This document shows positions 1 through 64,000 of a stretch of 64,000 bases of DNA, in pieces; positions within the stretch are counted from its first letter, which is position 1; each line of letters begins with the position of its first letter. The DNA lies in NCBI RefSeq assembly GCF_016722895.1, contig NZ_JAEQNA010000002.1:1-64000 (forward strand), written 5' to 3'. Below the pieces are notes generated by a model. It made no database searches. It was not told the DNA's origin and was given only the letters and a program-made list of their open reading frames with translations. The stretch comes from Ramlibacter aurantiacus (GTDB lineage Bacteria; Pseudomonadota; Gammaproteobacteria; Burkholderiales; Burkholderiaceae_C). The translations under genes were made by a program, and so were the position numbers.

Positions 1-84
1 CCGATCGGCTACATACCGCCGGCAGAGGCTGAGGCAAACTACTACCGGCAATTCGCCAATCAGGCCCCCACCGCGGTGGCCTGA
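1..84 (+). CDS. IS3-family transposase OrfB, C-terminal fragment (cut by window edge)
   Basis: Frame 1 from base 1 reads PIGYIPPAEAEANYYRQ and then ends in a TGA at 82-84. This tail is highly characteristic of the integrase-core (DDE) subunit of IS3-group elements in Proteobacteria, where it follows the last catalytic region. Only the C-terminal 27 residues are inside the window, so integrity of the rest is unknown. The protein would catalyse element transposition with OrfA, normally as a frameshift product. Confidence 0.75.
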   Translation, partial: PIGYIPPAEAEANYYRQFANQAPTAVA

Positions 85-123
85 CTTAAACCAACTGGCC
101 TCCAGGAATCTCGGGGCGATTCA
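1..123 (+). mobile_element. 3' end of an IS3-family insertion sequence
   Basis: The first 84 bases encode the last 27 residues of an IS3-type transposase and are followed by a short AT-poor tail. The tail ends in TCTCGGGGCGATTCA (109-123), which reads outward as TGAATCGCCCCGAGA, the usual form of an IS3-group terminal inverted repeat. The element therefore enters from the left of the window and ends at about 123. The left inverted repeat and target duplication cannot be seen. Confidence 0.75.
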
Positions 124-363
124 GATGGGTTTGGCAGACGCTTACGAAGGTACAGCTGCGCCGGTGTCACTCGACCAGGATGACCACTCACGCCCTTCCC
201 CACCAGGAGAAGCACGACGCGACCAAACCGCGCGGCCGCGAACACGGGTTACCCACCGCAGCGGTCGGTGCATCGCAAGCGCCGCTCGCCGCGGTGGATA
301 ACCCTGCACCTATGAACGCTTGAGAACCAAGCTCAAACCCGTCCGTATGACGAGGTCAAGACA
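124..363. other. intergenic stretch between the IS end and comEA
   Basis: About 240 bases hold no convincing gene. A 55-codon open frame from ATG 125 has no ribosome binding site and no family resemblance. No clear terminator hairpin for the leftward comEA block is visible here. The IS probably inserted downstream of that block. Confidence 0.5.
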
Positions 364-681
364 TTACTTCTTCGGTTCCTTCGTGGGATCAGGCTTCAGT
401 TTAGTCGCACCAGGGGCTTTGAATGGGTCGCCGCCTACAGTGAGACCCTCAGAAGAAAGGCGCGCGGCTCTCGCCGGCCCGATACCGTTTACCCGTGCAA
501 TCAGGTCGTCCCAGTTCTTGAACGTACCGCTTTTACGCTGGTCAAGGATCAGCTTCGTGGTGGCTGGCCCCAGCCCTTTGACGGCATCCAGCTCTGCTTC
601 GCTAGCCTTGTTGACGTCGACTGCAGCGAAGGCCGCAACGCATAGCAGAGCGGCGCCGGCAACGATAATACGCTTGAGCAT
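364..681 (-). CDS. comEA: ComEA-family helix-hairpin-helix DNA-binding protein
   Basis: The product is a 105-residue exported protein that would bind incoming double-stranded DNA in the periplasm during natural transformation. Residues 1-19 form a signal peptide ending in an Ala-rich stretch. Residues 21-77 form two helix-hairpin-helix motifs (VDVNKASEAELDAVKGLGPA, then a second one with INGIGPARA-like NGIGPARAARL), the ComEA signature. A Lys/Pro-rich tail follows. The start is supported by a GAGGAGG Shine-Dalgarno (691-697 on the reverse strand). It lies 72 bases downstream of hldD and could be co-transcribed with it. No other competence genes are in the window. Confidence 0.88.
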   Translation of the reverse strand: MLKRIIVAGAALLCVAAFAAVDVNKASEAELDAVKGLGPATTKLILDQRKSGTFKNWDDLIARVNGIGPARAARLSSEGLTVGGDPFKAPGATKLKPDPTKEPKK

Positions 682-753
682 TAGGAATTTCCTCCTCGTG
701 AGTCAGTCCGAATTTGGACATACGCACTGTAAAAGAGGATGAAGCCGTTCCTA

Positions 754-1764
754 CTAATCTGCCTGTGAGTTTGTACGTAAGTGGCCGATATAGCTGCGCA
801 CGCCCTCTTCGACGCCCTGGAAGCTGTGCAGGCAGCCGACTTCCCGCAGGCGGTGGAGGTCAGCTTCCGTACGCACTTGGTACTTCCCGCGGAGTGCCTC
901 TGGGAAAGGGATGTACTCGATCAGGCCTGCGCTGGCGGCGCCGGCAGCGCTCAATGCCGGTAGCGCCGTCCTCATTGCGTTGACCACTGCGGCTGCGACA
1001 TCGTTGAATGGCTGAGCACGGCCAGTCCCAAGATTGAAGATCCCGCTCAGGCGCGGCTGGTCAAAGAACCACAGATTGACGGCGACGACATCATCTACAT
1101 GGACAAAGTCCCGTATCTGCTGGCCCGGTCCGTAGCCACCGTACTCTCCGAACAGCCGCACCTTTTCCTCCGCGCGAAACTGGTTGAACTGGTGAAACGC
1201 GACGCTGGCCATTCGACCCTTGTGCTGCTCCCTGGGACCATAGACGTTGAAGTAGCGAAAACCCACCACCTGATGCGTCGCGTGCTCGAACTGGGTGCCA
1301 AGTTCGCGCCTGAGGCGCTGGTCGAACAGGAGCTTGCTCCAGCCGTAGACGTTCAGCGGGCGCTCGCAGGCGGGCTCCTCCCTGAAGGTGTCGGATCCAC
1401 CATAGACGGCAGCCGACGACGCATAGAGCAACCGCGTGCCGCGCTCTTGGCAGGCCCGAAACAACCCACAAGAAGTCGTGTAGTTGTTCTCCATCATGAA
1501 CTTGCCGTTGGGCTCCATGGTGTCGCTGCAGGCGCCTTCGTGGAACACGGCCTCGATATGTCCGTAGTAGCCATCGCTAAAGGAGCCATAGAAGCGGTCC
1601 ACATCTACATAGTCCGCGATGCGCAGATCTGCGAGGTTTCGGAACTTGTCCCCTGCAGTCAAGTCGTCGACGGCAATGATGTCGTCGATGCCACGTGCAT
1701 TCAGACCCTTGATGATGTTGCTGCCGATGAAGCCGGCTGCGCCGGTAACCACGATGCGGGTCAT
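754..1764 (-). CDS. hldD: ADP-L-glycero-D-manno-heptose 6-epimerase
   Basis: This enzyme converts ADP-D-glycero-heptose to the L-glycero form used for the inner core of LPS. The 336-residue length is the usual family length. An N-terminal Rossmann motif GAAGFIGS (8-15) binds NADP, an SSAAVYG stretch (116-122) follows, and the catalytic pair Tyr140/Lys144 lies in YGWSK, as expected for an extended SDR epimerase. Its ATG overlaps the stop of rfaE1 by 4 bases (ATGA), so the two heptose genes are translationally coupled. Confidence 0.95.
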
Positions 1765-2693
1765 CTAAAGAGTTCCTCGTAGGTAACGGTGGCCGTGCCG
1801 AATTTCGCCACGACGATCCCCGCAGCGTCATTGGCCAGTGGCACGGCGTCTCGGAGGGGCATCCCGGCCGCCACCAATGCGGCGAGCGTAGCGATCACAG
1901 TGTCCCCGGCACCCGTGACGTCGAAGACTTCCCGGGCCTTGGCATCCACGTGCATCTGGCCCCTGGAGTCGAACAAGGTCATTCCATCTTCACCGAGGGT
2001 GACCAATACCGCCTCCAGATCAAGTTCAGAACGCAGACTCTGCGCCTTCTGGTAGAGAGAGTCTGCGTCCGACCAGCCGCCGACGACCTCGCGCAACTCG
2101 GCCCGGTTGGGGGTGATGACGGTGGCCCCACGATACCTTCCGTATTCGCTCCCCTTCGGGTCGATAAGAACGGGTTTACCCAACGCGCGGGCCGTTGCGA
2201 TCATGGAGGTGATGTGGGCCAATCCACCTTTGCCATAGTCGGAAAAGAGCACCGCCTGATGGGACGGCGCCAGTTCCGCAAACGACTCACCTTGTTGCGC
2301 TAGCACCTCATGGTCGGGCTCATTTTCGAAGTCCATGCGTAGCAACTGCTGCTGCCGCCCGATCACCCGAAGCTTGACTGTTGTCTTCAGGCCCGGGTCT
2401 CGCCTCAGGTGAGCACTGATGCCGGTGTGCTCGAGCAGGCGTTCCAGACGCTCGCCAGCTTCATCGTCACCGACAACGCCGAGGAAGCTCGCCAGGCCAC
2501 CGAGCGTGACGACGTTGTAGGCCACGTTCGCCGCACCGCCAATTCGCTCTTCTTCGCGACTGATCTTCACCACCGGAACGGGGGCTTCCGGTGAGATCCG
2601 CTCCACCGCGCCGTGCCAGTAGCGGTCGAGCATGGCGTCGCCTACGACAAGGACGCGCACCTGGGCGAGTTGTTGCTGGGTTGGGTGATTCAT
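1761..2693 (-). CDS. rfaE1: D-glycero-beta-D-manno-heptose-7-phosphate kinase (RfaE domain I only)
   Basis: A 310-residue PfkB-family sugar kinase that phosphorylates heptose-7-phosphate at C1 in the ADP-heptose pathway. Sugar-binding GGAANVA (52-58) and the anion-hole/catalytic GAGD (261-264) are present. The frame stays open to about 2972, but homology begins at ATG 2693 (MNHPTQQ), which I use as the start. The nucleotidyltransferase domain of E. coli HldE is absent, so a separate rfaE2/hldC must lie elsewhere, as is common in Burkholderiales. Coupled to hldD by a 4-base overlap. Confidence 0.92.
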
Positions 2694-2733
2694 CGGTCTG
2701 CGGGAATCATGGTTTTGTTCGTTGCAAGCTGGA

Positions 2734-3870
2734 TCAGAGTTCCTCGACCCGCCGTGCTGGATAGCTGTCCCAAGCTTGGCAGCCGGGGCATTGCCAGAAG
2801 TGCTGGTTGGCTTCGAAGCCGCACGCCGCGCAGCGATAGCGGGTAAGGGGCTTGACCGCCTGCTCGAGCGAACGCTGAAGAAGCGGATGCAACTCCTCGT
2901 GTTCCAGGCGTTCGCCCGCAAGCCAGCGTGTCGCCGCGACCAGAGAGGGTTCTCGTTCCAAGTGGCGAACATACAGTTCTCGGGATTTCTCGGAATCCTG
3001 TTCGAGTCGAACGAGCGCCTCGAGAACGTCCAGGGATGGGGCGACCTGCTGCATGTCCATCAGCGTTCGTACAGCTCGCTCGAGCTGACCGGTAGCCAGC
3101 GCCGAGTCTGCAAGGGGTTTGGCCACCAAGCCTGCGGCACGCGGCACCCGCTGCGCGACCTCCGTGAGGCAGTCCAGTGCAGCATGATCGTCACCTGCCC
3201 GGCGCAGAAGTGCTGCAAGCTCCAGTGCTGGCCGCGCTGAGCTGGGTGCGACATGCATAGCCTCCCGAAGGAGTCGCTCGGCCTCTTCGGCAGATGTGGC
3301 CTGAGCAGCCTGCTCGCAAAGGTAATGCGCCAGTCGTGGTCCAAAGTCCGCTTCACCTCGGGCCTGGAGCCGTCGGGCAATCTCGGTTGCCCGCGGCCAG
3401 TCGCGCGTGCGTTCATAGATGGCGAGCAGCGCCAACAGCGCCTGGGATTCGTAAATGCTGCCTTCTAGCTTGCGCAGTGCGTCTTCGGCGCGATCCAGTA
3501 GACCGGCCTTGAGAAAGTCCAGGGCCAGCGCATGCTGGGCACGTTGGCGATCGGCGCGGGTCAGGTCGCCGCGCGAAAGGAGGTGCTCGTGAACGCGGAC
3601 TGCGCGCTCGTACTCACCGCGGCGGCGAAACAGATTGCCAAGGGCGAAATGAAGCTCCGAAGTATCCGGATCGTTTCTTACCGCTTCGATAAATGCATCG
3701 ATTGCCTGGTCCTGCTGTTCGTTCAGCAGGAAATTGAGGCCTCGAAAGTACGCCTTCGGAGCCTGTCGGTTCTCGATACGAAGTTGCCGCAGATCCAGGC
3801 GCGATGCCATCCAGCCAAGCACAAAGGCAATCGGCAAGCCCCATAGCAACCAACTGAATTCAGATTCCAT
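2734..3870 (-). CDS. lapB: LPS assembly regulator LapB (TPR + rubredoxin-type zinc domain)
   Basis: A 378-residue inner-membrane-anchored TPR protein that, in E. coli, recruits LpxC to FtsH and controls LPS synthesis. One N-terminal transmembrane helix (about 5-20) is followed by repeated TPR motifs. The C-terminus has a rubredoxin-like metal knot with two Cys pairs (CAAC and CPGC). The start at ATG 3870 (MESEFSWLLW) gives the family N-terminus and an 11-base overlap with lapA. The longer open frame to 3987 covers lapA in another frame and is not used. The protein acts in the same pathway as the adjacent heptose genes. Confidence 0.92.
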   Translation of the reverse strand: MESEFSWLLWGLPIAFVLGWMASRLDLRQLRIENRQAPKAYFRGLNFLLNEQQDQAIDAFIEAVRNDPDTSELHFALGNLFRRRGEYERAVRVHEHLLSRGDLTRADRQRAQHALALDFLKAGLLDRAEDALRKLEGSIYESQALLALLAIYERTRDWPRATEIARRLQARGEADFGPRLAHYLCEQAAQATSAEEAERLLREAMHVAPSSARPALELAALLRRAGDDHAALDCLTEVAQRVPRAAGLVAKPLADSALATGQLERAVRTLMDMQQVAPSLDVLEALVRLEQDSEKSRELYVRHLEREPSLVAATRWLAGERLEHEELHPLLQRSLEQAVKPLTRYRCAACGFEANQHFWQCPGCQAWDSYPARRVEEL

Positions 3871-4132
3871 GTGGCTCCGCCGGCGCGGGCTCTGCGGCCG
3901 CTGGAGGCTGGCTCCGGCGTGCAGCGCTGCGTTGCTTCCACCAGCGTGGGACCATTCCCAGCGCCCCCACGGCAAGTCCGATGGCAAATGCGGCGAGCAC
4001 TACCAGCACGAGTGCGGTGTTCCAGTGCGCGCCGAAAAAGAAGTGCACGGTCACACTGTGCTGGTTGTTCAATGCAAAGGCGAACAGGGTGAAAAAAATG
4101 GCTGCCCTAAGCAGCCATGAGAGGTATTTCAT
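3860..4132 (-). CDS. lapA: LapA-family membrane protein
   Basis: A 90-residue inner-membrane protein with two hydrophobic helices (about 4-21 and 38-60) and a basic then Pro/Ala-rich cytoplasmic tail, the LapA (DUF1049) layout. LapA is the usual partner gene of lapB. Its 3' end overlaps the lapB start by 11 bases, which supports co-translation. Confidence 0.88.
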   Translation of the reverse strand: MKYLSWLLRAAIFFTLFAFALNNQHSVTVHFFFGAHWNTALVLVVLAAFAIGLAVGALGMVPRWWKQRSAARRSQPPAAAEPAPAEPHGI

Positions 4133-4167
4133 TCGGCTCCTTGGCTGGCCGAATTCTAGGCGGCCGG

Positions 4168-4467
4168 CTAGCCTTCCAGTTCCCGGGTCCGCTGGTCCAC
4201 CGCCTCACGCAGGGCCTTGCCCGGCTTGAAGTGCGGAACGCGCTTTTCCGGAATTTGTACGCTTTCGCCCGACCGTGGGTTTCGGCCCGTGCGGGGTGGC
4301 CGGCGGTTCACGGAGAAGCTGCCGAAGCCGCGGATTTCGATGCGATGTCCGCGCACCAAGGCTTCGGACATCGCATCGAGGATCGTCTTCACCGCGAACT
4401 CGGCATCACGCTGAGTAAGCTGGGCAAAGCGGCTGGCCAGTTCGTCGACGAGATCGCTGCGTGTCAT
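4168..4467 (-). CDS. ihfB: integration host factor subunit beta
   Basis: A 99-residue DNA-bending protein of the HU/IHF family. It carries the core [20 protein letters not shown] and a [11 protein letters not shown]-terminal region. The intercalating-proline arm appears in [15 protein letters not shown]. It forms a heterodimer with IhfA, which is not in the window. The position directly downstream of rpsA is conserved widely in Proteobacteria. Confidence 0.93.
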
Positions 4468-4534
4468 GCGCGGTCGGAGGCGAGATGGCGCGGCAGCCCC
4501 ACGACAAGCGGTTGCGGCGCCATCTTTGCTGGCC

Positions 4535-6211
4535 TTACTTCTCGAGCTTGGCTCGCAGCAGGGCGCCGAGGCTGGTCGTGCCGGCGTTCTCGCGTGAAGA
4601 CTGCTGGCTCAGGCTGGCCATCGCCTCCTGCTGGTCCACCATGTCCTTGGCCTTGATCGACAACTGGATGTTGCGGGTCTTGCGGTCCACATTCACAACC
4701 ACCGCGGAGACCTCATCGCCTTCCTTGAGCACGTTGCGAGCGTCTTCCACGCGATCACGTGAAATCTCGCTGGCACGCAGGTAGCCGATGATGTCCTGGC
4801 CCAGGTCGATCTCGGCGCCCTTGGGATCAACCGTCTTGACCTTGCCGGACACCACCGAACCCTTGTCGTTGACGGACACGAAGGTCGTGAACGGATCCTG
4901 GTCCAGTTGCTTGATGCCCAAAGAAATGCGTTCGCGATCGACATCGACGGCCAACACCACGGCTTCGACTTCCTGGCCCTTCTTGTAGTTGCGAACGGCG
5001 GCTTCGCCGGGCTCGTTCCAAGACAGGTCGGACAGGTGCACCAGGCCATCGATACCGGCCGCCAGGCCGACGAATACGCCGAAGTCGGTGATGGACTTGA
5101 TCGGGCCCTTGACGCGGTCGCCGCGCTTGGTGTCTTGCGCGAACTCTTGCCAGGGGTTCGGCTTGCACTGCTTCATGCCCAGGGAGATGCGACGCTTGTC
5201 CTCGTCGATCTCAAGGATCATCACTTCGACTTCGTCACCCAGCGAGACAACCTTGGACGGCGCGACGTTCTTGTTGGTCCAGTCCATCTCGGACACGTGC
5301 ACCAGGCCTTCGATGCCGGGCTCGAGTTCGACGAACGCGCCGTAATCGGCGATGTTGGTGACCTTGCCGAACATGCGCGTGCCCTGGGGATAGCGGCGCG
5401 ACACGCCCATCCACGGGTCATCGCCCATCTGTTTCAGGCCCAGCGATACGCGGTTCTTTTCAGTGTCGAACTTGAGGATCTTGGCCGTGATCTCCTGGCC
5501 GGCCTGCACGACCTCGCTCGGATGGCGCACCCGACGCCAGGCCATGTCGGTGATGTGCAGCAGGCCGTCGATGCCGCCGAGGTCGACGAATGCGCCGTAC
5601 TCGGTGATGTTCTTGACCACTCCACGGACGATGGACCCTTCCTTCAGGGTTTCCATCAGCTTGGCGCGCTCTTCGCCCATGGACGCTTCGACCACGGCGC
5701 GGCGGCTCAGCACCACGTTGTTGCGCTTCCGATCGAGTTTGATGACCTTGAACTCCATCGTCTTGTTTTCGTATGGAGTCAGGTCCTTGATCGGGCGCGT
5801 GTCGATCAGGGAGCCGGGCAGGAACGCCCGGATACCGTTGACCAGGACCGTGAGGCCGCCTTTGACCTTGCCCGTGGTCGTGCCGGTCACGAACTCGCCG
5901 GACTCGAGCGCCTTCTCGAGCGCCATCCAAGACGCCAGGCGCTTGGCCTTGTCGCGGGACAGGATCGTGTCGCCGTAGCCGTTCTCGATGGCATCGATGG
6001 CCACCGAGACGAAGTCGCCAACCTGGACTTCGATTTCGCCCTGATCGTTCTTGAACTCGTCGATAGGCACGTAGGCTTCAGACTTGAGGCCAGCGTTCAC
6101 CACGACGAAGTTGTGTTCGATTCGTACCACCTCGGCGGTGATGACCTCCCCGGCGCGCATTTCGGCACGCTGCAGGGATTCTTCGAACAGGGCGGCAAAA
6201 GATTCAGACAT
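4535..6211 (-). CDS. rpsA: 30S ribosomal protein S1
   Basis: A 558-residue protein with six consecutive S1/OB-fold RNA-binding repeats, each showing the G-x-V-x(n)-YGAFV-x-L form (e.g. [20 protein letters not shown]). It binds mRNA on the 30S subunit to support translation initiation on leaderful messages. Length matches E. coli S1 (557). It is preceded by aroA-cmk and followed by ihfB, reproducing the conserved cmk-rpsA-ihfB order. The 165 bases between the aroA-cmk stop and rpsA may hold its promoter, but I see no strong hexamers. Confidence 0.97.
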
Positions 6212-6376
6212 TCAGGTTCCTTGCACGTCCACAGGTTTCCATCAGCACCATTGCTAACGTTCTTATGGCTGGGACGGCGCTTGTTGCGGCTGCTGCCGCG
6301 ATTGAGGTTGATGATCCCGTTTCGCCAATGCGCTGTCGCGCGGAAGGAGCGTCACGGGTCCCGTTGGCAGACGCGC

Positions 6377-8371
6377 TCAAGTGTCCTTGAACGGCTGCCG
6401 TTCTTCCCACCACCGGAGCACCTGGTCGACCGATTCCTCGATCGACTGTTCGGAGTTGTCCAGCAGAAGGGCATCTTGCGCGGCTTTGAGGGGCGCCACC
6501 GCCCGCTGCGAATCCCGCGCATCGCGCGCCTCCAAGTCGGCGCGAAGGACGTCAATTGTAGTGGCTATCCCTTTTGCACTCAATTGACGCTGTCGCCGGT
6601 CGGCGCGCTGGGCAGCGCTCGCGGTGAGGTAGACCTTGAGCGCCGCACCCGGAAAAATCACGGTGCCCATGTCCCGTCCGTCGGCAACGAGTCCAGGCAA
6701 CTGCCGAAAGCCGCGTTGCAGCTCGACCAGGGCTGTTCTCACGGCCGGCAACGCCGACACCCGCGACGCGTTCATGCCGGCCTCTTCCGTTCGAATCGCA
6801 TCGGTTACGTCCTGGCCGTCGAGCAATACCCGGTCAGCGGCGAACCGCACAGGCAGGGTCGCCGCGACGGCTGCAATCTCGCTTTCTCGCTGGGCGGTGA
6901 GTTCCAGCCCGGCATTCCGCGCAGCCAGGGCCGCGATCCGGTAAAGGGCGCCGGAGTCCAGGTAGTGATAGCCGAGGCGGTCGGCGACGCGCGAAGCCAG
7001 CGTGCCCTTTCCAGAGGCGGTGGGGCCGTCGATGCAAATGACTGGAATGTGTTCTGGCGCCGTGCGGGCCACCGTGAACAGTGTTTCGAAGTACTGGGGA
7101 AAGGTCTTGCCCACACATTTCGGGTCCTCGACCCGCACGGTAGTACCTTGGTCTGCGAAGGCGGCCAGCGAGAAGCACATCGCCATCCGGTGGTCGTCAT
7201 ACGTGCCGATCCGTGCTGACTTCCAGACGTCCGGCGGGGTGATCCGAAGCCAGTCGGCACCTTCCTCCACCCGAGCCCCCAGCTTGCGAAGCTCCGTGGC
7301 CATGGCGGCGATCCGATCGGTTTCCTTCACGCGCCAGCTGGCGATGTTGCGAAGCACGCTGCTGCCGCCCGTCGCGTACAAGGCCATGACGCCCAAGGTC
7401 ATGGCCGCGTCCGGGATGTGGTTGCAGTCGATGTTGATCGGCCGCAGAGGCCAGGCGCCGCGGCGCACTTCAATCCAGTTGGGGCCGCTGCGCACGTCGG
7501 CCCCCATCAGCTGGGCCGCTTCGACGAAGCGGATGTCTCCCTGAATGGAGTCATGCCCCAGCCCTTCGATACGCAGGACGCGTCCATCGTGGGCCGCGAT
7601 GGCACCCAACGCGATGAAGTAGCTCGCGGAAGAGGCGTCAGCCTCCACATGCACCTCGCCCGGCGATACCAGTCGGCTGCCAGCTGGAATGATGAAACGT
7701 CGCCAACCGTCGCGCCGCACCGCTACGCCAAATCGCGCCAGCAGGTTCAGCGTGATCTCGATGTACGGCCTGGAGACGAGTTCGCCCTCCACCTCGATGG
7801 TGATGTCCTGTTGCGCCACCAGCGGTAGCGCCATCAGCAGGGCCGTGAGAAATTGGCTGGAGACGTCACCCCGCACCGGGATCGCCTCCGTCAACCGCAA
7901 CTGAGGGCGTCCGATGCGAAGGGGCGGAAAGCCTTGTTGCGCCAGGTAGTCAATCGTGCAGCCCAGCTTGCGCAGCGCATCGACGAGGTCGCCAATCGGC
8001 CGTTCGTGCATGCGGGGCACACCCGACAGCTCGAACTCCCCCCCAAGCACGGCCAAGGCCGCGGTCAGCGGGCGCATCGCGGTGCCGGCGTTGCCGAGGA
8101 ACAGCTTCGCGGGCTTTGCCGGCGGCAGCCCCGCCAGGCCGGTGATCCGCAATACGCCCCCATGTCGACTCAGCGAGCAGCCCAGTTGCTCCAGTGCTTT
8201 GAGCATGACCAGCGTGTCGTCGGAATCGAGCAGGTCGTGGACTGCCGTCGTGCCCTCGCACAGGGCCGCAAGCAGCAGCACGCGATTCGAGATGCTTTTG
8301 GAGCCAGGCAGGCGCACCACGCCATCGGCCGAGTCGAGAGGGGGCAGGTCGAGGAACTCGGTCGTGTACAT
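6377..8371 (-). CDS. aroA-cmk: fused 3-phosphoshikimate 1-carboxyvinyltransferase / cytidylate kinase
   Basis: One 664-residue frame carries two enzymes. Residues 1 to about 435 are EPSP synthase (shikimate pathway step 6), with [10 protein letters not shown] near 21-30, [13 protein letters not shown] and [11 protein letters not shown]. Residues from about 445 on are CMP kinase, with the P-loop GPTASGKGT, a YLDSGALYR region and [12 protein letters not shown]. No stop or frameshift separates them. The fusion is known in several Comamonadaceae. The start is ATG 8371 (MYTTEF), just 2 bases after the tyrA stop, so expression is probably coupled to tyrA-pheA. Confidence 0.93.
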
Positions 8372-8373
8372 CG

Positions 8374-9249
8374 CTAATCTTCCAGCCTCTGTCCCATCCG
8401 CCAACGGGCGCGGATCTCGCTGGCAGCGCGGATCAGGCCTTCCAATTCGTGAGCGTTTCCCTCTTCGATCAACTTCTCGAACCGGGCCAGGGCATCGCGG
8501 AATTGCCTGGACTGTGCGAGCAACTCGGTGCGATTGGCCAGCAAGATGTCGCGCCAAACGGCTGGATCGCTGGCCGCGATGCGTGTGAAGTCCCTGAACC
8601 CAGGGCCCGCCAGCGACAAAAATTCCTGCCCTTGCGGTTGCTCGTGAATGCTCGTGACCAACCCGTAGGCCAGCACATGCGGCAGATGGCTCACGGCGGC
8701 GTAGGCTGCATCGTGCGCGTCGGGTGACATCTTCAGCACGCGAGAGCCGATTGCCTGCCACACCTGCTCGGCCCGCTTGAGCTGTGCAACCAGGGTGCGT
8801 TCGATGGGCGTGATGATCACTTGCCGGTCTGTGTACAGGTCGGAGGCGGCATGCTCGACACCAGCATTTTCCTTGCCGGTGATGGGGTGGCACGGCACGA
8901 ACGTGCCCACCTGATCGCGGAGCACGCGGCGGGCCGCGTCAACCACGTCGCGCTTGGTCGATCCCACGTCCATCAGCAGCATGTCCGGCCGAACCAAGTG
9001 CCTGATGGCCTTCAGCGTGCTTTCCGTGGCGGAAACCGGCACCGCGAGCAGGACGATGTCTGCGCCGCTCACGGCCAGTAGGGCCGATGGGGCCTCGACG
9101 TCGATCACGCCGAGTTGTCGCGCGCGCTCCGTGGTCGAGGGGGACTTGCTGTAGCCGACCACGCGCTTGACAAGGCCAGCGCGGCGCAACGCCAGGGCAA
9201 AGGAGCCCCCCATGAGGCCACAGCCGATCAGGCCCAGTTGTTCGAACAT
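8374..9249 (-). CDS. tyrA: prephenate dehydrogenase family protein
   Basis: A 291-residue NAD(P)-dependent enzyme that oxidatively decarboxylates prephenate (or arogenate) in tyrosine synthesis. The N-terminal dinucleotide motif [11 protein letters not shown] is followed by a helical dimerisation domain containing HPITGKE and [10 protein letters not shown]. No chorismate mutase or ACT domain is attached. It sits 4 bases downstream of pheA and 2 bases upstream of aroA-cmk in one tight leftward operon. Confidence 0.92.
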
Positions 9250-9253
9250 GGCG

Positions 9254-10336
9254 CTAGTCGTTCACAGGGTAGGTGCCCAGCACCTTGTAGAACGCGCACA
9301 AGTCGCGCAGGTCGGACAGTGTGGCTGCTATCTGCGGCTGTGACGGGTGCCCCTGGATGTCAATGAAGAAGTAGTACTCCCACTGGCCTGACCGAGCTGG
9401 ACGTGACTCAAAGCGCGTCATGGAAACGCCGTGCTGCTTCAGCGGCATCAGCAGGTCATGTACCGCGCCGGGGCGGTTGGGCACCGACACCACCAGGCTC
9501 ACGCAATCCTTGCCGGACGCCTGGGGCGCCTGTAGCTTCTGCGGTAGGCAGACGATCGCGAACCGGGTGCGATTGAAGGCATCGTCCTGGATGGCCTGCG
9601 CTGCGAGGTGCAAGCCGAATTCGCTGCCGGCCCGTTCCCCGGCAATGGCGGCCCAGTTGGGGTGGCTGGCAGCCAGTCGCGCACCCTCCGCGTTGCTGGA
9701 CACGGCCCGTCTCTCGGCGTCGGGCAGATGCTTGTTCAGCCAGCCCTGGCACTGCGCCAAGGCTTGCGGATGGGCCAGCACCGCCTCGATGCCCTCGAGC
9801 GATGCGCTGCTGCGCAGCAGGTGGTGGCGCACCATCAGGCTGATCTCTCCGACGATGTGCAGAGGAGAGGTCAGCAGCAGGTCCAGCGACCGGGTGACCA
9901 CGCCCTCGGTGCTGTTTTCCACCGGCACCACGCCGAAGTCGGCATTACCGGAGGAGGCGGAATGGAACACCTCGTCAAAGCTCACGCAGGGCACATGCTC
10001 GATGCTGGAGCCGAAGAACTCGAGCGCGGCCTGCTCGCTGAACGTGCCCGCCGGGCCTAGGTAGGCGACGCGTTGCGGCGCTTCAAGCGCGCGGCACGCA
10101 GACATGATCTCGCGCCAGATGGTGGCGACATTTTCGGGCTTGAGCGGTCCCGGGTTGGCCTGCTGCAATCCGTGGATCACCTGTGCCTCGCGCTCGGGCC
10201 GGTAAACAGGCGAGCGTTCGGCCCGCTTGATTTCGCCAACTTCGTTGGCCAGCGCCGCCCTGCGGTTCAGCAACTGGAGCAGTTCACGGTCGACCGCATC
10301 GATGTCGGTCCTCAATGTCGCCAGGTTCTTTGCCAT
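9254..10336 (-). CDS. pheA: bifunctional chorismate mutase / prephenate dehydratase
   Basis: A 360-residue P-protein for phenylalanine synthesis. Residues 1-85 are an AroQ chorismate mutase (LNRRAALANEVGEIKR). Residues about 90-270 are prephenate dehydratase (AYLGPAGTFSEQAA, VVPVENSTEG). The C-terminus is an ACT regulatory domain with the Phe-binding ESRPARSG form, implying feedback control. I use ATG 10336 (MAKNLATLR). A GTG at 10354 would add six residues. Unusually, gyrA ends only 57 bases upstream and no serC is present between them. Confidence 0.92.
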   Translation of the reverse strand: MAKNLATLRTDIDAVDRELLQLLNRRAALANEVGEIKRAERSPVYRPEREAQVIHGLQQANPGPLKPENVATIWREIMSACRALEAPQRVAYLGPAGTFSEQAALEFFGSSIEHVPCVSFDEVFHSASSGNADFGVVPVENSTEGVVTRSLDLLLTSPLHIVGEISLMVRHHLLRSSASLEGIEAVLAHPQALAQCQGWLNKHLPDAERRAVSSNAEGARLAASHPNWAAIAGERAGSEFGLHLAAQAIQDDAFNRTRFAIVCLPQKLQAPQASGKDCVSLVVSVPNRPGAVHDLLMPLKQHGVSMTRFESRPARSGQWEYYFFIDIQGHPSQPQIAATLSDLRDLCAFYKVLGTYPVND

Positions 10337-10393
10337 CTCAGCCAAAAGTGGCACGGCGCGCTGGGGCGCGCCGTGGGGTGGGGGAGGGGCCTG

Positions 10394-13045
10394 TCAGCCC
10401 TCGGTGGTGTCGCCGGGAGTGTCCTCGCCAGGGTTGGCCTCGGCCTCGGCTTCAGCCGCTTGGGCATCATTCTCGACGATGCGCTGCAGCCCGCTCAGCT
10501 CCGAGCCCGCGTCCAGCCCGATCAGCGTGACACCTTGCGTCGCGCGACCCAGCTCGCGGATCTCGCTCACCCGCGTGCGCACCAGCACGCCCTTGTCGGT
10601 GATCAGCATGATCTCGTCGTCGGTGTGCACCAGCGTGGCCGCAACGACCTTCCCGTTGCGCTCGCTCTGCTGGATGGCAATCATGCCCTTGGTCCCGCGG
10701 CCGTGGCGGGTGTACTCCGTGATAGGGGTGCGCTTGCCGTACCCATTGACCGTCGCGGTCAACACGCTTTGTGTCTCATCCTCGGCCACCAGCATCGCGA
10801 TCACCCGCTGGCCCTCCTCTAGCATCATGCCGCGCACCCCCCGGGCGTTGCGGCCCATGGGACGCACGTCGTTCTCGTCGAAGCGCACCGCCTTGCCGCC
10901 GTCCGAGAACAGCATCACATCGTGTTTGCCATCAGTCAGGGCGGCGCCGATCAGATAGTCGCCTTCGTCCAGGTCGACGGCAATGATGCCGGCCTTCCGG
11001 GGGTTGCTAAATTCATCCAGCGTCGTCTTCTTGACTGTGCCCATCGACGTGGACATGAACACGTAGTGGTCGGCCGGGAAGCTTCGGAACTCGCCAGTCA
11101 GCGGCAGCACCACGTTGATCTTCTCTCCCTCCGCCAGCGGGAACATGTTGACGATGGGCCGACCGCGCGAGCCACGCGAGCCGGCCGGCACTTCCCAGAC
11201 CTTGAGCCAGTACATGCGGCCGCGATTGGAAAAACACAGGATCCAGTCGTGGGTGTTGGCGATGAACAGCTGGTCGATCCAATCGTCTTCCTTGGTCGAC
11301 GTCGCCTGCTTGCCACGTCCACCGCGCTTTTGCGCGCGGTATTCGGACAACGGCTGGCTCTTGATGTACCCGGCGTGCGAGAGCGTCACCACCATGTCGG
11401 TCGGTGTGATCAGGTCTTCGGTTGCCAGATCCTGCGCGTTGTGCTCGATCTCACTGCGGCGTGCGCCGAGCTTGGTCTGGCCGAATTCCTGCCGCAGCGC
11501 AACGAGTTCGTCGCTGATGATGCTGGACACGCGCTGCGGCTTCGCCAGGATATCAAGCAGGTCCTCGATCTCGGACATCACCTCGCGGTACTCGGCGACG
11601 ATCTTGTCCTGCTCCAGGCCGGTCAGGCGCTGCAGGCGCATCTGCAGGATCTCTTGCGCTTGCGTGTCCGACAGGCGATACAGGCCGTCGCCCTGCATGC
11701 CATAAGCGCGCTCGAGGCCTTCGGGCCGGTAGTCATCGGCGTTCACGACACTTCCATCCTCCCGGGCGCGGGTGAGCATCTCGCGCACCAGCTGGCTATC
11801 CCACGAGCGCGACATCAGCTCGGTCTTGGCCACCGGCGGCGTCGGGGATTCACGGATGATGCGAATGAACTCGTCGATGTTCGCGAGCGCTACTGCCAGA
11901 CCCTCGAGCACATGCCCGCGCTCGCGAGCCTTGCGCAGGTTGAACACTGTCCGGCGGGTCACCACTTCGCGGCGGTGCTGCAGGAAGATGTCGACCAGGT
12001 CCTTCAGGTTGCACAGCTTGGGCTGGCCTTCGACCAGCGCCACCATGTTGATGCCGAAGGTATCTTGCAGCTGAGTCTGCTTGTAGAGGTTGTTGAGAAC
12101 AACCTCCGGAACCTCGCCCCGCTTGAGCTCGATGACCAGGCGCATGCCCGATTTATCGGACTCATCCTGAATATGGCTGATGCCTTCGAGCTTCTTCTCG
12201 TGCACCAGCTCGGCCATTCTCTCCTGCAGAGTCTTCTTGTTGACCTGGTAAGGCAGCTCGTCGACGATGATCGCTTGTCGCTGGCCCCGGTCGATATCTT
12301 CGAAATGGCACTTGGCCCGCATGACGACCTTGCCGCGGCCTGTTCGATAGCCTTCCTTCACCCCTGTGATGCCGTAAATGATGGCTGCGGTCGGGAAGTC
12401 GGGCGCCGGCACCAATTCCATCAGCTCGTCAACAGACGCGTCCGGATTCTTCAGCAGGTGCAGGCAGGCATCCACAACCTCGTTCAGGTTGTGCGGGGGG
12501 ATGTTGGTGGCCATGCCCACCGCGATCCCGCCTGACCCATTGACCAGCAGATTGGGCAGGCGCGACGGCAACACCAGAGGCTCGCGTTCGCTGCCGTCGT
12601 AGTTAGGGCCGAAATCGACAGTCTCCTTGTCGATGTCGCCCAGCATCTCATGTGCGATTTTCGCCAGGCGAATTTCGGTGTACCGCATCGCCGCGGCGGC
12701 GTCGCCGTCGACCGAGCCGAAGTTGCCCTGCCCATCGACGAGCATGTGGCGCATCGAAAAATCCTGCGCCAAGCGGACGATGGTGTCGTAGACCGACTGA
12801 TCGCCGTGCGGGTGGTACTTGCCGATCACATCACCGACGATACGAGCCGATTTCTTGTACGGACGATTCCAATCGTTGTTGAGCTCGTGCATTGCATAAA
12901 GCACGCGCCGATGCACCGGTTTCAAACCGTCACGCGCATCCGGAAGTGCGCGCCCCACGATCACGCTCATTGCGTAATCGAGATAGCTGCGCCGCATTTC
13001 CTCTTCGAGACTGATTGGAAGCGTTTCTTTGGCGAATGAGGTCAT
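10394..13045 (-). CDS. gyrA: DNA gyrase subunit A
   Basis: An 883-residue breakage-reunion subunit of type II topoisomerase that, with GyrB, introduces negative supercoils. The catalytic Tyr122 lies in AAMRYTEIR, and numbering matches E. coli exactly. The C-terminal half forms the DNA-wrapping beta-pinwheel with the GyrA-box QKRGGRG. The quinolone-determining loop reads [10 protein letters not shown], with Gln83 and Ser84 where E. coli has Ser83 and Ala84; Asp87 is kept. The start is ATG 13045. A TTG at 13060 is in frame but less likely. A Glu/Ala-rich acidic tail ends the protein. Confidence 0.96.
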
Positions 13046-13165
13046 GTGAGGGAGGCGCAAGCCAGGCGTAATCGTTGGATTTTAAGGCTGGCAAGGTCAT
13101 GTCGCGACCCTGCAACAGCGCCTGGTAAAGCGGTTTTGTCCTACGGTAGGCTTCGGGGGTGCCCG

Positions 13166-13193
13166 TTGATCGGGCGGGGCCGTATGGCACAAT
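13166..13193 (+). promoter_or_regulatory. candidate sigma-70 promoter of ompA
   Basis: TTGATC (13166-13171) and CACAAT (13188-13193) are 16 bases apart in the gyrA-ompA divergent gap. A start near 13200 would give an untranslated leader of about 78 bases, typical of ompA mRNAs. This assignment is by eye. Confidence 0.45.
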
Positions 13194-13277
13194 TACTCGG
13201 ACGTTTTTGGTGGTGGTCACCTGAATCGTAGTCTTGACGCAGCGCGTCTGCGGCCTTTTCCCCCTAAGAGGAGAAAC

Positions 13278-13997
13278 ATGAAGAAACTGAACAAAGTGGC
13301 GCTTTTGTTTGCCACCGCGGCGTTGGCAACGGCCGCGGGCGCGCAGACCCGCGTGGCCGCTGCCGGCGGTGGCACAGCAATCGATAACTGGCAGAACGGT
13401 ACTGGCGAACTTGTCTGGCGCAACGGCACCAACGAGTTGTGCTGGCGCGATGCCACCTGGACGCCGGCAACGGCTGCCCGTGGTTGCGATGGCGCCCTTG
13501 TTCCGCCTCCGCCTCCGGCTCCTCGTGTTGCTCAGGTTCCGCCGCCGCCGCCGCCGCCGCCGCCGCCCCCCCCGCCGCCGGTGGCTCCGCCGCCCCCGCC
13601 GCCTCCGCCGCCCGCACCGGCTCCTCAGCCGCCGGCTGCTTCGAAAGTCACCTACGCTGCCGATGCGTTCTTTGACTTCGATCGTGCCGTGCTCAAGCCG
13701 GAAGGCCGAGCCAAGCTCGACGATCTGGTTGCCAAGGTCAAGGACATCAACCTTGAAGTGATCATCGCGGTCGGTCACACCGACTCGATCGGCACGAACG
13801 CCTACAACCAGCGGCTGTCGGTGCGTCGCGCAGAAGCCGTCAAGGCTTATCTGGTGTCCAAGGGCATCGAGCGCAACCGTATCTACACCGAAGGCAAGGG
13901 CGAGACCCAGCCAGTTGCGGACAACCGCAGCGCAGACGGCCGTGCCAAGAACCGCCGCGTGGAAATCGAAGTTGTGGGCACCCGTCCCAACCGCTGA
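13278..13997 (+). CDS. OmpA-family outer-membrane protein with polyproline linker
   Basis: A 239-residue exported protein. A signal peptide (1-22, ending AGA) leads into a short Trp-containing region with a WQNGTGELVWRNGTNELCWR repeat-like pair. A polyproline linker (about 75-118) follows, then a C-terminal OmpA/MotB peptidoglycan-binding domain (about 125-239) with FDFDRAVLKPEG, GHTDSIGTNAYNQRLSVRRA and NRRVEIEV. The eight-stranded barrel of E. coli OmpA is missing, so it may be a periplasmic tether rather than a porin. AGAGGAG lies just upstream of the ATG. It is divergent from gyrA and followed by a strong terminator. Confidence 0.88.
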   Translation: MKKLNKVALLFATAALATAAGAQTRVAAAGGGTAIDNWQNGTGELVWRNGTNELCWRDATWTPATAARGCDGALVPPPPPAPRVAQVPPPPPPPPPPPPPPVAPPPPPPPPPAPAPQPPAASKVTYAADAFFDFDRAVLKPEGRAKLDDLVAKVKDINLEVIIAVGHTDSIGTNAYNQRLSVRRAEAVKAYLVSKGIERNRIYTEGKGETQPVADNRSADGRAKNRRVEIEVVGTRPNR

Positions 13998-14019
13998 CGC
14001 TCGACGCGAAGTCCATGAC

Positions 14020-14049
14020 AAAAGGGCCCCGCAAGCGGGGCCCTTTTTT
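14020..14049 (+). terminator. rho-independent terminator of ompA
   Basis: AAAAGGGCCCCGC pairs with GCGGGGCCCTTTT across a very short loop, followed by a T run ending at 14049. It begins 22 bases after the ompA stop. The intron remnant starts just beyond the T tract. Confidence 0.9.
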
Positions 14050-14079
14050 CTATGTGCGGCGACGTGGACCTGGTGAGAG

Positions 14080-14224
14080 TTGCGCGCGCTTGGCGCGAAC
14101 GAGGCGACGACCCACAAGGTCGCTGCCAACTTGCTCCGCTGGTGGCGCAACAGCGCCGGAGCCATCAACGGCGTGCTGACCATCGGCCAACTTCGAGCGG
14201 CTCGGACTGCCTCGCCTCTCATGA
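14080..14224 (+). pseudogene. C-terminal fragment of a group II intron reverse transcriptase/maturase, frameshifted
   Basis: Frame 1 gives KVAANLLRWWRNSAGAINGV and then VLTIGQ, matching the RRWWRNS...LNxVL tail of intron-encoded proteins. From 14192 the expected ending continues in frame 2 as FERLGLPRLS with a TGA at 14222-14224, so a one-base indel separates the two parts. The reverse transcriptase, maturase and DNA-binding cores are absent. It cannot encode an active protein. Confidence 0.7.
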
Positions 14225-14238
14225 CCTCGAACGCTCGG

Positions 14239-14270
14239 ACCGCCCGGTGCGGACCCGCACGCCGGGTGGT
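14239..14270 (+). other. group II intron domain V hairpin (remnant)
   Basis: ACCGCCCGGTGCGG (14239-14252) pairs with GCACGCCGGGTGGT (14257-14270) around a 4-base loop, in the 32-34 base size range of domain V. The 5' strand contains CGC near its base. Class C introns use a CGC catalytic triad where other classes use AGC. The hairpin follows the maturase stop by 14 bases, which is the normal order. Confidence 0.65.
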
Positions 14271-14342
14271 GTGGGAGGAGGGGTGGCCGCTACGATGCGG
14301 TCCCCCCGATCCCGATTGGCCGAAGCGCTGCGAACGGCTGGC

Positions 14343-14348
14343 TATACT
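14343..14348 (+). promoter_or_regulatory. -10 element of tRNA-Leu
   Basis: TATACT lies 15 bases before the mature tRNA. No good -35 is found at 16-18 bases; TTGGCC at 14316-14321 is 21 bases away. The upstream half of the promoter may have been replaced when the intron inserted. Confidence 0.4.
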
Positions 14349-14363
14349 GGCCTCGCCGCGTCG

Positions 14364-14452
14364 GCCCCGATGGTGAAATAGGTAGACACAGCGGACTTAA
14401 AATCCGCGGCCCCCAACCGGGCGTACCGGTTCGATTCCGGTTCGGGGCACCA
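14364..14452 (+). tRNA. tRNA-Leu (anticodon UAA)
   Basis: An 89-base class II tRNA with CCA encoded (14450-14452). The acceptor stem pairs GCCCCGA (14364-14370) with TCGGGGC (14442-14448). The anticodon arm GCGGA-CTTAAAA-TCCGC gives anticodon TAA. A long variable arm (CCCCCAACCGGG region) and a T-loop GGTTCGATTCC identify leucine. It reads UUA and UUG codons. Confidence 0.95.
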
Positions 14453-14474
14453 TTGGCCCAGGCCCGAGAGCATC

Positions 14475-15107
14475 ATGTCTTCATACAACGCCCCTTTCGA
14501 GATCCACGTGCACGGGGACGTCCCGCTGCGCGCGGATGTCACGTTCACCCAGATCCAGGACGCTCTCAAGCCGTTGTGGACGTACACCGGTGCCAAGTCG
14601 CTGGCCGACGCCGCTGAAAGCGCATACGAGGAAGAGCCCGGCATCCGATTCGACGCGACCGAACACCTGCTCACCTTGTGCTGGACGGTGCCCGGCAACG
14701 ACGACTTCCGGCAGGCGCTCGACGAGATGTGCATGAGCCTGAACGAACTGGCCGAGCAGGGCGCGGCCATCGAGGTCACCTTCTACGACACCGAGTTCGA
14801 CGAGGAAGAGGAACCGCCTGAGGCCGAGTCCCGCGACGACTTCGTGATGCTCTTCGTCGGGCCCACGCCAGCGGCCATCATGCAGGTGCAGCGCGACCTG
14901 TTGGTGGAGGATGTGGTGAACCTCATGGAGCGGCATTTCGATGCATCCGAACTGGGAGGCGTGGTCGCCGAAGTCGACCGCTTGTTCAGCAACCGCTTCG
15001 ATGCCCTGGTGAGTTCGCTCGAACTCGGCAAGCCCCCGCGTGGCAGCGGAGGCGGCTCGGGCGGCAGCAGCCACGGCGGCGGTCGCCGGCCGCGCCATCT
15101 GCACTAG
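14475..15107 (+). CDS. conserved hypothetical protein (DUF6806-like)
   Basis: A 210-residue soluble protein with no signal peptide or transmembrane segment. The N-terminus (NAPFEIHVHGDVPL) and the acidic middle (EFDEEEEPPEAESRDD at about 112-127) are followed by a helical region and a Gly/Ser/Arg/His-rich disordered tail from about 183 (GSGGGSGGSSHGGG). I recall similar proteins only in Burkholderiales, annotated DUF6806, and know no function. It begins 22 bases after tRNA-Leu and ends before a terminator, so it may be read from the tRNA promoter. Confidence 0.7.
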   Translation: MSSYNAPFEIHVHGDVPLRADVTFTQIQDALKPLWTYTGAKSLADAAESAYEEEPGIRFDATEHLLTLCWTVPGNDDFRQALDEMCMSLNELAEQGAAIEVTFYDTEFDEEEEPPEAESRDDFVMLFVGPTPAAIMQVQRDLLVEDVVNLMERHFDASELGGVVAEVDRLFSNRFDALVSSLELGKPPRGSGGGSGGSSHGGGRRPRHLH

Positions 15108-15153
15108 CCCTCGTGCCGGCGAAGCTTGAACACGCCGCATCTCCATCAACGCG

Positions 15154-15179
15154 AAAGGCCGGATTTCCTCCGGCCTTTT
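15154..15179 (+). terminator. rho-independent terminator
   Basis: AAAGGCCGGA (15154-15163) pairs with TCCGGCCTTT (15169-15178) around a 5-base loop and is followed by a short T tract. It closes the tRNA-Leu and hypothetical protein unit. Confidence 0.85.
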
Positions 15180-15219
15180 CGCATGCGTCGCGCGACCTCT
15201 CTCGCATCCACCCGATCGC

Positions 15220-16509
15220 ATGGCCTGGTCTGAGGCGCTGAACCCCGGGGTGCGCCGGCGCGAGGTGTTCGGCTGGGCCATGTACGACTTCGCCAATTCG
15301 GGCTACACGACCGTCGTCATCACCGCCGTGTTCGCGGCGTACTTCGTCGGCGCCATCGGCGGCGGGGCGCCCTGGGCCACGTTCGCCTGGACGGCCACCC
15401 TGAGCCTGTCGTACGCCATCGTGATGCTCACCACGCCAGCCCTGGGCGCCTGGGCCGACGCCCGTGGCGCCAAGAAGCGCCTGTTGATCGGCATCACCGT
15501 GGGCTGTGCGCTGAGTACCGCCGCACTGGCGTTCGCCAGGCCCGGCGCCTTGCCGCTGGCGATCGTGCTGGTGATCACGTCCAACGTGTTCTATTCCTGG
15601 GGCGAGTCGCTCGTCGCGGCCTTCCTGCCCGAGTTGGCGCGGCCGCAGGACATGGGCAAGGTTAGTGGCTGGGGCTGGGCGCTGGGCTACGTGGGCGGCA
15701 TGTTCACCCTGGGGCTGTGCCTCGCGTATGTCCTTTGGGCGCAGGCGCAAGGGCGCGCAGCGACTCAGTTCGTTCCGGTGACCATGGTGATCACCGCGCT
15801 GGTGTACGCGGCTGCGTCGAGTGTCACCTTCGCCCTGTTGCGTGAGCGGGCGGTCGCTCGCGCGGGGTCGTCGCCGCAAGGCGGCATGGCCGCGTCCTGG
15901 CAGCGTCTGCGCCAAACCCTCTCGCACGCCCGGCAGTACCGTGACTTCATGTGGCTGATGGCCTGCGTGGTCTGCTACCAGGGCGGGGTGGCGGTGGCCA
16001 TCACGCTGGCGGCCATTTACGCCGAGCAGGTGATCGGTTTCCAGCCGCAGGAGACGATGGTGCTGATCTTCGCGCTCAACGCCGCGGCGGCCGCCGGCGC
16101 CTTCGCCTGGGGCCACCTGCAGGATCGGATCGGCCACCGCGCGGCGCTCGCCGGCACGCTCGTCGGCTGGATCGCCACCTGTGTCATCGCCGGGCTTGCC
16201 ACCACCAAGGGCAGTTTCTGGATCGCCGCCACCATCGCTGGCTTGTGCATGGGCTCGAGCCAGTCCGCCGGTCGCGCCCTGGTGGGTTACTTCGCCCCGC
16301 CGCAACGGCTGGCGGAATTCTTCGGCCTCTGGACCTTCGCCGTGCGCCTGGCCAGCATCGTCGGACCGCTGGGGTACGGACTGGTCACCTGGGCCGCCGG
16401 GGGCAACCAGCGGGTGGCCATCTTCTCGACAGCCTTGCTATTCGTCGGCGGCCTGCTGCTGCTGGCACGCGTGAACGTCCGCCGTGGCCGGGCTGCAGCG
16501 GTGGCTTAG
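15220..16509 (+). CDS. MFS transporter of the UMF1/Atg22-like family
   Basis: A 429-residue inner-membrane protein with about 12 hydrophobic helices. The N-terminal FGWAMYDFANSGYTTVV segment is the hallmark of the UMF1 (Atg22-like) group of major facilitator permeases. WADARGAKK provides the loop-2 motif. The substrate is not known for the family in bacteria. The gene stands alone between a terminator and the convergent murI, which ends 4 bases before its stop, so the two coding ends overlap. Confidence 0.85.
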   Translation: MAWSEALNPGVRRREVFGWAMYDFANSGYTTVVITAVFAAYFVGAIGGGAPWATFAWTATLSLSYAIVMLTTPALGAWADARGAKKRLLIGITVGCALSTAALAFARPGALPLAIVLVITSNVFYSWGESLVAAFLPELARPQDMGKVSGWGWALGYVGGMFTLGLCLAYVLWAQAQGRAATQFVPVTMVITALVYAAASSVTFALLRERAVARAGSSPQGGMAASWQRLRQTLSHARQYRDFMWLMACVVCYQGGVAVAITLAAIYAEQVIGFQPQETMVLIFALNAAAAAGAFAWGHLQDRIGHRAALAGTLVGWIATCVIAGLATTKGSFWIAATIAGLCMGSSQSAGRALVGYFAPPQRLAEFFGLWTFAVRLASIVGPLGYGLVTWAAGGNQRVAIFSTALLFVGGLLLLARVNVRRGRAAAVA

Positions 16510-17303
16510 CGCGCCTGGTTGACGAAGCCAGGCAGCCAGCGCGTCGCCGCGGCTTGCAACGCTTGAGGCACACCGGATCCGAGCAACAAGCAATGCCCGC
16601 TCCTGCCTGGTTGATTCACGATCCCACGCTCAGCCAGCAGGCGCGCGGTCTGGCGCGCCACCGGTTCGCCGGTTTCCAGGATGCGCACGTCCAGGCCGAC
16701 GATGCGTGCGATGACCTCGGTGGCGAAGGCATAGTGCGTGCAACCCAGGACCAAGGTGTCGATGTCACGGCGCCCGCCCGGCCCGAGCCCCAGCTGGGTC
16801 AGGTAGCGCTGGCACAAGGTCTCGACGAGGGCGGCATCGTCCGCCTCGATGGCAGCGGCCAGGCCGTCGCAGGGCTGCAGGTGGAAGCGCACCTGTCCAC
16901 CGATCGAGTCGTGCAACTGCGCGAACTTGGCGCTGGCCAGGGTCCCGCGCGTGGCCAGCACCCCGACATGCCCGCTGCGCGTCGCCTTGGCGGCCGGCTT
17001 GAGTGCCGGCTCCACGCCCACGATGGGCAGTTCTGGCCACGTCTGTCGCAGCCGGGCGATGGCTGCCGCCGTGGCGGTGTTGCAGGCCACCACCAGCAGC
17101 TTGATGCCGTGCCGGGCCATCAATTCGCGCGTCACGGCCAGCGAACGCTCGGCCACGAACTTGTCGCCCCGTTCACCGTAGGGCGCGTGCCCGGTGTCGG
17201 CGTAGTAGACGAAGTCTTCGCCCGGGAGTGCGGCACGCAGGGCCCTGAGGATGCTCAGGCCCCCGATGCCGCTGTCAAAGACGCCGATGGGCGACGGGCT
17301 CAC
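16506..17303 (-). CDS. murI: glutamate racemase
   Basis: A 265-residue cofactor-independent racemase that makes D-glutamate for peptidoglycan. The catalytic cysteines appear in VACNTATAAAI and LGCTHYAF, with FDSGIGGLS near the N-terminus and YYADTGHAPYG. The start is a GTG at 17303, overlapping the fumarase TGA as GTGA. The open frame to 18287 upstream lies over the fumarase gene and is not used. Translational coupling to fumarase is expected. Confidence 0.93.
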   Translation of the reverse strand: MSPSPIGVFDSGIGGLSILRALRAALPGEDFVYYADTGHAPYGERGDKFVAERSLAVTRELMARHGIKLLVVACNTATAAAIARLRQTWPELPIVGVEPALKPAAKATRSGHVGVLATRGTLASAKFAQLHDSIGGQVRFHLQPCDGLAAAIEADDAALVETLCQRYLTQLGLGPGGRRDIDTLVLGCTHYAFATEVIARIVGLDVRILETGEPVARQTARLLAERGIVNQPGRSGHCLLLGSGVPQALQAAATRWLPGFVNQAR

Positions 17304-18841
17304 ATCGCGGCGACCGGAATGTTCTTGAAGTCGCCGGTGGCGATGCGCTTTTGCCACTCGGCGGGTCCGGTGATGTGCGCGCTGGTGCCGCCGGCATCGA
17401 CGGCCACGGTCACTGGCATGTCCACCACGTCGAACTCGTAGATCGCTTCCATGCCCAGGTCTTCGAAGCCCAGCACCTTCGCGTGCCTGATGGCCTTGGA
17501 CACCAGGTAGGCCGCGCCTCCCACGGCCATCAGGTAGGCGCTGCGGTGCTTCTTGATCGCCTCGATCGCGACCGGCCCGCGTTCGGCCTTGCCGATCATG
17601 GCGATCAGCCCGGTCTGCGCCAGCATCATGTCGGTGAACTTGTCCATGCGCGTGGCGGTCGTGGGGCCGGCCGGGCCCACGGCCTCGTCCTTCACCGGAT
17701 CGACGGGGCCCACGTAGTAGATGACCCGGTTGCTGAAGTCCACCGGCAGTTTCTCGCCGCGTGCCAGCATGTCCTGGATGCGCTTGTGGGCCGCGTCGCG
17801 GCCGGTGAGCATCTTGCCGTTCAGGAGCAGCGTCTCGCCCGGCTTCCAAGAGGCGACTTCCTCGCGGGTGAGCGTGTCCAGGTTCACGCGGCGGCTCTTC
17901 TGCGTGTCGGGCGTCCACTGCACGTCGGGCCACAGCTCGAGGCTGGGCACGTCGAGGTAGACCGGGCCCGAGCCGTCCATCACGAAGTGCGCGTGGCGCG
18001 TGGCCGCGCAGTTGGGGATCATGGCCACGGGCTTGCTGGCCGCGTGCGTGGGGTACATCTTGATCTTGACGTCGAGCACGGTGGTGAGGCCGCCCAGGCC
18101 CTGGGCGCCGATGCCCAGCGCGTTCACCTTCTCGTACAGCTCCAGGCGCAGCTCCTCGGCCTTGCTGGCCGGGCCGCGCTGCTGCAGCTCGTACATGTCG
18201 ATGTCCTCCATCAGCGACTCCTTGGCCATCAGCATGGCCTTCTCGGCGGTGCCGCCGATGCCGATGCCCAGCATGCCCGGGGGGCACCAGCCCGCGCCCA
18301 TGGTGGGCACGGTCTTGAGCACCCAGTCGACCAGTGAGTCGCTGGGGTTGAGCATCGCGAACTTGGTCTTGTTCTCGCTGCCGCCGCCCTTGGCCGCGAC
18401 CGTGATGTCGAGCTTGTCGCCGGGCACGATCTGCGTGAACACCACGGCGGGCGTGTTGTCGCGAGTGTTCCTGCGGTCGAACTGCGGGTCGGCCACCACG
18501 CTGGCGCGCAGGGTGTTGTCGGGATGGTTGTAGCCGCGACGCACGCCCTCGTTGATGGCGTCCTCCAGGCTGCCGCCGAAGCCTTCGAAGCGAACGTCCA
18601 TGCCGATCTTGAGGAAGACGTTGACGATGCCGGTGTCCTGGCAGATGGGACGATGCCCGATCGCGCTCATCTTGCTGTTGGTGAGGATCTGCGCGATCGC
18701 GTCCTTGGCCGCCGGACTCTGCTCGCGTTCGTAGGCGCGGGCGAGATGGGCGATGTAGTCGGCGGGGTGGTAGTAGCTGATGTACTGCAGCGCGGCGGCG
18801 ATCGATTCGATCAGGTCGGCTGCCTTGATGGTGGTTGTCAT
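17300..18841 (-). CDS. fumarate hydratase, class I (iron-sulfur)
   Basis: A 513-residue oxygen-sensitive [4Fe-4S] fumarase of the TCA cycle, hydrating fumarate to L-malate. Both the N-terminal alpha domain and the C-terminal beta domain are fused in one chain. The cluster cysteines are seen in RPICQDTG, PNCAATRH and GAGWCPPG. A GATAAT -10 box lies at 18874-18879 (reverse strand). A second, unrelated class II fumarase (fumC) lies at 33.6 kb, so the strain has the two-enzyme arrangement seen in E. coli. Confidence 0.93.
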   Translation of the reverse strand: MTTTIKAADLIESIAAALQYISYYHPADYIAHLARAYEREQSPAAKDAIAQILTNSKMSAIGHRPICQDTGIVNVFLKIGMDVRFEGFGGSLEDAINEGVRRGYNHPDNTLRASVVADPQFDRRNTRDNTPAVVFTQIVPGDKLDITVAAKGGGSENKTKFAMLNPSDSLVDWVLKTVPTMGAGWCPPGMLGIGIGGTAEKAMLMAKESLMEDIDMYELQQRGPASKAEELRLELYEKVNALGIGAQGLGGLTTVLDVKIKMYPTHAASKPVAMIPNCAATRHAHFVMDGSGPVYLDVPSLELWPDVQWTPDTQKSRRVNLDTLTREEVASWKPGETLLLNGKMLTGRDAAHKRIQDMLARGEKLPVDFSNRVIYYVGPVDPVKDEAVGPAGPTTATRMDKFTDMMLAQTGLIAMIGKAERGPVAIEAIKKHRSAYLMAVGGAAYLVSKAIRHAKVLGFEDLGMEAIYEFDVVDMPVTVAVDAGGTSAHITGPAEWQKRIATGDFKNIPVAAM

Positions 18842-18999
18842 GTCGCTTGAGAGGGTTGCAGGCGCTGCGGCGGATTATCCCACCCGCCCTTCAGCCACTG
18901 CCGTGGCAGCGGCGGCAGGCCCAGGATTCGGCGGCTGTGTCGAAGCCTGTAACACGCTCGTTACATTGCTCGGAGCCAACTGCTCTGCTTGTTAGAAAG

Positions 19000-19451
19000 G
19001 TGCAGCGTGACCCATGCCGGGCAAGCGCCGTGGCGCGACTTGCTGCCGCCGGTCCTCCAGAAGCGGACAAGTTTCCTTGGCAAACCGTTGCAGGCCGGCG
19101 AGTCTTTCGAATACAAGGAGATGGACGCATTCGTACTCGGCCTCATGGTGCAGGCCGCCGCTGGGCAGCCGCTGTCGAAGCACATGGAAGGCACCGTGCT
19201 CAGGTCGCTCGGCGACCAGCACGCAGATTGCCAACAAGAGCAACGTCGGGTTCAGCCTGCATCGTGGATTTGGCTACTTCGTCTGGACCGACAACCCACG
19301 GCATCGCGACAGTTGCCGGGCTTGGGGATTTGGTGGGCAACGCATTGCGTGGAACCGGACGAACAGTCGCATGTTGGTCGTCTTCAGCAGTCTGGAAAAC
19401 AATGCGGAAGAAGTGTTCGACCTGTACCGCGAGTGGGCCGCACTGCCGTGA
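19000..19451 (+). pseudogene. decayed serine hydrolase (beta-lactamase / PBP-like)
   Basis: Two frames hold pieces of one protein. Frame 2 (to about 19236) gives FEYKEMDAFVLGLMVQAAAG, the SxxK-superfamily segment before the central region. Frame 3 (about 19240-19451) gives YFVWTDNPRHRD, AWGFGGQRIAWNRTNSRMLV and ends EWAALP with TGA at 19449-19451, the C-terminal KTG/HTG-strand region. The N-terminus with SxxK and roughly 100 middle residues are missing, and the frames differ. The remnant accounts for most of the 737 bases between fumarase and the next gene. The rest (18842-18999 and 19452-19578) shows nothing else. Confidence 0.65.
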
Positions 19452-19578
19452 CATCGGACGCGGTTGATCTCCAAACGATCGCGTCCGTTGCCCCTGCGTC
19501 GGGAGGCTTCAGCATGATTGCGAGCGCGCGGCGGCATCGCACCCGGTGGCGCCGGGCCGCACGATCGAAGGAGGTGCC

Positions 19579-20688
19579 ATGCATGAACTTGGACTGAGGA
19601 AACAGGGCCCTTGGCGGCGGTGGAGCGGACGGGCGGTGTTGGGCCTGCTCGCGGTGGCAGGCCTGGCTTCGCTCGTGACGCTGGCCGAAACCAATGTCTG
19701 GTGGGTTCGCTACCTGGACTTTGTCCGCTTGCAACTGGTCATCGCCATGCTGCTGATGCTGGCCGCACTGGCGGCGCTCAGGCCGCGCCTGGGCGCGCTG
19801 GGGATGGCCGCGCTGCTCCTGGGACTGGGGGGACTGGCCTATCACTTGTACCGCGTGCATCCCTACCTTCCCGTGTTCGCGCGGCAGGTGCCTGCGACCG
19901 ACGCCTGCGAGCCGCCGGCGCGGCTGCGCATCATGGTCGCGAACGTCCAGCGGGACAACCAGCTGGCGCAGGCGTTCATCCAACTCGTCGCGCGGGTGCG
20001 GCCGGACGTCCTCGTGGTGATGGAGACTGACCCCTGGTGGGACGAGCATCTGGTGGCCTTGCGCAGCGACTTCTCGCAGGTCGTACAGGCGATCCCCGGC
20101 CGGGACTCCTTCTACGGCATGCACGTGTTCTCCCGATACGAACTCGTGTCTCCCGAATTCAAATACCTGTTCGGCGCCGACACGCCCATGCTCAGCTCCG
20201 GGTTGCGCCTGCCGGACGGACGTCTCGTTCGGCTTCATGCCCTGCATCCGCGGCCGCCGCAGGCTTGGTCGCAGCCGACCACCGCGCGCGATGGTCAGTT
20301 GATGCATGTGGCGCTGCAGGCGCGCGGGGAGAACGACCCTGTGATCGTGGCTGGCGACTTCAATGCCGTGCCGTGGGAGCGGGTGGTACGCCGCGCCATG
20401 CGCGTGGGCGAACTCCTGGATCCGCGCCTGGGCCGCGGAGTCTTGCCGACCTACAAGGTCGGCAGCCTGCTGCAGTCATGGCCGCTGGACCAGATCCTGT
20501 TCAGCCGTCGATTCGCCTTGCTGGATTGGGGGCGCCTGCCCGCGTTCGGCTCCGACCACTATGCGGTGTCCGCGCAGTTGTGCCTGCTGCCGCAAAGTGC
20601 GGCGCATCCTGAAGCGCCGGCGCTTCATGCGGGCGACCTGGACGAAGCCAAGACCGCCATCGAGGCTGCCGCCGCGCTCGACGAGTGA
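19579..20688 (+). CDS. membrane-anchored endonuclease/exonuclease/phosphatase-family protein
   Basis: A 369-residue protein with three N-terminal transmembrane helices (about 20-40, 48-66, 72-92) and a C-terminal EEP domain from about 117. Catalytic motifs of the DNase I-like fold are visible: VANVQRDN, VVMETDPWW, VVAGDFNAVPW-type VAGDFNAVPW and FGSDHYAV. The EEP domain should face the periplasm, as in the YafD-like group. The start ATG 19579 has a strong AAGGAGG (19568-19574). The substrate cannot be inferred. It stands next to the serine-hydrolase remnant. Confidence 0.82.
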   Translation: MHELGLRKQGPWRRWSGRAVLGLLAVAGLASLVTLAETNVWWVRYLDFVRLQLVIAMLLMLAALAALRPRLGALGMAALLLGLGGLAYHLYRVHPYLPVFARQVPATDACEPPARLRIMVANVQRDNQLAQAFIQLVARVRPDVLVVMETDPWWDEHLVALRSDFSQVVQAIPGRDSFYGMHVFSRYELVSPEFKYLFGADTPMLSSGLRLPDGRLVRLHALHPRPPQAWSQPTTARDGQLMHVALQARGENDPVIVAGDFNAVPWERVVRRAMRVGELLDPRLGRGVLPTYKVGSLLQSWPLDQILFSRRFALLDWGRLPAFGSDHYAVSAQLCLLPQSAAHPEAPALHAGDLDEAKTAIEAAAALDE

Positions 20689-20694
20689 CAGCGG

Positions 20695-21990
20695 TTAGCG
20701 GTTCTGCGCCGGCACCACCCGCCAGACGGTGTTCGACAGGTCGTCCGCCACGATGAGCGCACCGCGCGGGTCCACCGTCACGCCCACGGGCCGGCCGCGG
20801 GTCTTGCCATCCGGTCCCTGGAAGCCGGTCACGAAGTCGACCGGCGCCCCGGCGGGACGACCGTTGCGGAAAGGAACGAAGACCACCTTGTAGCCGACCG
20901 GTTGCGATCGATTCCAGCTCCCGTGCTCGCCGACGAAGACCCCGTCGTTGAAAGATGAGCCCATCGCCGCGTTGGAGAACGCGACGCCGAGGGCCGCCAC
21001 GTGGGCGCCGAGGGCGTAGTCGGGCGTGATGGCCGATGCGACCTTCTGCGGATCCTGCGGGCGCACCCGGTCATCGACGTTCTTGCCCCAGTAGCTGTAG
21101 GGCCAGCCGTAGAAGCCGCCCTCACGCACGGCCGTGAGGTAGTCCGGCACGAGATTGGCGCCGAGCTCGTCGCGCTCGTTCACCACCGCCCACAGCTGGC
21201 CGCTACCAGGCTGGATCGTCAGGGCCGTGGGGTTGCGCAGGCCCGTGGCATAGGGCTTGTGCGAGCCGGTGCGGGCGTCCACCTGCCAGATCATCGCCCG
21301 GTCGACCTCCGCAATCATCCCCCGCTCGGTGATGTTGCTGTTCGAGCCGATGCCCACGTAGAGGAAGCGGCCGTCCGCGCTTGCCGTGAGTGCCTTGGTC
21401 CAGTGATGGTTGATCTCCGAGGGCAGGTCCGTGACCTTCTCAGGCGGCGCGCTGGCCTTGGTCTGGCCCGGTTGGTAGTCGAATCGCACCAGTGCGTCCT
21501 GATTGGCGACGAACAGGCTGCGGTCGATCAGCGCCAGCCCGTAGGGCGCGTTGAGGTCGCTGGCGAAGACCGTGCGCGTTTCATAGGTGCCGTCTCCGTC
21601 GGCGTCGCGCAGCAGGGTCAGGCGGTCCCCGCTCTTGACCGAGGAGGTTCCCTTGGACTTGATGTAGCCCGCAATCACGTCCTTGGGCAGCAGCTTGGGC
21701 GCATTGCCGCCCTTGCCTTCGGCCACGAGGATGTCGCCGTTGGGCAGCAGCAGCGTCTGGCGCGGGATCTGAAGGTCGGTGGCGATGGCGGTGATGGTGT
21801 AGCCCTGCGGCACCGTCGGCCGCTGGTCGCCCCATCCCACGGGCTCGGCGATGTCCATCGCGGGCAGCAGCCCCCGTTGCGGTGCCGGCAACTCGACCTG
21901 GGTGCCGTACTGCGGCGCCGACGGATCGTCGCCGCAGGCGGCCAGCAGCAGGCCGGCGGTGGCAAGGGCGAGCAGGTGAGGGCGCTTCAT
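20695..21990 (-). CDS. PQQ-dependent sugar (sorbosone-type) dehydrogenase, lipoprotein
   Basis: A 431-residue exported protein. The signal peptide ends in the lipobox LLAAC with Cys19, so it is probably an outer-membrane-linked lipoprotein. The body is the six-bladed propeller of the glucose/sorbosone dehydrogenase family (PYGLALIDRSLFVANQDALV, GVFVGEHGSWNRS, GRPVGVTVDPRG). Many family members bind PQQ and oxidise sugars, but substrate and cofactor are not proven by sequence. The start ATG 21990 overlaps the upstream membrane gene stop by 4 bases (ATGA), implying co-translation. Confidence 0.85.
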   Translation of the reverse strand: MKRPHLLALATAGLLLAACGDDPSAPQYGTQVELPAPQRGLLPAMDIAEPVGWGDQRPTVPQGYTITAIATDLQIPRQTLLLPNGDILVAEGKGGNAPKLLPKDVIAGYIKSKGTSSVKSGDRLTLLRDADGDGTYETRTVFASDLNAPYGLALIDRSLFVANQDALVRFDYQPGQTKASAPPEKVTDLPSEINHHWTKALTASADGRFLYVGIGSNSNITERGMIAEVDRAMIWQVDARTGSHKPYATGLRNPTALTIQPGSGQLWAVVNERDELGANLVPDYLTAVREGGFYGWPYSYWGKNVDDRVRPQDPQKVASAITPDYALGAHVAALGVAFSNAAMGSSFNDGVFVGEHGSWNRSQPVGYKVVFVPFRNGRPAGAPVDFVTGFQGPDGKTRGRPVGVTVDPRGALIVADDLSNTVWRVVPAQNR

Positions 21991-22415
21991 CGTGGCACTC
22001 CGGGGTGGCGGTGCGAGAACCCGAGCCAGGTGGCGGCGGCGGCGAGGACGGTGGTGATCACGGACAGCCACAGGCCCATCGGCATGGCTCCCCAGGCGTC
22101 GCGCGCGTGCACCAGCGCGTTGATGAAGCCCAGGATCCACGTGATGACCAGCACGACGGCATAGGCGCCGATGCCCGCCGCGCGCCGATGGACGCGGATG
22201 AGGTCTGCCAGGGTGAACAGCAGGGCCAGGCCAGTGAGCAGCAGCGCACCCGGGATCAGCCAGGAGCCGAAGTTCGTCCACTGGACATGGTAGGTCGCGG
22301 CATACGCCAGGTCACTCAAGGTCGCGCCGAGGAAAAGCACCATGCCGCCCGCCACCAGGACGGCATGGAACGGGTGGATGGCCTGGGAGTACCGGGCGGC
22401 GAGAGTGTGGGCCAC
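21987..22415 (-). CDS. DUF2231-like four-helix membrane protein
   Basis: A 142-residue inner-membrane protein with four hydrophobic helices, beginning near HPFHAVLVAGGMVLF. This HPxHxxLV opening followed by helices is the DUF2231 pattern. I use the GTG at 22415 (VAHTLAARYSQ). The frame is open much farther upstream, but that part is low-complexity sequence lying over the ZIP gene. A GGAG lies about 10 bases before the GTG. It overlaps the sugar dehydrogenase by 4 bases, so it may anchor or serve that enzyme. Confidence 0.65.
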   Translation of the reverse strand: MAHTLAARYSQAIHPFHAVLVAGGMVLFLGATLSDLAYAATYHVQWTNFGSWLIPGALLLTGLALLFTLADLIRVHRRAAGIGAYAVVLVITWILGFINALVHARDAWGAMPMGLWLSVITTVLAAAATWLGFSHRHPGVPR

Positions 22416-22522
22416 TTGGACGCGCTCCAGTTCACGGTTTGTCGATGCCCTCACCCTACCGAAAAGTGCGTGCGCCGTGGGGCTGGCCGCGCTTCTGGTT
22501 GCAAGGCTTTCATCGCCCGCGC

Positions 22523-23263
22523 TCAAGTGCCGACGTACAGGGACAGCAGGGCGAAGAACACGAAGCCGGCGGCGAACGCCGCCGTGGTGTAGCGGCGGCG
22601 GGTCTGCGGCTCGTCCGCCTCGGGCACCAGGTCTTCGATCGTGGCCAGGAGCAGCATGCCCGCCACGAACGCCAAGGCCATGTTCTGCACGCTCGCCGCC
22701 TGGCCTCGCAGCAGCCAATAGCCGATCGCCGCACCCACGATCACCGGCACGAGCAGCGACGCCGCCGCTCCCAGGCGGACCGCGCGCGACACCTGCTTGT
22801 CGCGCAGGTTGGCCACCGTCACGAAGCCGCCGGGCAGGTTGCCCACCACCTGGCTCAGCGCCAGCGTCAGACCGACACCGCCGGAAACCGCCGAGCCGAT
22901 GCCCACCATGAGCCCGTCGCCGGCCATGTCGATCGCGATCGCCAGGTACACCTTCCAGCCGCCGGTGCCACCCAGCTCGAGACGGCGCACGGCCCCGTGC
23001 GTCAGCTTCACCATGGCCACCGACGCAGCGGCTCCCAGCAGGAATCCGAGCACCAGTTGCCAGGGGGCGATGTCCTCCAGGATGCGCGGCATCAGCTCCA
23101 CGCTCACCACGGCGACGGCCACTCCCGCCGCCGCGTGCAGCAGTGCGCCGAGTGCGTGGCGCGGCAGCCGGGTCCACTCGGCGGCGAGCGCGCCTGCCAG
23201 CGCGCCGCCGGCCGGAAGCAACACGAGCCAGGCCAGCTGCAGGTAGTCGTTCGCGTCGCCCAT
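22523..23263 (-). CDS. ZIP-family metal transporter
   Basis: A 246-residue inner-membrane protein with about eight helices. LLHAAAGVAVAVVSVELMPR matches ZIP helix IV, whose His and Glu bind metal, and AIDMAGDGLMVGIG matches helix V. ZIP proteins carry Zn, Fe or other divalent ions into the cytoplasm. Here the second His of the helix IV/V metal site is replaced by Asp/Gly residues, so specificity is uncertain. The ATG is 13 bases after the stop of the next upstream gene, so the two are likely one transcript. Confidence 0.75.
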   Translation of the reverse strand: MGDANDYLQLAWLVLLPAGGALAGALAAEWTRLPRHALGALLHAAAGVAVAVVSVELMPRILEDIAPWQLVLGFLLGAAASVAMVKLTHGAVRRLELGGTGGWKVYLAIAIDMAGDGLMVGIGSAVSGGVGLTLALSQVVGNLPGGFVTVANLRDKQVSRAVRLGAAASLLVPVIVGAAIGYWLLRGQAASVQNMALAFVAGMLLLATIEDLVPEADEPQTRRRYTTAAFAAGFVFFALLSLYVGT

Positions 23264-23275
23264 GATGGAAGGGGG

Positions 23276-23845
23276 TCAGGCGCGCAGGAACGGCCTCGGT
23301 CCTGCCTGCCCGGCCCGCAGCGCGTGCCGGGCGAATGCGCCGCCCAGGGCCGCGCCCACCGTGTCCGCGATGATGTCGGTCAGCGTGTCCACGAACTCGA
23401 GGTCTCCCATCAGTCCCTCCAGTACTTCCCATCCGATGCCCAGGGCGAGGCCCATGCCGACGCACCACGCCACGAGCCAGTCCTGCTTCGCCTCGCTGTC
23501 GCGCGCGTGCAGGTAGCCGATCGCCGCCAATCCGGCGAAGCCGCCGTAGGTGTGGACGAGTTCATCGAACCAGGCATGGGTCTCGAACCAGTCGAACGTG
23601 CCGCCCGCGCCGTTCAGCAGCGCCACCAGCACGAGCAGGAAGCGCAGGAAACTCGGCAACCGGCTCAGCAGCCCCACGATGCCCCAGCTTGCCGCGAGGA
23701 AGACCGCCAGGCTCACGGTCATGGCCCACTGCTGTCGCGCCAGCGTGAGCACCAGCAGGGACGCGATGGCTCCCACGCCGGCCCAGCCGAGCACCTGCCA
23801 AGCCTGCCCGTGCAGCCCCAACCCTCGAGCCTGTGTGCTTCCCAT
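23276..23845 (-). CDS. multi-pass membrane protein, YjdF/DUF2238-like
   Basis: A 189-residue protein with about five hydrophobic helices. The pattern WFDELVHTYGGFAGL and later GWEVLEGLMGD (acidic plus His residues inside helices) resembles the DUF2238/YjdF family of unknown function. It leads a leftward group with the ZIP transporter. No promoter stands out in the 145 bases shared with the divergent DUF502 gene. Confidence 0.6.
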   Translation of the reverse strand: MGSTQARGLGLHGQAWQVLGWAGVGAIASLLVLTLARQQWAMTVSLAVFLAASWGIVGLLSRLPSFLRFLLVLVALLNGAGGTFDWFETHAWFDELVHTYGGFAGLAAIGYLHARDSEAKQDWLVAWCVGMGLALGIGWEVLEGLMGDLEFVDTLTDIIADTVGAALGGAFARHALRAGQAGPRPFLRA

Positions 23846-23978
23846 GCTGGAGCGACCTTAGGGCCATTCGACCTGGACCCCATGCAAGGCGGCGCGCGAT
23901 TCGGCTGTAGTACGCCGCCCCATGCCGCCCCACGGCAGCTGCGCTCGCCTGCACCCCGGTGCGCCTGGCCGCGCGTGC

Positions 23979-23984
23979 TAAATT
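23979..23984 (+). promoter_or_regulatory. -10 element placing transcription start at the DUF502 ATG
   Basis: TAAATT ends 6 bases before the ATG at 23991. Transcription would begin at or next to the start codon, giving a leaderless message. No Shine-Dalgarno is present in the gap. Confidence 0.45.
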
Positions 23985-23990
23985 GGCCTG

Positions 23991-24632
23991 ATGAAGCGGT
24001 TGTACAGGTACTTCTTCCGCGGCTTGCTCGCCGTGCTGCCGCTCGCGTTGACGGTCTACGTGCTGCTCCTTTTCCTGGGGTGGGTCGAGTCGATCGCGCT
24101 CGGCCTGCTGCGGCCGCTCATCGGCAGCTTCTACGTGCCGGGCATGGGGCTGCTGTTCGGGGTGGCGATCATCGTGGGCATCGGGGCCGTGTTGTCCAAG
24201 TCGCAGGTGCGCGAGGCCCTGGCGTTGATCGAGCTGCCCTTCACGCGCTTGCCGGTCGTCAAGAGCATCTACTCGGCCCTGAAGAGCTTCTCCGACTACT
24301 TCGCACCCCGGGCCAAGTCCGATACCCAGCAGGTGGTGGTGGTGCTGCGCATGCCGGGCCATGAACTCGAAGTGGTGGGCCTGGTCACCCGCCGCGGCTT
24401 TGCCGACCTGCCTGCTGGTTTCCTGCCCGGGGAGCGCGTGGCGGTCTACCTGCCCATGGGGTACATGATCGGTGGCTACACCGTGTTTGTGCCCAGCAGC
24501 TGGGTCACGCCGATCAACATGACGGTGGAAGAGGCCATGCGTTCGTCACTGATCGCCTGGATGGAAGCCAGGCCCGGCACCGCCGGCCAGCCCAAGGGTG
24601 TGTCGGCGGCAAGCCCGCAATCGGGCTTCTGA
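23991..24632 (+). CDS. DUF502 inner-membrane protein
   Basis: A 213-residue protein with two N-terminal transmembrane helices (about 8-28 and 48-66) and a soluble C-terminal domain. FFRGLLAVLPLALTVYVL and PVVKSIYSALKSF are signatures of the DUF502 family, which is widespread in Betaproteobacteria with no established role. The conserved GYMIGGYTVFVPSSWVTPI motif is intact. It is probably transcribed from a promoter that abuts the start codon. Confidence 0.88.
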   Translation: MKRLYRYFFRGLLAVLPLALTVYVLLLFLGWVESIALGLLRPLIGSFYVPGMGLLFGVAIIVGIGAVLSKSQVREALALIELPFTRLPVVKSIYSALKSFSDYFAPRAKSDTQQVVVVLRMPGHELEVVGLVTRRGFADLPAGFLPGERVAVYLPMGYMIGGYTVFVPSSWVTPINMTVEEAMRSSLIAWMEARPGTAGQPKGVSAASPQSGF

Positions 24633-24749
24633 ATCGATCGATGGCGCCCCGGGCCTGGCCGCTCTCGCCAGGCGCCTTGACACCGCCGTTTTCAGCGCCG
24701 CATCATGCCCCTCCCGCGGCCGCCGCCGCAGCTTCCACAGGGGACCTCC

Positions 24750-25409
24750 ATGCTGTTGCGCATCAATGATGTGGCGCCCAATTTCCGCGCCGAGACCACC
24801 CAGGGCACCATCGATTTCCACGAATGGATCGGCGATGGCTGGGCCATCCTGTTTTCGCATCCCAAGGACTTCACTCCCGTGTGCACCACGGAGCTGGGCT
24901 ACATGGCCCGGATCGAACCCGAATTCACGCGGCGCCAGGCCAAGCTCATCGGATTGAGCGTGGACCCGGTGGACAGCCACCAGCGCTGGCTCTCGGACAT
25001 CGAGGAGACTCAGGGGGCCAAGGTCAACTACCCCATCATCGCGGACCGCGACCTCAATGTCTCCAAGCTCTACAACATGCTGCCGGCCGAGGAGCCCGGC
25101 ACGTCCGATGGCCGCACGGCGGCGACCAACCAGACGGTGCGCTCGGTGTTCGTGATCGGCCCCGACAAGCGCATCAAGATGATGCTGGTCTACCCGATGA
25201 CCACCGGCCGCAACTTCGACGAGATCCTGCGCGCGCTCGACTCGATCCAGATGACGGCGCGCCACAAGGTGGCCACGCCGGCGAACTGGAAGCAGGGCGA
25301 GGACGTGATCATTGCCGGCTCGGTGAGCGACGAAGAGGCCAAGACGCTGTTCCCGGACGGCTGGAAGGCCGTCAAGCCCTACCTGCGCGTGGTCAAGCAG
25401 CCGGGCTGA
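24750..25409 (+). CDS. 1-Cys peroxiredoxin (Prx6 type)
   Basis: A 219-residue thiol peroxidase. The peroxidatic Cys45 sits in FTPVCTTELG, and the long C-terminal dimerisation arm typical of the Prx6 class is present. No resolving cysteine is evident, so an external reductant is needed. The start ATG 24750 (MLLRINDVAPNF) matches the family N-terminus; the open frame extends upstream without homology. The metallo-hydrolase/rhodanese gene follows 23 bases later, suggesting a shared peroxide and sulfur stress role. Confidence 0.9.
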   Translation: MLLRINDVAPNFRAETTQGTIDFHEWIGDGWAILFSHPKDFTPVCTTELGYMARIEPEFTRRQAKLIGLSVDPVDSHQRWLSDIEETQGAKVNYPIIADRDLNVSKLYNMLPAEEPGTSDGRTAATNQTVRSVFVIGPDKRIKMMLVYPMTTGRNFDEILRALDSIQMTARHKVATPANWKQGEDVIIAGSVSDEEAKTLFPDGWKAVKPYLRVVKQPG

Positions 25410-25432
25410 CGCCGCGCACGCCGAGCGTCGCC

Positions 25433-26479
25433 ATGATCTTCGAGCAGATCGCCACCGGCGGATGCCGCTCGTACCTGGTCGGCTGCGAGGAGACCTGCGC
25501 CGCCGCGGTGATCGACCCCGAGGTGAGCCAGGTCGACCGCTACCTGGCGCTGGCGGCGCGCGATGGCCTGCGCATCCGGTACGTGATCGATACCCACACC
25601 CACGCCGACCACTTCTCGGCCAGCAGGCCGCTGGCACGCCAGGCCGGGGCCACCGTGGTGATGCACCGCGAGACCACCGCGCCCACCGTGGAGATGCGGG
25701 TCGACGACGGCGACATGGTGGTGCTCGGCAAGCTGCGGCTGCAGGTGCTGCACACACCGGGGCACACCCGCGACTCGATGTGCCTGCAGGTGGAGGACCG
25801 GGTGTTCACCGGCGACGCCCTGCTCATCGGCGGCACCGGCCGTACCGACCTGCCCTCGGGCGATGCCGGCGCGCTCTACGACAGCCTGTTCGGCAAGCTG
25901 CTGCGGCTGGACGGCGCCACCCGCGTGTTTCCCGCGCACGAATACAAGGGGCGCGAGCACACCACCATCGCCCAGGAACTCGCGTCCAACCCGCGCCTGC
26001 AGGTGGCCGACCGCGCCGCGTTCATCTCGCTGATGGGCAGCCTGAACCTGCAGATGCCCACCCACATCACCGAGGCGCTGCGGACCAACCTCAGTGGCGG
26101 CAAGACCGTGGCCCAGATGCTGGCCGAAGCCGCGGCGTCCGTGCCCTTCATGTCCATGGCCCACCTGCGCGAGCGCATCGAGCGGGGCGACACCGAGTTG
26201 GTGGTGCTGGACGTGCGCGAGCGCGACGCCTGGACGGCGGCGCACATTCCCGGCGCCCGGCTGCTGCCGCGGGGGCAGCTGGAGCTGCGGGTGAACGACG
26301 AACTGCCCGACCCGACGCGCCATATCGTGACCTGTTGCGAGTTCGGCCGGATCTCCACGCTGGCCGCGGCCACCCTGCGCGAGATGGGCTTTCAGCGCGC
26401 GGTGGCGCTCGATGGCGGCGTGAAGGCCTGGCGCGACGCGGGTTACCCGCTGGCGAGCGCGTCGCCGCAGCAGCCGTAG
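25433..26479 (+). CDS. metallo-beta-lactamase-fold hydrolase fused to a rhodanese domain
   Basis: A 348-residue fusion. Residues 1 to about 230 are an MBL-fold domain with metal motif THTHADHF (57-64), HTPGH and FPAHEYKG, close to persulfide dioxygenases and glyoxalase II-like enzymes. Residues about 245-345 are a rhodanese (LDVRERDAWTAAHIPGA) with candidate active-site Cys in VTCCEFGRIS. The pairing suggests oxidation of glutathione persulfide and sulfur transfer, by analogy with ETHE1-rhodanese fusions. It lies 23 bases downstream of the peroxiredoxin. Confidence 0.85.
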   Translation: MIFEQIATGGCRSYLVGCEETCAAAVIDPEVSQVDRYLALAARDGLRIRYVIDTHTHADHFSASRPLARQAGATVVMHRETTAPTVEMRVDDGDMVVLGKLRLQVLHTPGHTRDSMCLQVEDRVFTGDALLIGGTGRTDLPSGDAGALYDSLFGKLLRLDGATRVFPAHEYKGREHTTIAQELASNPRLQVADRAAFISLMGSLNLQMPTHITEALRTNLSGGKTVAQMLAEAAASVPFMSMAHLRERIERGDTELVVLDVRERDAWTAAHIPGARLLPRGQLELRVNDELPDPTRHIVTCCEFGRISTLAAATLREMGFQRAVALDGGVKAWRDAGYPLASASPQQP

Positions 26480-26609
26480 GCGCGCCAGCGCCGCCGTCGT
26501 GCGGCGTGGTCCAGCGCCGCCGTCGAATGCGGCGTGGTCCGTCATGCGCGGCCGCGCGGCTCTGCTAGCGTGGGCCGGATCCCCAACCAGGAGGCAAGGG
26601 TCCGGACGC

Positions 26610-27104
26610 ATGGTTTCTTTCTTCAGACGTTTCCTGCTCATGGCCGTCCTGTGGCTGGTGGTCACGGGCGCGGACCGAGGGGCGTGGTGGTTCGGCGCCT
26701 TCGCCGCCGCGGCCGCCGCGGCGCTGTCACTGCGGCTGCTGCCGCCGCGTCCCGGCCATTTGCGAGCGTGGCCGACGCTCGCCTTGTTCGGCATGTTCGC
26801 GCGCGACTCCGTGCTCGGCGGGCTGGACGTGGCCCGGCGCGCGTTCGATCCGAGACTGCCGATGCACCCCGGCTGGTTGCGGCTGCCGCTGCGGATGGCG
26901 CCGGGTCCGCGCCGGATGCTGCTGGGAGACATCCTGAGCCTGATGCCGGGCAGCATGGGCGCCGGCGACCAGGGGCCGGACCTGCTGGTGCACTGCCTGG
27001 ACGTGGGCCAGCCGGTCCGCCAGCAGGTGGAGCGCACCGAGCGGCACCTGCGCGCCGCCTCGGGCGAAGCGGACCCGAGCCGGGAGGACGGCCATGCCGC
27101 CTGA
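26610..27104 (+). CDS. mrpE: Mrp-type antiporter subunit E
   Basis: A 164-residue membrane protein with two N-terminal helices and a cytoplasmic domain, matching MrpE/MnhE (LTLA...DSVLGGLDVARRAF and LGDILSLMPGSMG). It opens an eight-gene Mrp/Mbh-type operon. A CCAGGAGG lies before the ATG. It corresponds to MbhA in archaeal membrane-bound hydrogenases. It overlaps mrpF by 11 bases. Confidence 0.85.
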   Translation: MVSFFRRFLLMAVLWLVVTGADRGAWWFGAFAAAAAAALSLRLLPPRPGHLRAWPTLALFGMFARDSVLGGLDVARRAFDPRLPMHPGWLRLPLRMAPGPRRMLLGDILSLMPGSMGAGDQGPDLLVHCLDVGQPVRQQVERTERHLRAASGEADPSREDGHAA

Positions 27105-27381
27105 AGCCCTGTGGACGGCCGCGGCGGTGCTGCTCTTCACCGTGGCGGCCAGCCTGTGGCGGATCTGGCGCGGGCCCACCGGCGCCGACCGGATGATGGG
27201 CGCTCAACTGAGCGGCACCGCCGGTGTCGGCGTCCTGATGGTGCTGTCGGCGGTGTCGGGCGACGAGGCGGTACTCGACGTCGCCCTGGTCCTGGCGCTG
27301 CTGGCCGCGACGGCCGCCGTGGCCTTCGTCAAGGCGGCCAGCCGCGACGGAGCCGGCGACCCCGAGGAGGAGCAGCCGTGA
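27094..27381 (+). CDS. mrpF: Mrp-type antiporter subunit F
   Basis: A 95-residue protein with three hydrophobic helices and the WRIWRGPTGADRMMG segment typical of MrpF/MnhF (MbhB). Its small size and position directly after MrpE fit the family. It overlaps both neighbours (11 bases with mrpE and 4 with mrpG). Confidence 0.85.
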   Translation: MPPEALWTAAAVLLFTVAASLWRIWRGPTGADRMMGAQLSGTAGVGVLMVLSAVSGDEAVLDVALVLALLAATAAVAFVKAASRDGAGDPEEEQP

Positions 27382-27686
27382 ACGGATGGCTCTCGATCGC
27401 TGCGCTCGTGCTGGTGGGGGTCGGCCTGCTGTTCTTCGTCGCCGGCACGGTGGGACTGCTGCGCTTTCCCGATCCGCACAGCCGGTTGCATGCGCTGACC
27501 AAGGCCGACAACCTGGGGCTGGGGTTCGTCGCGATCGGCCTGGCCTTGCACGCCCCGGGTCCGTGGCAAGCGTTCAAGCTGCTGCTGGTGTGGGCACTGG
27601 CGCTGCTGGCGGCCGCCACCGCGGCGCAGCTGGTGGCGCGCTCGGCGCTGGTCAGTCCGCAGGACGAGGAGGACCCCGCGCCATGA
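27378..27686 (+). CDS. mrpG: Mrp-type antiporter subunit G
   Basis: A 102-residue three-helix protein with FFVAGTVGLLRFPDPHSRLH and KADNLG, the MrpG/MnhG (MbhC) signature. The start is a GTG whose last bases form the mrpF stop (GTGA). The mrpG stop in turn overlaps the next ATG, so translation is chained through the operon. Confidence 0.85.
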   Translation: MNGWLSIAALVLVGVGLLFFVAGTVGLLRFPDPHSRLHALTKADNLGLGFVAIGLALHAPGPWQAFKLLLVWALALLAAATAAQLVARSALVSPQDEEDPAP

Positions 27687-28609
27687 ACGGCCTGGTCTTC
27701 GATGCGCTGCTGGGCGCGCTGCTCGCAAGCATCGCCGCGGGCGCGGTGCTGGCCCGGGGCGTGTTCACCGCCGTCGTGATGTTCCTGGCCTACGGCCTGT
27801 TCATCGCCGTCGCGTGGGTGCGCCTCGGCGCCATCGACGTGGCCCTGGCCGAAGCGGCCCTCGGCGCCGGCCTGACCGGGGTGTTGCTGCTGCGAGCGGC
27901 GGCGCGCTTGCGCCTGACCCCGGGCGGCCCGCGCCCGGTCGGGCCCGGCCGGCAATTGCTGGCGGCGTTGCTCGCGCTGGCCCTGTTCGGGGGACTGGCC
28001 GCGGTGGTGCTGGGCGCGCCGGCCGCCAACGGCCTGCACCTGTCCGTGCAGGAGCAGCTGTCGCGCACGGGCGTGACCAACCCGGTGACCGCGGTGCTCC
28101 TGAATTTCCGCGGCTATGACACGCTGCTCGAGACGGTGGTGCTGCTGGCGGCCCTGGTGGGGGCCTGGTCCGTCTCGAAGGACGCGGCCTGGGGTGGTCG
28201 CGCGGGGGTGCGCGACCACGCCCATCCCACGGGCGTGCTGGCGTCCTTCGCCCGGGTGCTGCCACCCATCGGCCTGGTCGTGGGGCTTCACCTGTTCTGG
28301 GCCGGCTCCAGCGCGCCGGGCGGCGCCTTCCAGGCCGGCACCATCCTGGCCACCGTGTGGCTGCTGGTGTCCATGGCCGGCGTGCTGCCGGCTCCGCACG
28401 TGACCGACCCGCGCCTGCGCGCCGCGGTGGTGCTGGGCCCCGCGCTGTTCCTGGGGGTGGCGGCGGCGGCGATTCCGGGGGGCGGCCTGCTGGTGATCCC
28501 GCCCGCCTGGGCCAAGCCGCTGGTGTGGGGGGTGGAGGCCGGGCTCACGGTGTCGGTGGCGGCCACGCTGGCCTTGCTGGTCATGGGACCGCCGGCAGAG
28601 GCGCCATGA
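27683..28609 (+). CDS. fused MbhD/MbhE-like (MrpA C-terminus) and MrpB subunit
   Basis: A 308-residue membrane protein. Residues 1-75 resemble DUF4040/MbhD (FTAVVMFLAYGLFIAVAWVR and DVALAEAALGAGLTG). Residues about 90-165 resemble MbhE (TGVTNPVTAVLLNFRGYDTL). Residues about 180-308 resemble MrpB/MnhB (GLHLFWAGSSAPGGAFQAG). In canonical Mrp the first two parts form the C-terminus of MrpA and MrpB is separate. Here they are joined and no MrpA is present. It starts with ATG 27683, overlapping mrpG by 4 bases. Confidence 0.8.
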   Translation: MNGLVFDALLGALLASIAAGAVLARGVFTAVVMFLAYGLFIAVAWVRLGAIDVALAEAALGAGLTGVLLLRAAARLRLTPGGPRPVGPGRQLLAALLALALFGGLAAVVLGAPAANGLHLSVQEQLSRTGVTNPVTAVLLNFRGYDTLLETVVLLAALVGAWSVSKDAAWGGRAGVRDHAHPTGVLASFARVLPPIGLVVGLHLFWAGSSAPGGAFQAGTILATVWLLVSMAGVLPAPHVTDPRLRAAVVLGPALFLGVAAAAIPGGGLLVIPPAWAKPLVWGVEAGLTVSVAATLALLVMGPPAEAP

Positions 28610-28929
28610 GCACCGCAACGGTCTTCGGCCTGGCCGGGGCGGCGCTGATCGCCATCGGCGTCTACGGCCTGATGGTGCGCATGCACCTGCTGCGGCTGGT
28701 GATCGGCTTCAACATGGTGGGCAGCGGTATCTTCCTGCTGTTCGGCAGCCTGGCGTCCCGCGGCCCGCAGGCCATGCCCGACCCGGTGCCGCTGGCCATG
28801 GTCATCACCGGCATCGTGGTGTCGCTGGCGGCGAGTGCGCTGGCGCTGGCACTGGCCGTGCGGCTGCACGAAGACACGGGCGCCACGCGGCTGCCGGAAG
28901 AGGACGGGGATGCCGCCGTGGATCACTGA
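28606..28929 (+). CDS. mrpC: Mrp-type antiporter subunit C (NuoK-like)
   Basis: A 107-residue three-helix protein homologous to NuoK, MrpC and MbhG, with GVYGLMVRMHLLRLVIGFNM and DPVPLAMVITGIVVSLA, where a buried charged residue supports proton transfer. Overlaps the preceding gene by 4 bases and the next by 20. Confidence 0.87.
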   Translation: MSTATVFGLAGAALIAIGVYGLMVRMHLLRLVIGFNMVGSGIFLLFGSLASRGPQAMPDPVPLAMVITGIVVSLAASALALALAVRLHEDTGATRLPEEDGDAAVDH

Positions 28930-30412
28930 CTGGACGCAGCCGGGCGTGCCCTGGGCCGCGCTGGCCATCGTGGGGCCCCTGGCCATGGCACTGGCGGCGG
29001 CCCTGTGGCCGGTGCTGGCACGCGCGCTCGTCTGGCCCGCCGGCCTGGCGAACGTGGCCGTCGCCGCGCTGGCGTGCGCGCAGGTGTGGCAGCACGGCGC
29101 CATCGAACTGGCGGTGGGCGGCTGGCGGCCGCCCCTGGGCATCAGCCTGCGGCTCGACGGACTCGCCGGCGCCATGCTGCTGGTGGCGTCGCTGGTGTCG
29201 CTGGCGGCCCTGGTCTTCGCGCGGGCCGGGTTGGCCGAAGGGCCGGCCCGCCAGGAGGCGGCGTTCTGGCCGCTGGCGTTCTGCATCCTCGCGGCGCTGC
29301 ACGCCAGCCTGCTCGGCGCCGACCTGTTCAACCTGTACGTGGCGCTGGAGTTGCTCACCGTGTCGGCGGTGGCCCTGGTGGCGCTGGAGGGGACGCCAGC
29401 GGCACTGGCGGCGGCACTGCGCTACCTGTTCGTGGCGCTCGCGGGCTCGCTCGCCTACCTGCTGGGCGTGGCGCTGCTCTACGCACGCAGCGGCACGCTG
29501 GACCTGCACGTCCTGCGGGCCATCCCCTTGCAGGGCGGCGGCGAGTTCGACCTGTTGCTGGCCGTGGCGCTGATCACCACCGGGCTGCTGGCCAAGGGCG
29601 CGCTGTTCCCGCTGCACGGCTGGCTGGCGCCGGCCCACGCGGCGGCCCCCGCGCCCGCCAGTGCGCTGCTGTCGGCACTGGTGGTGAAGGCGCCGATCGT
29701 GATCCTGCTGCGCGTGTGGTTCGAGGCGCTGCCCGGCCTGCCCACCCCGTCGTTCGCGCAGCTGGTGGGGGCTCTCGGCGCGGCCGCCATCCTGCTCGGG
29801 TCGCTGCTGGCGCTGCGCGAAGAGCGCCTGAAGCGGCTGGTCGCGTACTCCACGGTGGCCCAGCTGGGCTATGTGCTGCTGGTGTTTCCGCTGGGTGCGG
29901 CGGCGGCACGGGATCACGAGTGGGCGGCCGCCGCCTGGACCGGCGCGGCCTTCCACCTGATGGCCCACGCGCTGGCCAAGGCGGCGATGTTCCTGTCGGC
30001 CGGCGCGATGTTGCAGGGCCTGGGCCACGACCGCATCGACGGCATGGCCGGCGTCGGCGGCGCGATGCCGGTGTCGGCGTTCGCGTTCGCGCTGGCGGCG
30101 GTGTCGCTGATGGGGCTGCCGCCTTCGGGCGGCTTCACCGGCAAATACCTGCTGCTCACGGCGGCCCTGGGCAGCGGCCAGTGGTGGTGGGCGGCGGTGA
30201 TCCTGCTGGGCGGCCTGCTGGCTGCCGCCTACCTGTTCCGGCCCCTGTCCTGCTTCATGGCCGATGCGCGGCCTGCCCTGCACTCGCCGGTGCCGTTGGG
30301 GCGGCAGGTCATCGCGCTGGTCCTGGCCCTGGGGGCGATCGGGCTGGGCCTGTTGTCGGCGGCGCCTGCACGGCTGCTGGCGCCGCACTGGGCCGGCGAG
30401 GTGGCGCTGTGA
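28910..30412 (+). CDS. Mrp-type antiporter subunit D (NuoL/M/N-like), copy 1
   Basis: A 500-residue proton-translocating subunit with about 14 helices. Key charged residues are seen in LYVALELLTVSAVALV (Glu of TM5), LAKGALFPLHGWLAPAHAAA (Lys of TM7) and REERLKRLVAYSTVAQLGY. This is the first of three large antiporter-type subunits in the operon. The start ATG 28910 (MPPWITDW) lies inside mrpC, a 20-base overlap. Confidence 0.87.
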   Translation: MPPWITDWTQPGVPWAALAIVGPLAMALAAALWPVLARALVWPAGLANVAVAALACAQVWQHGAIELAVGGWRPPLGISLRLDGLAGAMLLVASLVSLAALVFARAGLAEGPARQEAAFWPLAFCILAALHASLLGADLFNLYVALELLTVSAVALVALEGTPAALAAALRYLFVALAGSLAYLLGVALLYARSGTLDLHVLRAIPLQGGGEFDLLLAVALITTGLLAKGALFPLHGWLAPAHAAAPAPASALLSALVVKAPIVILLRVWFEALPGLPTPSFAQLVGALGAAAILLGSLLALREERLKRLVAYSTVAQLGYVLLVFPLGAAAARDHEWAAAAWTGAAFHLMAHALAKAAMFLSAGAMLQGLGHDRIDGMAGVGGAMPVSAFAFALAAVSLMGLPPSGGFTGKYLLLTAALGSGQWWWAAVILLGGLLAAAYLFRPLSCFMADARPALHSPVPLGRQVIALVLALGAIGLGLLSAAPARLLAPHWAGEVAL

Positions 30413-31878
30413 ACGCCTGGCTGCCGCTGGCGACCATCGGCACGTCGCTGTTCGCGGCGCTGGTGATCTTCCTGCTGCCCGAGCGCCGGGTCCGCACCCG
30501 CACGGTCCTCAACCTGGGCGCTGCGCTGGCCAAGCTGACCCTGGTGGGCGTGATGTTGTGGGGCGTGGCCGGTGGCGAGTCGTACGAGGCGCGGCTGCGG
30601 CTGGTGCCGGGGCTGGACCTGCTGCTGCGGGTGGACGCCCTGTCGCTGTTGTTCGTCACGCTCTCGGTGGGGCTGTGGCTGCTCACCACCATCTACGCCA
30701 TCAGCTACCTGGGCAAGGGGCCGAACCTCTCGCGCTTCTTCGGCTTCTTCAGCCTGTGCGTGGCCGCCACCACCGGGGTGGCGCTGGCCGGCACGCTGGT
30801 GACTTTCTTCATCTTCTACGAGCTGCTCACGCTGGCGACCTGGCCGCTGGTGGTGCACAAGGGCGATGCCGCCTCGCTGGCCGCGGGCCGCCGCTACCTG
30901 GCCTACACCATGAGCGGCAGCGCGCTGCTGCTGGCCGGCATCGTCGGCCTGGAGGGGCAGACCGGGCCGATCGAGTTCGTGCGCCAAGGCAGCCTTCACG
31001 AAGGCGATGCGCAGTCGCTGCGCTGGATCTTCGCCCTGATGGTCGGCGGCCTGGGGGTGAAGGCCGCGCTGGTGCCGCTGCACGGCTGGCTGCCCGCGGC
31101 CATGGTGGCGCCGGCGCCGGTCAGCGCGCTGCTGCACGCGGTGGCCGTGGTCAAGGCCGGCGCCTTCGGCATCGTGCGCGTGATCTACGACGTGTTCGGC
31201 ATCGACCTGGTGGAACGCCTGGGCCTGGGGCTGCCGCTGGCGGTGCTGGCCAGCGTCACCATCCTCTGGGGCTCGGTGCGGGCGCTGCAGCAGGCCGACA
31301 TCAAGCGGCGGCTGGCGTTCTCCACCGTGAGCCAGGTCTCCTACATCGTGCTGGGCGCGGCGCTGTTCGGCCCCTATGCGACGGTGGGGGGACTGGTGCA
31401 CCTGGTGCACCAGGGACTGATGAAGATCACGTTGTTCTTCTGCGCCGGCGTGCTGGCCGAGCGCATCGGGGTGACGCAGGTGCAGCAGCTGGATGGGGCG
31501 GGCCGGCGCATGCCGTTGACCATGGTGGCCTTCAGCATCGGGGCGCTGGGGATGATCGGCGTGCCGCCGGTGGCCGGCTTCGTGAGCAAGTGGTACCTGG
31601 GCATCGGCGGCCTGCAGGCGGGGCAGCCGTGGGTGATCGCCGTGCTCGCCGCCAGCAGCCTGCTCAACGCGGCGTACTTCCTGCCGCTGCTGCACCGCGT
31701 CTGGTTCTGCCCGTCGGTGGAGGACACGCCGCCGCGTGCCGAAACGGGGGCGCTCGGCATGGTGGGGCCGGCCCTGGCGACCGCGATCGCCAGCCTGGGG
31801 GCGGGCGCGCTGGCCGGGACGCCCTGGAGCCCCCTCGCGTGGGCCAGGCTCATCGTGGAGCGCACGTACTCGCCATGA
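30409..31878 (+). CDS. Mrp-type antiporter large subunit (NuoL/M/N-like), copy 2
   Basis: A 489-residue membrane protein with about 14 helices. FFIFYELLTLATWPLVVHK carries the TM5 Glu, and [20 protein letters not shown] the TM7 Lys; QQADIKRRLAFSTVSQVSY follows. Closest in feel to MbhH/NuoM types. It starts with a GTG overlapping the copy 1 stop (GTGA) and ends overlapping copy 3. Confidence 0.87.
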   Translation: MNAWLPLATIGTSLFAALVIFLLPERRVRTRTVLNLGAALAKLTLVGVMLWGVAGGESYEARLRLVPGLDLLLRVDALSLLFVTLSVGLWLLTTIYAISYLGKGPNLSRFFGFFSLCVAATTGVALAGTLVTFFIFYELLTLATWPLVVHKGDAASLAAGRRYLAYTMSGSALLLAGIVGLEGQTGPIEFVRQGSLHEGDAQSLRWIFALMVGGLGVKAALVPLHGWLPAAMVAPAPVSALLHAVAVVKAGAFGIVRVIYDVFGIDLVERLGLGLPLAVLASVTILWGSVRALQQADIKRRLAFSTVSQVSYIVLGAALFGPYATVGGLVHLVHQGLMKITLFFCAGVLAERIGVTQVQQLDGAGRRMPLTMVAFSIGALGMIGVPPVAGFVSKWYLGIGGLQAGQPWVIAVLAASSLLNAAYFLPLLHRVWFCPSVEDTPPRAETGALGMVGPALATAIASLGAGALAGTPWSPLAWARLIVERTYSP

Positions 31879-33551
31879 TGCGCTGGCACACCTTCCTGAT
31901 CGCCGCCACGGTGCTGGTGCCGCTGCTGCTGGCCGCGGCCAGTGCCGTGGCCAGGCAGCCCAGGCGGCTGCTGCCGTGGGGGGGCGCGCCGGGCCTGCTC
32001 TGTGCGTTGCTGGTCCCATCCGGCAGCGAGGTGGCCATGCCACAGGCCCTGCTGGGCGCCGCCCTGCGCCTGGATGCCCTGGGCGCCGCATTCCTGGGCC
32101 TTTGCGCGTTCATCTGGACCTGCGCCGCCCTGTATGGCCGCAGCTACGTCGCCGGCCAGCCGCACGAGCGCATGTTCTGCGGGTTCTGGCAGCTCACGTT
32201 GGCGGGCAGCCTCGGTGTGTGCCTGGCGGCGGACGCGATCACGTTCTACCTGGCCTTCGCCACCGTCTCGCTGCCGGCCTATGTCCTGGTCATCCACGAC
32301 CGCGCTCCGGGCAGCCTGCGCGCCGGGCGCGTCTACATCGCCCTGGCCGTGCTCGGCGAAATGGCTTTGCTGATGGGGCTCATGCTGTCGGTCGACGCGG
32401 CTGGCTCCATCGGCATTGAGGCGGTGCGGCAGGCGCTGGCGCAGGCACCCTGGCGCGATGCCGCGGTGCTGGGACTGCTGGTGGGGCTGGGCCTGAAGTG
32501 CGGGCTGGTGCCGCTGCATGGCTGGCTCCCGCTGGCCCACTCGGCGGCGCCGGTGCCCGCCTCGGCGGTCCTCAGCGGCGCCATCGTCAAGGCCGGGCTG
32601 ATCGGGCTCATGCGGTTCCTGCCGGCCGACCAGGCCCTGCCGGTCTGGCCGGAGGTGCTGACGTGGACCGGCCTGCTCACCGCCTATGCGGCCGTGCTGC
32701 TGGGGCTTGCGCAGCAGCTGCCGAAGGCGGTGCTGGCCTATTCGACGATGAGCCAGATGGGGCTGATGGTGGCCGTGCTGGGGGCGGCGCTGGGCGCGCC
32801 GGACGGGCCCGCGGCCGGCTACCTCGCGCTGACCCTGCTGGCGCTGCAGCACGGGCTGGCCAAGGGCGGCCTGTTCCTGTCGGCGGGCCTGCTGGCGCGG
32901 GAGTCGGGACGGGTGCGGCTGGCGGTGCTGGCCGCGGCCGCCCTGATGGGCGCGGTCATCGCTGGCCTGCCGCTCAGTGGCGGCGCCATCGCCAAGCTGG
33001 CCACCAAGGAGCCGCTGGGCACCGGTTGGGCCGCGACGCTGGCCGGCTGGTCGGCGGCCGGCACGGCGCTGCTGATGCTGCGCTTTCTTTTCCTGGAGAA
33101 GGCCGGGCCGGCCGGGGCGGCACAGCCCGCACCCGCGGCCATGCGGGTCGCGTTCGGGGTGATGGTCGTGGCTGCCCTGGCGGCGCCGTGGTGGTTCTCG
33201 CTCGCACGGGGTGGGCCGACGCTGGCGGAACTCGGGTCGGGATCCAAGCTGTGGAGCGCGGCCTGGCCCCTGCTGCTGGCGACCGCGCTGGCGCTCGTCG
33301 CCGGCCGTTCGCGCGGGGGCATGCCGGCACCCCCGGTGGGCGACCTGGCCGCCTGGGGCGAGTCGGCCTGGGCGGCCTGGTGGCGACGGGATGCCGAGGC
33401 CGGGCCCGGCGCTGCCCCGCCCCCGTCCGGTTGGGGCGGGGGGGCGGGCTGGACGGTGCTGGAAAGGCTGGCGCGGCCGCTGGCGGGTTGGCCAGCGGTC
33501 GCGGCCGGGTTGGGCCTGTCCGTGCTCGTTTTCGTCCTCGCGCTGTCTTGA
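31875..33551 (+). CDS. Mrp-type antiporter large subunit (NuoL/M/N-like), copy 3
   Basis: A 558-residue membrane protein, the most diverged of the three. The TM5 region reads [20 protein letters not shown] and lacks the usual Glu. The TM7 region [19 protein letters not shown] keeps the Lys. A Gly/Pro/Ala-rich cytoplasmic stretch (about 505-535) precedes a last helix. Loss of the TM5 acid suggests altered or no proton pumping in this subunit. It overlaps copy 2 by 4 bases and closes the operon, with fumC 76 bases later. Confidence 0.82.
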
Positions 33552-33627
33552 TGGACGAGCGGCGGCGAAATCGCCACGCCCCCCCGCGGGCTCTGCTACG
33601 GTTGTCCGTCTTCCCATGGGAGGCCGC

Positions 33628-35022
33628 ATGACGACCCGCATCGAACACGACACCTTCGGGCCCATCGAGGTGCCGGCAGACCGGCTCTGGGGCGCACAGA
33701 CGCAGCGCTCGCTGCAGCATTTCGCGATCTCGGGCGAGCGCCAGCCGCGCGAGATCATCCGGGCGCTGGTGCAGGTCAAGCGGGCCTCGGCGGTCGTGAA
33801 CCGCCAGCTCGGGCTGCTGGACGAGCGCAAAGCCTCGGCCATCGCCGCCGCCGCCGACGAGGTGCTGGCGGGCGGCCACGAGGCGGAGTTCCCGCTGGTG
33901 GTCTGGCAGACCGGCTCGGGCACGCAGACCAACATGAACGTCAACGAGGTGCTGGCCAACCGCGCGAGCGAGCTCCTGGGCGGTTCGCGTGGGGCTGGGC
34001 GGCAGGTGCATCCCAACGACGACGTGAACCGCAGCCAGTCGTCCAACGACGTCTTTCCGACGGCCATGCATGTCGCCGCGGTGGTGGCCATCCGGGAGCA
34101 GGTGCTGCCGGCGCTGGAGGGCTTGCGCTCGACGCTGCAGGCGAAATCGGGCGAGTTCGACGACATCGTGAAGATCGGCCGCACCCACCTCCAGGACGCA
34201 ACACCGCTGACGCTCGGCCAGGAGTTCTCGGGCTACGTCGCCCAGCTCGAACAGGCGCAGCGGCACCTGGAGGCGAGCTTGCCGGCGCTGTATGAACTGG
34301 CCCTGGGCGGCACCGCGGTGGGCACCGGCCTGAACGCGCCGCCAGGTTATGGGCAGCAGGTGGCGGTCGAGATCGCCCGCCTGACCGGGCACCCCTTCGT
34401 GAGCGCGCCCAACAAGTTCGCCGTGATGGCGGCGGCCGATGCGCTGGTGCATGCGCACGGGGCCTTCAAGACGCTGGCGGCCAGCCTGATGAAGATCGCC
34501 AACGACATCCGCTGGCTGGCCAGCGGTCCACGCAGCGGCATCGGCGAGCTGCGCATCCCCGAGAACGAACCGGGCTCGTCGATCATGCCGGGGAAGGTGA
34601 ACCCCACCCAGAGCGAGGCGGTCACCATGCTGTGCTGCCAGGTGTTCGGCAACGACGTGGCCATCAACATCGGCGGCGCCTCGGGCAATTTCGAGCTCAA
34701 CGTCTTCCGACCCATGATGGCGCACAACTTCCAACAGAGCGCGAGGCTGCTGGCCGACGGCATGGCCAGCTTCGATCATCACTGCGCCCGTGGCATCGAG
34801 GCCGACCGCGCGCGCATCGGTGAACTGGTCGGGCGCTCGCTCATGCTGGTGACGGCCCTCAACCCGCATATCGGCTACGACAAGGCGGCCGAGATCGCCA
34901 AGAAGGCGCACCGGGAAGGCAGCTCGCTGCGAGAGGCGGCGCTCGCATCGGGCCATGTCACGGCCAAGCAGTTCGACGAGTGGGTCCAGCCGGTTCGCAT
35001 GGTGGGACGCCCAGCCGATTGA
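33628..35022 (+). CDS. fumC: fumarate hydratase, class II
   Basis: A 464-residue iron-free, heat-stable fumarase of the aspartase/fumarase superfamily. The signature [16 protein letters not shown] is intact and contains the catalytic Ser loop. [14 protein letters not shown] and [15 protein letters not shown] form the other active-site regions. GGGAGG-type GGGAGGCC precedes ATG 33628. A shorter upstream ATG (33616) is possible. It complements the class I enzyme at 17.3 kb, probably under oxidative or iron-poor conditions. Confidence 0.95.
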
Positions 35023-35150
35023 ATACGGAATAGGTGGCGATACCTCGCGCCCGGGTCGGGTACAGCGAGTTAGGTGTTGGCGTGTTACTTGTGTGTTACG
35101 CTGATTTTCAGGGGGCGAACAGATCGCGCGGAGACCCATCGGTCTTGTGC

Positions 35151-36608
35151 ATGGAGCGGGCTGTGGGCGATGCCGACTGTGACGACAAATTGCCAGGTGA
35201 CGCATCGGATGCGAAGGCAGATGCGGGGTGGCCCGGGTTGCGTCGCTTCCGCGGACTGGCCCTGCAAGTCCCGGTGTCCCTTCGCACCCTCTTCGCGCCG
35301 TTTCTCGTTTACTTCGCGGTGCTGGTCGCGGCGATGTTGCTGGCCCTGGGCACGGTGACGCTGGTTTTCCAGGAGACCGTGCAGCAGGCACGCATGCGCA
35401 TGGCCAGCGAGGTGTTCGCCAACCAGCTCGTCGGGCTGATCGGCAGTGTCCGTGCCTTGCCGCCGCACATGCAGAACGCCTACCTCGACCGACTCGACCA
35501 GTACACCCAGGGGAACCTGAAGGCCGAAGAGGTCGATCCCGCGTTGCTGATCCTCCCCAAGCTCAAGGTGACCCGGCAGTTCTTCGATGAGCTCGGCAAA
35601 CACATGTCGGCCTACTCGATCGTGTTCACCGACACGCCGGCTCCCGCACTCTGGCTGTCAGTCCCGGTGGAGACGGGCCGCAACCGCTGGGTCCGCATCA
35701 AGATGGCTCCCCTGGTGGACATCCCGATCGGGCTGATGGTCGGCGTGGCCTTGCTCGTGGTCGTGGCGAGTTCGGCCGCTGCCGCCTTCCTGATGCTGCG
35801 GCTGCGCCAACAGCTGGGCTGGCTGGCGTTCGCCATCGATAGCGTGGACCCGCGCAGCGAGGTGGGCACGCTGCCGACGGAGGTGGCGCAGGACGAACGC
35901 GACGACCTGCTGGAGCTGAACCGACGCTTCAACGACATGAGCCGCCGGCTGGCCGATGCGCGGGTCGAGCTGGCCGTCATGATGCAGGACAGCTCCTATG
36001 ACATCCGGAGCCATCTGGAACGGCTGCGGCAGGCGCTGCCGCGCGCAACAGCGCCGACCCAGGCCCTGCAGCGAATCGATGAGATGGAGCGCACCATCGA
36101 CCGGTTCGAGGCTTTCGCCCGGAGCCACAGTCCGACCGAGCCGATGGCGGTGGTCGACATGAACAAGGAAATCACCGACCTGGTGGCGCGGCTGCCTGGC
36201 GCGAGCGGACGGGTCAGGTTGGAACTGGGCGGCCTGCCTTACGTGCAATGCAGGCCCTCGTCGCGCCGGCGGACGCTCTTCAACCTGCTGGACAACGCCC
36301 TGCGTCACGGCAGCGGCCTGGTCGAGGTGCAGAGCTCGCTGGAGCAGGGATGGATCGTGGTGCGCATCGCCGACCACGGACCGGGCCTGAGCGAAGGGGA
36401 ACTTGCACAACTGAGCCAGCCCTTCGATCGCGCCACCATGGACCGCCAGCGCAGCCCCTTCGCCGAGCTGTCCTTGCTCGTGGCCTCCCGCGAAGTCGAG
36501 CAGGAGCGAGGGGAGTTGCGGGTTTTGCGCCGCGCCGATGGCGGCCTGTGGGTCGAACTGTGGCTGCGGCCGGCCCGGTTGACCGAGGGCGAGGGCCCGG
36601 GCGACTAG
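35151..36608 (+). CDS. sensor histidine kinase-like protein lacking the phospho-acceptor His
   Basis: A 485-residue protein with the layout of an EnvZ-type sensor: transmembrane helix about 48-72, periplasmic domain 73-192, second helix 193-217, HAMP-like region, DHp and ATPase domains. The H-box reads SSYDIRSHLERLR where family members have SHDLRTPLTRIR, so the His is Tyr283 and the Pro is His288. The N-box NLLDNALRHG (378-387) and DHGPGL (408-413) are kept. No response regulator is adjacent. The frame is open from 35034; I use ATG 35151, without a clear Shine-Dalgarno. Its stop overlaps the convergent yqhA stop. Confidence 0.75.
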   Translation: MERAVGDADCDDKLPGDASDAKADAGWPGLRRFRGLALQVPVSLRTLFAPFLVYFAVLVAAMLLALGTVTLVFQETVQQARMRMASEVFANQLVGLIGSVRALPPHMQNAYLDRLDQYTQGNLKAEEVDPALLILPKLKVTRQFFDELGKHMSAYSIVFTDTPAPALWLSVPVETGRNRWVRIKMAPLVDIPIGLMVGVALLVVVASSAAAAFLMLRLRQQLGWLAFAIDSVDPRSEVGTLPTEVAQDERDDLLELNRRFNDMSRRLADARVELAVMMQDSSYDIRSHLERLRQALPRATAPTQALQRIDEMERTIDRFEAFARSHSPTEPMAVVDMNKEITDLVARLPGASGRVRLELGGLPYVQCRPSSRRRTLFNLLDNALRHGSGLVEVQSSLEQGWIVVRIADHGPGLSEGELAQLSQPFDRATMDRQRSPFAELSLLVASREVEQERGELRVLRRADGGLWVELWLRPARLTEGEGPGD

Positions 36609-37222
36609 TGATGAGGCTGCGATGGCGGCGATGAGCCGCCCATGATGCGGTCGGTGAAGGCGATTGCCATGGCCGACAACAGGAATGCGATGTGGATCGC
36701 GGTCTGCGCGATCAGCACCCGGTCGGAGTAGTTCTCGGCGTTGATGAAGGTCTTGAGCAGGTGGATGGAGCTGATGCCGATGATGGCCGTGGCCAGCTTC
36801 ACCTTGAGCACCGACGCGTTCACGTGGCTGAGCCATTCGGGCTGGTCCGGGTGGCCTTCGAGGTTCATCCGGCTCACGAAAGTCTCGTAGCCGCCGATGA
36901 TCACCATGATCAGCAGGTTGGAGATCATCACCACGTCGATCAACGCCAGCACCACCAGCATGATCACCGTCTCATTGAGCGCGCCGATGGGTGCCGTGCT
37001 CTTGTAGCCGATGCTCGTCACCAGCTGCTGCAGCGCCGTTTCACTGCCGAAGGCCGCTTCCAGCAGGTGGATCAATTCGATCCAGAAGTGGTAGACGTAC
37101 ACGGCCTGCGCCAGGATCAGCCCGACGTACAAGGGCAGTTGCAGCCAGCGGCTGGCAAAAATGATGTTGGGAAGCGGGCGCAGGGGCGAGCTGCGGCTCT
37201 GGAGGGGATTCGGGTCGGCCAT
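36605..37222 (-). CDS. YqhA family (UPF0114) membrane protein
   Basis: A 205-residue inner-membrane protein with about four helices. [40 protein letters not shown] and [18 protein letters not shown] are diagnostic of the TIGR00645/YqhA family. A channel-like role has been proposed, but no function is firm. Its TAG stop shares the palindrome CTAG (36605-36608) with the kinase-like gene on the other strand. Confidence 0.88.
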
Positions 37223-37348
37223 CGCTATGCTTGTTCTCGATCAAAGCGCGGCATTCTAGGGGGCTGTCCAACCGCGAGCGCCTCGGTAAACTGGCCGCAG
37301 GAGGCGCGGCGAGTCCTTGCCTGCCCGATCCCTGACCCCGGAGACAAC

Positions 37349-39334
<1,986 letters not shown>

Positions 39335-39582
39335 TCGCCTTGCTGCCCGGTTCGAGGGCGGCACCGGCAGGGTTCGGCCATCGGCAAGTTGCAGGCCGGT
39401 GATCGGGAGATCACCGGGCCCTGGACGAGCTCGCCCGGGCGGCACGCGGGCAGCTCGACGATCTCCATCCCTCTCTCCGCCGCCTTCGGCTCGCCGAGCC
39501 GGTTCCGCGATGCCGCACGAGGCATTCGACAGTCGAGCCGCTTGGGACGACGTCTCTTGGCGACATGCCAATCCGGGGCGCG

Positions 39583-39596
39583 AAGTGGATGCACTT
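39583..39596. promoter_or_regulatory. operator copy 1 of the catabolic island
   Basis: AAGTGGATGCACTT, with arms AAGTG and CACTT that are inverted repeats around GATG. It lies about 140 bases upstream of the paired copies, a spacing that could allow looping. Confidence 0.6.
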
Positions 39597-39703
39597 TGGA
39601 TGAGCGAAATCGAGTATCGAGCGCGGCAAGGTGCGCCAATGTTTGGTATATCCCCTATGTTTCATGGGGGATCGACGGTGGATCCCTGTCGGGCCGAACC
39701 CGG

Positions 39704-39731
39704 TTGACACGCTGAAATGGATGCATAAGAT
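39704..39731 (+). promoter_or_regulatory. candidate promoter of the Bug receptor gene
   Basis: A perfect TTGACA (39704-39709) and TAAGAT (39726-39731) are 16 bases apart. Operator copies 2 and 3 cover the spacer, the -10 and the expected start site, which fits repression by a bound regulator. Confidence 0.65.
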
Positions 39732-39747
39732 GAAAGTGCATCCACTT
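39715..39747. promoter_or_regulatory. operator copies 2 and 3
   Basis: AAATGGATGCATAA (39715-39728) and AAGTGCATCCACTT (39734-39747) have centres 19 bases apart, about two helical turns. They overlap the -10 and likely start of the receptor gene. The same two-site arrangement occurs before the aldolase gene. Confidence 0.65.
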
Positions 39748-39780
39748 TGGTGCGTCACTCGCTTATAGGGGAATCCATCT

Positions 39781-40746
39781 ATGAAGCCGCTGTCTGGCTT
39801 GTGTGCAGGGCTGCTGGTCATTGCGGGGTTGCTGCCCGCGCATGCCACCGAGTTCCCGACCAAACCGATCCGGTTCGTGGTGCCGTTCACGCCTGGCACG
39901 GGCATGGATCGGATCGCGCGCCTGGTCGCTGAGGACCTGAAAAACCAGTGGGGACAACCGGTCACCGTCGAGAACCGCACGGGCGCCGCCGGTCACGTGG
40001 GTGCGCAACTCGCGGCCAAGGCGCCGGCGGACGGGCACACCGTGCTGGTCACGGCCAGCAACATCTCCATCACGGCCACGCTGGTGAAGAGTGCCGGCTT
40101 CGACGCCATGAGCGAATTGAAGCCGCTGCTGATCGCCGCGTACGGCGACTCGTCGCTGGTGGTGGGCGGCAAGTCCAAGTTCAACAACTTGGCCGACGTG
40201 ATGGCGGCGGCCCGCAGCAACCCGGGCGGCATGCGATTCGCGACCCCGGGCAGCGGCTCCCCTATGCATCTTGCGATGGCCGAGTTCGAAGACGCCGCGC
40301 AGCTGAAATTCCTTCACATCCCCTACAAGGGCACGGCGCCCGCGGTGACGGACCTGATCGCCGGCCACGTGGATGTCATGTTCGTCGCGAGCCACACCGT
40401 CAAGCCCTTCGTCGATTCGGGGCAGCTGAAGCTGATCGCGGTCGGCGCGGCCAAGCGCAACCCGCTGATTTCGGCGACGCCGACCTTCGCCGAGGCCGGC
40501 GTCCCGAACGTGTCGACCGAGGCCTGGTACGGCTTCATGATCCCGCGCGACGTTCCCGAACCGGTTCGCAAGAAGCTGTTCGATGGCATCAGCAGCGCGC
40601 TGGACAAGCCGTCCATCAAGTCGGACCTGCAGGCGACCGGGCTGCAGGTGCGGCCCTCGACATCGGAGGAGATGCAGAAGTACGTCCAGGCGGAATTCCG
40701 CCGATACGCGGCCCTCATCGACCGGCACAAGATCACCAATGAGTGA
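39781..40746 (+). CDS. Bug-family tripartite tricarboxylate-type substrate-binding protein
   Basis: A 321-residue periplasmic receptor. The signal peptide ends at ALPAHA-type LLPAHA (about 23). The mature protein has FPTKPIRFVVPFTPGTGMDR and VENRTGAAG, the Bug/TctC ligand-binding signatures. Such receptors bind carboxylates and usually work with TctAB permeases, which are not in the window. It is the first gene of the rightward operon and is probably repressed through the adjacent operator pair. The substrate is likely the acid processed by the oxygenase downstream. Confidence 0.9.
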   Translation: MKPLSGLCAGLLVIAGLLPAHATEFPTKPIRFVVPFTPGTGMDRIARLVAEDLKNQWGQPVTVENRTGAAGHVGAQLAAKAPADGHTVLVTASNISITATLVKSAGFDAMSELKPLLIAAYGDSSLVVGGKSKFNNLADVMAAARSNPGGMRFATPGSGSPMHLAMAEFEDAAQLKFLHIPYKGTAPAVTDLIAGHVDVMFVASHTVKPFVDSGQLKLIAVGAAKRNPLISATPTFAEAGVPNVSTEAWYGFMIPRDVPEPVRKKLFDGISSALDKPSIKSDLQATGLQVRPSTSEEMQKYVQAEFRRYAALIDRHKITNE

Positions 40747-41509
40747 GCGAACCGCTTCAGGGCACGGCATGCAGGAGTTCGATCCGAACGAGTTTTCGCA
40801 GGCCCGGGTCGCCGTCATCGGCGGCCGCCTGGGTACCGGGCCCGCCACCGTGCGCGCTTTCGTCGGTCGCGGCGCGCAGGTCACCGTGGCTGACCTGGCC
40901 CACGCACCGGCGCCACCCGGCTGCGCCATGGAGGGCGCGCGCTACCTGCCGGTCGACATGACGCAGCCCGAGGCCATCGACGACTTCCTCGACCAGGCCC
41001 AGGGGCCGTCGGGCAGGCTGGACGTGCTGGTGCTGATGGCCCCGCCGGTGAAGACGGCCAAGGTCTTCGACATCGAGGATGCGGAGTACCGGCGGGTCAT
41101 CGAGACGGAGCTGCTGCAACCCATCGCCTGGCTGCGAGCGGCGGCCAGGCGGATGGTCCGGCAGCAGTACGGCCGGCTGATCTCCTTTTGCTCGATGTCC
41201 GGGAAGACGGGTGTCCATCCCCACGTGTCCCCGTACGCCGCGGCCAAAGGCGGACTGATCACGTTCTCGCGCGGCCTTGCCGCCGAAATCGCTCCGACCG
41301 GCGTGACGGTGAATGTCATCGCGACGGCCCTGTTCGACGTGCAGGTCGCGGCGATGGACGATGCCTCCGAAGCCGCCAAGGGAATTCCGGTCGGACGGGT
41401 GGGGCGTTCCGCCGAGGCGGCGCACGCGGCCTTGTTTCTGGCTTCGCGCAACGCCGGCTACGTGACGGGTGAGACGTTGAACCTGTCCGGCGGCCGGTTC
41501 ATGGATTGA
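40739..41509 (+). CDS. short-chain dehydrogenase/reductase
   Basis: A 256-residue SDR. The cofactor motif is GGRLGTGPATVRAF rather than the standard TGxxxGxG, and the NNAG position reads LMAPP. The catalytic Tyr/Lys are present in YAAAK, with Ser in FCSMSG. The start at ATG 40739 overlaps the receptor stop by 8 bases; ATG 40769 is an alternative. In aromatic catabolism such enzymes often dehydrogenate the cis-dihydrodiol made by a ring-hydroxylating oxygenase, and the next genes encode one. That role is inferred from context. Confidence 0.82.
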   Translation: MSERTASGHGMQEFDPNEFSQARVAVIGGRLGTGPATVRAFVGRGAQVTVADLAHAPAPPGCAMEGARYLPVDMTQPEAIDDFLDQAQGPSGRLDVLVLMAPPVKTAKVFDIEDAEYRRVIETELLQPIAWLRAAARRMVRQQYGRLISFCSMSGKTGVHPHVSPYAAAKGGLITFSRGLAAEIAPTGVTVNVIATALFDVQVAAMDDASEAAKGIPVGRVGRSAEAAHAALFLASRNAGYVTGETLNLSGGRFMD

Positions 41510-41548
41510 GGCAGGGCCGCCCAGGGGAGGCCCGGAAGGATTTTGGAG

Positions 41549-42877
41549 ATGATGAACAACCAACCCGAAGCGCGGGTGCGGTTCACCCGACAGGAAGAGC
41601 CGCGCTCCGCGCAGATCCTCCAGCGGGACGAGCGCACGTTCCGCGTGCACACCAGTGCGTATACCGACGAGCGCGTCTTCCGCGAGGAGATGGACAAGGT
41701 CTTCGCCAAGACCTGGGTCTACGTGGGCCACGCCAGTGAAATTCCCAAGGCGGGCGACTTCAAGACGTCGCACATCGGACTTCAGCCAGTCGTCGTCTCG
41801 CGTGGCGAGGACGACACCATCCATGTGTTCGTCAATCGCTGCGTGCACCGCGGCGCGGTCCTCACCCGCGATGCGCGCGGGAACGCCACGGAATTCAACT
41901 GCCCGTACCACGGCTGGGTGTATGGCATCGACGGTCGGCTGATCGCCGTGTCCGAGCGGCGCGAGCCCGGCGGCTACTCGGAGAACTTCCGGCAGCCCGA
42001 GGGTTTGTTCAGGCTGCCGCGTGTCGCCACCTATCGCGGCTTCATCTTCGCAAGCTTCAATGCCGACGCGCCCGGGCTGGAAGCCTTCCTGGGTCGCGCC
42101 AGGAGCGTGATCGACCGCAAGCTGAACCTGGCGCCCGGCGGTGAAATCGTATTGCGGTCCAGGCCCTTCGTCGTGCGGTACCAGGGCAACTGGAAGTTCC
42201 AGGCCGAGAACATCGTCGATGCCTACCACTTCCTGCACACCCACAAAGGCTTCGTCAACCTGCAGGCCAGGTTCGGCGACACGACCGGCGACTTCGGGGT
42301 CCACAAGGGCGGATCGGTCAAGGAGATGCGCAAGCTGCGTTTCCAGGGGGCGACCTGGAGCTGCGCCCACGGGCACGGCATGCTCGAGAACCCCTCGAGC
42401 CACCCCGAGACCTACCTCGAGGGAGAGTTCTCGTCCTTCTACGAAGGCATCAGGCGCACGCACGGGGACGAGGAATTCGCCTGGCTGGTGGGCAAGGGCG
42501 CGGTGTCGATCTTCCCCAACGTCGGGATGATCCACCAACAGATCCGGACCTGGCGCCCCATCGCCCCCGACGTGACCGAAGTGACCATCTATCCGTACGA
42601 ACTGAAGGATGCACCGGATGCCTACAACGAGGGCATGCTGCGCAGCCAGGAGCGGTTCTATGGCCCTGCGGGCCACGGCGCTGCCGACGACGTCGACATC
42701 TTCTCGCGCAACCAGCAGGGCCTGCTGGGCAGCGCCGTCGACTGGCTGATCCTCGAGAGGGGCCTGGACACCGACGAGCTGGTCGATGGCGACTGGCGCG
42801 GACTGCCGGCCAGTGAAGCGCCGCAGCGCGCCTTGTGGCGGGCATGGGCACGCCTGATGTGCGAGGAGCAGACATGA
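41549..42877 (+). CDS. Rieske non-heme iron oxygenase, large (alpha) subunit
   Basis: A 442-residue oxygenase subunit. The N-terminal Rieske domain has CVH (Cys98, His100) and CPYH (Cys118, His121). The catalytic domain shows NWKFQAENIVDAYHFLHTH with bridging Asp224 and iron ligands His227 and His232; the third ligand is probably one of Asp380-381 (ADDVDIFSRNQQGL). GGAAGGA precedes ATG 41549; an in-frame TTG at 41543 is less likely. It overlaps the beta subunit gene by 4 bases. It should add O2 across an aromatic ring. No ferredoxin or reductase is nearby. Confidence 0.92.
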   Translation: MMNNQPEARVRFTRQEEPRSAQILQRDERTFRVHTSAYTDERVFREEMDKVFAKTWVYVGHASEIPKAGDFKTSHIGLQPVVVSRGEDDTIHVFVNRCVHRGAVLTRDARGNATEFNCPYHGWVYGIDGRLIAVSERREPGGYSENFRQPEGLFRLPRVATYRGFIFASFNADAPGLEAFLGRARSVIDRKLNLAPGGEIVLRSRPFVVRYQGNWKFQAENIVDAYHFLHTHKGFVNLQARFGDTTGDFGVHKGGSVKEMRKLRFQGATWSCAHGHGMLENPSSHPETYLEGEFSSFYEGIRRTHGDEEFAWLVGKGAVSIFPNVGMIHQQIRTWRPIAPDVTEVTIYPYELKDAPDAYNEGMLRSQERFYGPAGHGAADDVDIFSRNQQGLLGSAVDWLILERGLDTDELVDGDWRGLPASEAPQRALWRAWARLMCEEQT

Positions 42878-43401
42878 TCGGCACGCGCGAGACCGCCTGG
42901 GATCACCCAGGCGCGGACCTGAAGACCATCGAGGCTTTCCTCTACCGGGAGGCGCTGCTGCTGGATCGCTGGGCGCTCGAGGAGTGGTCCGCCCTCTTCA
43001 CGCCGGATGGCGTGTACTGGCTGCCGATCGATGACGAGGCCGACGTGCGCACGAACGTGTCGCTCGTGCGGGATACGCCGGCGCGCCGCGAGGAGCGGGT
43101 GTATCACCTGCTGCACAACAGCTTCCCCGCGCAATCACCGCGCTCGCGCACCCTGCATTTCATCTCGAATGTGCTGGTGACCGGTCGCGCCGACCTTGAG
43201 ATCACGGTCACGTCCAGCCAGCTCACCTACGAGATGCGGACCGGTGACTACTCGCAGCTGGGCCTGGGGGAGATGCGCCCGCTGGTCGCCCAGGTCGAGC
43301 ATCGGCTTCGCATCGGTGAGGGCGGGCTGCGCATTGCCCAGAAAAAGGTGCTGCTGCTCAATCGCGACAGCTGGCACGGCAACCTGACCTTCGTGTTCTG
43401 A
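42874..43401 (+). CDS. Rieske oxygenase small (beta) subunit
   Basis: A 175-residue SnoaL/NTF2-like cone protein of the aromatic-ring-hydroxylating dioxygenase beta family. FLYREALLLDRWALEEWSAL and DGVYWLP with HFISNV are typical. It stabilises an alpha3beta3 hexamer. The ATG overlaps the alpha subunit stop (ATGA). An alpha/beta pair favours benzoate, anthranilate or biphenyl-type oxygenases over the alpha-only phthalate class. Confidence 0.9.
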   Translation: MIGTRETAWDHPGADLKTIEAFLYREALLLDRWALEEWSALFTPDGVYWLPIDDEADVRTNVSLVRDTPARREERVYHLLHNSFPAQSPRSRTLHFISNVLVTGRADLEITVTSSQLTYEMRTGDYSQLGLGEMRPLVAQVEHRLRIGEGGLRIAQKKVLLLNRDSWHGNLTFVF

Positions 43402-43429
43402 GCGCGGGTGGATTCGATTCGCCCGAGCC

Positions 43430-44254
43430 TCACGTGCGCCGGCCCGAGGGCAACTTGGGCTCGGGTGCGTTCGAGGTGGCCATCTTCAACGCGTCCCGCA
43501 CCGCCACAGGTTCGTACCCGGGATCGATGTTGCCGATGACGATCCGGGCGACACGAGCCAGTTGCCGGCTCGAGAGGAAGATGGCCTTGGCCACGTCGCC
43601 CTGCGCGTACGCGTCGACGAGGCCGGCATGTTCCTCGTGCGAGGCGCCGTACGAGTGCAGTGACGCACTGATGCAGGTCCGGCGTGCCCGCTCGGAGCGG
43701 GACCAGCAGCTATCGATCGTCTCCAGGATCATGGGCCCGGCATGCATCACGAGCGCGCGGTGGAAGTGGACGTGGGAGTCGTCCCATTCGGTGCTCGACG
43801 CGGTCCCTGGCGGTGTGTGTGTTTCCAGCTCGTCGAGGGTGCGGCGTATCGCGCGCATCTCGCTGGGTGTGATGCGCGGGACCGTCAGAGCGGTTCCGAG
43901 GGCCTGCACGACGATCCAGGTGGCATAGACGCTATCGACGTCCGCGGGCGTGATCGCCGTCACGCGCACACGATGCTGGTGGTTCGTTTCCACCAGGTTC
44001 TCGGCCTGCAGCAGGCGGAAGGCCTCCCGGACGGGCGTTCGGCTGACCCCCAAGTCGCGGGCGAGGTGAACCTGGTTCAACACCTCGCCGGGGGCGATTT
44101 CGCCAAAGATGATGCGACGGCGCAGGAGTGAATGGACCCGGTGGATGTCCCCGCCAGCGTTCTTTCGCTGGGCGGCGCCCGCCGGTGACGGGTCTTCTTC
44201 GGGCTCGCTCGTAGGGGCCTTGCGATCCCGGTCGATCCGGTTCAGGTCAAGCAT
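43430..44254 (-). CDS. GntR-family (FadR/FCD) transcriptional regulator
   Basis: A 274-residue regulator. The N-terminal winged helix has LGVSRTPVREAFRLLQAENLV as recognition region (about 70-90), and the C-terminal FCD ligand domain has metal-binding-like His in DSHVHFHRALV and SHEEH. It reads leftward, against the oxygenase genes, and shares its promoter region with the aldolase. The six operator copies on both sides make it the obvious local repressor. The ligand is likely the pathway substrate or an intermediate. Confidence 0.9.
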   Translation of the reverse strand: MLDLNRIDRDRKAPTSEPEEDPSPAGAAQRKNAGGDIHRVHSLLRRRIIFGEIAPGEVLNQVHLARDLGVSRTPVREAFRLLQAENLVETNHQHRVRVTAITPADVDSVYATWIVVQALGTALTVPRITPSEMRAIRRTLDELETHTPPGTASSTEWDDSHVHFHRALVMHAGPMILETIDSCWSRSERARRTCISASLHSYGASHEEHAGLVDAYAQGDVAKAIFLSSRQLARVARIVIGNIDPGYEPVAVRDALKMATSNAPEPKLPSGRRT

Positions 44255-44324
44255 ACGAATGGGTGGCAGTTATCGAAGGCCAGTGTACTCCGCGGCCATC
44301 AGGGTCGCCGGTTCATTCGACGTC

Positions 44325-44338
44325 AAATGGATGCATTT
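44325..44338. promoter_or_regulatory. operator copy 4
   Basis: AAATGGATGCATTT has perfect inverted arms AAATG/CATTT around GATG. It lies 71 bases before the gntR start codon and may serve autoregulation. Confidence 0.6.
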
Positions 44339-44390
44339 ACCCCTGATCCATCGGGGGAAATCCATGTGTTCAAAGCGGTTCAGGGGGTTA

Positions 44391-44424
44391 AAGTGCATCC
44401 ACATTCCAAAAGGTGGATGCACTT
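44391..44424. promoter_or_regulatory. operator copies 5 and 6
   Basis: AAGTGCATCCACAT (44391-44404) and AGGTGGATGCACTT (44411-44424) have centres 20 bases apart. Copy 6 ends 21 bases before the aldolase ATG, so it lies in or near the transcription start. Confidence 0.65.
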
Positions 44425-44445
44425 TATGAAGGATATGGGGCAACC

Positions 44446-45246
44446 ATGAAAGCACTGGCGATGCGGGCAGCGTGGGAGCGTGGCGAAACCGTCTTCGGCA
44501 TGTGGGCGGCTTTGCCGTCCGCGTTTTCGGTCGAGCTCATGGCCGCACCGGGTGTGCAGTACGTGTGCGTCGACCAGCAGCACGGCCTGATCGACTACTC
44601 GGACGCCGTGACCATGTACGCCGCCGCCGAGGGGCGAGGGGTGCTGCCGATCACGCGGGTTCCGGCGAACGCACCCTGGATGATCGGCAAGAACCTCGAT
44701 GCGGGCGCCCAGGGTGTCGTCGTTCCGCTGGTGAATACGCGGGAAGAGGCCGAGGCCGCCGTGATGGCCTGCAGGTACCCGCCGCGTGGCATCCGGTCGT
44801 ATGGGCCCATTCGCGCCGCCCTTGTGAGTGATCAGCGCGACGCGGCCAGCCTCGGGGATTCGGTGCTGTGCTTCGTCATGGTCGAGACCCGCCTGGGGCT
44901 CGCGAACATCGACGCCATCGCCAGCACCCCGGGCCTGGATGGCATCTACGTCGGACCGGCGGACTTGGCCCTGGGCCTGGGGCTGCCGCCAGACCTGGAC
45001 AAGACCGAGCCCGAGCACGTCTTGGCGGTCCGCACGATCCTGGAGAGCTGCCAGCGACACCGCATCGTGGCCGGCATCCAGTGTGCATCCGGCCGGTCGG
45101 GCAGGCTCTATGCGGCGCAGGGTTTTCGCCTGGTCACGGTGGGCAAGGATTCGTCGCTCCTGCAGGCCGCCGCGCGCAACGAGATCCGCGTCGCTCGCGG
45201 TGAGGCGGAGCCCAGCCAGAGCCTCGTCCAGGGGGGCTACACGTGA
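44446..45246 (+). CDS. HpcH/HpaI family aldolase
   Basis: A 266-residue class II (metal-dependent) aldolase of the HpcH/HpaI/citrate lyase family. VCVDQQHGLIDYSD holds the catalytic His region, and VETRLGLANID and GIYVGPADLALGLG are metal and phosphate-loop motifs. These enzymes cleave 2-keto-4-hydroxy acids into pyruvate plus an aldehyde, the last step of meta-cleavage routes. ATG 44446 is preceded by GGGG and two operators. The PrpD gene overlaps its stop. Confidence 0.88.
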   Translation: MKALAMRAAWERGETVFGMWAALPSAFSVELMAAPGVQYVCVDQQHGLIDYSDAVTMYAAAEGRGVLPITRVPANAPWMIGKNLDAGAQGVVVPLVNTREEAEAAVMACRYPPRGIRSYGPIRAALVSDQRDAASLGDSVLCFVMVETRLGLANIDAIASTPGLDGIYVGPADLALGLGLPPDLDKTEPEHVLAVRTILESCQRHRIVAGIQCASGRSGRLYAAQGFRLVTVGKDSSLLQAAARNEIRVARGEAEPSQSLVQGGYT

Positions 45247-46673
45247 GCGCGTACCGCCGCGGTGACGCGGTCCTCGAAGCCCTGGCCGCACGGGTGGCAC
45301 GTGCGCCGGCGCAACTTCCCGCCGCCGCGGTCGATGCGGTGGGTCGATGCCTGGTCGACACGCTCGCCGTGTCATTGGGCGCCCTGCAGCACCCCGCAGC
45401 CCGGCTGGCCCGGGCCTATGCACGGCTCAACCAGATGGGCGGTGGTGCCCGCGTGTGGGGTACCCAGCTGGTCGCGTCGATGGACGTCGCGGCGCTGGTC
45501 AATGGCGTGCCTTTGCGCGCGTATGACTACAACGACCTGTACATCGGCAAGTCGGGCGGCCATCCGAGTGATGTCATTCCCGGCCTGATCGCCCTGGCCG
45601 AGGCGCGGCGGAAAACAGGCGAGCAACTGCTGGCCTGCATCGCACTCGCCTACGACGTCAACATGATCTTGCTCGATGAGATCGACATCGAGGCCCATGG
45701 CTGGGATTACCCCAACCTGATCGGCATCGGCGCGACCTGCGCCGCGGCGAAGCTGCTGGGGCTGTCCGAGAAGCAGACGGCCGAGGCACTGGCCATCGCG
45801 GCGGTTTCCCAGCTGGCGTCGGACGAGGTCGAATCAGGCGACCTCAACGAACGCGGTGACCTCACCATGTGGAAGCGCTTCAATGGCAGCCATGCGATCA
45901 GGCACGCCTTGTACTGCGCGACGCTCGCCGAGGTGGGCATCGAAGGGGCCGTCCGGCCGTTCCAGGGCAAGACCGCCTTCCTCTCCAAGTTCGCGATGAG
46001 CCCGGCGGCGGTGCAGGCGCTGGTGCAGAAGCTGCAGGGCCCCGTCGAGCCGGATCGCGCCGCCATGACAACCTTCAAGCGATGGCCGGTGGGATCTCGC
46101 GCGCAAAGTGCCATCCGCGCGGCACTCGCCGTCCGCCAGCGGGTGGGCGATCCGTCCACGATCCGGCAAGTCGTGGTCCGGTGCGACCAGGACGCGTACA
46201 ACCACCTGCTGGCCAGACGCGCCGATCCGTGGAACCCGAGCTCGCGCGAGACGGCCGACCATTCGCTGCCGTACATCGTGGGCAGCTGCCTGCTGGACGG
46301 CAGCCTCGGCGTCGAAAGCTTCGATCCCGAGCGGGTGCGGGCCGATGGCCGGCTCGCCTTCATCAGGAAGGTGGTCACGATCGAGCCCGATGCCGAGCAC
46401 ACGCAGGGCGCCGCACGTGGGTTCCTTGCCAGCGTGGAGGTCGTCACGATGGACGGTGCTCGCCACGTGGAGCCTGCGCAAGCGCCGCCAGGACATCCCA
46501 GCCGACCGTTCACGGCGGCGGACGTGGCGGCGAAATTCCGGGAGAACGTCGAGCCCGTCTACGGCGATGCATCGACGGCCAGGATCCTGGAGCTGGCCCT
46601 GAACATCCATTCGGCGCCGGACGTCTGTGGGCTGACCGCCGCCCTGGTGCTGGACGGAGACGGGCAGGCCTGA
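45243..46673 (+). CDS. MmgE/PrpD family protein
   Basis: A 476-residue member of the 2-methylcitrate dehydratase/cis-aconitate decarboxylase superfamily. DTLAVSLGALQHPAARL, YDYNDLYIGKSGGHPSD and WKRFNGSHAIRHALY carry the conserved regions. It would act on a polycarboxylate, by dehydration or decarboxylation, but no prpB or prpC is present, so propionate use is not the role. It starts with a GTG overlapping the aldolase TGA. It probably processes a cleavage product of this pathway. Confidence 0.87.
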   Translation: MSAYRRGDAVLEALAARVARAPAQLPAAAVDAVGRCLVDTLAVSLGALQHPAARLARAYARLNQMGGGARVWGTQLVASMDVAALVNGVPLRAYDYNDLYIGKSGGHPSDVIPGLIALAEARRKTGEQLLACIALAYDVNMILLDEIDIEAHGWDYPNLIGIGATCAAAKLLGLSEKQTAEALAIAAVSQLASDEVESGDLNERGDLTMWKRFNGSHAIRHALYCATLAEVGIEGAVRPFQGKTAFLSKFAMSPAAVQALVQKLQGPVEPDRAAMTTFKRWPVGSRAQSAIRAALAVRQRVGDPSTIRQVVVRCDQDAYNHLLARRADPWNPSSRETADHSLPYIVGSCLLDGSLGVESFDPERVRADGRLAFIRKVVTIEPDAEHTQGAARGFLASVEVVTMDGARHVEPAQAPPGHPSRPFTAADVAAKFRENVEPVYGDASTARILELALNIHSAPDVCGLTAALVLDGDGQA

Positions 46674-46777
46674 GCACGAGCAGGGCGACGCCACGCCCGA
46701 TGGCTGATGCCTCCCCGCCAGCCCTGCGAAGTGAGCCCCGGCAAGCTTTGCGGCGGCAGCTGCTGAGCTGATCGAGA

Positions 46778-47773
46778 ATGCAGCTGGTCCGGCGGTGGCT
46801 GGACTCACCAGGGGGAGCTATCTTGATTCAGGCGAGGGTCTATCCGGCGTGGTCCGGCGCTTCCGAACGTAGCCTGACATCCGGCCCCGCCGAATCGGCA
46901 GGCGACCCTAGGTTGCTGAACCGGGCTGCGATGGCCCTGGCGCAAGCCGACGCGGGGAGTTGGCTGGTCCGCCACCGAGCACCCGCGCGCCTTGTCCAGC
47001 GGCTCGTCGACTCGGGGCATGTGCGCGCCAGGGGTGGCTGCCTGCGGGTCCAGCATTCCATCGAGCCCCGGGCCCTGCACGAGGTGATCAGCCACCTGCT
47101 GCGCGCCCAGGCGCCGGTCGGGCCCGTGCCGGTTCGCCACCGAACCTTGCTGTTCGGCGCCGTGTACCGCCGCCTGTTCCGGATGGCTGGAGCCGGCCCC
47201 GCGCCGGCCGAGGCGATACGCATCGGATTCGAGGCGCTCGCCGTGTGCCCGATCACCGACGCCCGGGTCTTGATTCCTCTCTTGCGCGAACTGCGCCATG
47301 GGGCGGGGCCGACGGTGTGGCGGCAGCGGCTGGCGAGCTTGGTGGCTGCCTTCTGCGCCGATCCGACGCGCATGCGGGATGCCGTGAGGCACCTCACCCG
47401 GGCTTGCTGCGCGGTCGATGGGCCTCACGACGTGCGCGACGTGCTGCGCGACCTGATCACCCGCAGGCCAGGCGCCGGCGCGGCCGCTGTGGCCGCGGAC
47501 TGGCCGGCGAACCACGCCGCCCTCGAGGCTGGCGTACAGGGGTACTTCCTGGCCTGCGCCGGTCATCCGACGCTGGCCCTCGACATTCGCCAGGAAGCGC
47601 AGGCGCTGGTGGCGGGCCTGGCCCGCATCGAAACGGCCCTCGTGGTGGCCGGTGCGCGCCAGGCGGCCGGGGCGATCGACGAGCAGGCGGTGCAGGTCGA
47701 GCTCCGGGCGTTCGCCGACCGGACGCAGGCAACGATGGCCCCGGGGCCGAACAGCCTGGCGCACTGGGGCTGA
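46778..47773 (+). CDS. hypothetical protein, unrecognised
   Basis: A 331-residue frame with Ala/Arg/Leu-rich helical composition, no signal peptide and no transmembrane helix. I recognise no domain. Two segments look structured: WLVRHRAPARLVQRLVDSGH and ARVLIPLLRELRHGAGPTVW. The N-terminus is uncertain: a TTG at 46823 has a strong GGGGAG 5 bases upstream, and ATG 46931 is a third option. The opposite frame is also open but lacks a plausible start. A strong terminator follows. It may be an orphan acquired with the island to its left. Confidence 0.5.
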   Translation: MQLVRRWLDSPGGAILIQARVYPAWSGASERSLTSGPAESAGDPRLLNRAAMALAQADAGSWLVRHRAPARLVQRLVDSGHVRARGGCLRVQHSIEPRALHEVISHLLRAQAPVGPVPVRHRTLLFGAVYRRLFRMAGAGPAPAEAIRIGFEALAVCPITDARVLIPLLRELRHGAGPTVWRQRLASLVAAFCADPTRMRDAVRHLTRACCAVDGPHDVRDVLRDLITRRPGAGAAAVAADWPANHAALEAGVQGYFLACAGHPTLALDIRQEAQALVAGLARIETALVVAGARQAAGAIDEQAVQVELRAFADRTQATMAPGPNSLAHWG

Positions 47774-47796
47774 GAAAGCCGGCGGTGCCGGCCCAT

Positions 47797-47825
47797 GCAA
47801 AGGGCGCCACGAGGGCGCCCTTTGC
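47797..47825. terminator. bidirectional rho-independent terminator
   Basis: GCAAAGGGCGCC (47797-47808) pairs perfectly with GGCGCCCTTTGC (47814-47825) around a 5-base loop. A run of A on one side and T on the other lets it stop both the rightward hypothetical gene and the leftward cytochrome gene. Confidence 0.85.
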
Positions 47826-47841
47826 GTAGGGAGATGCGGGC

Positions 47842-48147
47842 CTACTTGGCGGTCAGCACCCAGGCGGCGAGCGTCTTGGCTTCGGCTTCGGTGACCTGCG
47901 GGTTGGCCGGCATGGGCACGGGGCCCCAGACGCCAGCACCACCCTTGATGATCTTGGCGCTCAGCTTGTCGACCGCGCCCTTGTCGCTGGCGTACTTGGC
48001 GGCGATGTCCTTGTAGGAGGGGCCGACCAGTTTCTTGTCGACGGCGTGGCAGGCCATGCAGTTCTTGGCGGTGGCCAGGGCCTGGTTGGCCAGGGCCGGT
48101 GCGGCCAGGCCGCAGGCCGTCATCAGGACGAAAAATGCTCGTTTCAT
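47842..48147 (-). CDS. class I c-type cytochrome (c551/c552-like)
   Basis: A 101-residue periplasmic electron carrier. A signal peptide (1-20, ending ALA) precedes the haem motif CMACH (30-34). Met79 in GPVPMPAN is the likely axial ligand. The small size and the GPSYKDIAAKY segment match cytochrome c551/c552. The electron partner is not evident from its neighbours. Confidence 0.92.
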   Translation of the reverse strand: MKRAFFVLMTACGLAAPALANQALATAKNCMACHAVDKKLVGPSYKDIAAKYASDKGAVDKLSAKIIKGGAGVWGPVPMPANPQVTEAEAKTLAAWVLTAK

Positions 48148-48263
48148 CTAGGGATCCTCAGCAGCGTGATTTACAGTTCCGAACGCGATTGTAGGGATGG
48201 GCGTTGACCGGGTAATCCAGGATGGATCGTCCGCGGCGGCACCCGGTTGCAGAAGGAAAAGAC

Positions 48264-48497
48264 ATGTACTTGCTCGGACTTGGGATCTTGCTGATGGTTC
48301 TGAAGTTGCTGGGCGCGGCGCCGGTGGCGGACTGGTCCTGGTGGGGCGTGCTCCTGCCGTTCCCGCTGGCATCCCTGTGGTGGACGGTGGCTGATCTCAC
48401 CGGTTACACCAAGCGGCGCGCTGCCGAGCGTGAGCTGCAGCGGCGGCTGCGCCAGATGCGCCGGCACCTGGCGCAGCAGCAGAAGTCGTTTCGCTGA
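48264..48497 (+). CDS. TIGR04438 small Trp-rich protein
   Basis: A 77-residue protein with one or two hydrophobic helices containing six Trp in or near them (WSWWGVLLPFPLASLWW), followed by a highly basic amphipathic tail (KRRAAERELQRRLRQMRRHL). This matches the TIGR04438 family of Burkholderiales, function unknown. GAAGGA precedes ATG 48264. Confidence 0.8.
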   Translation: MYLLGLGILLMVLKLLGAAPVADWSWWGVLLPFPLASLWWTVADLTGYTKRRAAERELQRRLRQMRRHLAQQQKSFR

Positions 48498-48517
48498 GCG
48501 GCGGCGCGAGCTCCCGG

Positions 48518-50029
48518 TCATCCGGACTTCAGCGAGCGCGGGTGCCGCACGGCAAGCGGTCTCAGGGCCGGCCCTTCGATCACCGTGCCGTCGGGGCGGA
48601 ACCGGCTGCCGTGGCAGGGGCAGTCCCAGCTGGTTTCCACGCTGTTCCAGTGCACCTTGCACCCCATGTGCGTACACACCGCCGACACGGCGAACAGCTC
48701 GCCCTGGGGGGAGCGCCAGGCGGCGCAGCTTCCGCCATCCGAATCGATGATCGCGCTGTCACCCGGTGCCAGGCTCGACAGCTTCTCCTCCTGCCGGTGG
48801 GTCAGGTAGTCCTTGACCAGCGACTTCGCGGTCACGGCCACTTCTTCCAGGATCGATTTGGCGCCCTTGATCAGGGACAGCCTTGACGGCTTGCACAGGC
48901 TGGCGAAGGCGGGAGACGACCCCGAGAGTTCCTCGGCAATGAGGCGGGCGGCCACCGTGCCCCAGGTCAGGCCGTCCGTGGCGAAGCCGGTGGCGATGAA
49001 GCAGCCGGTACTGTCCCGCCCGATATAGGGCAGGCCGTCGGCGCCGTGGTAGTTCTGCGCGGACCAGCGGAACGCCGGCTGTACCGCCCCGAAGTGACGC
49101 GCGGCCGCGGCCTCCACCGCCATCAGCGCCGCCTTGGCGTTGTGCGCGCCCGGTGGATGCTCGCGGCCGACGCAGATCACGAAGCGTTGGCCATCTGCGT
49201 CGTAGGTGCGTATCGACAAGCCCTCGTCGCCCAGGGCCCAGAAGATCCCGGGGCCTGGGTCGGACATGCCGGCGCCAAAGGGCAGGGCGACCGCGTACTC
49301 GCGGTGCACGGGCATCTCGGCGTGCACGAAGCGAATGCCCTTGGGGGTGTGGGTCGCCATCACGATCTCGCGCGCCGTGATGGCGCCGGTGGCGGTTTCG
49401 ACGATCTTGGCGCGGGCGTCGATCTGCAGCGCACGGGTGTGCTCGTGCAGGCTGGCTCCGGCCGCGGCGGCTTGCCGCGCCAGGTGGGTGGCATAGGCCT
49501 GCGGCTGGATCTGCGCCTGGTTGGGCAGCACCAGCACCGGTCCCGCGGCCGGTGGCAGCGGGGCATCGATCGAGGAGCGGCGCTCCTGCTGCGCGCCGGC
49601 GCGCAGCAGGGTGTCGATTTCGCCGTCGACAAAGCCTTGCTGCGAGGGGCTCATCGCATAAAGCACCAGCGGACAGCGCCGAAAGCCCACGCCGGTCGCG
49701 GCACGCGACTGTTCCTCGATGAACTCGATGGCCGCGCGGCGCTCGGCCACCACCTGGCGGACCACCTGCTCGCCCCAGCCGGAGCGGATGGTGTGCAGGC
49801 CGCCGGACAGTGTCTCGTACAGGTTGCCCGTGGAGTGACCCGTGGTGCCGCTGCCGATCTCATCGGCTTCGATCAGCACGACCTGCCGGCCCTGCCGCGC
49901 CAGCAGCATGGCCAGGGTCAGCCCGGTGATGCCGCCGCCGATGATCAGCACCTCGGTGCCGAGGTCGCCGTTGAGCATGCCGAAACCGGGCGACGGCGCG
50001 GTGCCGCGCCAGACGGACTGGGTGTTCAT
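48518..50029 (-). CDS. FAD-dependent oxidoreductase with C-terminal Rieske domain
   Basis: A 503-residue fusion. The N-terminal DAO-type fold has the FAD motif IIGGGITGLTLAMLLARQG (about 29-47) and a substrate domain. The C-terminal 90 residues form a Rieske [2Fe-2S] domain with CTH (Cys452, His454) and CPCH (Cys470, His473). Such proteins are common in bacteria, but the electron acceptor and substrate are unproven. No iron-sulfur partner gene is adjacent. ATG 50029 follows a good AGGAGG on the reverse strand. Confidence 0.88.
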   Translation of the reverse strand: MNTQSVWRGTAPSPGFGMLNGDLGTEVLIIGGGITGLTLAMLLARQGRQVVLIEADEIGSGTTGHSTGNLYETLSGGLHTIRSGWGEQVVRQVVAERRAAIEFIEEQSRAATGVGFRRCPLVLYAMSPSQQGFVDGEIDTLLRAGAQQERRSSIDAPLPPAAGPVLVLPNQAQIQPQAYATHLARQAAAAGASLHEHTRALQIDARAKIVETATGAITAREIVMATHTPKGIRFVHAEMPVHREYAVALPFGAGMSDPGPGIFWALGDEGLSIRTYDADGQRFVICVGREHPPGAHNAKAALMAVEAAAARHFGAVQPAFRWSAQNYHGADGLPYIGRDSTGCFIATGFATDGLTWGTVAARLIAEELSGSSPAFASLCKPSRLSLIKGAKSILEEVAVTAKSLVKDYLTHRQEEKLSSLAPGDSAIIDSDGGSCAAWRSPQGELFAVSAVCTHMGCKVHWNSVETSWDCPCHGSRFRPDGTVIEGPALRPLAVRHPRSLKSG

Positions 50030-50105
50030 GAGCGCCTCCTGGGAGGCCTCATGCTAGGAGCGCGGCCCGCCGCCTTCCGTAGGACGGGAGCGACTGCCGG
50101 CGCGC

Positions 50106-51800
50106 TCAGAAATTGTCGAGGACAGCACCCTTGCTGGCGCTGGAGGCGTTGAAGGCGAACTTGGCCTGCACGCCGCGCGTGTACCGCGGCGGCGGCGCGG
50201 TCCAGCCCTGGCGCCGGCGCGCGATCTCTTCGTCTGGCACGTTCAGCTGCAGCAGCAGTCGGTGGGCGTCGATGGTGATCGTGTCGCCCTCGTTCACCAG
50301 GGCGATGGTGCCGCCGGCGGCGGCTTCGGGCGCCACGTGGCCCACCACCATGCCCCACGTGCCACCGGAGAAGCGGCCGTCGGTGATCAGGCCGACGCTT
50401 TCGCCGAGGCCGGCGCCGATCAGGGCGCCGGTAGGGGCCAGCATCTCGGGCATGCCCGGCCCGCCCTTGGGGCCGAGGTAACGCAGCACCATCACGTCGC
50501 CGGCCTGGATCCGGCCATCGAGAATGGCCTGCAGGGCGGACTGCTCGTCATCGAAGACGCGGGCAGGTCCGGTGATGACCGGGTTGGCCAGCCCGGTGAT
50601 CTTGGCCACCGCGCCTTCGGGGGAGAGGTTGCCCTTGAGGATGGCCAAGTGGCCTTGCTCGTACATCGGGTTGCTGAGCGGCCGGATCACGTCCTGGTCG
50701 GCGCGCGGCTGGTCCGGCACGTCCGCGAGCACCTCGGCCACCGTCTGGCCGGTGATGGTGAGGCAGTCGCCGTGCAGCAGCCCGGCGTTCAGCAGCATCT
50801 TCATGATCTGCGGAATGCCGCCGGCGCGGTGCAGGTCCACGGCCAGGTACTTTCCGCTGGGCTTGAGGTCGCACAGCACCGGGGTGCGCTGGCGCACCCG
50901 CTCGAAGTCGTCGATGGTCCACTCCACCTCGGCGGCGTGGGCAATGGCCAGGAAGTGCAGCACCGCGTTGGTGGAGCCGCCGGTGGCCATGATCACCGCC
51001 ACGGCGTTCTCGATGGACTTGCGGGTCACGATGTCGCGGGGCTTGATGTCCTTGCGGATGGCTTCGAGCAGGACCTTGGCCGATTCCCGCGTCGACTGCA
51101 CCTTCTCGTCGTGCGGGTTGGCCATGGTGGAGGAGTAGGGCAGCGAGATGCCCAGCGCCTCGAAGGCGGAGGACATGGTGTTGGCGGTGTACATGCCGCC
51201 GCACGAGCCCGTGCCGGGAATGGCGCGCTGCTCGATCTCCTTGAGGTCCTGGTCGCTGATCTTGCCGGCGGCGTTCTGACCCACGGCCTCGAAGACGCTC
51301 ACGATGTTCAGGTCCTCGCCCTTCCACTTGCCCGGCAGGATGGTGCCGCCGTAGACGTAGATGGCCGGCACGTTGGCGCGCAGCATGCCCATGAGGCCGC
51401 CGGGCATGTTCTTGTCGCAGCCGCCGATGACCAGCACGCCATCCATCCACTGGCCTTGCACGCAGGTCTCGATGCAGTCGGAGATGACTTCGCGGCTGAC
51501 CAGGCTGTACTTCATGCCCTCGGTGCCCATGGCCATGCCATCGGAGATGGTGGGCGTGCCGAAGACCTGCGGGTTGCCACCGGCTTCGCGGATGCCCTCG
51601 ACAGCTGCGTCGGCCAGTCGCTGCAGGCCGCTGTTGCACGGGGTGATGGTGCTGAAGCCGTTGGCGATGCCCACCATGGGCTTGCCGAAATCGGACTCCT
51701 GGTAGCCCATGCCGTAGTACATGGAGCGGTTGGGGGCGCGCGACTTGCCTTCGGTGATGTGGCTGCTGCGCAGGTGCAGGTGGATCGGCTGGGTGTCCAT
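50106..51800 (-). CDS. ilvD: dihydroxy-acid dehydratase
   Basis: A 564-residue iron-sulfur enzyme that dehydrates 2,3-dihydroxy-isovalerate and -methylvalerate in branched-chain amino-acid synthesis. Cluster and active-site motifs are [24 protein letters not shown] and [13 protein letters not shown]. The start is ATG 51800 (MDTQPIH); the frame is open to 51863 without homology. It is divergent from lgt, with a 125-base gap between start codons. Confidence 0.95.
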
Positions 51801-51913
51801 AGGAATATCGATCGAATTGAGGCGAGGCAGGGTGGCCGGGTGACCGGTCCGTGATTCTCGCATCGGCCTGGAGCCGGGCCGATGCGGCCGGGCCTGGTGC
51901 CTCCAGGCGGCGG

Positions 51914-51919
51914 CACAAT
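51914..51919 (+). promoter_or_regulatory. -10 element abutting the lgt start codon
   Basis: CACAAT ends 6 bases before the lgt ATG at 51926. Transcription would start at or next to the ATG. No Shine-Dalgarno is seen. Confidence 0.4.
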
Positions 51920-51925
51920 AGCCCG

Positions 51926-52744
51926 ATGCTCACCTTCCCGCAGATCGATCCGGTCGCCATCCAGCTCGGGCCGATCGCCATCCACTGGTACGGCCTCACC
52001 TATGTGCTGGCCTTCACGCTGTTCTACCTGCTGGCCGTGCGCCGTCTAAGCCACGAGCCCTTCGCCTCCATCCGCGGGCCCGGTGCCTGGAGCCGGCGGG
52101 ACATCGAGGACATGCTGTTCCTCGGCGTGGTGGGGGTGATCGTCGGCGGGCGCCTGGGCTACGGCTTGTTCTACAAGCCGGCGTACTACGCCGCGCACCC
52201 GCTCGAGATCTTCGCCATCTGGCGCGGCGGCATGAGCTTCCACGGCGGCCTGGTGGGGGTGATCGTTTCCCAATGGTGGTTCGCCCGCTCGCGTGGCAAG
52301 CCGTTCTGGCAGGTGATGGACCTGGTGGCTCCCTGCGTGCCGCTGGGGCTGGCCGCCGGCCGCGTCGGCAACTTCATCAATGGCGAGTTGTGGGGACGGC
52401 CGGCCGATCCGTCGCTGCCCTGGGCGATGGTGTTCCCGCACAGCGGCTCGATGGTGCCGCGCCACCCGTCGCAGATCTACCAGATCCTGCTCGAGGGGCT
52501 GCTGTTGTTCGTCCTCCTGTGGCTGTTCGCGCGGCGGCGCCGGCCCGAGGCGCAGGTGTCGGCGTTCTTCCTGATCGGCTACGGCGTGCTGCGTTTCATC
52601 GCCGAGTACTTCCGCGAACCCGACGCCCACCTGGGCGTGCTCTCGCTGGGCATGACGATGGGGCAGTGGCTGTGCGTGCCCATGGTGATCGCCGGTGTGG
52701 CGTTGTGGCACTGGTCCGTCCGCCGCAAGCCGGCGCACGCCTGA
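51926..52744 (+). CDS. lgt: prolipoprotein diacylglyceryl transferase
   Basis: A 272-residue inner-membrane enzyme with seven helices that moves diacylglycerol from phosphatidylglycerol to the lipobox Cys of prolipoproteins. Signature [13 protein letters not shown] (about 143-155), [11 protein letters not shown] near the N-terminus and [11 protein letters not shown] are intact. PRHPSQIYQ is also conserved. Its message may be leaderless. Confidence 0.95.
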
Positions 52745-52831
52745 GGACGGGGCAAATCCGGATGCCGATGCGGATCGGCTGCGGCTAAGGTGTCGCACCC
52801 CGATCGACCACAACAACGGAGACAACGAGCC

Positions 52832-53830
52832 ATGGCATTCGAAGCCACCCGTCGCGACCTGATGCGCCTGGCGCTGGGGGCCACCACGGCCGCCTGCGCA
52901 CCCCTGACCCTGGCGCAAGGCGCTGCCGGCAGCTGGCCCGCCCGGCCGGTCAACCTGATCGTGCCCTTCCCGGCCGGCGGCGGCACCGACGCCTTCGCGC
53001 GGCCCCTGGCGGCGCAGTTCGCCAAGCAGACCGGTCGCCAGCTGGTGGTCGAGAACCGCGGCGGAGCCGGCGGCACCGTCGGCGCCAGCCTGGCAGCCCG
53101 GGCGGCGCCGGACGGCTACACGCTGTTCATGGGCGCGGTGCACCACGCCATCGCGCCATCGATGTATCCCAAGCTGGACTACGACCTCGAGAAGGATTTC
53201 GTGCCCCTGATGGTCCTGGCCAACGTGCCGCAGGTGCTCGTGGTCAATCCGCGCAACCTGCCGGTGGCCGACTTCAAGGAGTTCCTGGCCACGGTGCGCA
53301 AGAGCCCGGGTCGCTACAACTACGGATCGGCCGGCACCGGCACCTCGCACCACCTGGCCGGGGAGCTGTTCAAGCAGCAGAGCCAGACCTTCATCATCCA
53401 CATCCCCTACACCGGGGCCGGGCCCGCCCTGCGCGACCTGGTGGGCGGGCAGGTGGACATGATGTTCGACGGGCTGGGCTCCTCGGCCGCCCACATCAAG
53501 GGGGGCCGCATCAAGGCACTGATGGTCTCCGGCAACCGGCGTTCGCCGGCCTTTCCCGATGTGCCCTCGGCGGCCGAGGTCGGGTTCCCCGATTACACGG
53601 TCAGCACCTGGTATGCGCTCTGGGCCCCCAAGGGGACGCCACAGGATGTGCAGACCCGGGTGATCGAGGAGATGCGCAAGACGCTTGCCGCCGACGAGAT
53701 CAAGACCGTCTGGGCCGGCCAGGGCGCCGAAGTCCCCAACCTCAACCAGCAACAGTTCGCTTCCCACATCAACAGCGAAATCAAGCGCTGGTCCGCGGTC
53801 GTCAAGGCCGCCGGCGCCAAGCTCGACTGA
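52832..53830 (+). CDS. Bug-family substrate-binding protein (Tat-type signal)
   Basis: A 332-residue periplasmic receptor. The N-terminus ATRRDLMRLALG is a twin-arginine-like signal, with cleavage near TLAQG. The mature part has PVNLIVPFPAGGGTDAFARP and VENRGGAGGTVGA, the Bug signature. It lies 26 bases before malonyl-CoA synthetase, so a malonate-type dicarboxylate is a reasonable ligand guess. No permease is adjacent. Confidence 0.88.
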   Translation: MAFEATRRDLMRLALGATTAACAPLTLAQGAAGSWPARPVNLIVPFPAGGGTDAFARPLAAQFAKQTGRQLVVENRGGAGGTVGASLAARAAPDGYTLFMGAVHHAIAPSMYPKLDYDLEKDFVPLMVLANVPQVLVVNPRNLPVADFKEFLATVRKSPGRYNYGSAGTGTSHHLAGELFKQQSQTFIIHIPYTGAGPALRDLVGGQVDMMFDGLGSSAAHIKGGRIKALMVSGNRRSPAFPDVPSAAEVGFPDYTVSTWYALWAPKGTPQDVQTRVIEEMRKTLAADEIKTVWAGQGAEVPNLNQQQFASHINSEIKRWSAVVKAAGAKLD

Positions 53831-53856
53831 TCCAATCGATCGCTGTGTCCCGTTCC

Positions 53857-55404
53857 ATGTCCGCCAGCAACCCCAACCTCTTCGCCGCCCTCCGAGCCGC
53901 GTTCCCCGCCAACCTGAACGCCGTCGCCATCGACACCGACGAAGGGCACAGCTACAGCTGGCGCGACATCGACCGCGCGACGGCGATGATCGCCAACCTG
54001 CTGCACTCGCTGGGCCTGCCCGCCGATTCGCGCGTGGCGGTGCAGGTGGACAAGTCGGTCGAGGCCATGATGCTGTACCTGGCCACGCTGCGGGCCGGCT
54101 ACGTGTTCCTGCCGCTCAACACCGCCTATCAGAGTGCCGAGATCGAGTACTTCCTGAAGGACGCCGAGCCGGCCGTGGTGGTTTGCAGCCCACGCAACCT
54201 GGGCTGGGTCGGCCGTCTCGCGGCGCAGGCGGGGACGCGCCACGTCTTCACATTGGGTGACGACCGCACCGGCACGCTGCTCGAGCAGGCGATGCAGCAG
54301 AGCGACCAGCACGAGATCGCGCGCCGCGAGTCCGGCGAGCTGGGGGCCATCCTCTACACCTCGGGCACCACCGGCCGCAGCAAGGGCGCCATGCTCACGC
54401 ACGGCAACCTGCTGTCCAACGCGCAGGTGCTCAAGTCCTACTGGGGCTGGCGCACGCCGGAGGAGGGCGGCGACGTGCTCCTGCACGCCCTGCCCATCTT
54501 CCACGTGCACGGGCTGTTCGTCGCGATCCATGGCGCGCTGATCAACGGCAGCCGCATGATCTGGATGAACCGCTTTGACGTCCGACGCGCCATCGCACGC
54601 CTGCCCGAGGCCACGGTGTTCATGGGCGTGCCCACGATGTACGTGCGCATGCTGGCCGAGCCGGCCCTGGGTCGGCAGGCCGCGCGTCGCATGCGCCTCT
54701 TCATCTCGGGCTCGGCGCCGCTGTTGCTGGAGACCTTCAACGACTGGCGTGATCGCACCGGCCACACCATCGTCGAGCGCTACGGCATGAGCGAAACCCT
54801 CATGCTCACGTCCAATCCCTATCGTCCGGAAGACGGCGAGCGCCGCGGCGGCACGGTCGGCTTCCCGCTGCCCGGTGTGGGCCTGCGCGTTCGCGCGGAT
54901 GACGGATCCGGCCTTCCCGCAGGCGAGATCGGCGGCATCGAGGTGCGCGGGCCCAACGTGTTCGTCGGCTACTGGCGCATGCCCGAGAAAACCCGCGAAG
55001 AGTTCACCAGCGACGGCTGGTTCAAGACCGGCGACGTCGGCAAGGTGGACGAACTGGGCTACGTCACCATCGTGGGCCGCAGCAAGGACCTCATCATCAG
55101 CGGCGGCTACAACGTCTACCCGGCCGAGATCGAGGGCTACATCAACGAGATGCCTGGCGTGGCCGAAAGTGCGCTGGTGGGCGTGCCGCACCCGGACTTC
55201 GGCGAAGTCGGCGTGGCGGTGGTGGTGTGCAAGCCGGGTGAGCGAGTCGACGGCGATGCGGTCATCGAGAGCCTCAAGGCGCGCCTGGCCAACTTCAAGA
55301 TTCCCAAGCGCTGCTTCATCGTCGAAGACCTGCCGCGCAACACGATGGGCAAGGTGCAGAAGAACGTGCTGCGGCAGCAGTATGGGGCGTTGTTCAGGGG
55401 CTGA
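53857..55404 (+). CDS. matB: malonyl-CoA synthetase
   Basis: A 515-residue AMP-forming ligase of the MatB group, activating malonate (and often methylmalonate) with CoA. P-loop ILYTSGTTGRSKGAMLTHGN, the MatB-type ERYGMSETLMLTSNPY and GGYNVYPAEIE are present, and the catalytic Lys is in PRNTMGKVQKN. I use ATG 53857 (MSASNPNLF); a GTG at 53845 is in frame. No malonyl-CoA decarboxylase (matA) is adjacent, so the product may feed fatty-acid or polyketide synthesis. Confidence 0.9.
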   Translation: MSASNPNLFAALRAAFPANLNAVAIDTDEGHSYSWRDIDRATAMIANLLHSLGLPADSRVAVQVDKSVEAMMLYLATLRAGYVFLPLNTAYQSAEIEYFLKDAEPAVVVCSPRNLGWVGRLAAQAGTRHVFTLGDDRTGTLLEQAMQQSDQHEIARRESGELGAILYTSGTTGRSKGAMLTHGNLLSNAQVLKSYWGWRTPEEGGDVLLHALPIFHVHGLFVAIHGALINGSRMIWMNRFDVRRAIARLPEATVFMGVPTMYVRMLAEPALGRQAARRMRLFISGSAPLLLETFNDWRDRTGHTIVERYGMSETLMLTSNPYRPEDGERRGGTVGFPLPGVGLRVRADDGSGLPAGEIGGIEVRGPNVFVGYWRMPEKTREEFTSDGWFKTGDVGKVDELGYVTIVGRSKDLIISGGYNVYPAEIEGYINEMPGVAESALVGVPHPDFGEVGVAVVVCKPGERVDGDAVIESLKARLANFKIPKRCFIVEDLPRNTMGKVQKNVLRQQYGALFRG

Positions 55405-55475
55405 AGGCCCAGGGGCCAGGGCCTGGGTTCCAGGGACCAGGGGAAGGCACGCGGCTCCGAGGTGCTCCCCAGCCC

Positions 55476-55928
55476 CTAAGCCCTATCCCGAACCACATAC
55501 CGCACCAGTTCCTGGCCCTCGGCGAAGCGGTCGTAGAGGCGGCGGACTGCGGCGTTGTCGGCGGGGGCCATCCAGTAGAGCCGCTCCCAGCCTTCAGCAC
55601 GCATCGCATTGCGCAGCCACTCCACCAGGGCGGTTCCGATGCCGTGGCCGCGGGCCGAGGGCATCACATACAGATCTTCCAGGTAGCAGGCGGGCTGTGT
55701 TTGCCAGGTGTTCTCGTGCACCACGCAATTGGCGAATCCATAGACCTGGCCATCGACCTCGGCCACGATGCACATGATGGCCGAGTCGGGGTCGAGGATG
55801 CGGGCCCAGGTGCGCCGGGCAGTTTCCTCGGGCATGGCCTTGCCGATGAAGCCGAAGTAGCCGCGCCACAACTGGCGCCAGCTCGGCTCGTCCGCCGGCA
55901 AGGCGGCTCGGATGACGACGGGGCTCAT
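55476..55928 (-). CDS. GNAT-family N-acetyltransferase
   Basis: A 150-residue acetyltransferase. The acetyl-CoA binding motif A reads YLEDLYVMPSARGHGIGTAL, with the R-G-x-G-I-G core, followed by NAAVRRLYDRFAE (motif B). The start is ATG 55928 (MSPVVIR). The acceptor is unknown. It stands alone, convergent to matB. Confidence 0.9.
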   Translation of the reverse strand: MSPVVIRAALPADEPSWRQLWRGYFGFIGKAMPEETARRTWARILDPDSAIMCIVAEVDGQVYGFANCVVHENTWQTQPACYLEDLYVMPSARGHGIGTALVEWLRNAMRAEGWERLYWMAPADNAAVRRLYDRFAEGQELVRYVVRDRA

Positions 55929-56041
55929 GCACTCATTGTGCCCGGCAGCCGGCGGCAATCGCTGGGTTGGCCGCTGGCGCGCGCCCCTCGTCGCGGCAGC
56001 GTCCTACAGCCCGTGTGGCGCGCCCGCTCCAGCATCGAACG

Positions 56042-56371
56042 ATGAACACGACCTCCTCTGCCGCATCCCCACGCCCCGTCGATCTGTCGGCCGAATCCGT
56101 GGCCGGCGAGGAAGATCCGGGCGCCACTCTCGATCTCGCCGGTGCCGGGGCGCGCGGTGCCGCTGCCGGTGGTGGCGGCGGTTCCGATCCCGCCCAGCCG
56201 GCGCCCCGCAGCACCCCGCCCATGAGCCCGGGTGACGAAGCGCCCGTGGGCACACCTGGCACGGGCGAGGACGTGTGCGGAACCTGTGGCGGCAGCGGCC
56301 AGCTCAATGGCTCGCGCTGTCCCGCCTGCGAAGGTACGGGCAAGGTCAACGTCGGGATCGGCGGCGCCTAG
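56042..56371 (+). CDS. small Gly/Ala-rich protein with a DnaJ-like zinc knuckle
   Basis: A 109-residue protein. Residues 1-75 are low-complexity Ala/Gly/Pro/Ser, likely disordered. Residues about 82-100 hold two CxxCxGxG motifs (CGTCGGSG and CPACEGTG), half of the DnaJ cysteine-rich zinc domain. It may be a metal-binding adaptor. The hydrolase ATG lies only 5 bases after its stop, so the two genes are likely co-expressed. Confidence 0.65.
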   Translation: MNTTSSAASPRPVDLSAESVAGEEDPGATLDLAGAGARGAAAGGGGGSDPAQPAPRSTPPMSPGDEAPVGTPGTGEDVCGTCGGSGQLNGSRCPACEGTGKVNVGIGGA

Positions 56372-56376
56372 CTCGC

Positions 56377-57186
56377 ATGGGTGCGCTGCCGCGCAAGCGC
56401 CTGCTGCCGACGCAGGCGGGGGCACTGGAATACGTTCTTTCCGGCGATGGCCCGCCGCACTGGATTCTTTTCAGCGGCGCCGGCGTGACCCTCGAGGGCT
56501 GGAAGGCGCTGTATCCGGACATCGAGCGCCTGGGTCGAGTGCTTGCCTGGAACCGATTCGGATTGGGGCGCAGCGCGCGGCCGCGGGTGCCGCAAACCGG
56601 CACCACCGTACTCGCGACCCTGCGCGAACTGCTGCACGGTTGTGAGCTGCAGCCGCCCTACGTGCTGGTCGGGCATTCGCTCGGCGGCCTGCATGCCAAC
56701 CTGTTTGCGCGGCTCTACCCGCAGGAGGTGGCAGGCGTGGTGTTGGTCGAGTCCACGCATCCGGATGACACCGTGCATGGCCACGGGCACGAGAAGCGCC
56801 TGGCGCAGGTGCTCGGACGATTGTTCGAGGTGCCGACCGGGTGGTTTCGCGCCAACCTCGAGGCCGAACTGGCCTGGCAGCAAGCGACGGTGCGCGAACT
56901 CACGCAGGCCGGCCCGTTTCCCCCCGTGCCGCTCACCGTGGTCAGTGCAGGCCGGTCGCCCCCCCGCTGGTTGTCCGATGCGCAGGCCTGGGAGCGGCGG
57001 CGCCGCCACCAGGCCGAACTCGTGCAGCTCTCACCAGCAGGGAAGCAGGTGATCGCACGACGATCGGGACACTTCCCCCAGCGAACCGAGCCGCAGTTGG
57101 TGTTGCAGGTGCTGCGGGCGATGGCCGGGTGCGTCGCCGAGCGGCGCCCGCAGCCCGAGGACGCTCAGGCGGTGAGCCCCTTGTAG
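56377..57186 (+). CDS. alpha/beta hydrolase
   Basis: A 269-residue hydrolase. The nucleophile elbow is GHSLGG, the acid probably Asp in ESTHPDDT, and the His in RSGHFPQ. FSGAGVTLEGWKALYP is the typical oxyanion-strand region. The start is ATG 56377 (MGALPRKRLL). The substrate is unknown. Its last 22 bases overlap the convergent TauE gene. Confidence 0.85.
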   Translation: MGALPRKRLLPTQAGALEYVLSGDGPPHWILFSGAGVTLEGWKALYPDIERLGRVLAWNRFGLGRSARPRVPQTGTTVLATLRELLHGCELQPPYVLVGHSLGGLHANLFARLYPQEVAGVVLVESTHPDDTVHGHGHEKRLAQVLGRLFEVPTGWFRANLEAELAWQQATVRELTQAGPFPPVPLTVVSAGRSPPRWLSDAQAWERRRRHQAELVQLSPAGKQVIARRSGHFPQRTEPQLVLQVLRAMAGCVAERRPQPEDAQAVSPL

Positions 57187-57980
57187 GCCATGTAGGCGGC
57201 CAGCAGGTACAGCACGATGGCGAACACCCGCTTGAGCGGCTTGACCGGCAAGGCGTGCGCGGCGCGCGCGCCCAGCGGCGCGGTGAAGACGCTGCACGCT
57301 GCGATGACGGCCAGCGCCGGCAGCCAGATGTAGCCGAAGGAGCCCGGGGGCAGGTTCCCCACCGCTTGGCCACTTAGGGCATAACCGAGCGCATTGGTGA
57401 CGGCGATGGGGAAGCCCAGCGCGGCAGACGTGGCCACCGCCTGGTGGATGGCCACGTTGCACCAGGTCATGAACGGCACGCTGATGAAGCCGCCCCCGGC
57501 GCCGACCAGTCCCGACAGGAACCCGATGAAGCCACCGGCTGCCAGCTGTCCACCGGTACCCGGCATCTGCCGCGTGGGCGCGGGCTTTCTGTCGACGAAC
57601 ATCTGCGTGGCGGAGAAGCCCACGAAGGCAGCGAAGAACAGCGCAAGCCACGACCCCTTGAGCAACGCGAACACGCCCAGGCTGGCGACCAGGCTGCCGA
57701 CGACGATGCCGGGAGCGAGGCGGGCGACCAGGTTCCAGCGCACTGCGCCGCGGCGATGGTGGGCCCGCACGCTGGAGACGGACGTGAAGATGATGGTGGC
57801 CATCGAGGTGGCGATGGCCATCTTCACGGCAAGTTCGGATTCGATGCCGCGGCTGTCGAGGATGAGGGTGACGAAGGGCACCAGCACCATGCCGCCGCCG
57901 ATGCCCAGCAGCCCCGCCAGAAAGCCCGTGGCGATGCCCAGCAGGGCCAGCTCGGCGATGAGAAGCGGGTCCAGGAACAT
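57165..57980 (-). CDS. TauE/SafE-family sulfite/anion exporter
   Basis: A 271-residue inner-membrane protein with about eight helices in two inverted halves. The duplicated GxLxGxxGxGGG motif appears as FLAGLLGIGGGMVLVP and FLSGLVGAGGGFISVP. Family members export sulfite, sulfoacetate or related anions. The start is ATG 57980; the longer frame to 58064 has no homology. The 6S RNA gene lies 56 bases upstream. Confidence 0.88.
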   Translation of the reverse strand: MFLDPLLIAELALLGIATGFLAGLLGIGGGMVLVPFVTLILDSRGIESELAVKMAIATSMATIIFTSVSSVRAHHRRGAVRWNLVARLAPGIVVGSLVASLGVFALLKGSWLALFFAAFVGFSATQMFVDRKPAPTRQMPGTGGQLAAGGFIGFLSGLVGAGGGFISVPFMTWCNVAIHQAVATSAALGFPIAVTNALGYALSGQAVGNLPPGSFGYIWLPALAVIAACSVFTAPLGARAAHALPVKPLKRVFAIVLYLLAAYMAYKGLTA

Positions 57981-58035
57981 CCGTCGCGTGTTGTTCTTGT
58001 TATGGCCGTTCGCGCTTGCGAACGAGCAGGAATAA

Positions 58036-58210
58036 GGCGTCTGCAAGTGCCACCGGACCGGCATCCTGAACCGGGGTTCAGGTGGGCTAGGTCAAGCTGG
58101 CGTTGGGTTCATCTGACGCGAGACGATCACGCTCGCCAGCTTTGTTCCAGGCCCGAGCTCATAGAGCATTGGTTCAAGGAAATATAAAGCCCGGCACGCA
58201 CTGCAGACAC
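58036..58210 (-). ncRNA. ssrS: 6S RNA
   Basis: A non-coding RNA of about 175 bases that binds sigma-70 RNA polymerase. Its ends pair: GUCUGCA near the 5' end with UGCAGAC near the 3' end, continued by GUGC/GCAC and CCGG/CCGG. Inside the 3' half is the hairpin CCTGAACC-GG-GGTTCAGG (58065-58082), which matches the CCTTGAACC...GGTTCAAGG hairpin of E. coli 6S. TACAAT (58217-58222, reverse) gives a start near 58210. The location just downstream of zapA is the conserved home of ssrS. Ends are approximate. Confidence 0.8.
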
Positions 58211-58216
58211 GGGGCC

Positions 58217-58222
58217 ATTGTA
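58217..58222 (-). promoter_or_regulatory. -10 element of ssrS
   Basis: TACAAT on the reverse strand, 7 bases before the expected 6S start. No good -35 hexamer lies 16-18 bases upstream; TTGACC is present but 25 bases away. Confidence 0.55.
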
Positions 58223-58317
58223 GGCGTGAGCCCCCTGGAGACGGGTAGGTCAAAACCTTCGGTTGCGAAAGATTTGAAGCGGCGAGGTTGACAGCGGCGC
58301 GGCGGACTCAACTGCAT

Positions 58318-58638
58318 TCACAGCAGCCGGCCATCGCCGGCGAGTGCCTGGTCCAGGCGCTCGACGAGCTGGCTGATGCGCTCGTCGGGCGCGCCGCTTT
58401 CGTTGGCGGCGGCCGGGGCGAACGAAGCGCCGGTGGCCGCGCGTTCACCGAGGTCGAAGGCGAGGTTCAGGGCCGCCAGGACCGCGATGCGGTCGCGGGC
58501 CTTGACCTTGCCGGCATCGCGGATGCGGCACATGGCCTCGTCCACCTTGCCCACGGCATCGCGCAGCCGCGACTCACCGCCCTCGGGGCATCCGAGCAGA
58601 TAGCTCTGCCCCATGATCTGCACTTCGATTTGCTTCAT
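58318..58638 (-). CDS. zapA: cell division protein ZapA
   Basis: A 106-residue FtsZ-bundling protein. The N-terminal beta strand pair (KQIEVQIMGQSYLLGCPEG) and the helix with ARDRIAVLAALNLAFDL are ZapA features; the C-terminus forms the coiled coil. I use ATG 58638; a GTG at 58650 overlapping the zapB-like stop is possible. It is followed by 6S RNA as in many Proteobacteria. Confidence 0.9.
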   Translation of the reverse strand: MKQIEVQIMGQSYLLGCPEGGESRLRDAVGKVDEAMCRIRDAGKVKARDRIAVLAALNLAFDLGERAATGASFAPAAANESGAPDERISQLVERLDQALAGDGRLL

Positions 58639-58646
58639 GGACCGGC

Positions 58647-58862
58647 TCACGCGGCGTTCTTCAAGGGGGGGAGGCGTTCGAGCAGCGCATCGACCCGGGC
58701 GCGGGCCGCGGACAGCCGCGACTTCAGGGATTCACGCTCCTGGGTCAAGGCCTCGACTTGCTGCGACAACAAGGCGTTGGTGCGGGCAAGCTCCTCGTGG
58801 CGTATCAGCAGGCGTTCGACGCGTTCGGCGAGCTGCTCGATCTGGGAGGCGGGCGCGGACAT
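58647..58862 (-). CDS. ZapB-like coiled-coil protein (TIGR02449 type)
   Basis: A 71-residue protein that is almost wholly one coiled coil (residues 6-62, heptads of Leu and Val). It matches the TIGR02449/ZapB-like protein encoded before zapA in Betaproteobacteria. TACAAT (58871-58876, reverse) ends 8 bases before the ATG, so the message may be leaderless. It likely assists Z-ring assembly with ZapA. Confidence 0.8.
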   Translation of the reverse strand: MSAPASQIEQLAERVERLLIRHEELARTNALLSQQVEALTQERESLKSRLSAARARVDALLERLPPLKNAA

Positions 58863-59126
58863 GGCTGCGGATTGTAGGCGTCGCTCCGGCGCACTCCGGC
58901 GAATTCACGCGCGTCGCGAAGCAGGTGTGGCTCGCAGGCCGCAGGCGTGGGTATCCTTGCCAAGACGTGCAAGCCGCATCCTTTTTCGTGATCGCCCCCG
59001 GTCCCCGCTGCGTCGTGGACCTGCCGCGCCTTCGCGCCGTCCTTGCCGCCCGGCTCGAGCCGCTCCAGGCACTCCGGGCAGGCCGCCGTCCGGTTCGGGA
59101 TCACGAGTCGGTCCCGGAGGCGCGCC
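58863..59126. other. divergent gap between zapB-like and the CobU-like gene
   Basis: The 264 bases hold the zapB-like -10 at 58871-58876 and, near 59116-59120, the GGAGG of the next gene. I looked for a cobalamin riboswitch because of the CobU neighbour and saw no B12 box. Confidence 0.5.
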
Positions 59127-59708
59127 GTGGCTGAACTGCGCGTGGCCCGCAGCGAGTTGATCCTGGGTGCCGGGCCGGGTGCACGCAGTGCCCGTGCCCA
59201 GGCCCTGGCGGCCAGCTGGCTGGCCGAGGCCCCGCAGCACCGGGCCGTGTGCATCGATACGGCGCAGGCCTGGGATCCGGAGCTGCGGGCCCTGGTGGAG
59301 CGATGTCGACGCGACACGAGCGCAGCGGGTCGATCGCTGCCGCGGCTGGAGCAGCCGAGCGAACTGGCGCAGGCGTTGGGTTCGCACAGCCGTCCCGACA
59401 CGCTGATCGTGGTCGATTGCCTCAGCTTCTGGCTCACCGCCACCCTGGTGCATGCGATGGGAGCGGACGACGCCGAGGGCGCCCAGCTGGTGGCCCGCGG
59501 CCGACCGCTGCGCCTGGCCGATGCCGTGAACGCCTGCGCGGGCCCCCTGGTGCTGGTGGGCAACCGCATCGGCGCCGCCGGGGCAGGACAACCCGACCTG
59601 CGCCGGCTGCTGGAGACGCTGGGATCGCTGGAACAGCAGGCGGTGCAGGCCTGTGAACGGGTCACCCTGATGTCGGCCGGCCTGCCCCTGACGCTCAAGG
59701 ACCGCTGA
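59127..59708 (+). CDS. diverged CobU-like protein (adenosylcobinamide kinase fold)
   Basis: A 193-residue protein with the CobU outline: strand, P-loop position, then VVDCLSFWLTATL, which mirrors the DCLTLWLSNLL core. The P-loop is GAGPGARS (14-21) in place of GGARSGKS, so the key Lys is missing, and no RIxxHR guanylylation motif is visible. It may have lost kinase and transferase activity. The start is GTG 59127 with GGAGG 6 bases upstream. No other cobalamin gene is in the window. Confidence 0.6.
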   Translation: MAELRVARSELILGAGPGARSARAQALAASWLAEAPQHRAVCIDTAQAWDPELRALVERCRRDTSAAGRSLPRLEQPSELAQALGSHSRPDTLIVVDCLSFWLTATLVHAMGADDAEGAQLVARGRPLRLADAVNACAGPLVLVGNRIGAAGAGQPDLRRLLETLGSLEQQAVQACERVTLMSAGLPLTLKDR

Positions 59709-59762
59709 CGCCGGCCGTGGCGTGTCCGGGTTAACTCGGGGAGTCAGCTTTAGTTCAGTCTA

Positions 59763-59791
59763 TTGTTAATTCTGTCAGTCTTCCGTATTCT
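59763..59791 (+). promoter_or_regulatory. candidate promoter of the exoprotein gene
   Basis: TTGTTA (59763-59768) and TATTCT (59786-59791) are separated by exactly 17 bases inside an AT-rich pocket of about 60 bases in very GC-rich DNA. Transcription would begin near 59798, about 59 bases before the ATG. Confidence 0.5.
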
Positions 59792-59856
59792 GGGCTCATC
59801 TGTGACAAGCCTGCGTTCGCTTCCAGGCGGCCAGGCTCGACGAGGGGGGGCTTCGG

Positions 59857-62800
59857 ATGGGGCAGCTGGGGAACACACGGACGCCGTGTCTGCTGGGCGT
59901 GATCGCCCTGGCCATCCAGGCGGCCCTGGGTGGTGCGGCGTGGGCGCTGCCGCAAGGCGCCACCGTGGCCCACGGCGCCGTGGGCATCTCGCAGGGGCCC
60001 GGGGGGCTCCAGGTCACGGCTGGCCACGGCGCCATCATCAACTGGCAACGCTTTTCGATTGCCCCCGGCGAGGTCGCGCGGTTCGTCCAGCCCTCGACCC
60101 AGAGCGCCGTGCTCAATCGCGTCACCGGGGCCGAGGCTTCGCAGCTGCTCGGCCAATTGCAGGCCAACGGCCGGGTCTTCCTGATCAACCCCAACGGCAT
60201 CGTGATCGGCGGTGGCGCCCGCATCGACACCAACGGCTTCGTCGCCTCCACGCTGGACATGGCCGACGCCGACTTCCTGGCCGGCCGCCTGCGCTTTTCC
60301 CAAGGCAGCACGGGCAGCGGGAGCATCCGCAACGAAGGCTTCATCACCACGGGCCCCGGCGGGCGGGTGGTGCTGGTCGCGCCCGACATCGCCAACAGCG
60401 GCATCGTGCATGCGCCGAACGGTGAGATCCTGCTGGCCGCCGGCCGCCGCGTGGAGATCGGCAGCCCCGATCTGCCCGGGGTGCGTTTCGAGCTGCAGGC
60501 GCCCACCGATGCCGTGCTCAATCTCGGCCAGCTCCTGGCCGACAACGGCGCGGTGCGCGCCTTCGCCGCCAGCGTGCGCCATGAGGGCACCATCCGCGCG
60601 GACCGGCTGGTGCAAGGGGCCGACGGCCGCATCGTCCTGGCGGCCTCGGGTGATCTGAGCCTTTCGCCGCAAAGCGTGCTGAGCGCCACCGGCGGCGGCG
60701 CCGTCCACTTGCAGGCCGGGGGCACCACCCGCGTCGCCGGCCTGGTCGATGTACGCGGCCTGGCAGGCCCCGGCGGCGAGGTGCAGGTGCTGGGCACTCG
60801 GGTGGCGTTGGAGCCCGGCGCGCTGCTCGACGCCAGCGGCTCCAGCGGCGGCCGCATCCTGGTGGGGGGCGACTACCAGGGCGCCAACCCCGAGGTGGCC
60901 AATGCGCAAAGGGTGAGCGTGGCCGAGGGCGCGGTCCTGCGGGCCGACGCGGACGTGCAGGGCAATGGCGGCCGCATCATCGTCTGGGCCGACCAAAGCA
61001 CGCGGTTCGCCGGCGCCTTGTCGGTGCGCGGCGGCGCGCAAGGCGGCGACGGCGGTTTCGCGGAGGTGTCGGGCAAGCAGCAGTTGCAGTTCACCGGCCG
61101 CGCGGATCTGTCGGCCCCCCATGGCGCGGCTGGCACCTTGCTGCTGGACCCGCTGGATATCGTGATTGCGGCCGACGGCGGGCAGATGCCCGAGCTGGTC
61201 GACGAGTTCGCGGACTTCCCCGACAACGTGGTCACCATCGCCCCCGCCGTGCTGGACGCCATCAGGGGCGACGTGATGCTGCAGGCCGAGCGCAACGTCT
61301 TCGTGCGCGACCACCTGCAGCTGAACACCGTGGGCGCGGGCCTGACCATCCGCGCCGGCGGCGCCAGCCACGATCGCGGCGGCATCGACCTGCGCGGCGG
61401 GATCACCACGCACCAGGGCCACGTGATCCTGCGCGGCAGCGGCCTGAGCGGCACGGGGGACATCACCACGAACGGTGGCACCGTCGACGTGCAGGTGGCG
61501 GGCGACCTGGGCTACTCGGGCGTCATCCGGGCCGGCGGTGCCGGGGTCCGCCTGGAGTCCCTGCGGGGCGCCATCACCGGCGCCCCCGCGATCGACGCCA
61601 GCTCGGTCGATGCCTTCGCGGCCGGCGATATCTCGCTGCGCAACCTCACCGGCCGGGTGCTGCGCCTGGGCGAGGTGCGGGCGGGTGGCGGGATCCGGTT
61701 GGCGACCGACGCCGGGGTCGCCCAAACGGCGGGCGGCCGCCTGAGCGGCCAGTTCCTCGACGTGCAGGCGAGCGGCACGGAGAGCGTCGGAGCATCGGCC
61801 GATGCCCCGCTGCGGGTGGATGTGGCGGATCTGCGGTTCACCGGGCCATCGGCGCCGCTGCACCTGCGCTTCGACGCCGGCACGGTGGTGCGCGCGGTGT
61901 CGCTGGCCGGCGGCGTTGCGGCCCTGGCGGCGTCGACGATCACCGGGGGGAGCAATCTCGGCGACTGGACTTTCACTCGCGAGGGCACCGGCCTGCGCTT
62001 TTCTGCCCACGCCAAGGCGGGGTTCGATGGCCTGCTGTCACTCGACGTCAGCGGCGGCGGCCTGCGGGTCGACTCACTGCGCCTGGCCGGTGGCGCCGGG
62101 GTGGTGCTGCGCACCCGCGACGCCGGCGCGCTGCGCCTGGGGGTGATCACCACCGGCGGCTCGGTGCAGGTGCAACAGCTCGGCGCCGGCGATCTCGCCG
62201 TCGGCTCCGTGGTGGCCGATGGCCAGGTGGCGCTGCAGTCGCGCGGGGCCGTGCTGGGAGACGACGGCTCGCAGCCGCACGTCCAGGCATCGGCGCTGGA
62301 CATCCGTGCCGGCGGTGACATCCGGTCGGCCTCGGGTGGCAGCCTGTGGGTGGTGGCACCGAGCATCGACATCGAGTCGGCAAGCGGCCGCTTCGACGTG
62401 CGGGCCGGGGGTACCGTGTCGACACTCGGCCTGTCGGCGTCGGCGGGCGGGCTCGAACTGAACGCGGCACGGTTCCAGTCCGAGAACCTGGACCTGGCAC
62501 TCTCGGCCGCCGGCAGCGGCATCACTTTCACGCCGAACCGGTGGGACAGCACCCTGCAGGGCTTCCGGCTCACCGGCCGCGGCGCGGGGCTGCAGGTAGG
62601 CGACCTCACCGTCGCCGGTTCGCTGCAACTGGAGAGTGCGGGCGCCCTGGCGGTCGGCACGCTGACCGCGCCCACCATCGTGTTGCGCGCCGGCAGTGGC
62701 GACATCGCCGCCAGCCTGGTGGGCACGAACGACCTCACGCTCGACACCGCAGGAGGCTTTGCCGTTCAGGTGAACGGCTCCTGGCTGGAGCGCCTGGCTA

Positions 62801-64000
62801 TCCGGACGAACCTGAGTCGCGCCTTTGCCAACAACGCAGGCGCTTCGCTCGACGTTTTCGATGCGCAGGCCAACCTCGTGCAGACCGTTTCCTACACCGG
62901 CCCGGCAGGCGTGCTCGGCATCGCCTCGGTCGGGCCTGGCCCAGCGCCCTGGCACGTGGATTTCCGCGACACGTCCGCCGAGGCTTACCAGGGGCCGCAA
63001 ATCCTCCAGGCGGCGCACGAGGGAGCGGGGTCCATGCACGTGGAGTTGGCGTCCGCCTCCCTCGTCAGGGCGCAGGCCCAGCTGGGGGATGTCGCGGACC
63101 CCAATTCGTTCACGCTCGTTTCGGCAGGGGCCATTCGGCTGAACGCCACGACCGCCGGCGGTGCGGTGAACGTGACCTCCAGGCTGGGTGACATCCAGGT
63201 GGACGCGGTCTCGACGGCCGGCTCCGGGCGCGCCGGCGACGTGACCCTGCAGGCCGACCAGGGCAGCATCCTGGGCAACCCCGAGCGGGGCCTCGATCCG
63301 CATGTGCTCTCCGGCCCGGGCGGCCGGGTGAGCCTGTCGGCCCAGCGCGGCAGCGTCGGCGGGGCCGACGCCCTGCGCATCAGGGACGCGGGCGAGATCG
63401 GCATCCGCGTCCGTGACGGCATCGGTGTGCAGTTGGACGGCGCGCCGCTCAGCGCCCTGTCCATCGAAGCCAGCGTCGATGGCTCCGGCGCGCTGCGGTT
63501 GGGCCGGGGTGCCGATGACCTGCAGATCGGCCGCCAGGCGGGCCAGCTCACCCTGGGCGGCACGCCCGCTTCGCTGACCCATTCGTTCAGCCTGGTCGCC
63601 CCTGACGGCGGCATCGCGGTGGTGGCGCCAGTGGCCGTCGATGGTGACCTGAGCCTGCACGCGCAGGGCGGCCATCTCAGCCTGCACGGCGTGGCCGGCG
63701 GACTGCTGGTGCGCTCGGGGGGCGGGATGGAGCTGGCTGCGCGGGACGACCTGCGTATCGACGCGGCCGCGGGCAGCGTCACCCTCACCAGCGGTTCCCG
63801 CCAGCGCCTGGTGGCGGGCCGCGACCTGCGGCTGGCCAGCGGCACGGACGGCCACTCGGTGAGCGTCGAGTCCGGCGGCGACCAGGACCTCCAGGCCGGC
63901 GGCGCGGTCTCGCTGCACAACGCATCGGGCGACGAGGTGCGCGTGCAGGCGAGCGGCGGCACGCAGTGGCTGCAGGCCGCCACCCTGGACATCGCCGTGA
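59857..64000 (+). CDS. two-partner-secretion exoprotein (filamentous haemagglutinin family), 5' part
   Basis: An open frame of 1,381 codons with no stop before the window edge. A long signal peptide (1-35, ending AWA) leads to the TPS domain (about 37-150) with NWQRFSIAPGE, VLNRVTGAE and INPNGIVIGGG, which target the protein to a TpsB outer-membrane pore. Next comes GGRIIVWADQSTRFAG and GGDGGFAEVSGKQ, then LLLDPLDIVI. The rest is a Gly/Ala-rich beta-solenoid of irregular repeats. It would be a surface adhesin or contact toxin; the C-terminus and partner lie beyond the window. GAGGGGGGG precedes the ATG. Confidence 0.9.
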   Translation, partial: MGQLGNTRTPCLLGVIALAIQAALGGAAWALPQGATVAHGAVGISQGPGGLQVTAGHGAIINWQRFSIAPGEVARFVQPSTQSAVLNRVTGAEASQLLGQLQANGRVFLINPNGIVIGGGARIDTNGFVASTLDMADADFLAGRLRFSQGSTGSGSIRNEGFITTGPGGRVVLVAPDIANSGIVHAPNGEILLAAGRRVEIGSPDLPGVRFELQAPTDAVLNLGQLLADNGAVRAFAASVRHEGTIRADRLVQGADGRIVLAASGDLSLSPQSVLSATGGGAVHLQAGGTTRVAGLVDVRGLAGPGGEVQVLGTRVALEPGALLDASGSSGGRILVGGDYQGANPEVANAQRVSVAEGAVLRADADVQGNGGRIIVWADQSTRFAGALSVRGGAQGGDGGFAEVSGKQQLQFTGRADLSAPHGAAGTLLLDPLDIVIAADGGQMPELVDEFADFPDNVVTIAPAVLDAIRGDVMLQAERNVFVRDHLQLNTVGAGLTIRAGGASHDRGGIDLRGGITTHQGHVILRGSGLSGTGDITTNGGTVDVQVAGDLGYSGVIRAGGAGVRLESLRGAITGAPAIDASSVDAFAAGDISLRNLTGRVLRLGEVRAGGGIRLATDAGVAQTAGGRLSGQFLDVQASGTESVGASADAPLRVDVADLRFTGPSAPLHLRFDAGTVVRAVSLAGGVAALAASTITGGSNLGDWTFTREGTGLRFSAHAKAGFDGLLSLDVSGGGLRVDSLRLAGGAGVVLRTRDAGALRLGVITTGGSVQVQQLGAGDLAVGSVVADGQVALQSRGAVLGDDGSQPHVQASALDIRAGGDIRSASGGSLWVVAPSIDIESASGRFDVRAGGTVSTLGLSASAGGLELNAARFQSENLDLALSAAGSGITFTPNRWDSTLQGFRLTGRGAGLQVGDLTVAGSLQLESAGALAVGTLTAPTIVLRAGSGDIAASLVGTNDLTLDTAGGFAVQVNGSWLERLAIRTNLSRAFANNAGASLDVFDAQANLVQTVSYTGPAGVLGIASVGPGPAPWHVDFRDTSAEAYQGPQILQAAHEGAGSMHVELASASLVRAQAQLGDVADPNSFTLVSAGAIRLNATTAGGAVNVTSRLGDIQVDAVSTAGSGRAGDVTLQADQGSILGNPERGLDPHVLSGPGGRVSLSAQRGSVGGADALRIRDAGEIGIRVRDGIGVQLDGAPLSALSIEASVDGSGALRLGRGADDLQIGRQAGQLTLGGTPASLTHSFSLVAPDGGIAVVAPVAVDGDLSLHAQGGHLSLHGVAGGLLVRSGGGMELAARDDLRIDAAAGSVTLTSGSRQRLVAGRDLRLASGTDGHSVSVESGGDQDLQAGGAVSLHNASGDEVRVQASGGTQWLQAATLDIAV

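Follow-up and report, generated by a model that had tools for sequence, protein, structure and literature searches.

In the tph clusters of Comamonas E6, as far as the part of the published account drawn on here extends, genes for an alpha/beta Rieske dioxygenase and a dihydrodiol dehydrogenase are accompanied by that of the Bug protein TphC, with the membrane genes located elsewhere, and the terephthalate dihydrodiol dehydrogenase is a decarboxylating enzyme that needs zinc (PMC13040137). The cluster described here lies in a window of 64,000 nucleotides from Ramlibacter aurantiacus and likewise joins a Bug protein, an alpha/beta oxygenase and a dehydrogenase. Compared with that partial account, however, its dehydrogenase is an SDR and not of the zinc-dependent decarboxylating type, and the cluster has a GntR/FCD regulator, additional HpcH/HpaI and MmgE/PrpD genes and no reductase gene. 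The 4-hydroxyphenylacetate meta pathway resembles the cluster in that HpaI is the best profile of its aldolase, but the other six genes fall outside the families to which the remaining enzymes of that pathway belong. SDR, FAH and HpcH-type enzymes occur together in the L-2,4-diketo-3-deoxyrhamnonate sugar-acid pathway, to which the FAH gene of a related locus (L009) provides a likeness; that pathway has no place for a Rieske enzyme, however, and the FAH gene is missing from the window cluster. Among the matches listed, none of the seven proteins reached the cut-off of an NCBIfam profile, and no published description of the pathway was found in the literature searched. A preliminary description made from the sequence had recognized no characterized pathway in this gene set, and our comparisons agree.

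All seven genes were present at the claimed position with the claimed families, as judged by open reading frames (ORFs) and Pfam. The left arm, on the + strand, encodes a Bug/TctC-type periplasmic binding protein (39781..40746; PF03401, E 5e-58), an SDR dehydrogenase with an S..Y...K motif (40769..41509; PF13561, E 2.7e-36), the alpha subunit of a Rieske ring-hydroxylating oxygenase (41549..42877; PF00355 and PF00848; the start is our choice, the ORF list giving TTG 41543) and the beta subunit (42874..43401; PF00866, E 4.8e-20). The GntR/FCD regulator follows on the - strand (43430..44254; PF00392 and PF07729). The right arm, again on the + strand, encodes an HpcH/HpaI class II pyruvate aldolase (44446..45246; PF03328, E 2.9e-26) and an MmgE/PrpD family protein (45243..46673; PF03972, E 1e-52, and PF19305, E 5.2e-33). 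The alpha and beta genes overlap by four bases, as do those of HpcH/HpaI and MmgE/PrpD. Both arms had been said to converge on the regulator; this applies to the left arm, whereas the right arm is divergent from gntR. Neither a ring-cleavage dioxygenase nor a CoA ligase domain was detected among the seven genes with Pfam, as had been noted before.

The CxH/CxxH Rieske and D..H....H iron-site motifs of the alpha subunit are intact, and both motifs together with the beta-subunit gene identify an alpha3beta3-type Rieske oxygenase. BenA/XylX, AntA and HcaE (benzoate/toluate, anthranilate and phenylpropionate dioxygenases) belong to the same superfamily. In a tree with these characterized oxygenases, a check proposed in the preliminary description, the cluster alpha subunits nevertheless formed a clade of their own (support 100/99), with identities of 33% to HcaE, 30% to XylX and 29% to AntA. 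The best NCBIfam profile was benA with 243.5 bits, far under the cut-off of 780.95 for assignment as benzoate 1,2-dioxygenase. The structural model of the alpha subunit found its best fold matches in toluene and biphenyl dioxygenase (3en1 and 1ulj, Z 39.7); lower values included those of terephthalate dioxygenase (36-37), salicylate 5-hydroxylase (35.5) and the carnitine and stachydrine enzymes (about 25-31). Since the salicylate 5-hydroxylase value is close to that of terephthalate dioxygenase, the modelled fold cannot separate a dioxygenase from a monooxygenase.

Concerning the right arm, the aldolase is clearly a member of the HpcH/HpaI superfamily (Pfam 92.6 bits against a gathering score of 25), and H46, R71, E147 and D173, which we take to be the catalytic residues, are invariant across 13 aligned cluster proteins. 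Its score with the HpaI profile (153.6 bits) is under the cut-off of 368.8 for assignment as 4-hydroxy-2-oxoheptanedioate aldolase. The start of its gene at 44446 is again our choice. The MmgE/PrpD protein shares its fold and Pfam domains with PrpD/MmgE, cis-aconitate decarboxylase and iminodisuccinate epimerase, and its model matched solved family members with Z values of 37.8-42.4. cis-Aconitate decarboxylases were slightly ahead (42.4 for 6r6t, 41.7 and 41.4), followed by MmgE (5mux, 40.8), PrpD (6s62, 40.5) and iminodisuccinate epimerase (2hp0, 40.2). In phmmer searches the epimerase 2hp0 led (E 3.1e-23), ahead of the decarboxylase (6.4e-22) and PrpD (6.2e-21). With NCBIfam a PrpD profile led, but the scores, 140.1 bits (cut-off 950) and, for another profile, 77.8 bits (cut-off 458), are far too low for assignment as 2-methylcitrate dehydratase PrpD; no further gene of the 2-methylcitrate cycle is among the seven. 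The protein could be a decarboxylase or an epimerase rather than a dehydratase. The earlier proposal that cleavage of the substrate gives a polycarboxylate gains no support here: it rests on MmgE/PrpD membership, and sequence and fold do not settle which of the three activities applies.

The cluster had been called a catabolic island, and comparison with congeners bears this out. A segment of 8.5 kb (39335..47841, ends not fixed exactly, so that it may contain some intergenic bases of the native sequence) is inserted, with the acs stop at 39334 on one side and the 3' end of a cytochrome c gene at 47842 on the other. In 7/7 congener regions fetched these two genes are adjacent and the site is empty, the ends of the tblastn matches lying 69-261 bases apart. 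At E<=1e-90, the alpha gene was found in the host only, among 60 genomes of the genus. Exact direct or inverted repeats of at least 12 bases between the two insert ends were not detected, nor was an integrase domain in the eight insert ORFs scanned with Pfam, nor a tRNA at the insert, the only one in the window being at 14364. The right part of the insert also contains a 331-residue ORF (46778..47773, + strand) that may not be a gene: it matched no Pfam or NCBIfam family, and relatives were found neither in 58 other genomes of the genus (E<=1e-20) nor in plasmids.

As suggested in the preliminary description, we searched other Burkholderiales for the same gene set, and it was found at 13 loci in nine other genomes. 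L009 has the gene order of the window and the other twelve loci display four further orders, giving five in total. With the window included, SDR, alpha, beta and MmgE/PrpD genes occur in 14/14 loci, HpcH/HpaI and GntR genes in 13 each and the Bug gene in 12. All three of the latter are absent from the stretch examined at L021, where the gene of an RraA-type aldolase, which may substitute for HpcH, lies about 2 kb from the set. A Rieske ferredoxin gene is present in seven of the 14 loci and a reductase gene in five; HcaD is the best match of the L012 reductase, which scores under its cut-off. Some relatives carry an acylpyruvate-hydrolase-like (FAH-type) enzyme, that of L009 matching 8gsr with E 2.6e-101 and NF053535 with 450 bits, just under the cut-off of 500. 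As ferredoxin, reductase and FAH-type hydrolase genes are all missing from the window cluster, parts of the pathway may be lacking here, or it may function in another way. The conservation of the set through frequently different orders means that this is probably a real pathway.

The preliminary description had also proposed shared operators. The pattern AARTGSATSCAYTT, which was composed after inspection of the cluster's own sites, matches the window 7 times when up to 2 mismatches are allowed (0.57 expected; 7 reached in 0/100 shuffles), and six of these matches fall inside two promoter gaps. When no more than 1 mismatch is allowed, the 5.1 Mb genome has the pattern at five places, all within these two gaps, and the reversed control at two. 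The left gap contains predicted site 1 (AAGTGGATGCACTT, 39583..39596, exact), site 2 (AAATGGATGCATAA, 39715..39728) and, 19 bases 3' of site 2, site 3 (AAGTGCATCCACTT, 39734..39747, exact); site 2 has 2 mismatches and is therefore outside the five genomic places. The right gap contains site 4 (AAATGGATGCATTT, 44325..44338, exact), site 5 (AAGTGCATCCACAT, 44391..44404, 1 mismatch) and, 20 bases 3' of site 5, site 6 (AGGTGGATGCACTT, 44411..44424, 1 mismatch), with which the HpcH/HpaI gene would overlap if it started at the upstream GTG 44413 of the ORF list. A promoter-like site, TTGACA-16-TAAGAT, precedes the left arm (39704..39731, + strand; 1 found against a shuffle mean of 0.1), and site 2 reaches from its spacer into its second hexamer. 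The right gap yielded no such site. When the window sites were turned into a matrix, its best match lay in the predicted promoter gap, which makes up 1-4% of each locus, in 11/13 related loci; at L021, which is without gntR, no strong site was obtained. The predicted operators, private to the two arms and shared by them, argue for a response of both to one inducer. Together with the matrix matches they sustain the earlier view that a single GntR regulator governs one catabolic unit, and the cluster is very likely one dedicated regulon. The same operator also precedes a type III CoA-transferase operon in four related loci.

With regard to ring cleavage, tblastn with 14 queries (eight of them host frames chosen automatically, and gentisate-type cupins left out) found no such genes in the window and 12 of the 13 related loci; at L016 there is an intradiol-type match about 5 kb from the set. 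Since protocatechuate 4,5-dioxygenase genes, as well as further LigB-type matches, were found in the host genome, ring cleavage may be supplied in trans. The emphasis formerly placed on missing steps is justified for the cluster itself, but is weakened for ring cleavage by possible supply in trans and for the CoA step by the CoA-transferase operon that shares the operator in relatives.

Our preferred reading, which we hold probable (roughly 60%), is that the insert came by horizontal transfer and forms a self-contained regulon for the catabolism of an aromatic or heteroaromatic carboxylate. GntR would keep both arms repressed until it binds the substrate or an early product, and Bug would capture the carboxylate with membrane components borrowed from elsewhere. 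The oxygenase would add two hydroxyls to the ring, with ferredoxin and reductase, cluster-encoded in several relatives, borrowed from the host. SDR would oxidize the cis-dihydrodiol. The ring would then open, either through a ring-cleavage dioxygenase of the host or because an unstable product hydrolyses spontaneously. MmgE/PrpD, as a hydratase or dehydratase, would then shift or remove a hydroxyl to give a 4-hydroxy-2-oxo acid, which HpcH/HpaI would split into pyruvate and either an oxo acid or an aldehyde. In relatives, the 2,4-dioxo form would have a hydrolytic route as well, through the acylpyruvate-hydrolase-like enzyme. This order of steps is tentative, and we give it slightly less than an even chance. 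The CoA-transferase operon has no role in the scheme. A doubtful but possible variant dispenses with a ring-cleavage dioxygenase: the Rieske enzyme would dihydroxylate a dicarboxylate with a heteroaromatic ring, such as furan, pyrone or pyridine, beside the heteroatom, and the hemiketal or hemiaminal would open by itself, leading to a 4-hydroxy-2-oxo dicarboxylate. From there MmgE/PrpD, SDR and the HpcH/HpaI aldolase would lead to pyruvate, with the FAH hydrolase in place of the aldolase in relatives. Self-opening would explain the absence of ring-cleavage genes from 13/14 loci (window included, gentisate-type enzymes left out) as well as downstream enzymes of sugar-acid and polycarboxylate kinds.

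Among other explanations, Rieske oxygenase and SDR might convert a benzene polycarboxylate to protocatechuate in the manner of the tph pathway; once 4,5-cleavage has taken place, HpcH and MmgE/PrpD would replace 4-carboxy-4-hydroxy-2-oxoadipate (CHA) aldolase and 4-oxalomesaconate hydratase. The tph-like combination of genes, the protocatechuate 4,5-dioxygenase genes of the host and the RraA-type aldolase near the set at L021, a member of the LigK superfamily, would fit, as would the fact that an oxalomesaconate hydratase of the host was named by eye only, with no NCBIfam row at E<=1e-40. We nevertheless regard this as unlikely. The host already has a LigK CHA aldolase above its cut-off (420.6 against 304.5 bits), so that at least HpcH would be redundant, tblastn found no ring-cleavage dioxygenase in the window cluster, and the dehydrogenase is an SDR, in contrast to the zinc-dependent enzyme of the tph account cited above.

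HpcH/HpaI aldolases accept varied aldehydes, and a cluster-linked ring-cleavage gene is absent in most loci; both points would suit an aldolase and PrpD-like enzyme that act on the carboxylate side chain of an aromatic, from which pyruvate and an aryl acid or aldehyde would result, with Rieske oxygenase and SDR acting on the ring separately. Taking into account that no aldehyde dehydrogenase was found in the 13 related loci (two queries) or among Pfam-scanned neighbours, we find this quite unlikely; an aldehyde dehydrogenase encoded elsewhere in the genome could serve. Still less probable is that the substrate is a non-aromatic polycarboxylate and the Rieske enzyme a dealkylase, desaturase or monooxygenase. 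Such reactions are known among Rieske oxygenases, according to the part of the source considered (PMC12445004), and polycarboxylates suit the Bug and PrpD families, but the alpha model is closest to alpha3beta3 aromatic dioxygenases, well ahead of the carnitine and stachydrine enzymes, and an SDR partner is constant in all loci. That two unrelated operons lie side by side by chance is hardly credible: the arms do have separate upstream gaps, but share private operators, and the set was retained through several gene orders.

That the set has stayed together in nine other genomes despite changes in order, along with a regulator and an operator of its own, argues strongly for a pathway. We found no description of it in the literature searched, and its enzymes are of known kinds. 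From the operator a regulon can be predicted that in relatives takes in a second Rieske operon as well as the CoA-transferase operon, while GntR and Bug provide handles for finding the substrate. Ring opening without a cleavage dioxygenase, if true, would be a novel principle in the aerobic degradation of ring acids.

The seven genes at about 39,583-46,673 are flanked on the left by an acyl-CoA synthetase gene (acs, ending at 39334) and on the right by one for a cytochrome c (3′ end at 47842), and encode a Bug/TctC receptor, an SDR, the alpha and beta subunits of a Rieske oxygenase, a GntR regulator, an HpcH/HpaI aldolase and an MmgE/PrpD protein. The gntR gene is located inside the cluster on the minus strand. 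Concerning the two arms, which the preliminary description regarded as convergent on the regulator, the left arm (Bug, SDR, alpha and beta) indeed runs toward gntR, but the right arm (HpcH/HpaI and MmgE/PrpD) runs away from it. The alpha and beta genes overlap by four bases, as do those of HpcH and MmgE. For three of the proteins, the best NCBIfam profile scored far below its cut-off: benA for alpha (243.5 against 780.95), HpaI for the aldolase (153.6 against 368.8) and PrpD for the PrpD-like protein (140.1 against 950). As for the SDR, the S-Y-K motif was present, and 25 of 196 NCBIfam rows were among the matches listed.

The same gene set was then sought in other Burkholderiales, as the preliminary description had proposed. 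A scan of an 84,980-species collection, based on six short peptide patterns taken from one protein, gave 33 loci with a relative of alpha. Thirteen of these (L009-L021) displayed 54-73% identity, a range that depends on the alignment, and the other 20 no more than 39%. As the search relied on patterns of a single protein, the number of related loci is a lower bound. The 13 loci derive from nine genomes (five Pigmentiphaga, two Burkholderiales/Alcaligenaceae, Pararobbsia and Burkholderia sp. Ax-1724). When the window is included, SDR, alpha, beta and MmgE genes are present in 14 of 14 loci, HpcH and GntR in 13 and Bug in 12. Accessory genes encode a FAH-type, acylpyruvate-hydrolase-like enzyme (eight loci), a Rieske ferredoxin (seven) and a ferredoxin reductase (five). 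Five gene orders were recognized, those of the window and L009, L010-L013, L014, L015-L020, and L021. The last of these carries a MarR gene instead, with an RraA-type aldolase gene about 2 kb away. Divergent from the cluster in this Burkholderia locus (L021:12640-18518) are genes for an MR/MLE enzyme, the RraA-type aldolase, a CoA-transferase, an enoyl-CoA hydratase and a 2-hydroxyacid dehydrogenase. The proposed comparison with characterized Rieske oxygenases was also carried out. The alphas of the 14 loci and a second alpha of L009 formed a clade of 15 (support 100/99), separate from XylX, AntA, HcaE and a further enzyme of plasmid pCAR1; support deeper in the tree is weak, and the HcaE branch is long. 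At E≤1e-90, alpha was found in one of 300 genomes of the order and one of 399 of the family, the host itself each time, with the best 3-5 first-look candidates per genome scored. Searches of a plasmid collection with alpha, MmgE, HpcH and a 331-residue open frame as proteins, and with the insert (39335-47841) as DNA, gave best places below 60% identity or no match, indicating that no plasmid record searched carries the cluster. L009:1-4094 (Pigmentiphaga litoralis) and a stretch of pCAR1 (L063:13117-17652) both group DLH-type, Rieske alpha/beta, isochorismatase and SDR genes, perhaps an auxin-type pathway.

We examined whether the two arms share operators. The motif AARTGSATSCAYTT, composed after inspection of the two promoter gaps, gave seven matches in the window at up to two mismatches against 0.57 expected, six in the gaps (sites 1-3 left, 4-6 right) and one weak copy elsewhere. 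Across the 5.1 Mb genome, at up to one mismatch, it occurred at five places, all at the cluster, with two for a reversed control pattern. AARTGNATNCAYTT at zero mismatches occurred at three places in the whole genome, again all at the cluster, with none for the control. In the left gap, a promoter-like site (TTGACA-16-TAAGAT) is overlapped by site 2 and followed by site 3, the arrangement expected of a repressor. No site of the TTGACA/TAAGAT kind was found in the right gap. A matrix derived from the six window sites was run on the 13 related loci. In 11 of them the top score fell within the predicted promoter gap, which was drawn by hand and makes up 1-4% of each locus; these loci are not independent, as four genomes contribute two copies each and the sets L010-L013 and L015-L020 each consist of closely similar loci. 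The exceptions were L021, which has neither gntR nor a strong site, and L011, whose best site lies outside its gap, ahead of another operon.

The operator sites recur at further operons. At L010:11781-14111, two copies precede an operon that encodes a FabK/nitronate-monooxygenase-like flavoprotein together with a type III CoA-transferase, and the same is seen in L011-L013, so that a CoA-thioester step may be part of the pathway in Pigmentiphaga. In L009, a further site precedes a second Rieske alpha/beta pair (17440-19378; alpha 51% identical to that of the window) and an MFS transporter (to 20811). A TTGACA-16-TTAGAT sequence, seen by eye with its spacer counted, accompanies this operator upstream. 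To judge from these sites, the pair and the transporter probably form another operon belonging to the P. litoralis regulon. The host has homologs of the relatives' FAH-like and reductase genes elsewhere in its genome (56% and 45% identity), each with one TGA in the match frame. Operator matches were found only at the cluster and none at these homologs, so no link to the regulon was drawn.

The surroundings indicate that the cluster was inserted into the host chromosome. Among 60 genomes of the genus, the host included, the alpha gene is restricted to the host at E≤1e-90. acs is present in nine congeners, and in all seven regions with enough sequence for comparison it adjoins the cytochrome c gene, the match ends lying 69-261 bases apart; in the window, 8,507 bases lie between the two genes. 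Neither an integrase domain nor a tRNA was found within the insert, and its ends share no exact repeat of at least 12 bases. Its right part contains the 331-residue open frame (46778-47773), which is gene-like in codon composition and for which no relative was detected in protein families, genus genomes or plasmids. The GC content is 0.725 across 46674-47841 and 0.67 in the cluster. Outside the insert, 26001-34000 differs from the rest of the window (GC 0.73-0.75, strong AT skew of -0.20 to -0.31). None of eight window flank genes queried was matched in the 12 related loci other than L009. The cluster of L009, like that of the window, is immediately preceded on the same strand by an acyl-CoA synthetase gene (5815-7710, and acs at 37337-39334). 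These two genes share only 39% identity, however, and their common position is probably a coincidence. The chromosomal insertion place is thus not common to the related loci.

In terms of chemistry, alpha retains intact Rieske cluster and iron-site motifs. Its model (pLDDT 83.7) best matched α3β3 aromatic dioxygenases, with Z 39.7 and rmsd 2.7 over 390-395 residues for toluene and biphenyl dioxygenases, and lower values for terephthalate dioxygenase (36-37), the monooxygenase salicylate 5-hydroxylase (35.5) and phthalate 3,4-dioxygenase (33.6). Here and for MmgE/PrpD, only Foldseek's top chains were re-aligned and other families may be absent; the modelled fold places alpha in a general group only. 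The MmgE/PrpD model (pLDDT 87.0) matched cis-aconitate decarboxylases (Z 41.4-42.4), MmgE (40.8), PrpD (40.5) and iminodisuccinate epimerase (40.2), with rmsd 2.6-3.3 over 429-446 residues. By fold, the decarboxylases are thus slightly ahead of the dehydratases and the epimerase, by 0.6-2.2 Z; by sequence, the epimerase is ahead. We tentatively favour a hydro-lyase, as such a step would set up the substrate of the aldolase. HpcH retains the catalytic residues of its family. The FAH-type hydrolase of the relatives closely resembles L-2,4-diketo-3-deoxyrhamnonate hydrolase (8gsr, E 2.6e-101; 450 bits against a cut-off of 500), an enzyme that converts a 2,4-dioxo acid to pyruvate and an acid. Taken together, these features suggest that a late intermediate is a 4-hydroxy-2-oxo or 2,4-dioxo acid.

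How the ring would be opened was considered next. Consistent with the earlier claim that the cluster has no ring-cleavage dioxygenase, neither the window nor 12 of the 13 related loci yielded such a gene with 14 queries, a set without gentisate-type enzymes, one host match (L084) and three LigB matches. L016 gave an intradiol-type match about 5 kb from the gene set, its kind being uncertain as the query (own_L086) is perhaps an antisense frame. The host genome has 11 LigB-family and two intradiol matches, and an operon in which protocatechuate 4,5-dioxygenase and the LigK aldolase exceed their cut-offs, so that cleavage in trans by host enzymes is possible. Rieske-alpha matches in this genome number 27 at E≤1e-3, of which 17 reach E<1e-20, and its aromatic catabolism is apparently rich. 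The surroundings of other host Rieske genes were inspected and shed no additional light on the cluster. MmgE and HpcH might then supply missing steps of protocatechuate 4,5-cleavage. This is weakened by the host's own LigA and LigK, both above their equivalog cut-offs. A second alpha subunit also exceeds an equivalog cut-off, and the beta subunits exceed subfamily cut-offs. Host frames in L088 are LigC-, PmdD- and PmdE-like, labels assigned by eye, and the PmdE-like amidohydrolase matched no NCBIfam row at E≤1e-40. For a substrate entering the protocatechuate route, HpcH would be redundant, and so would MmgE if this amidohydrolase is the hydratase. HpcH and MmgE therefore probably act on a product other than that of the protocatechuate 4,5-route.

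Among known systems, clusters of the tph kind likewise combine a Bug gene and an alpha/beta Rieske dioxygenase, with the membrane genes elsewhere (PMC13040137). In contrast to those clusters, the present set has an SDR, a GntR regulator, an aldolase and a PrpD-like enzyme. In the open PMC literature, such a gene set was nowhere found described. The observation of the seven-gene cluster is confirmed and strengthened, and the view that it represents one uncharacterized pathway gains support from the regulon, the insertion and the comparative evidence. We infer the chemistry of this pathway from its enzymes; the cluster itself is a catabolic regulon, undescribed in the literature as far as searched, that is built from known enzyme families.
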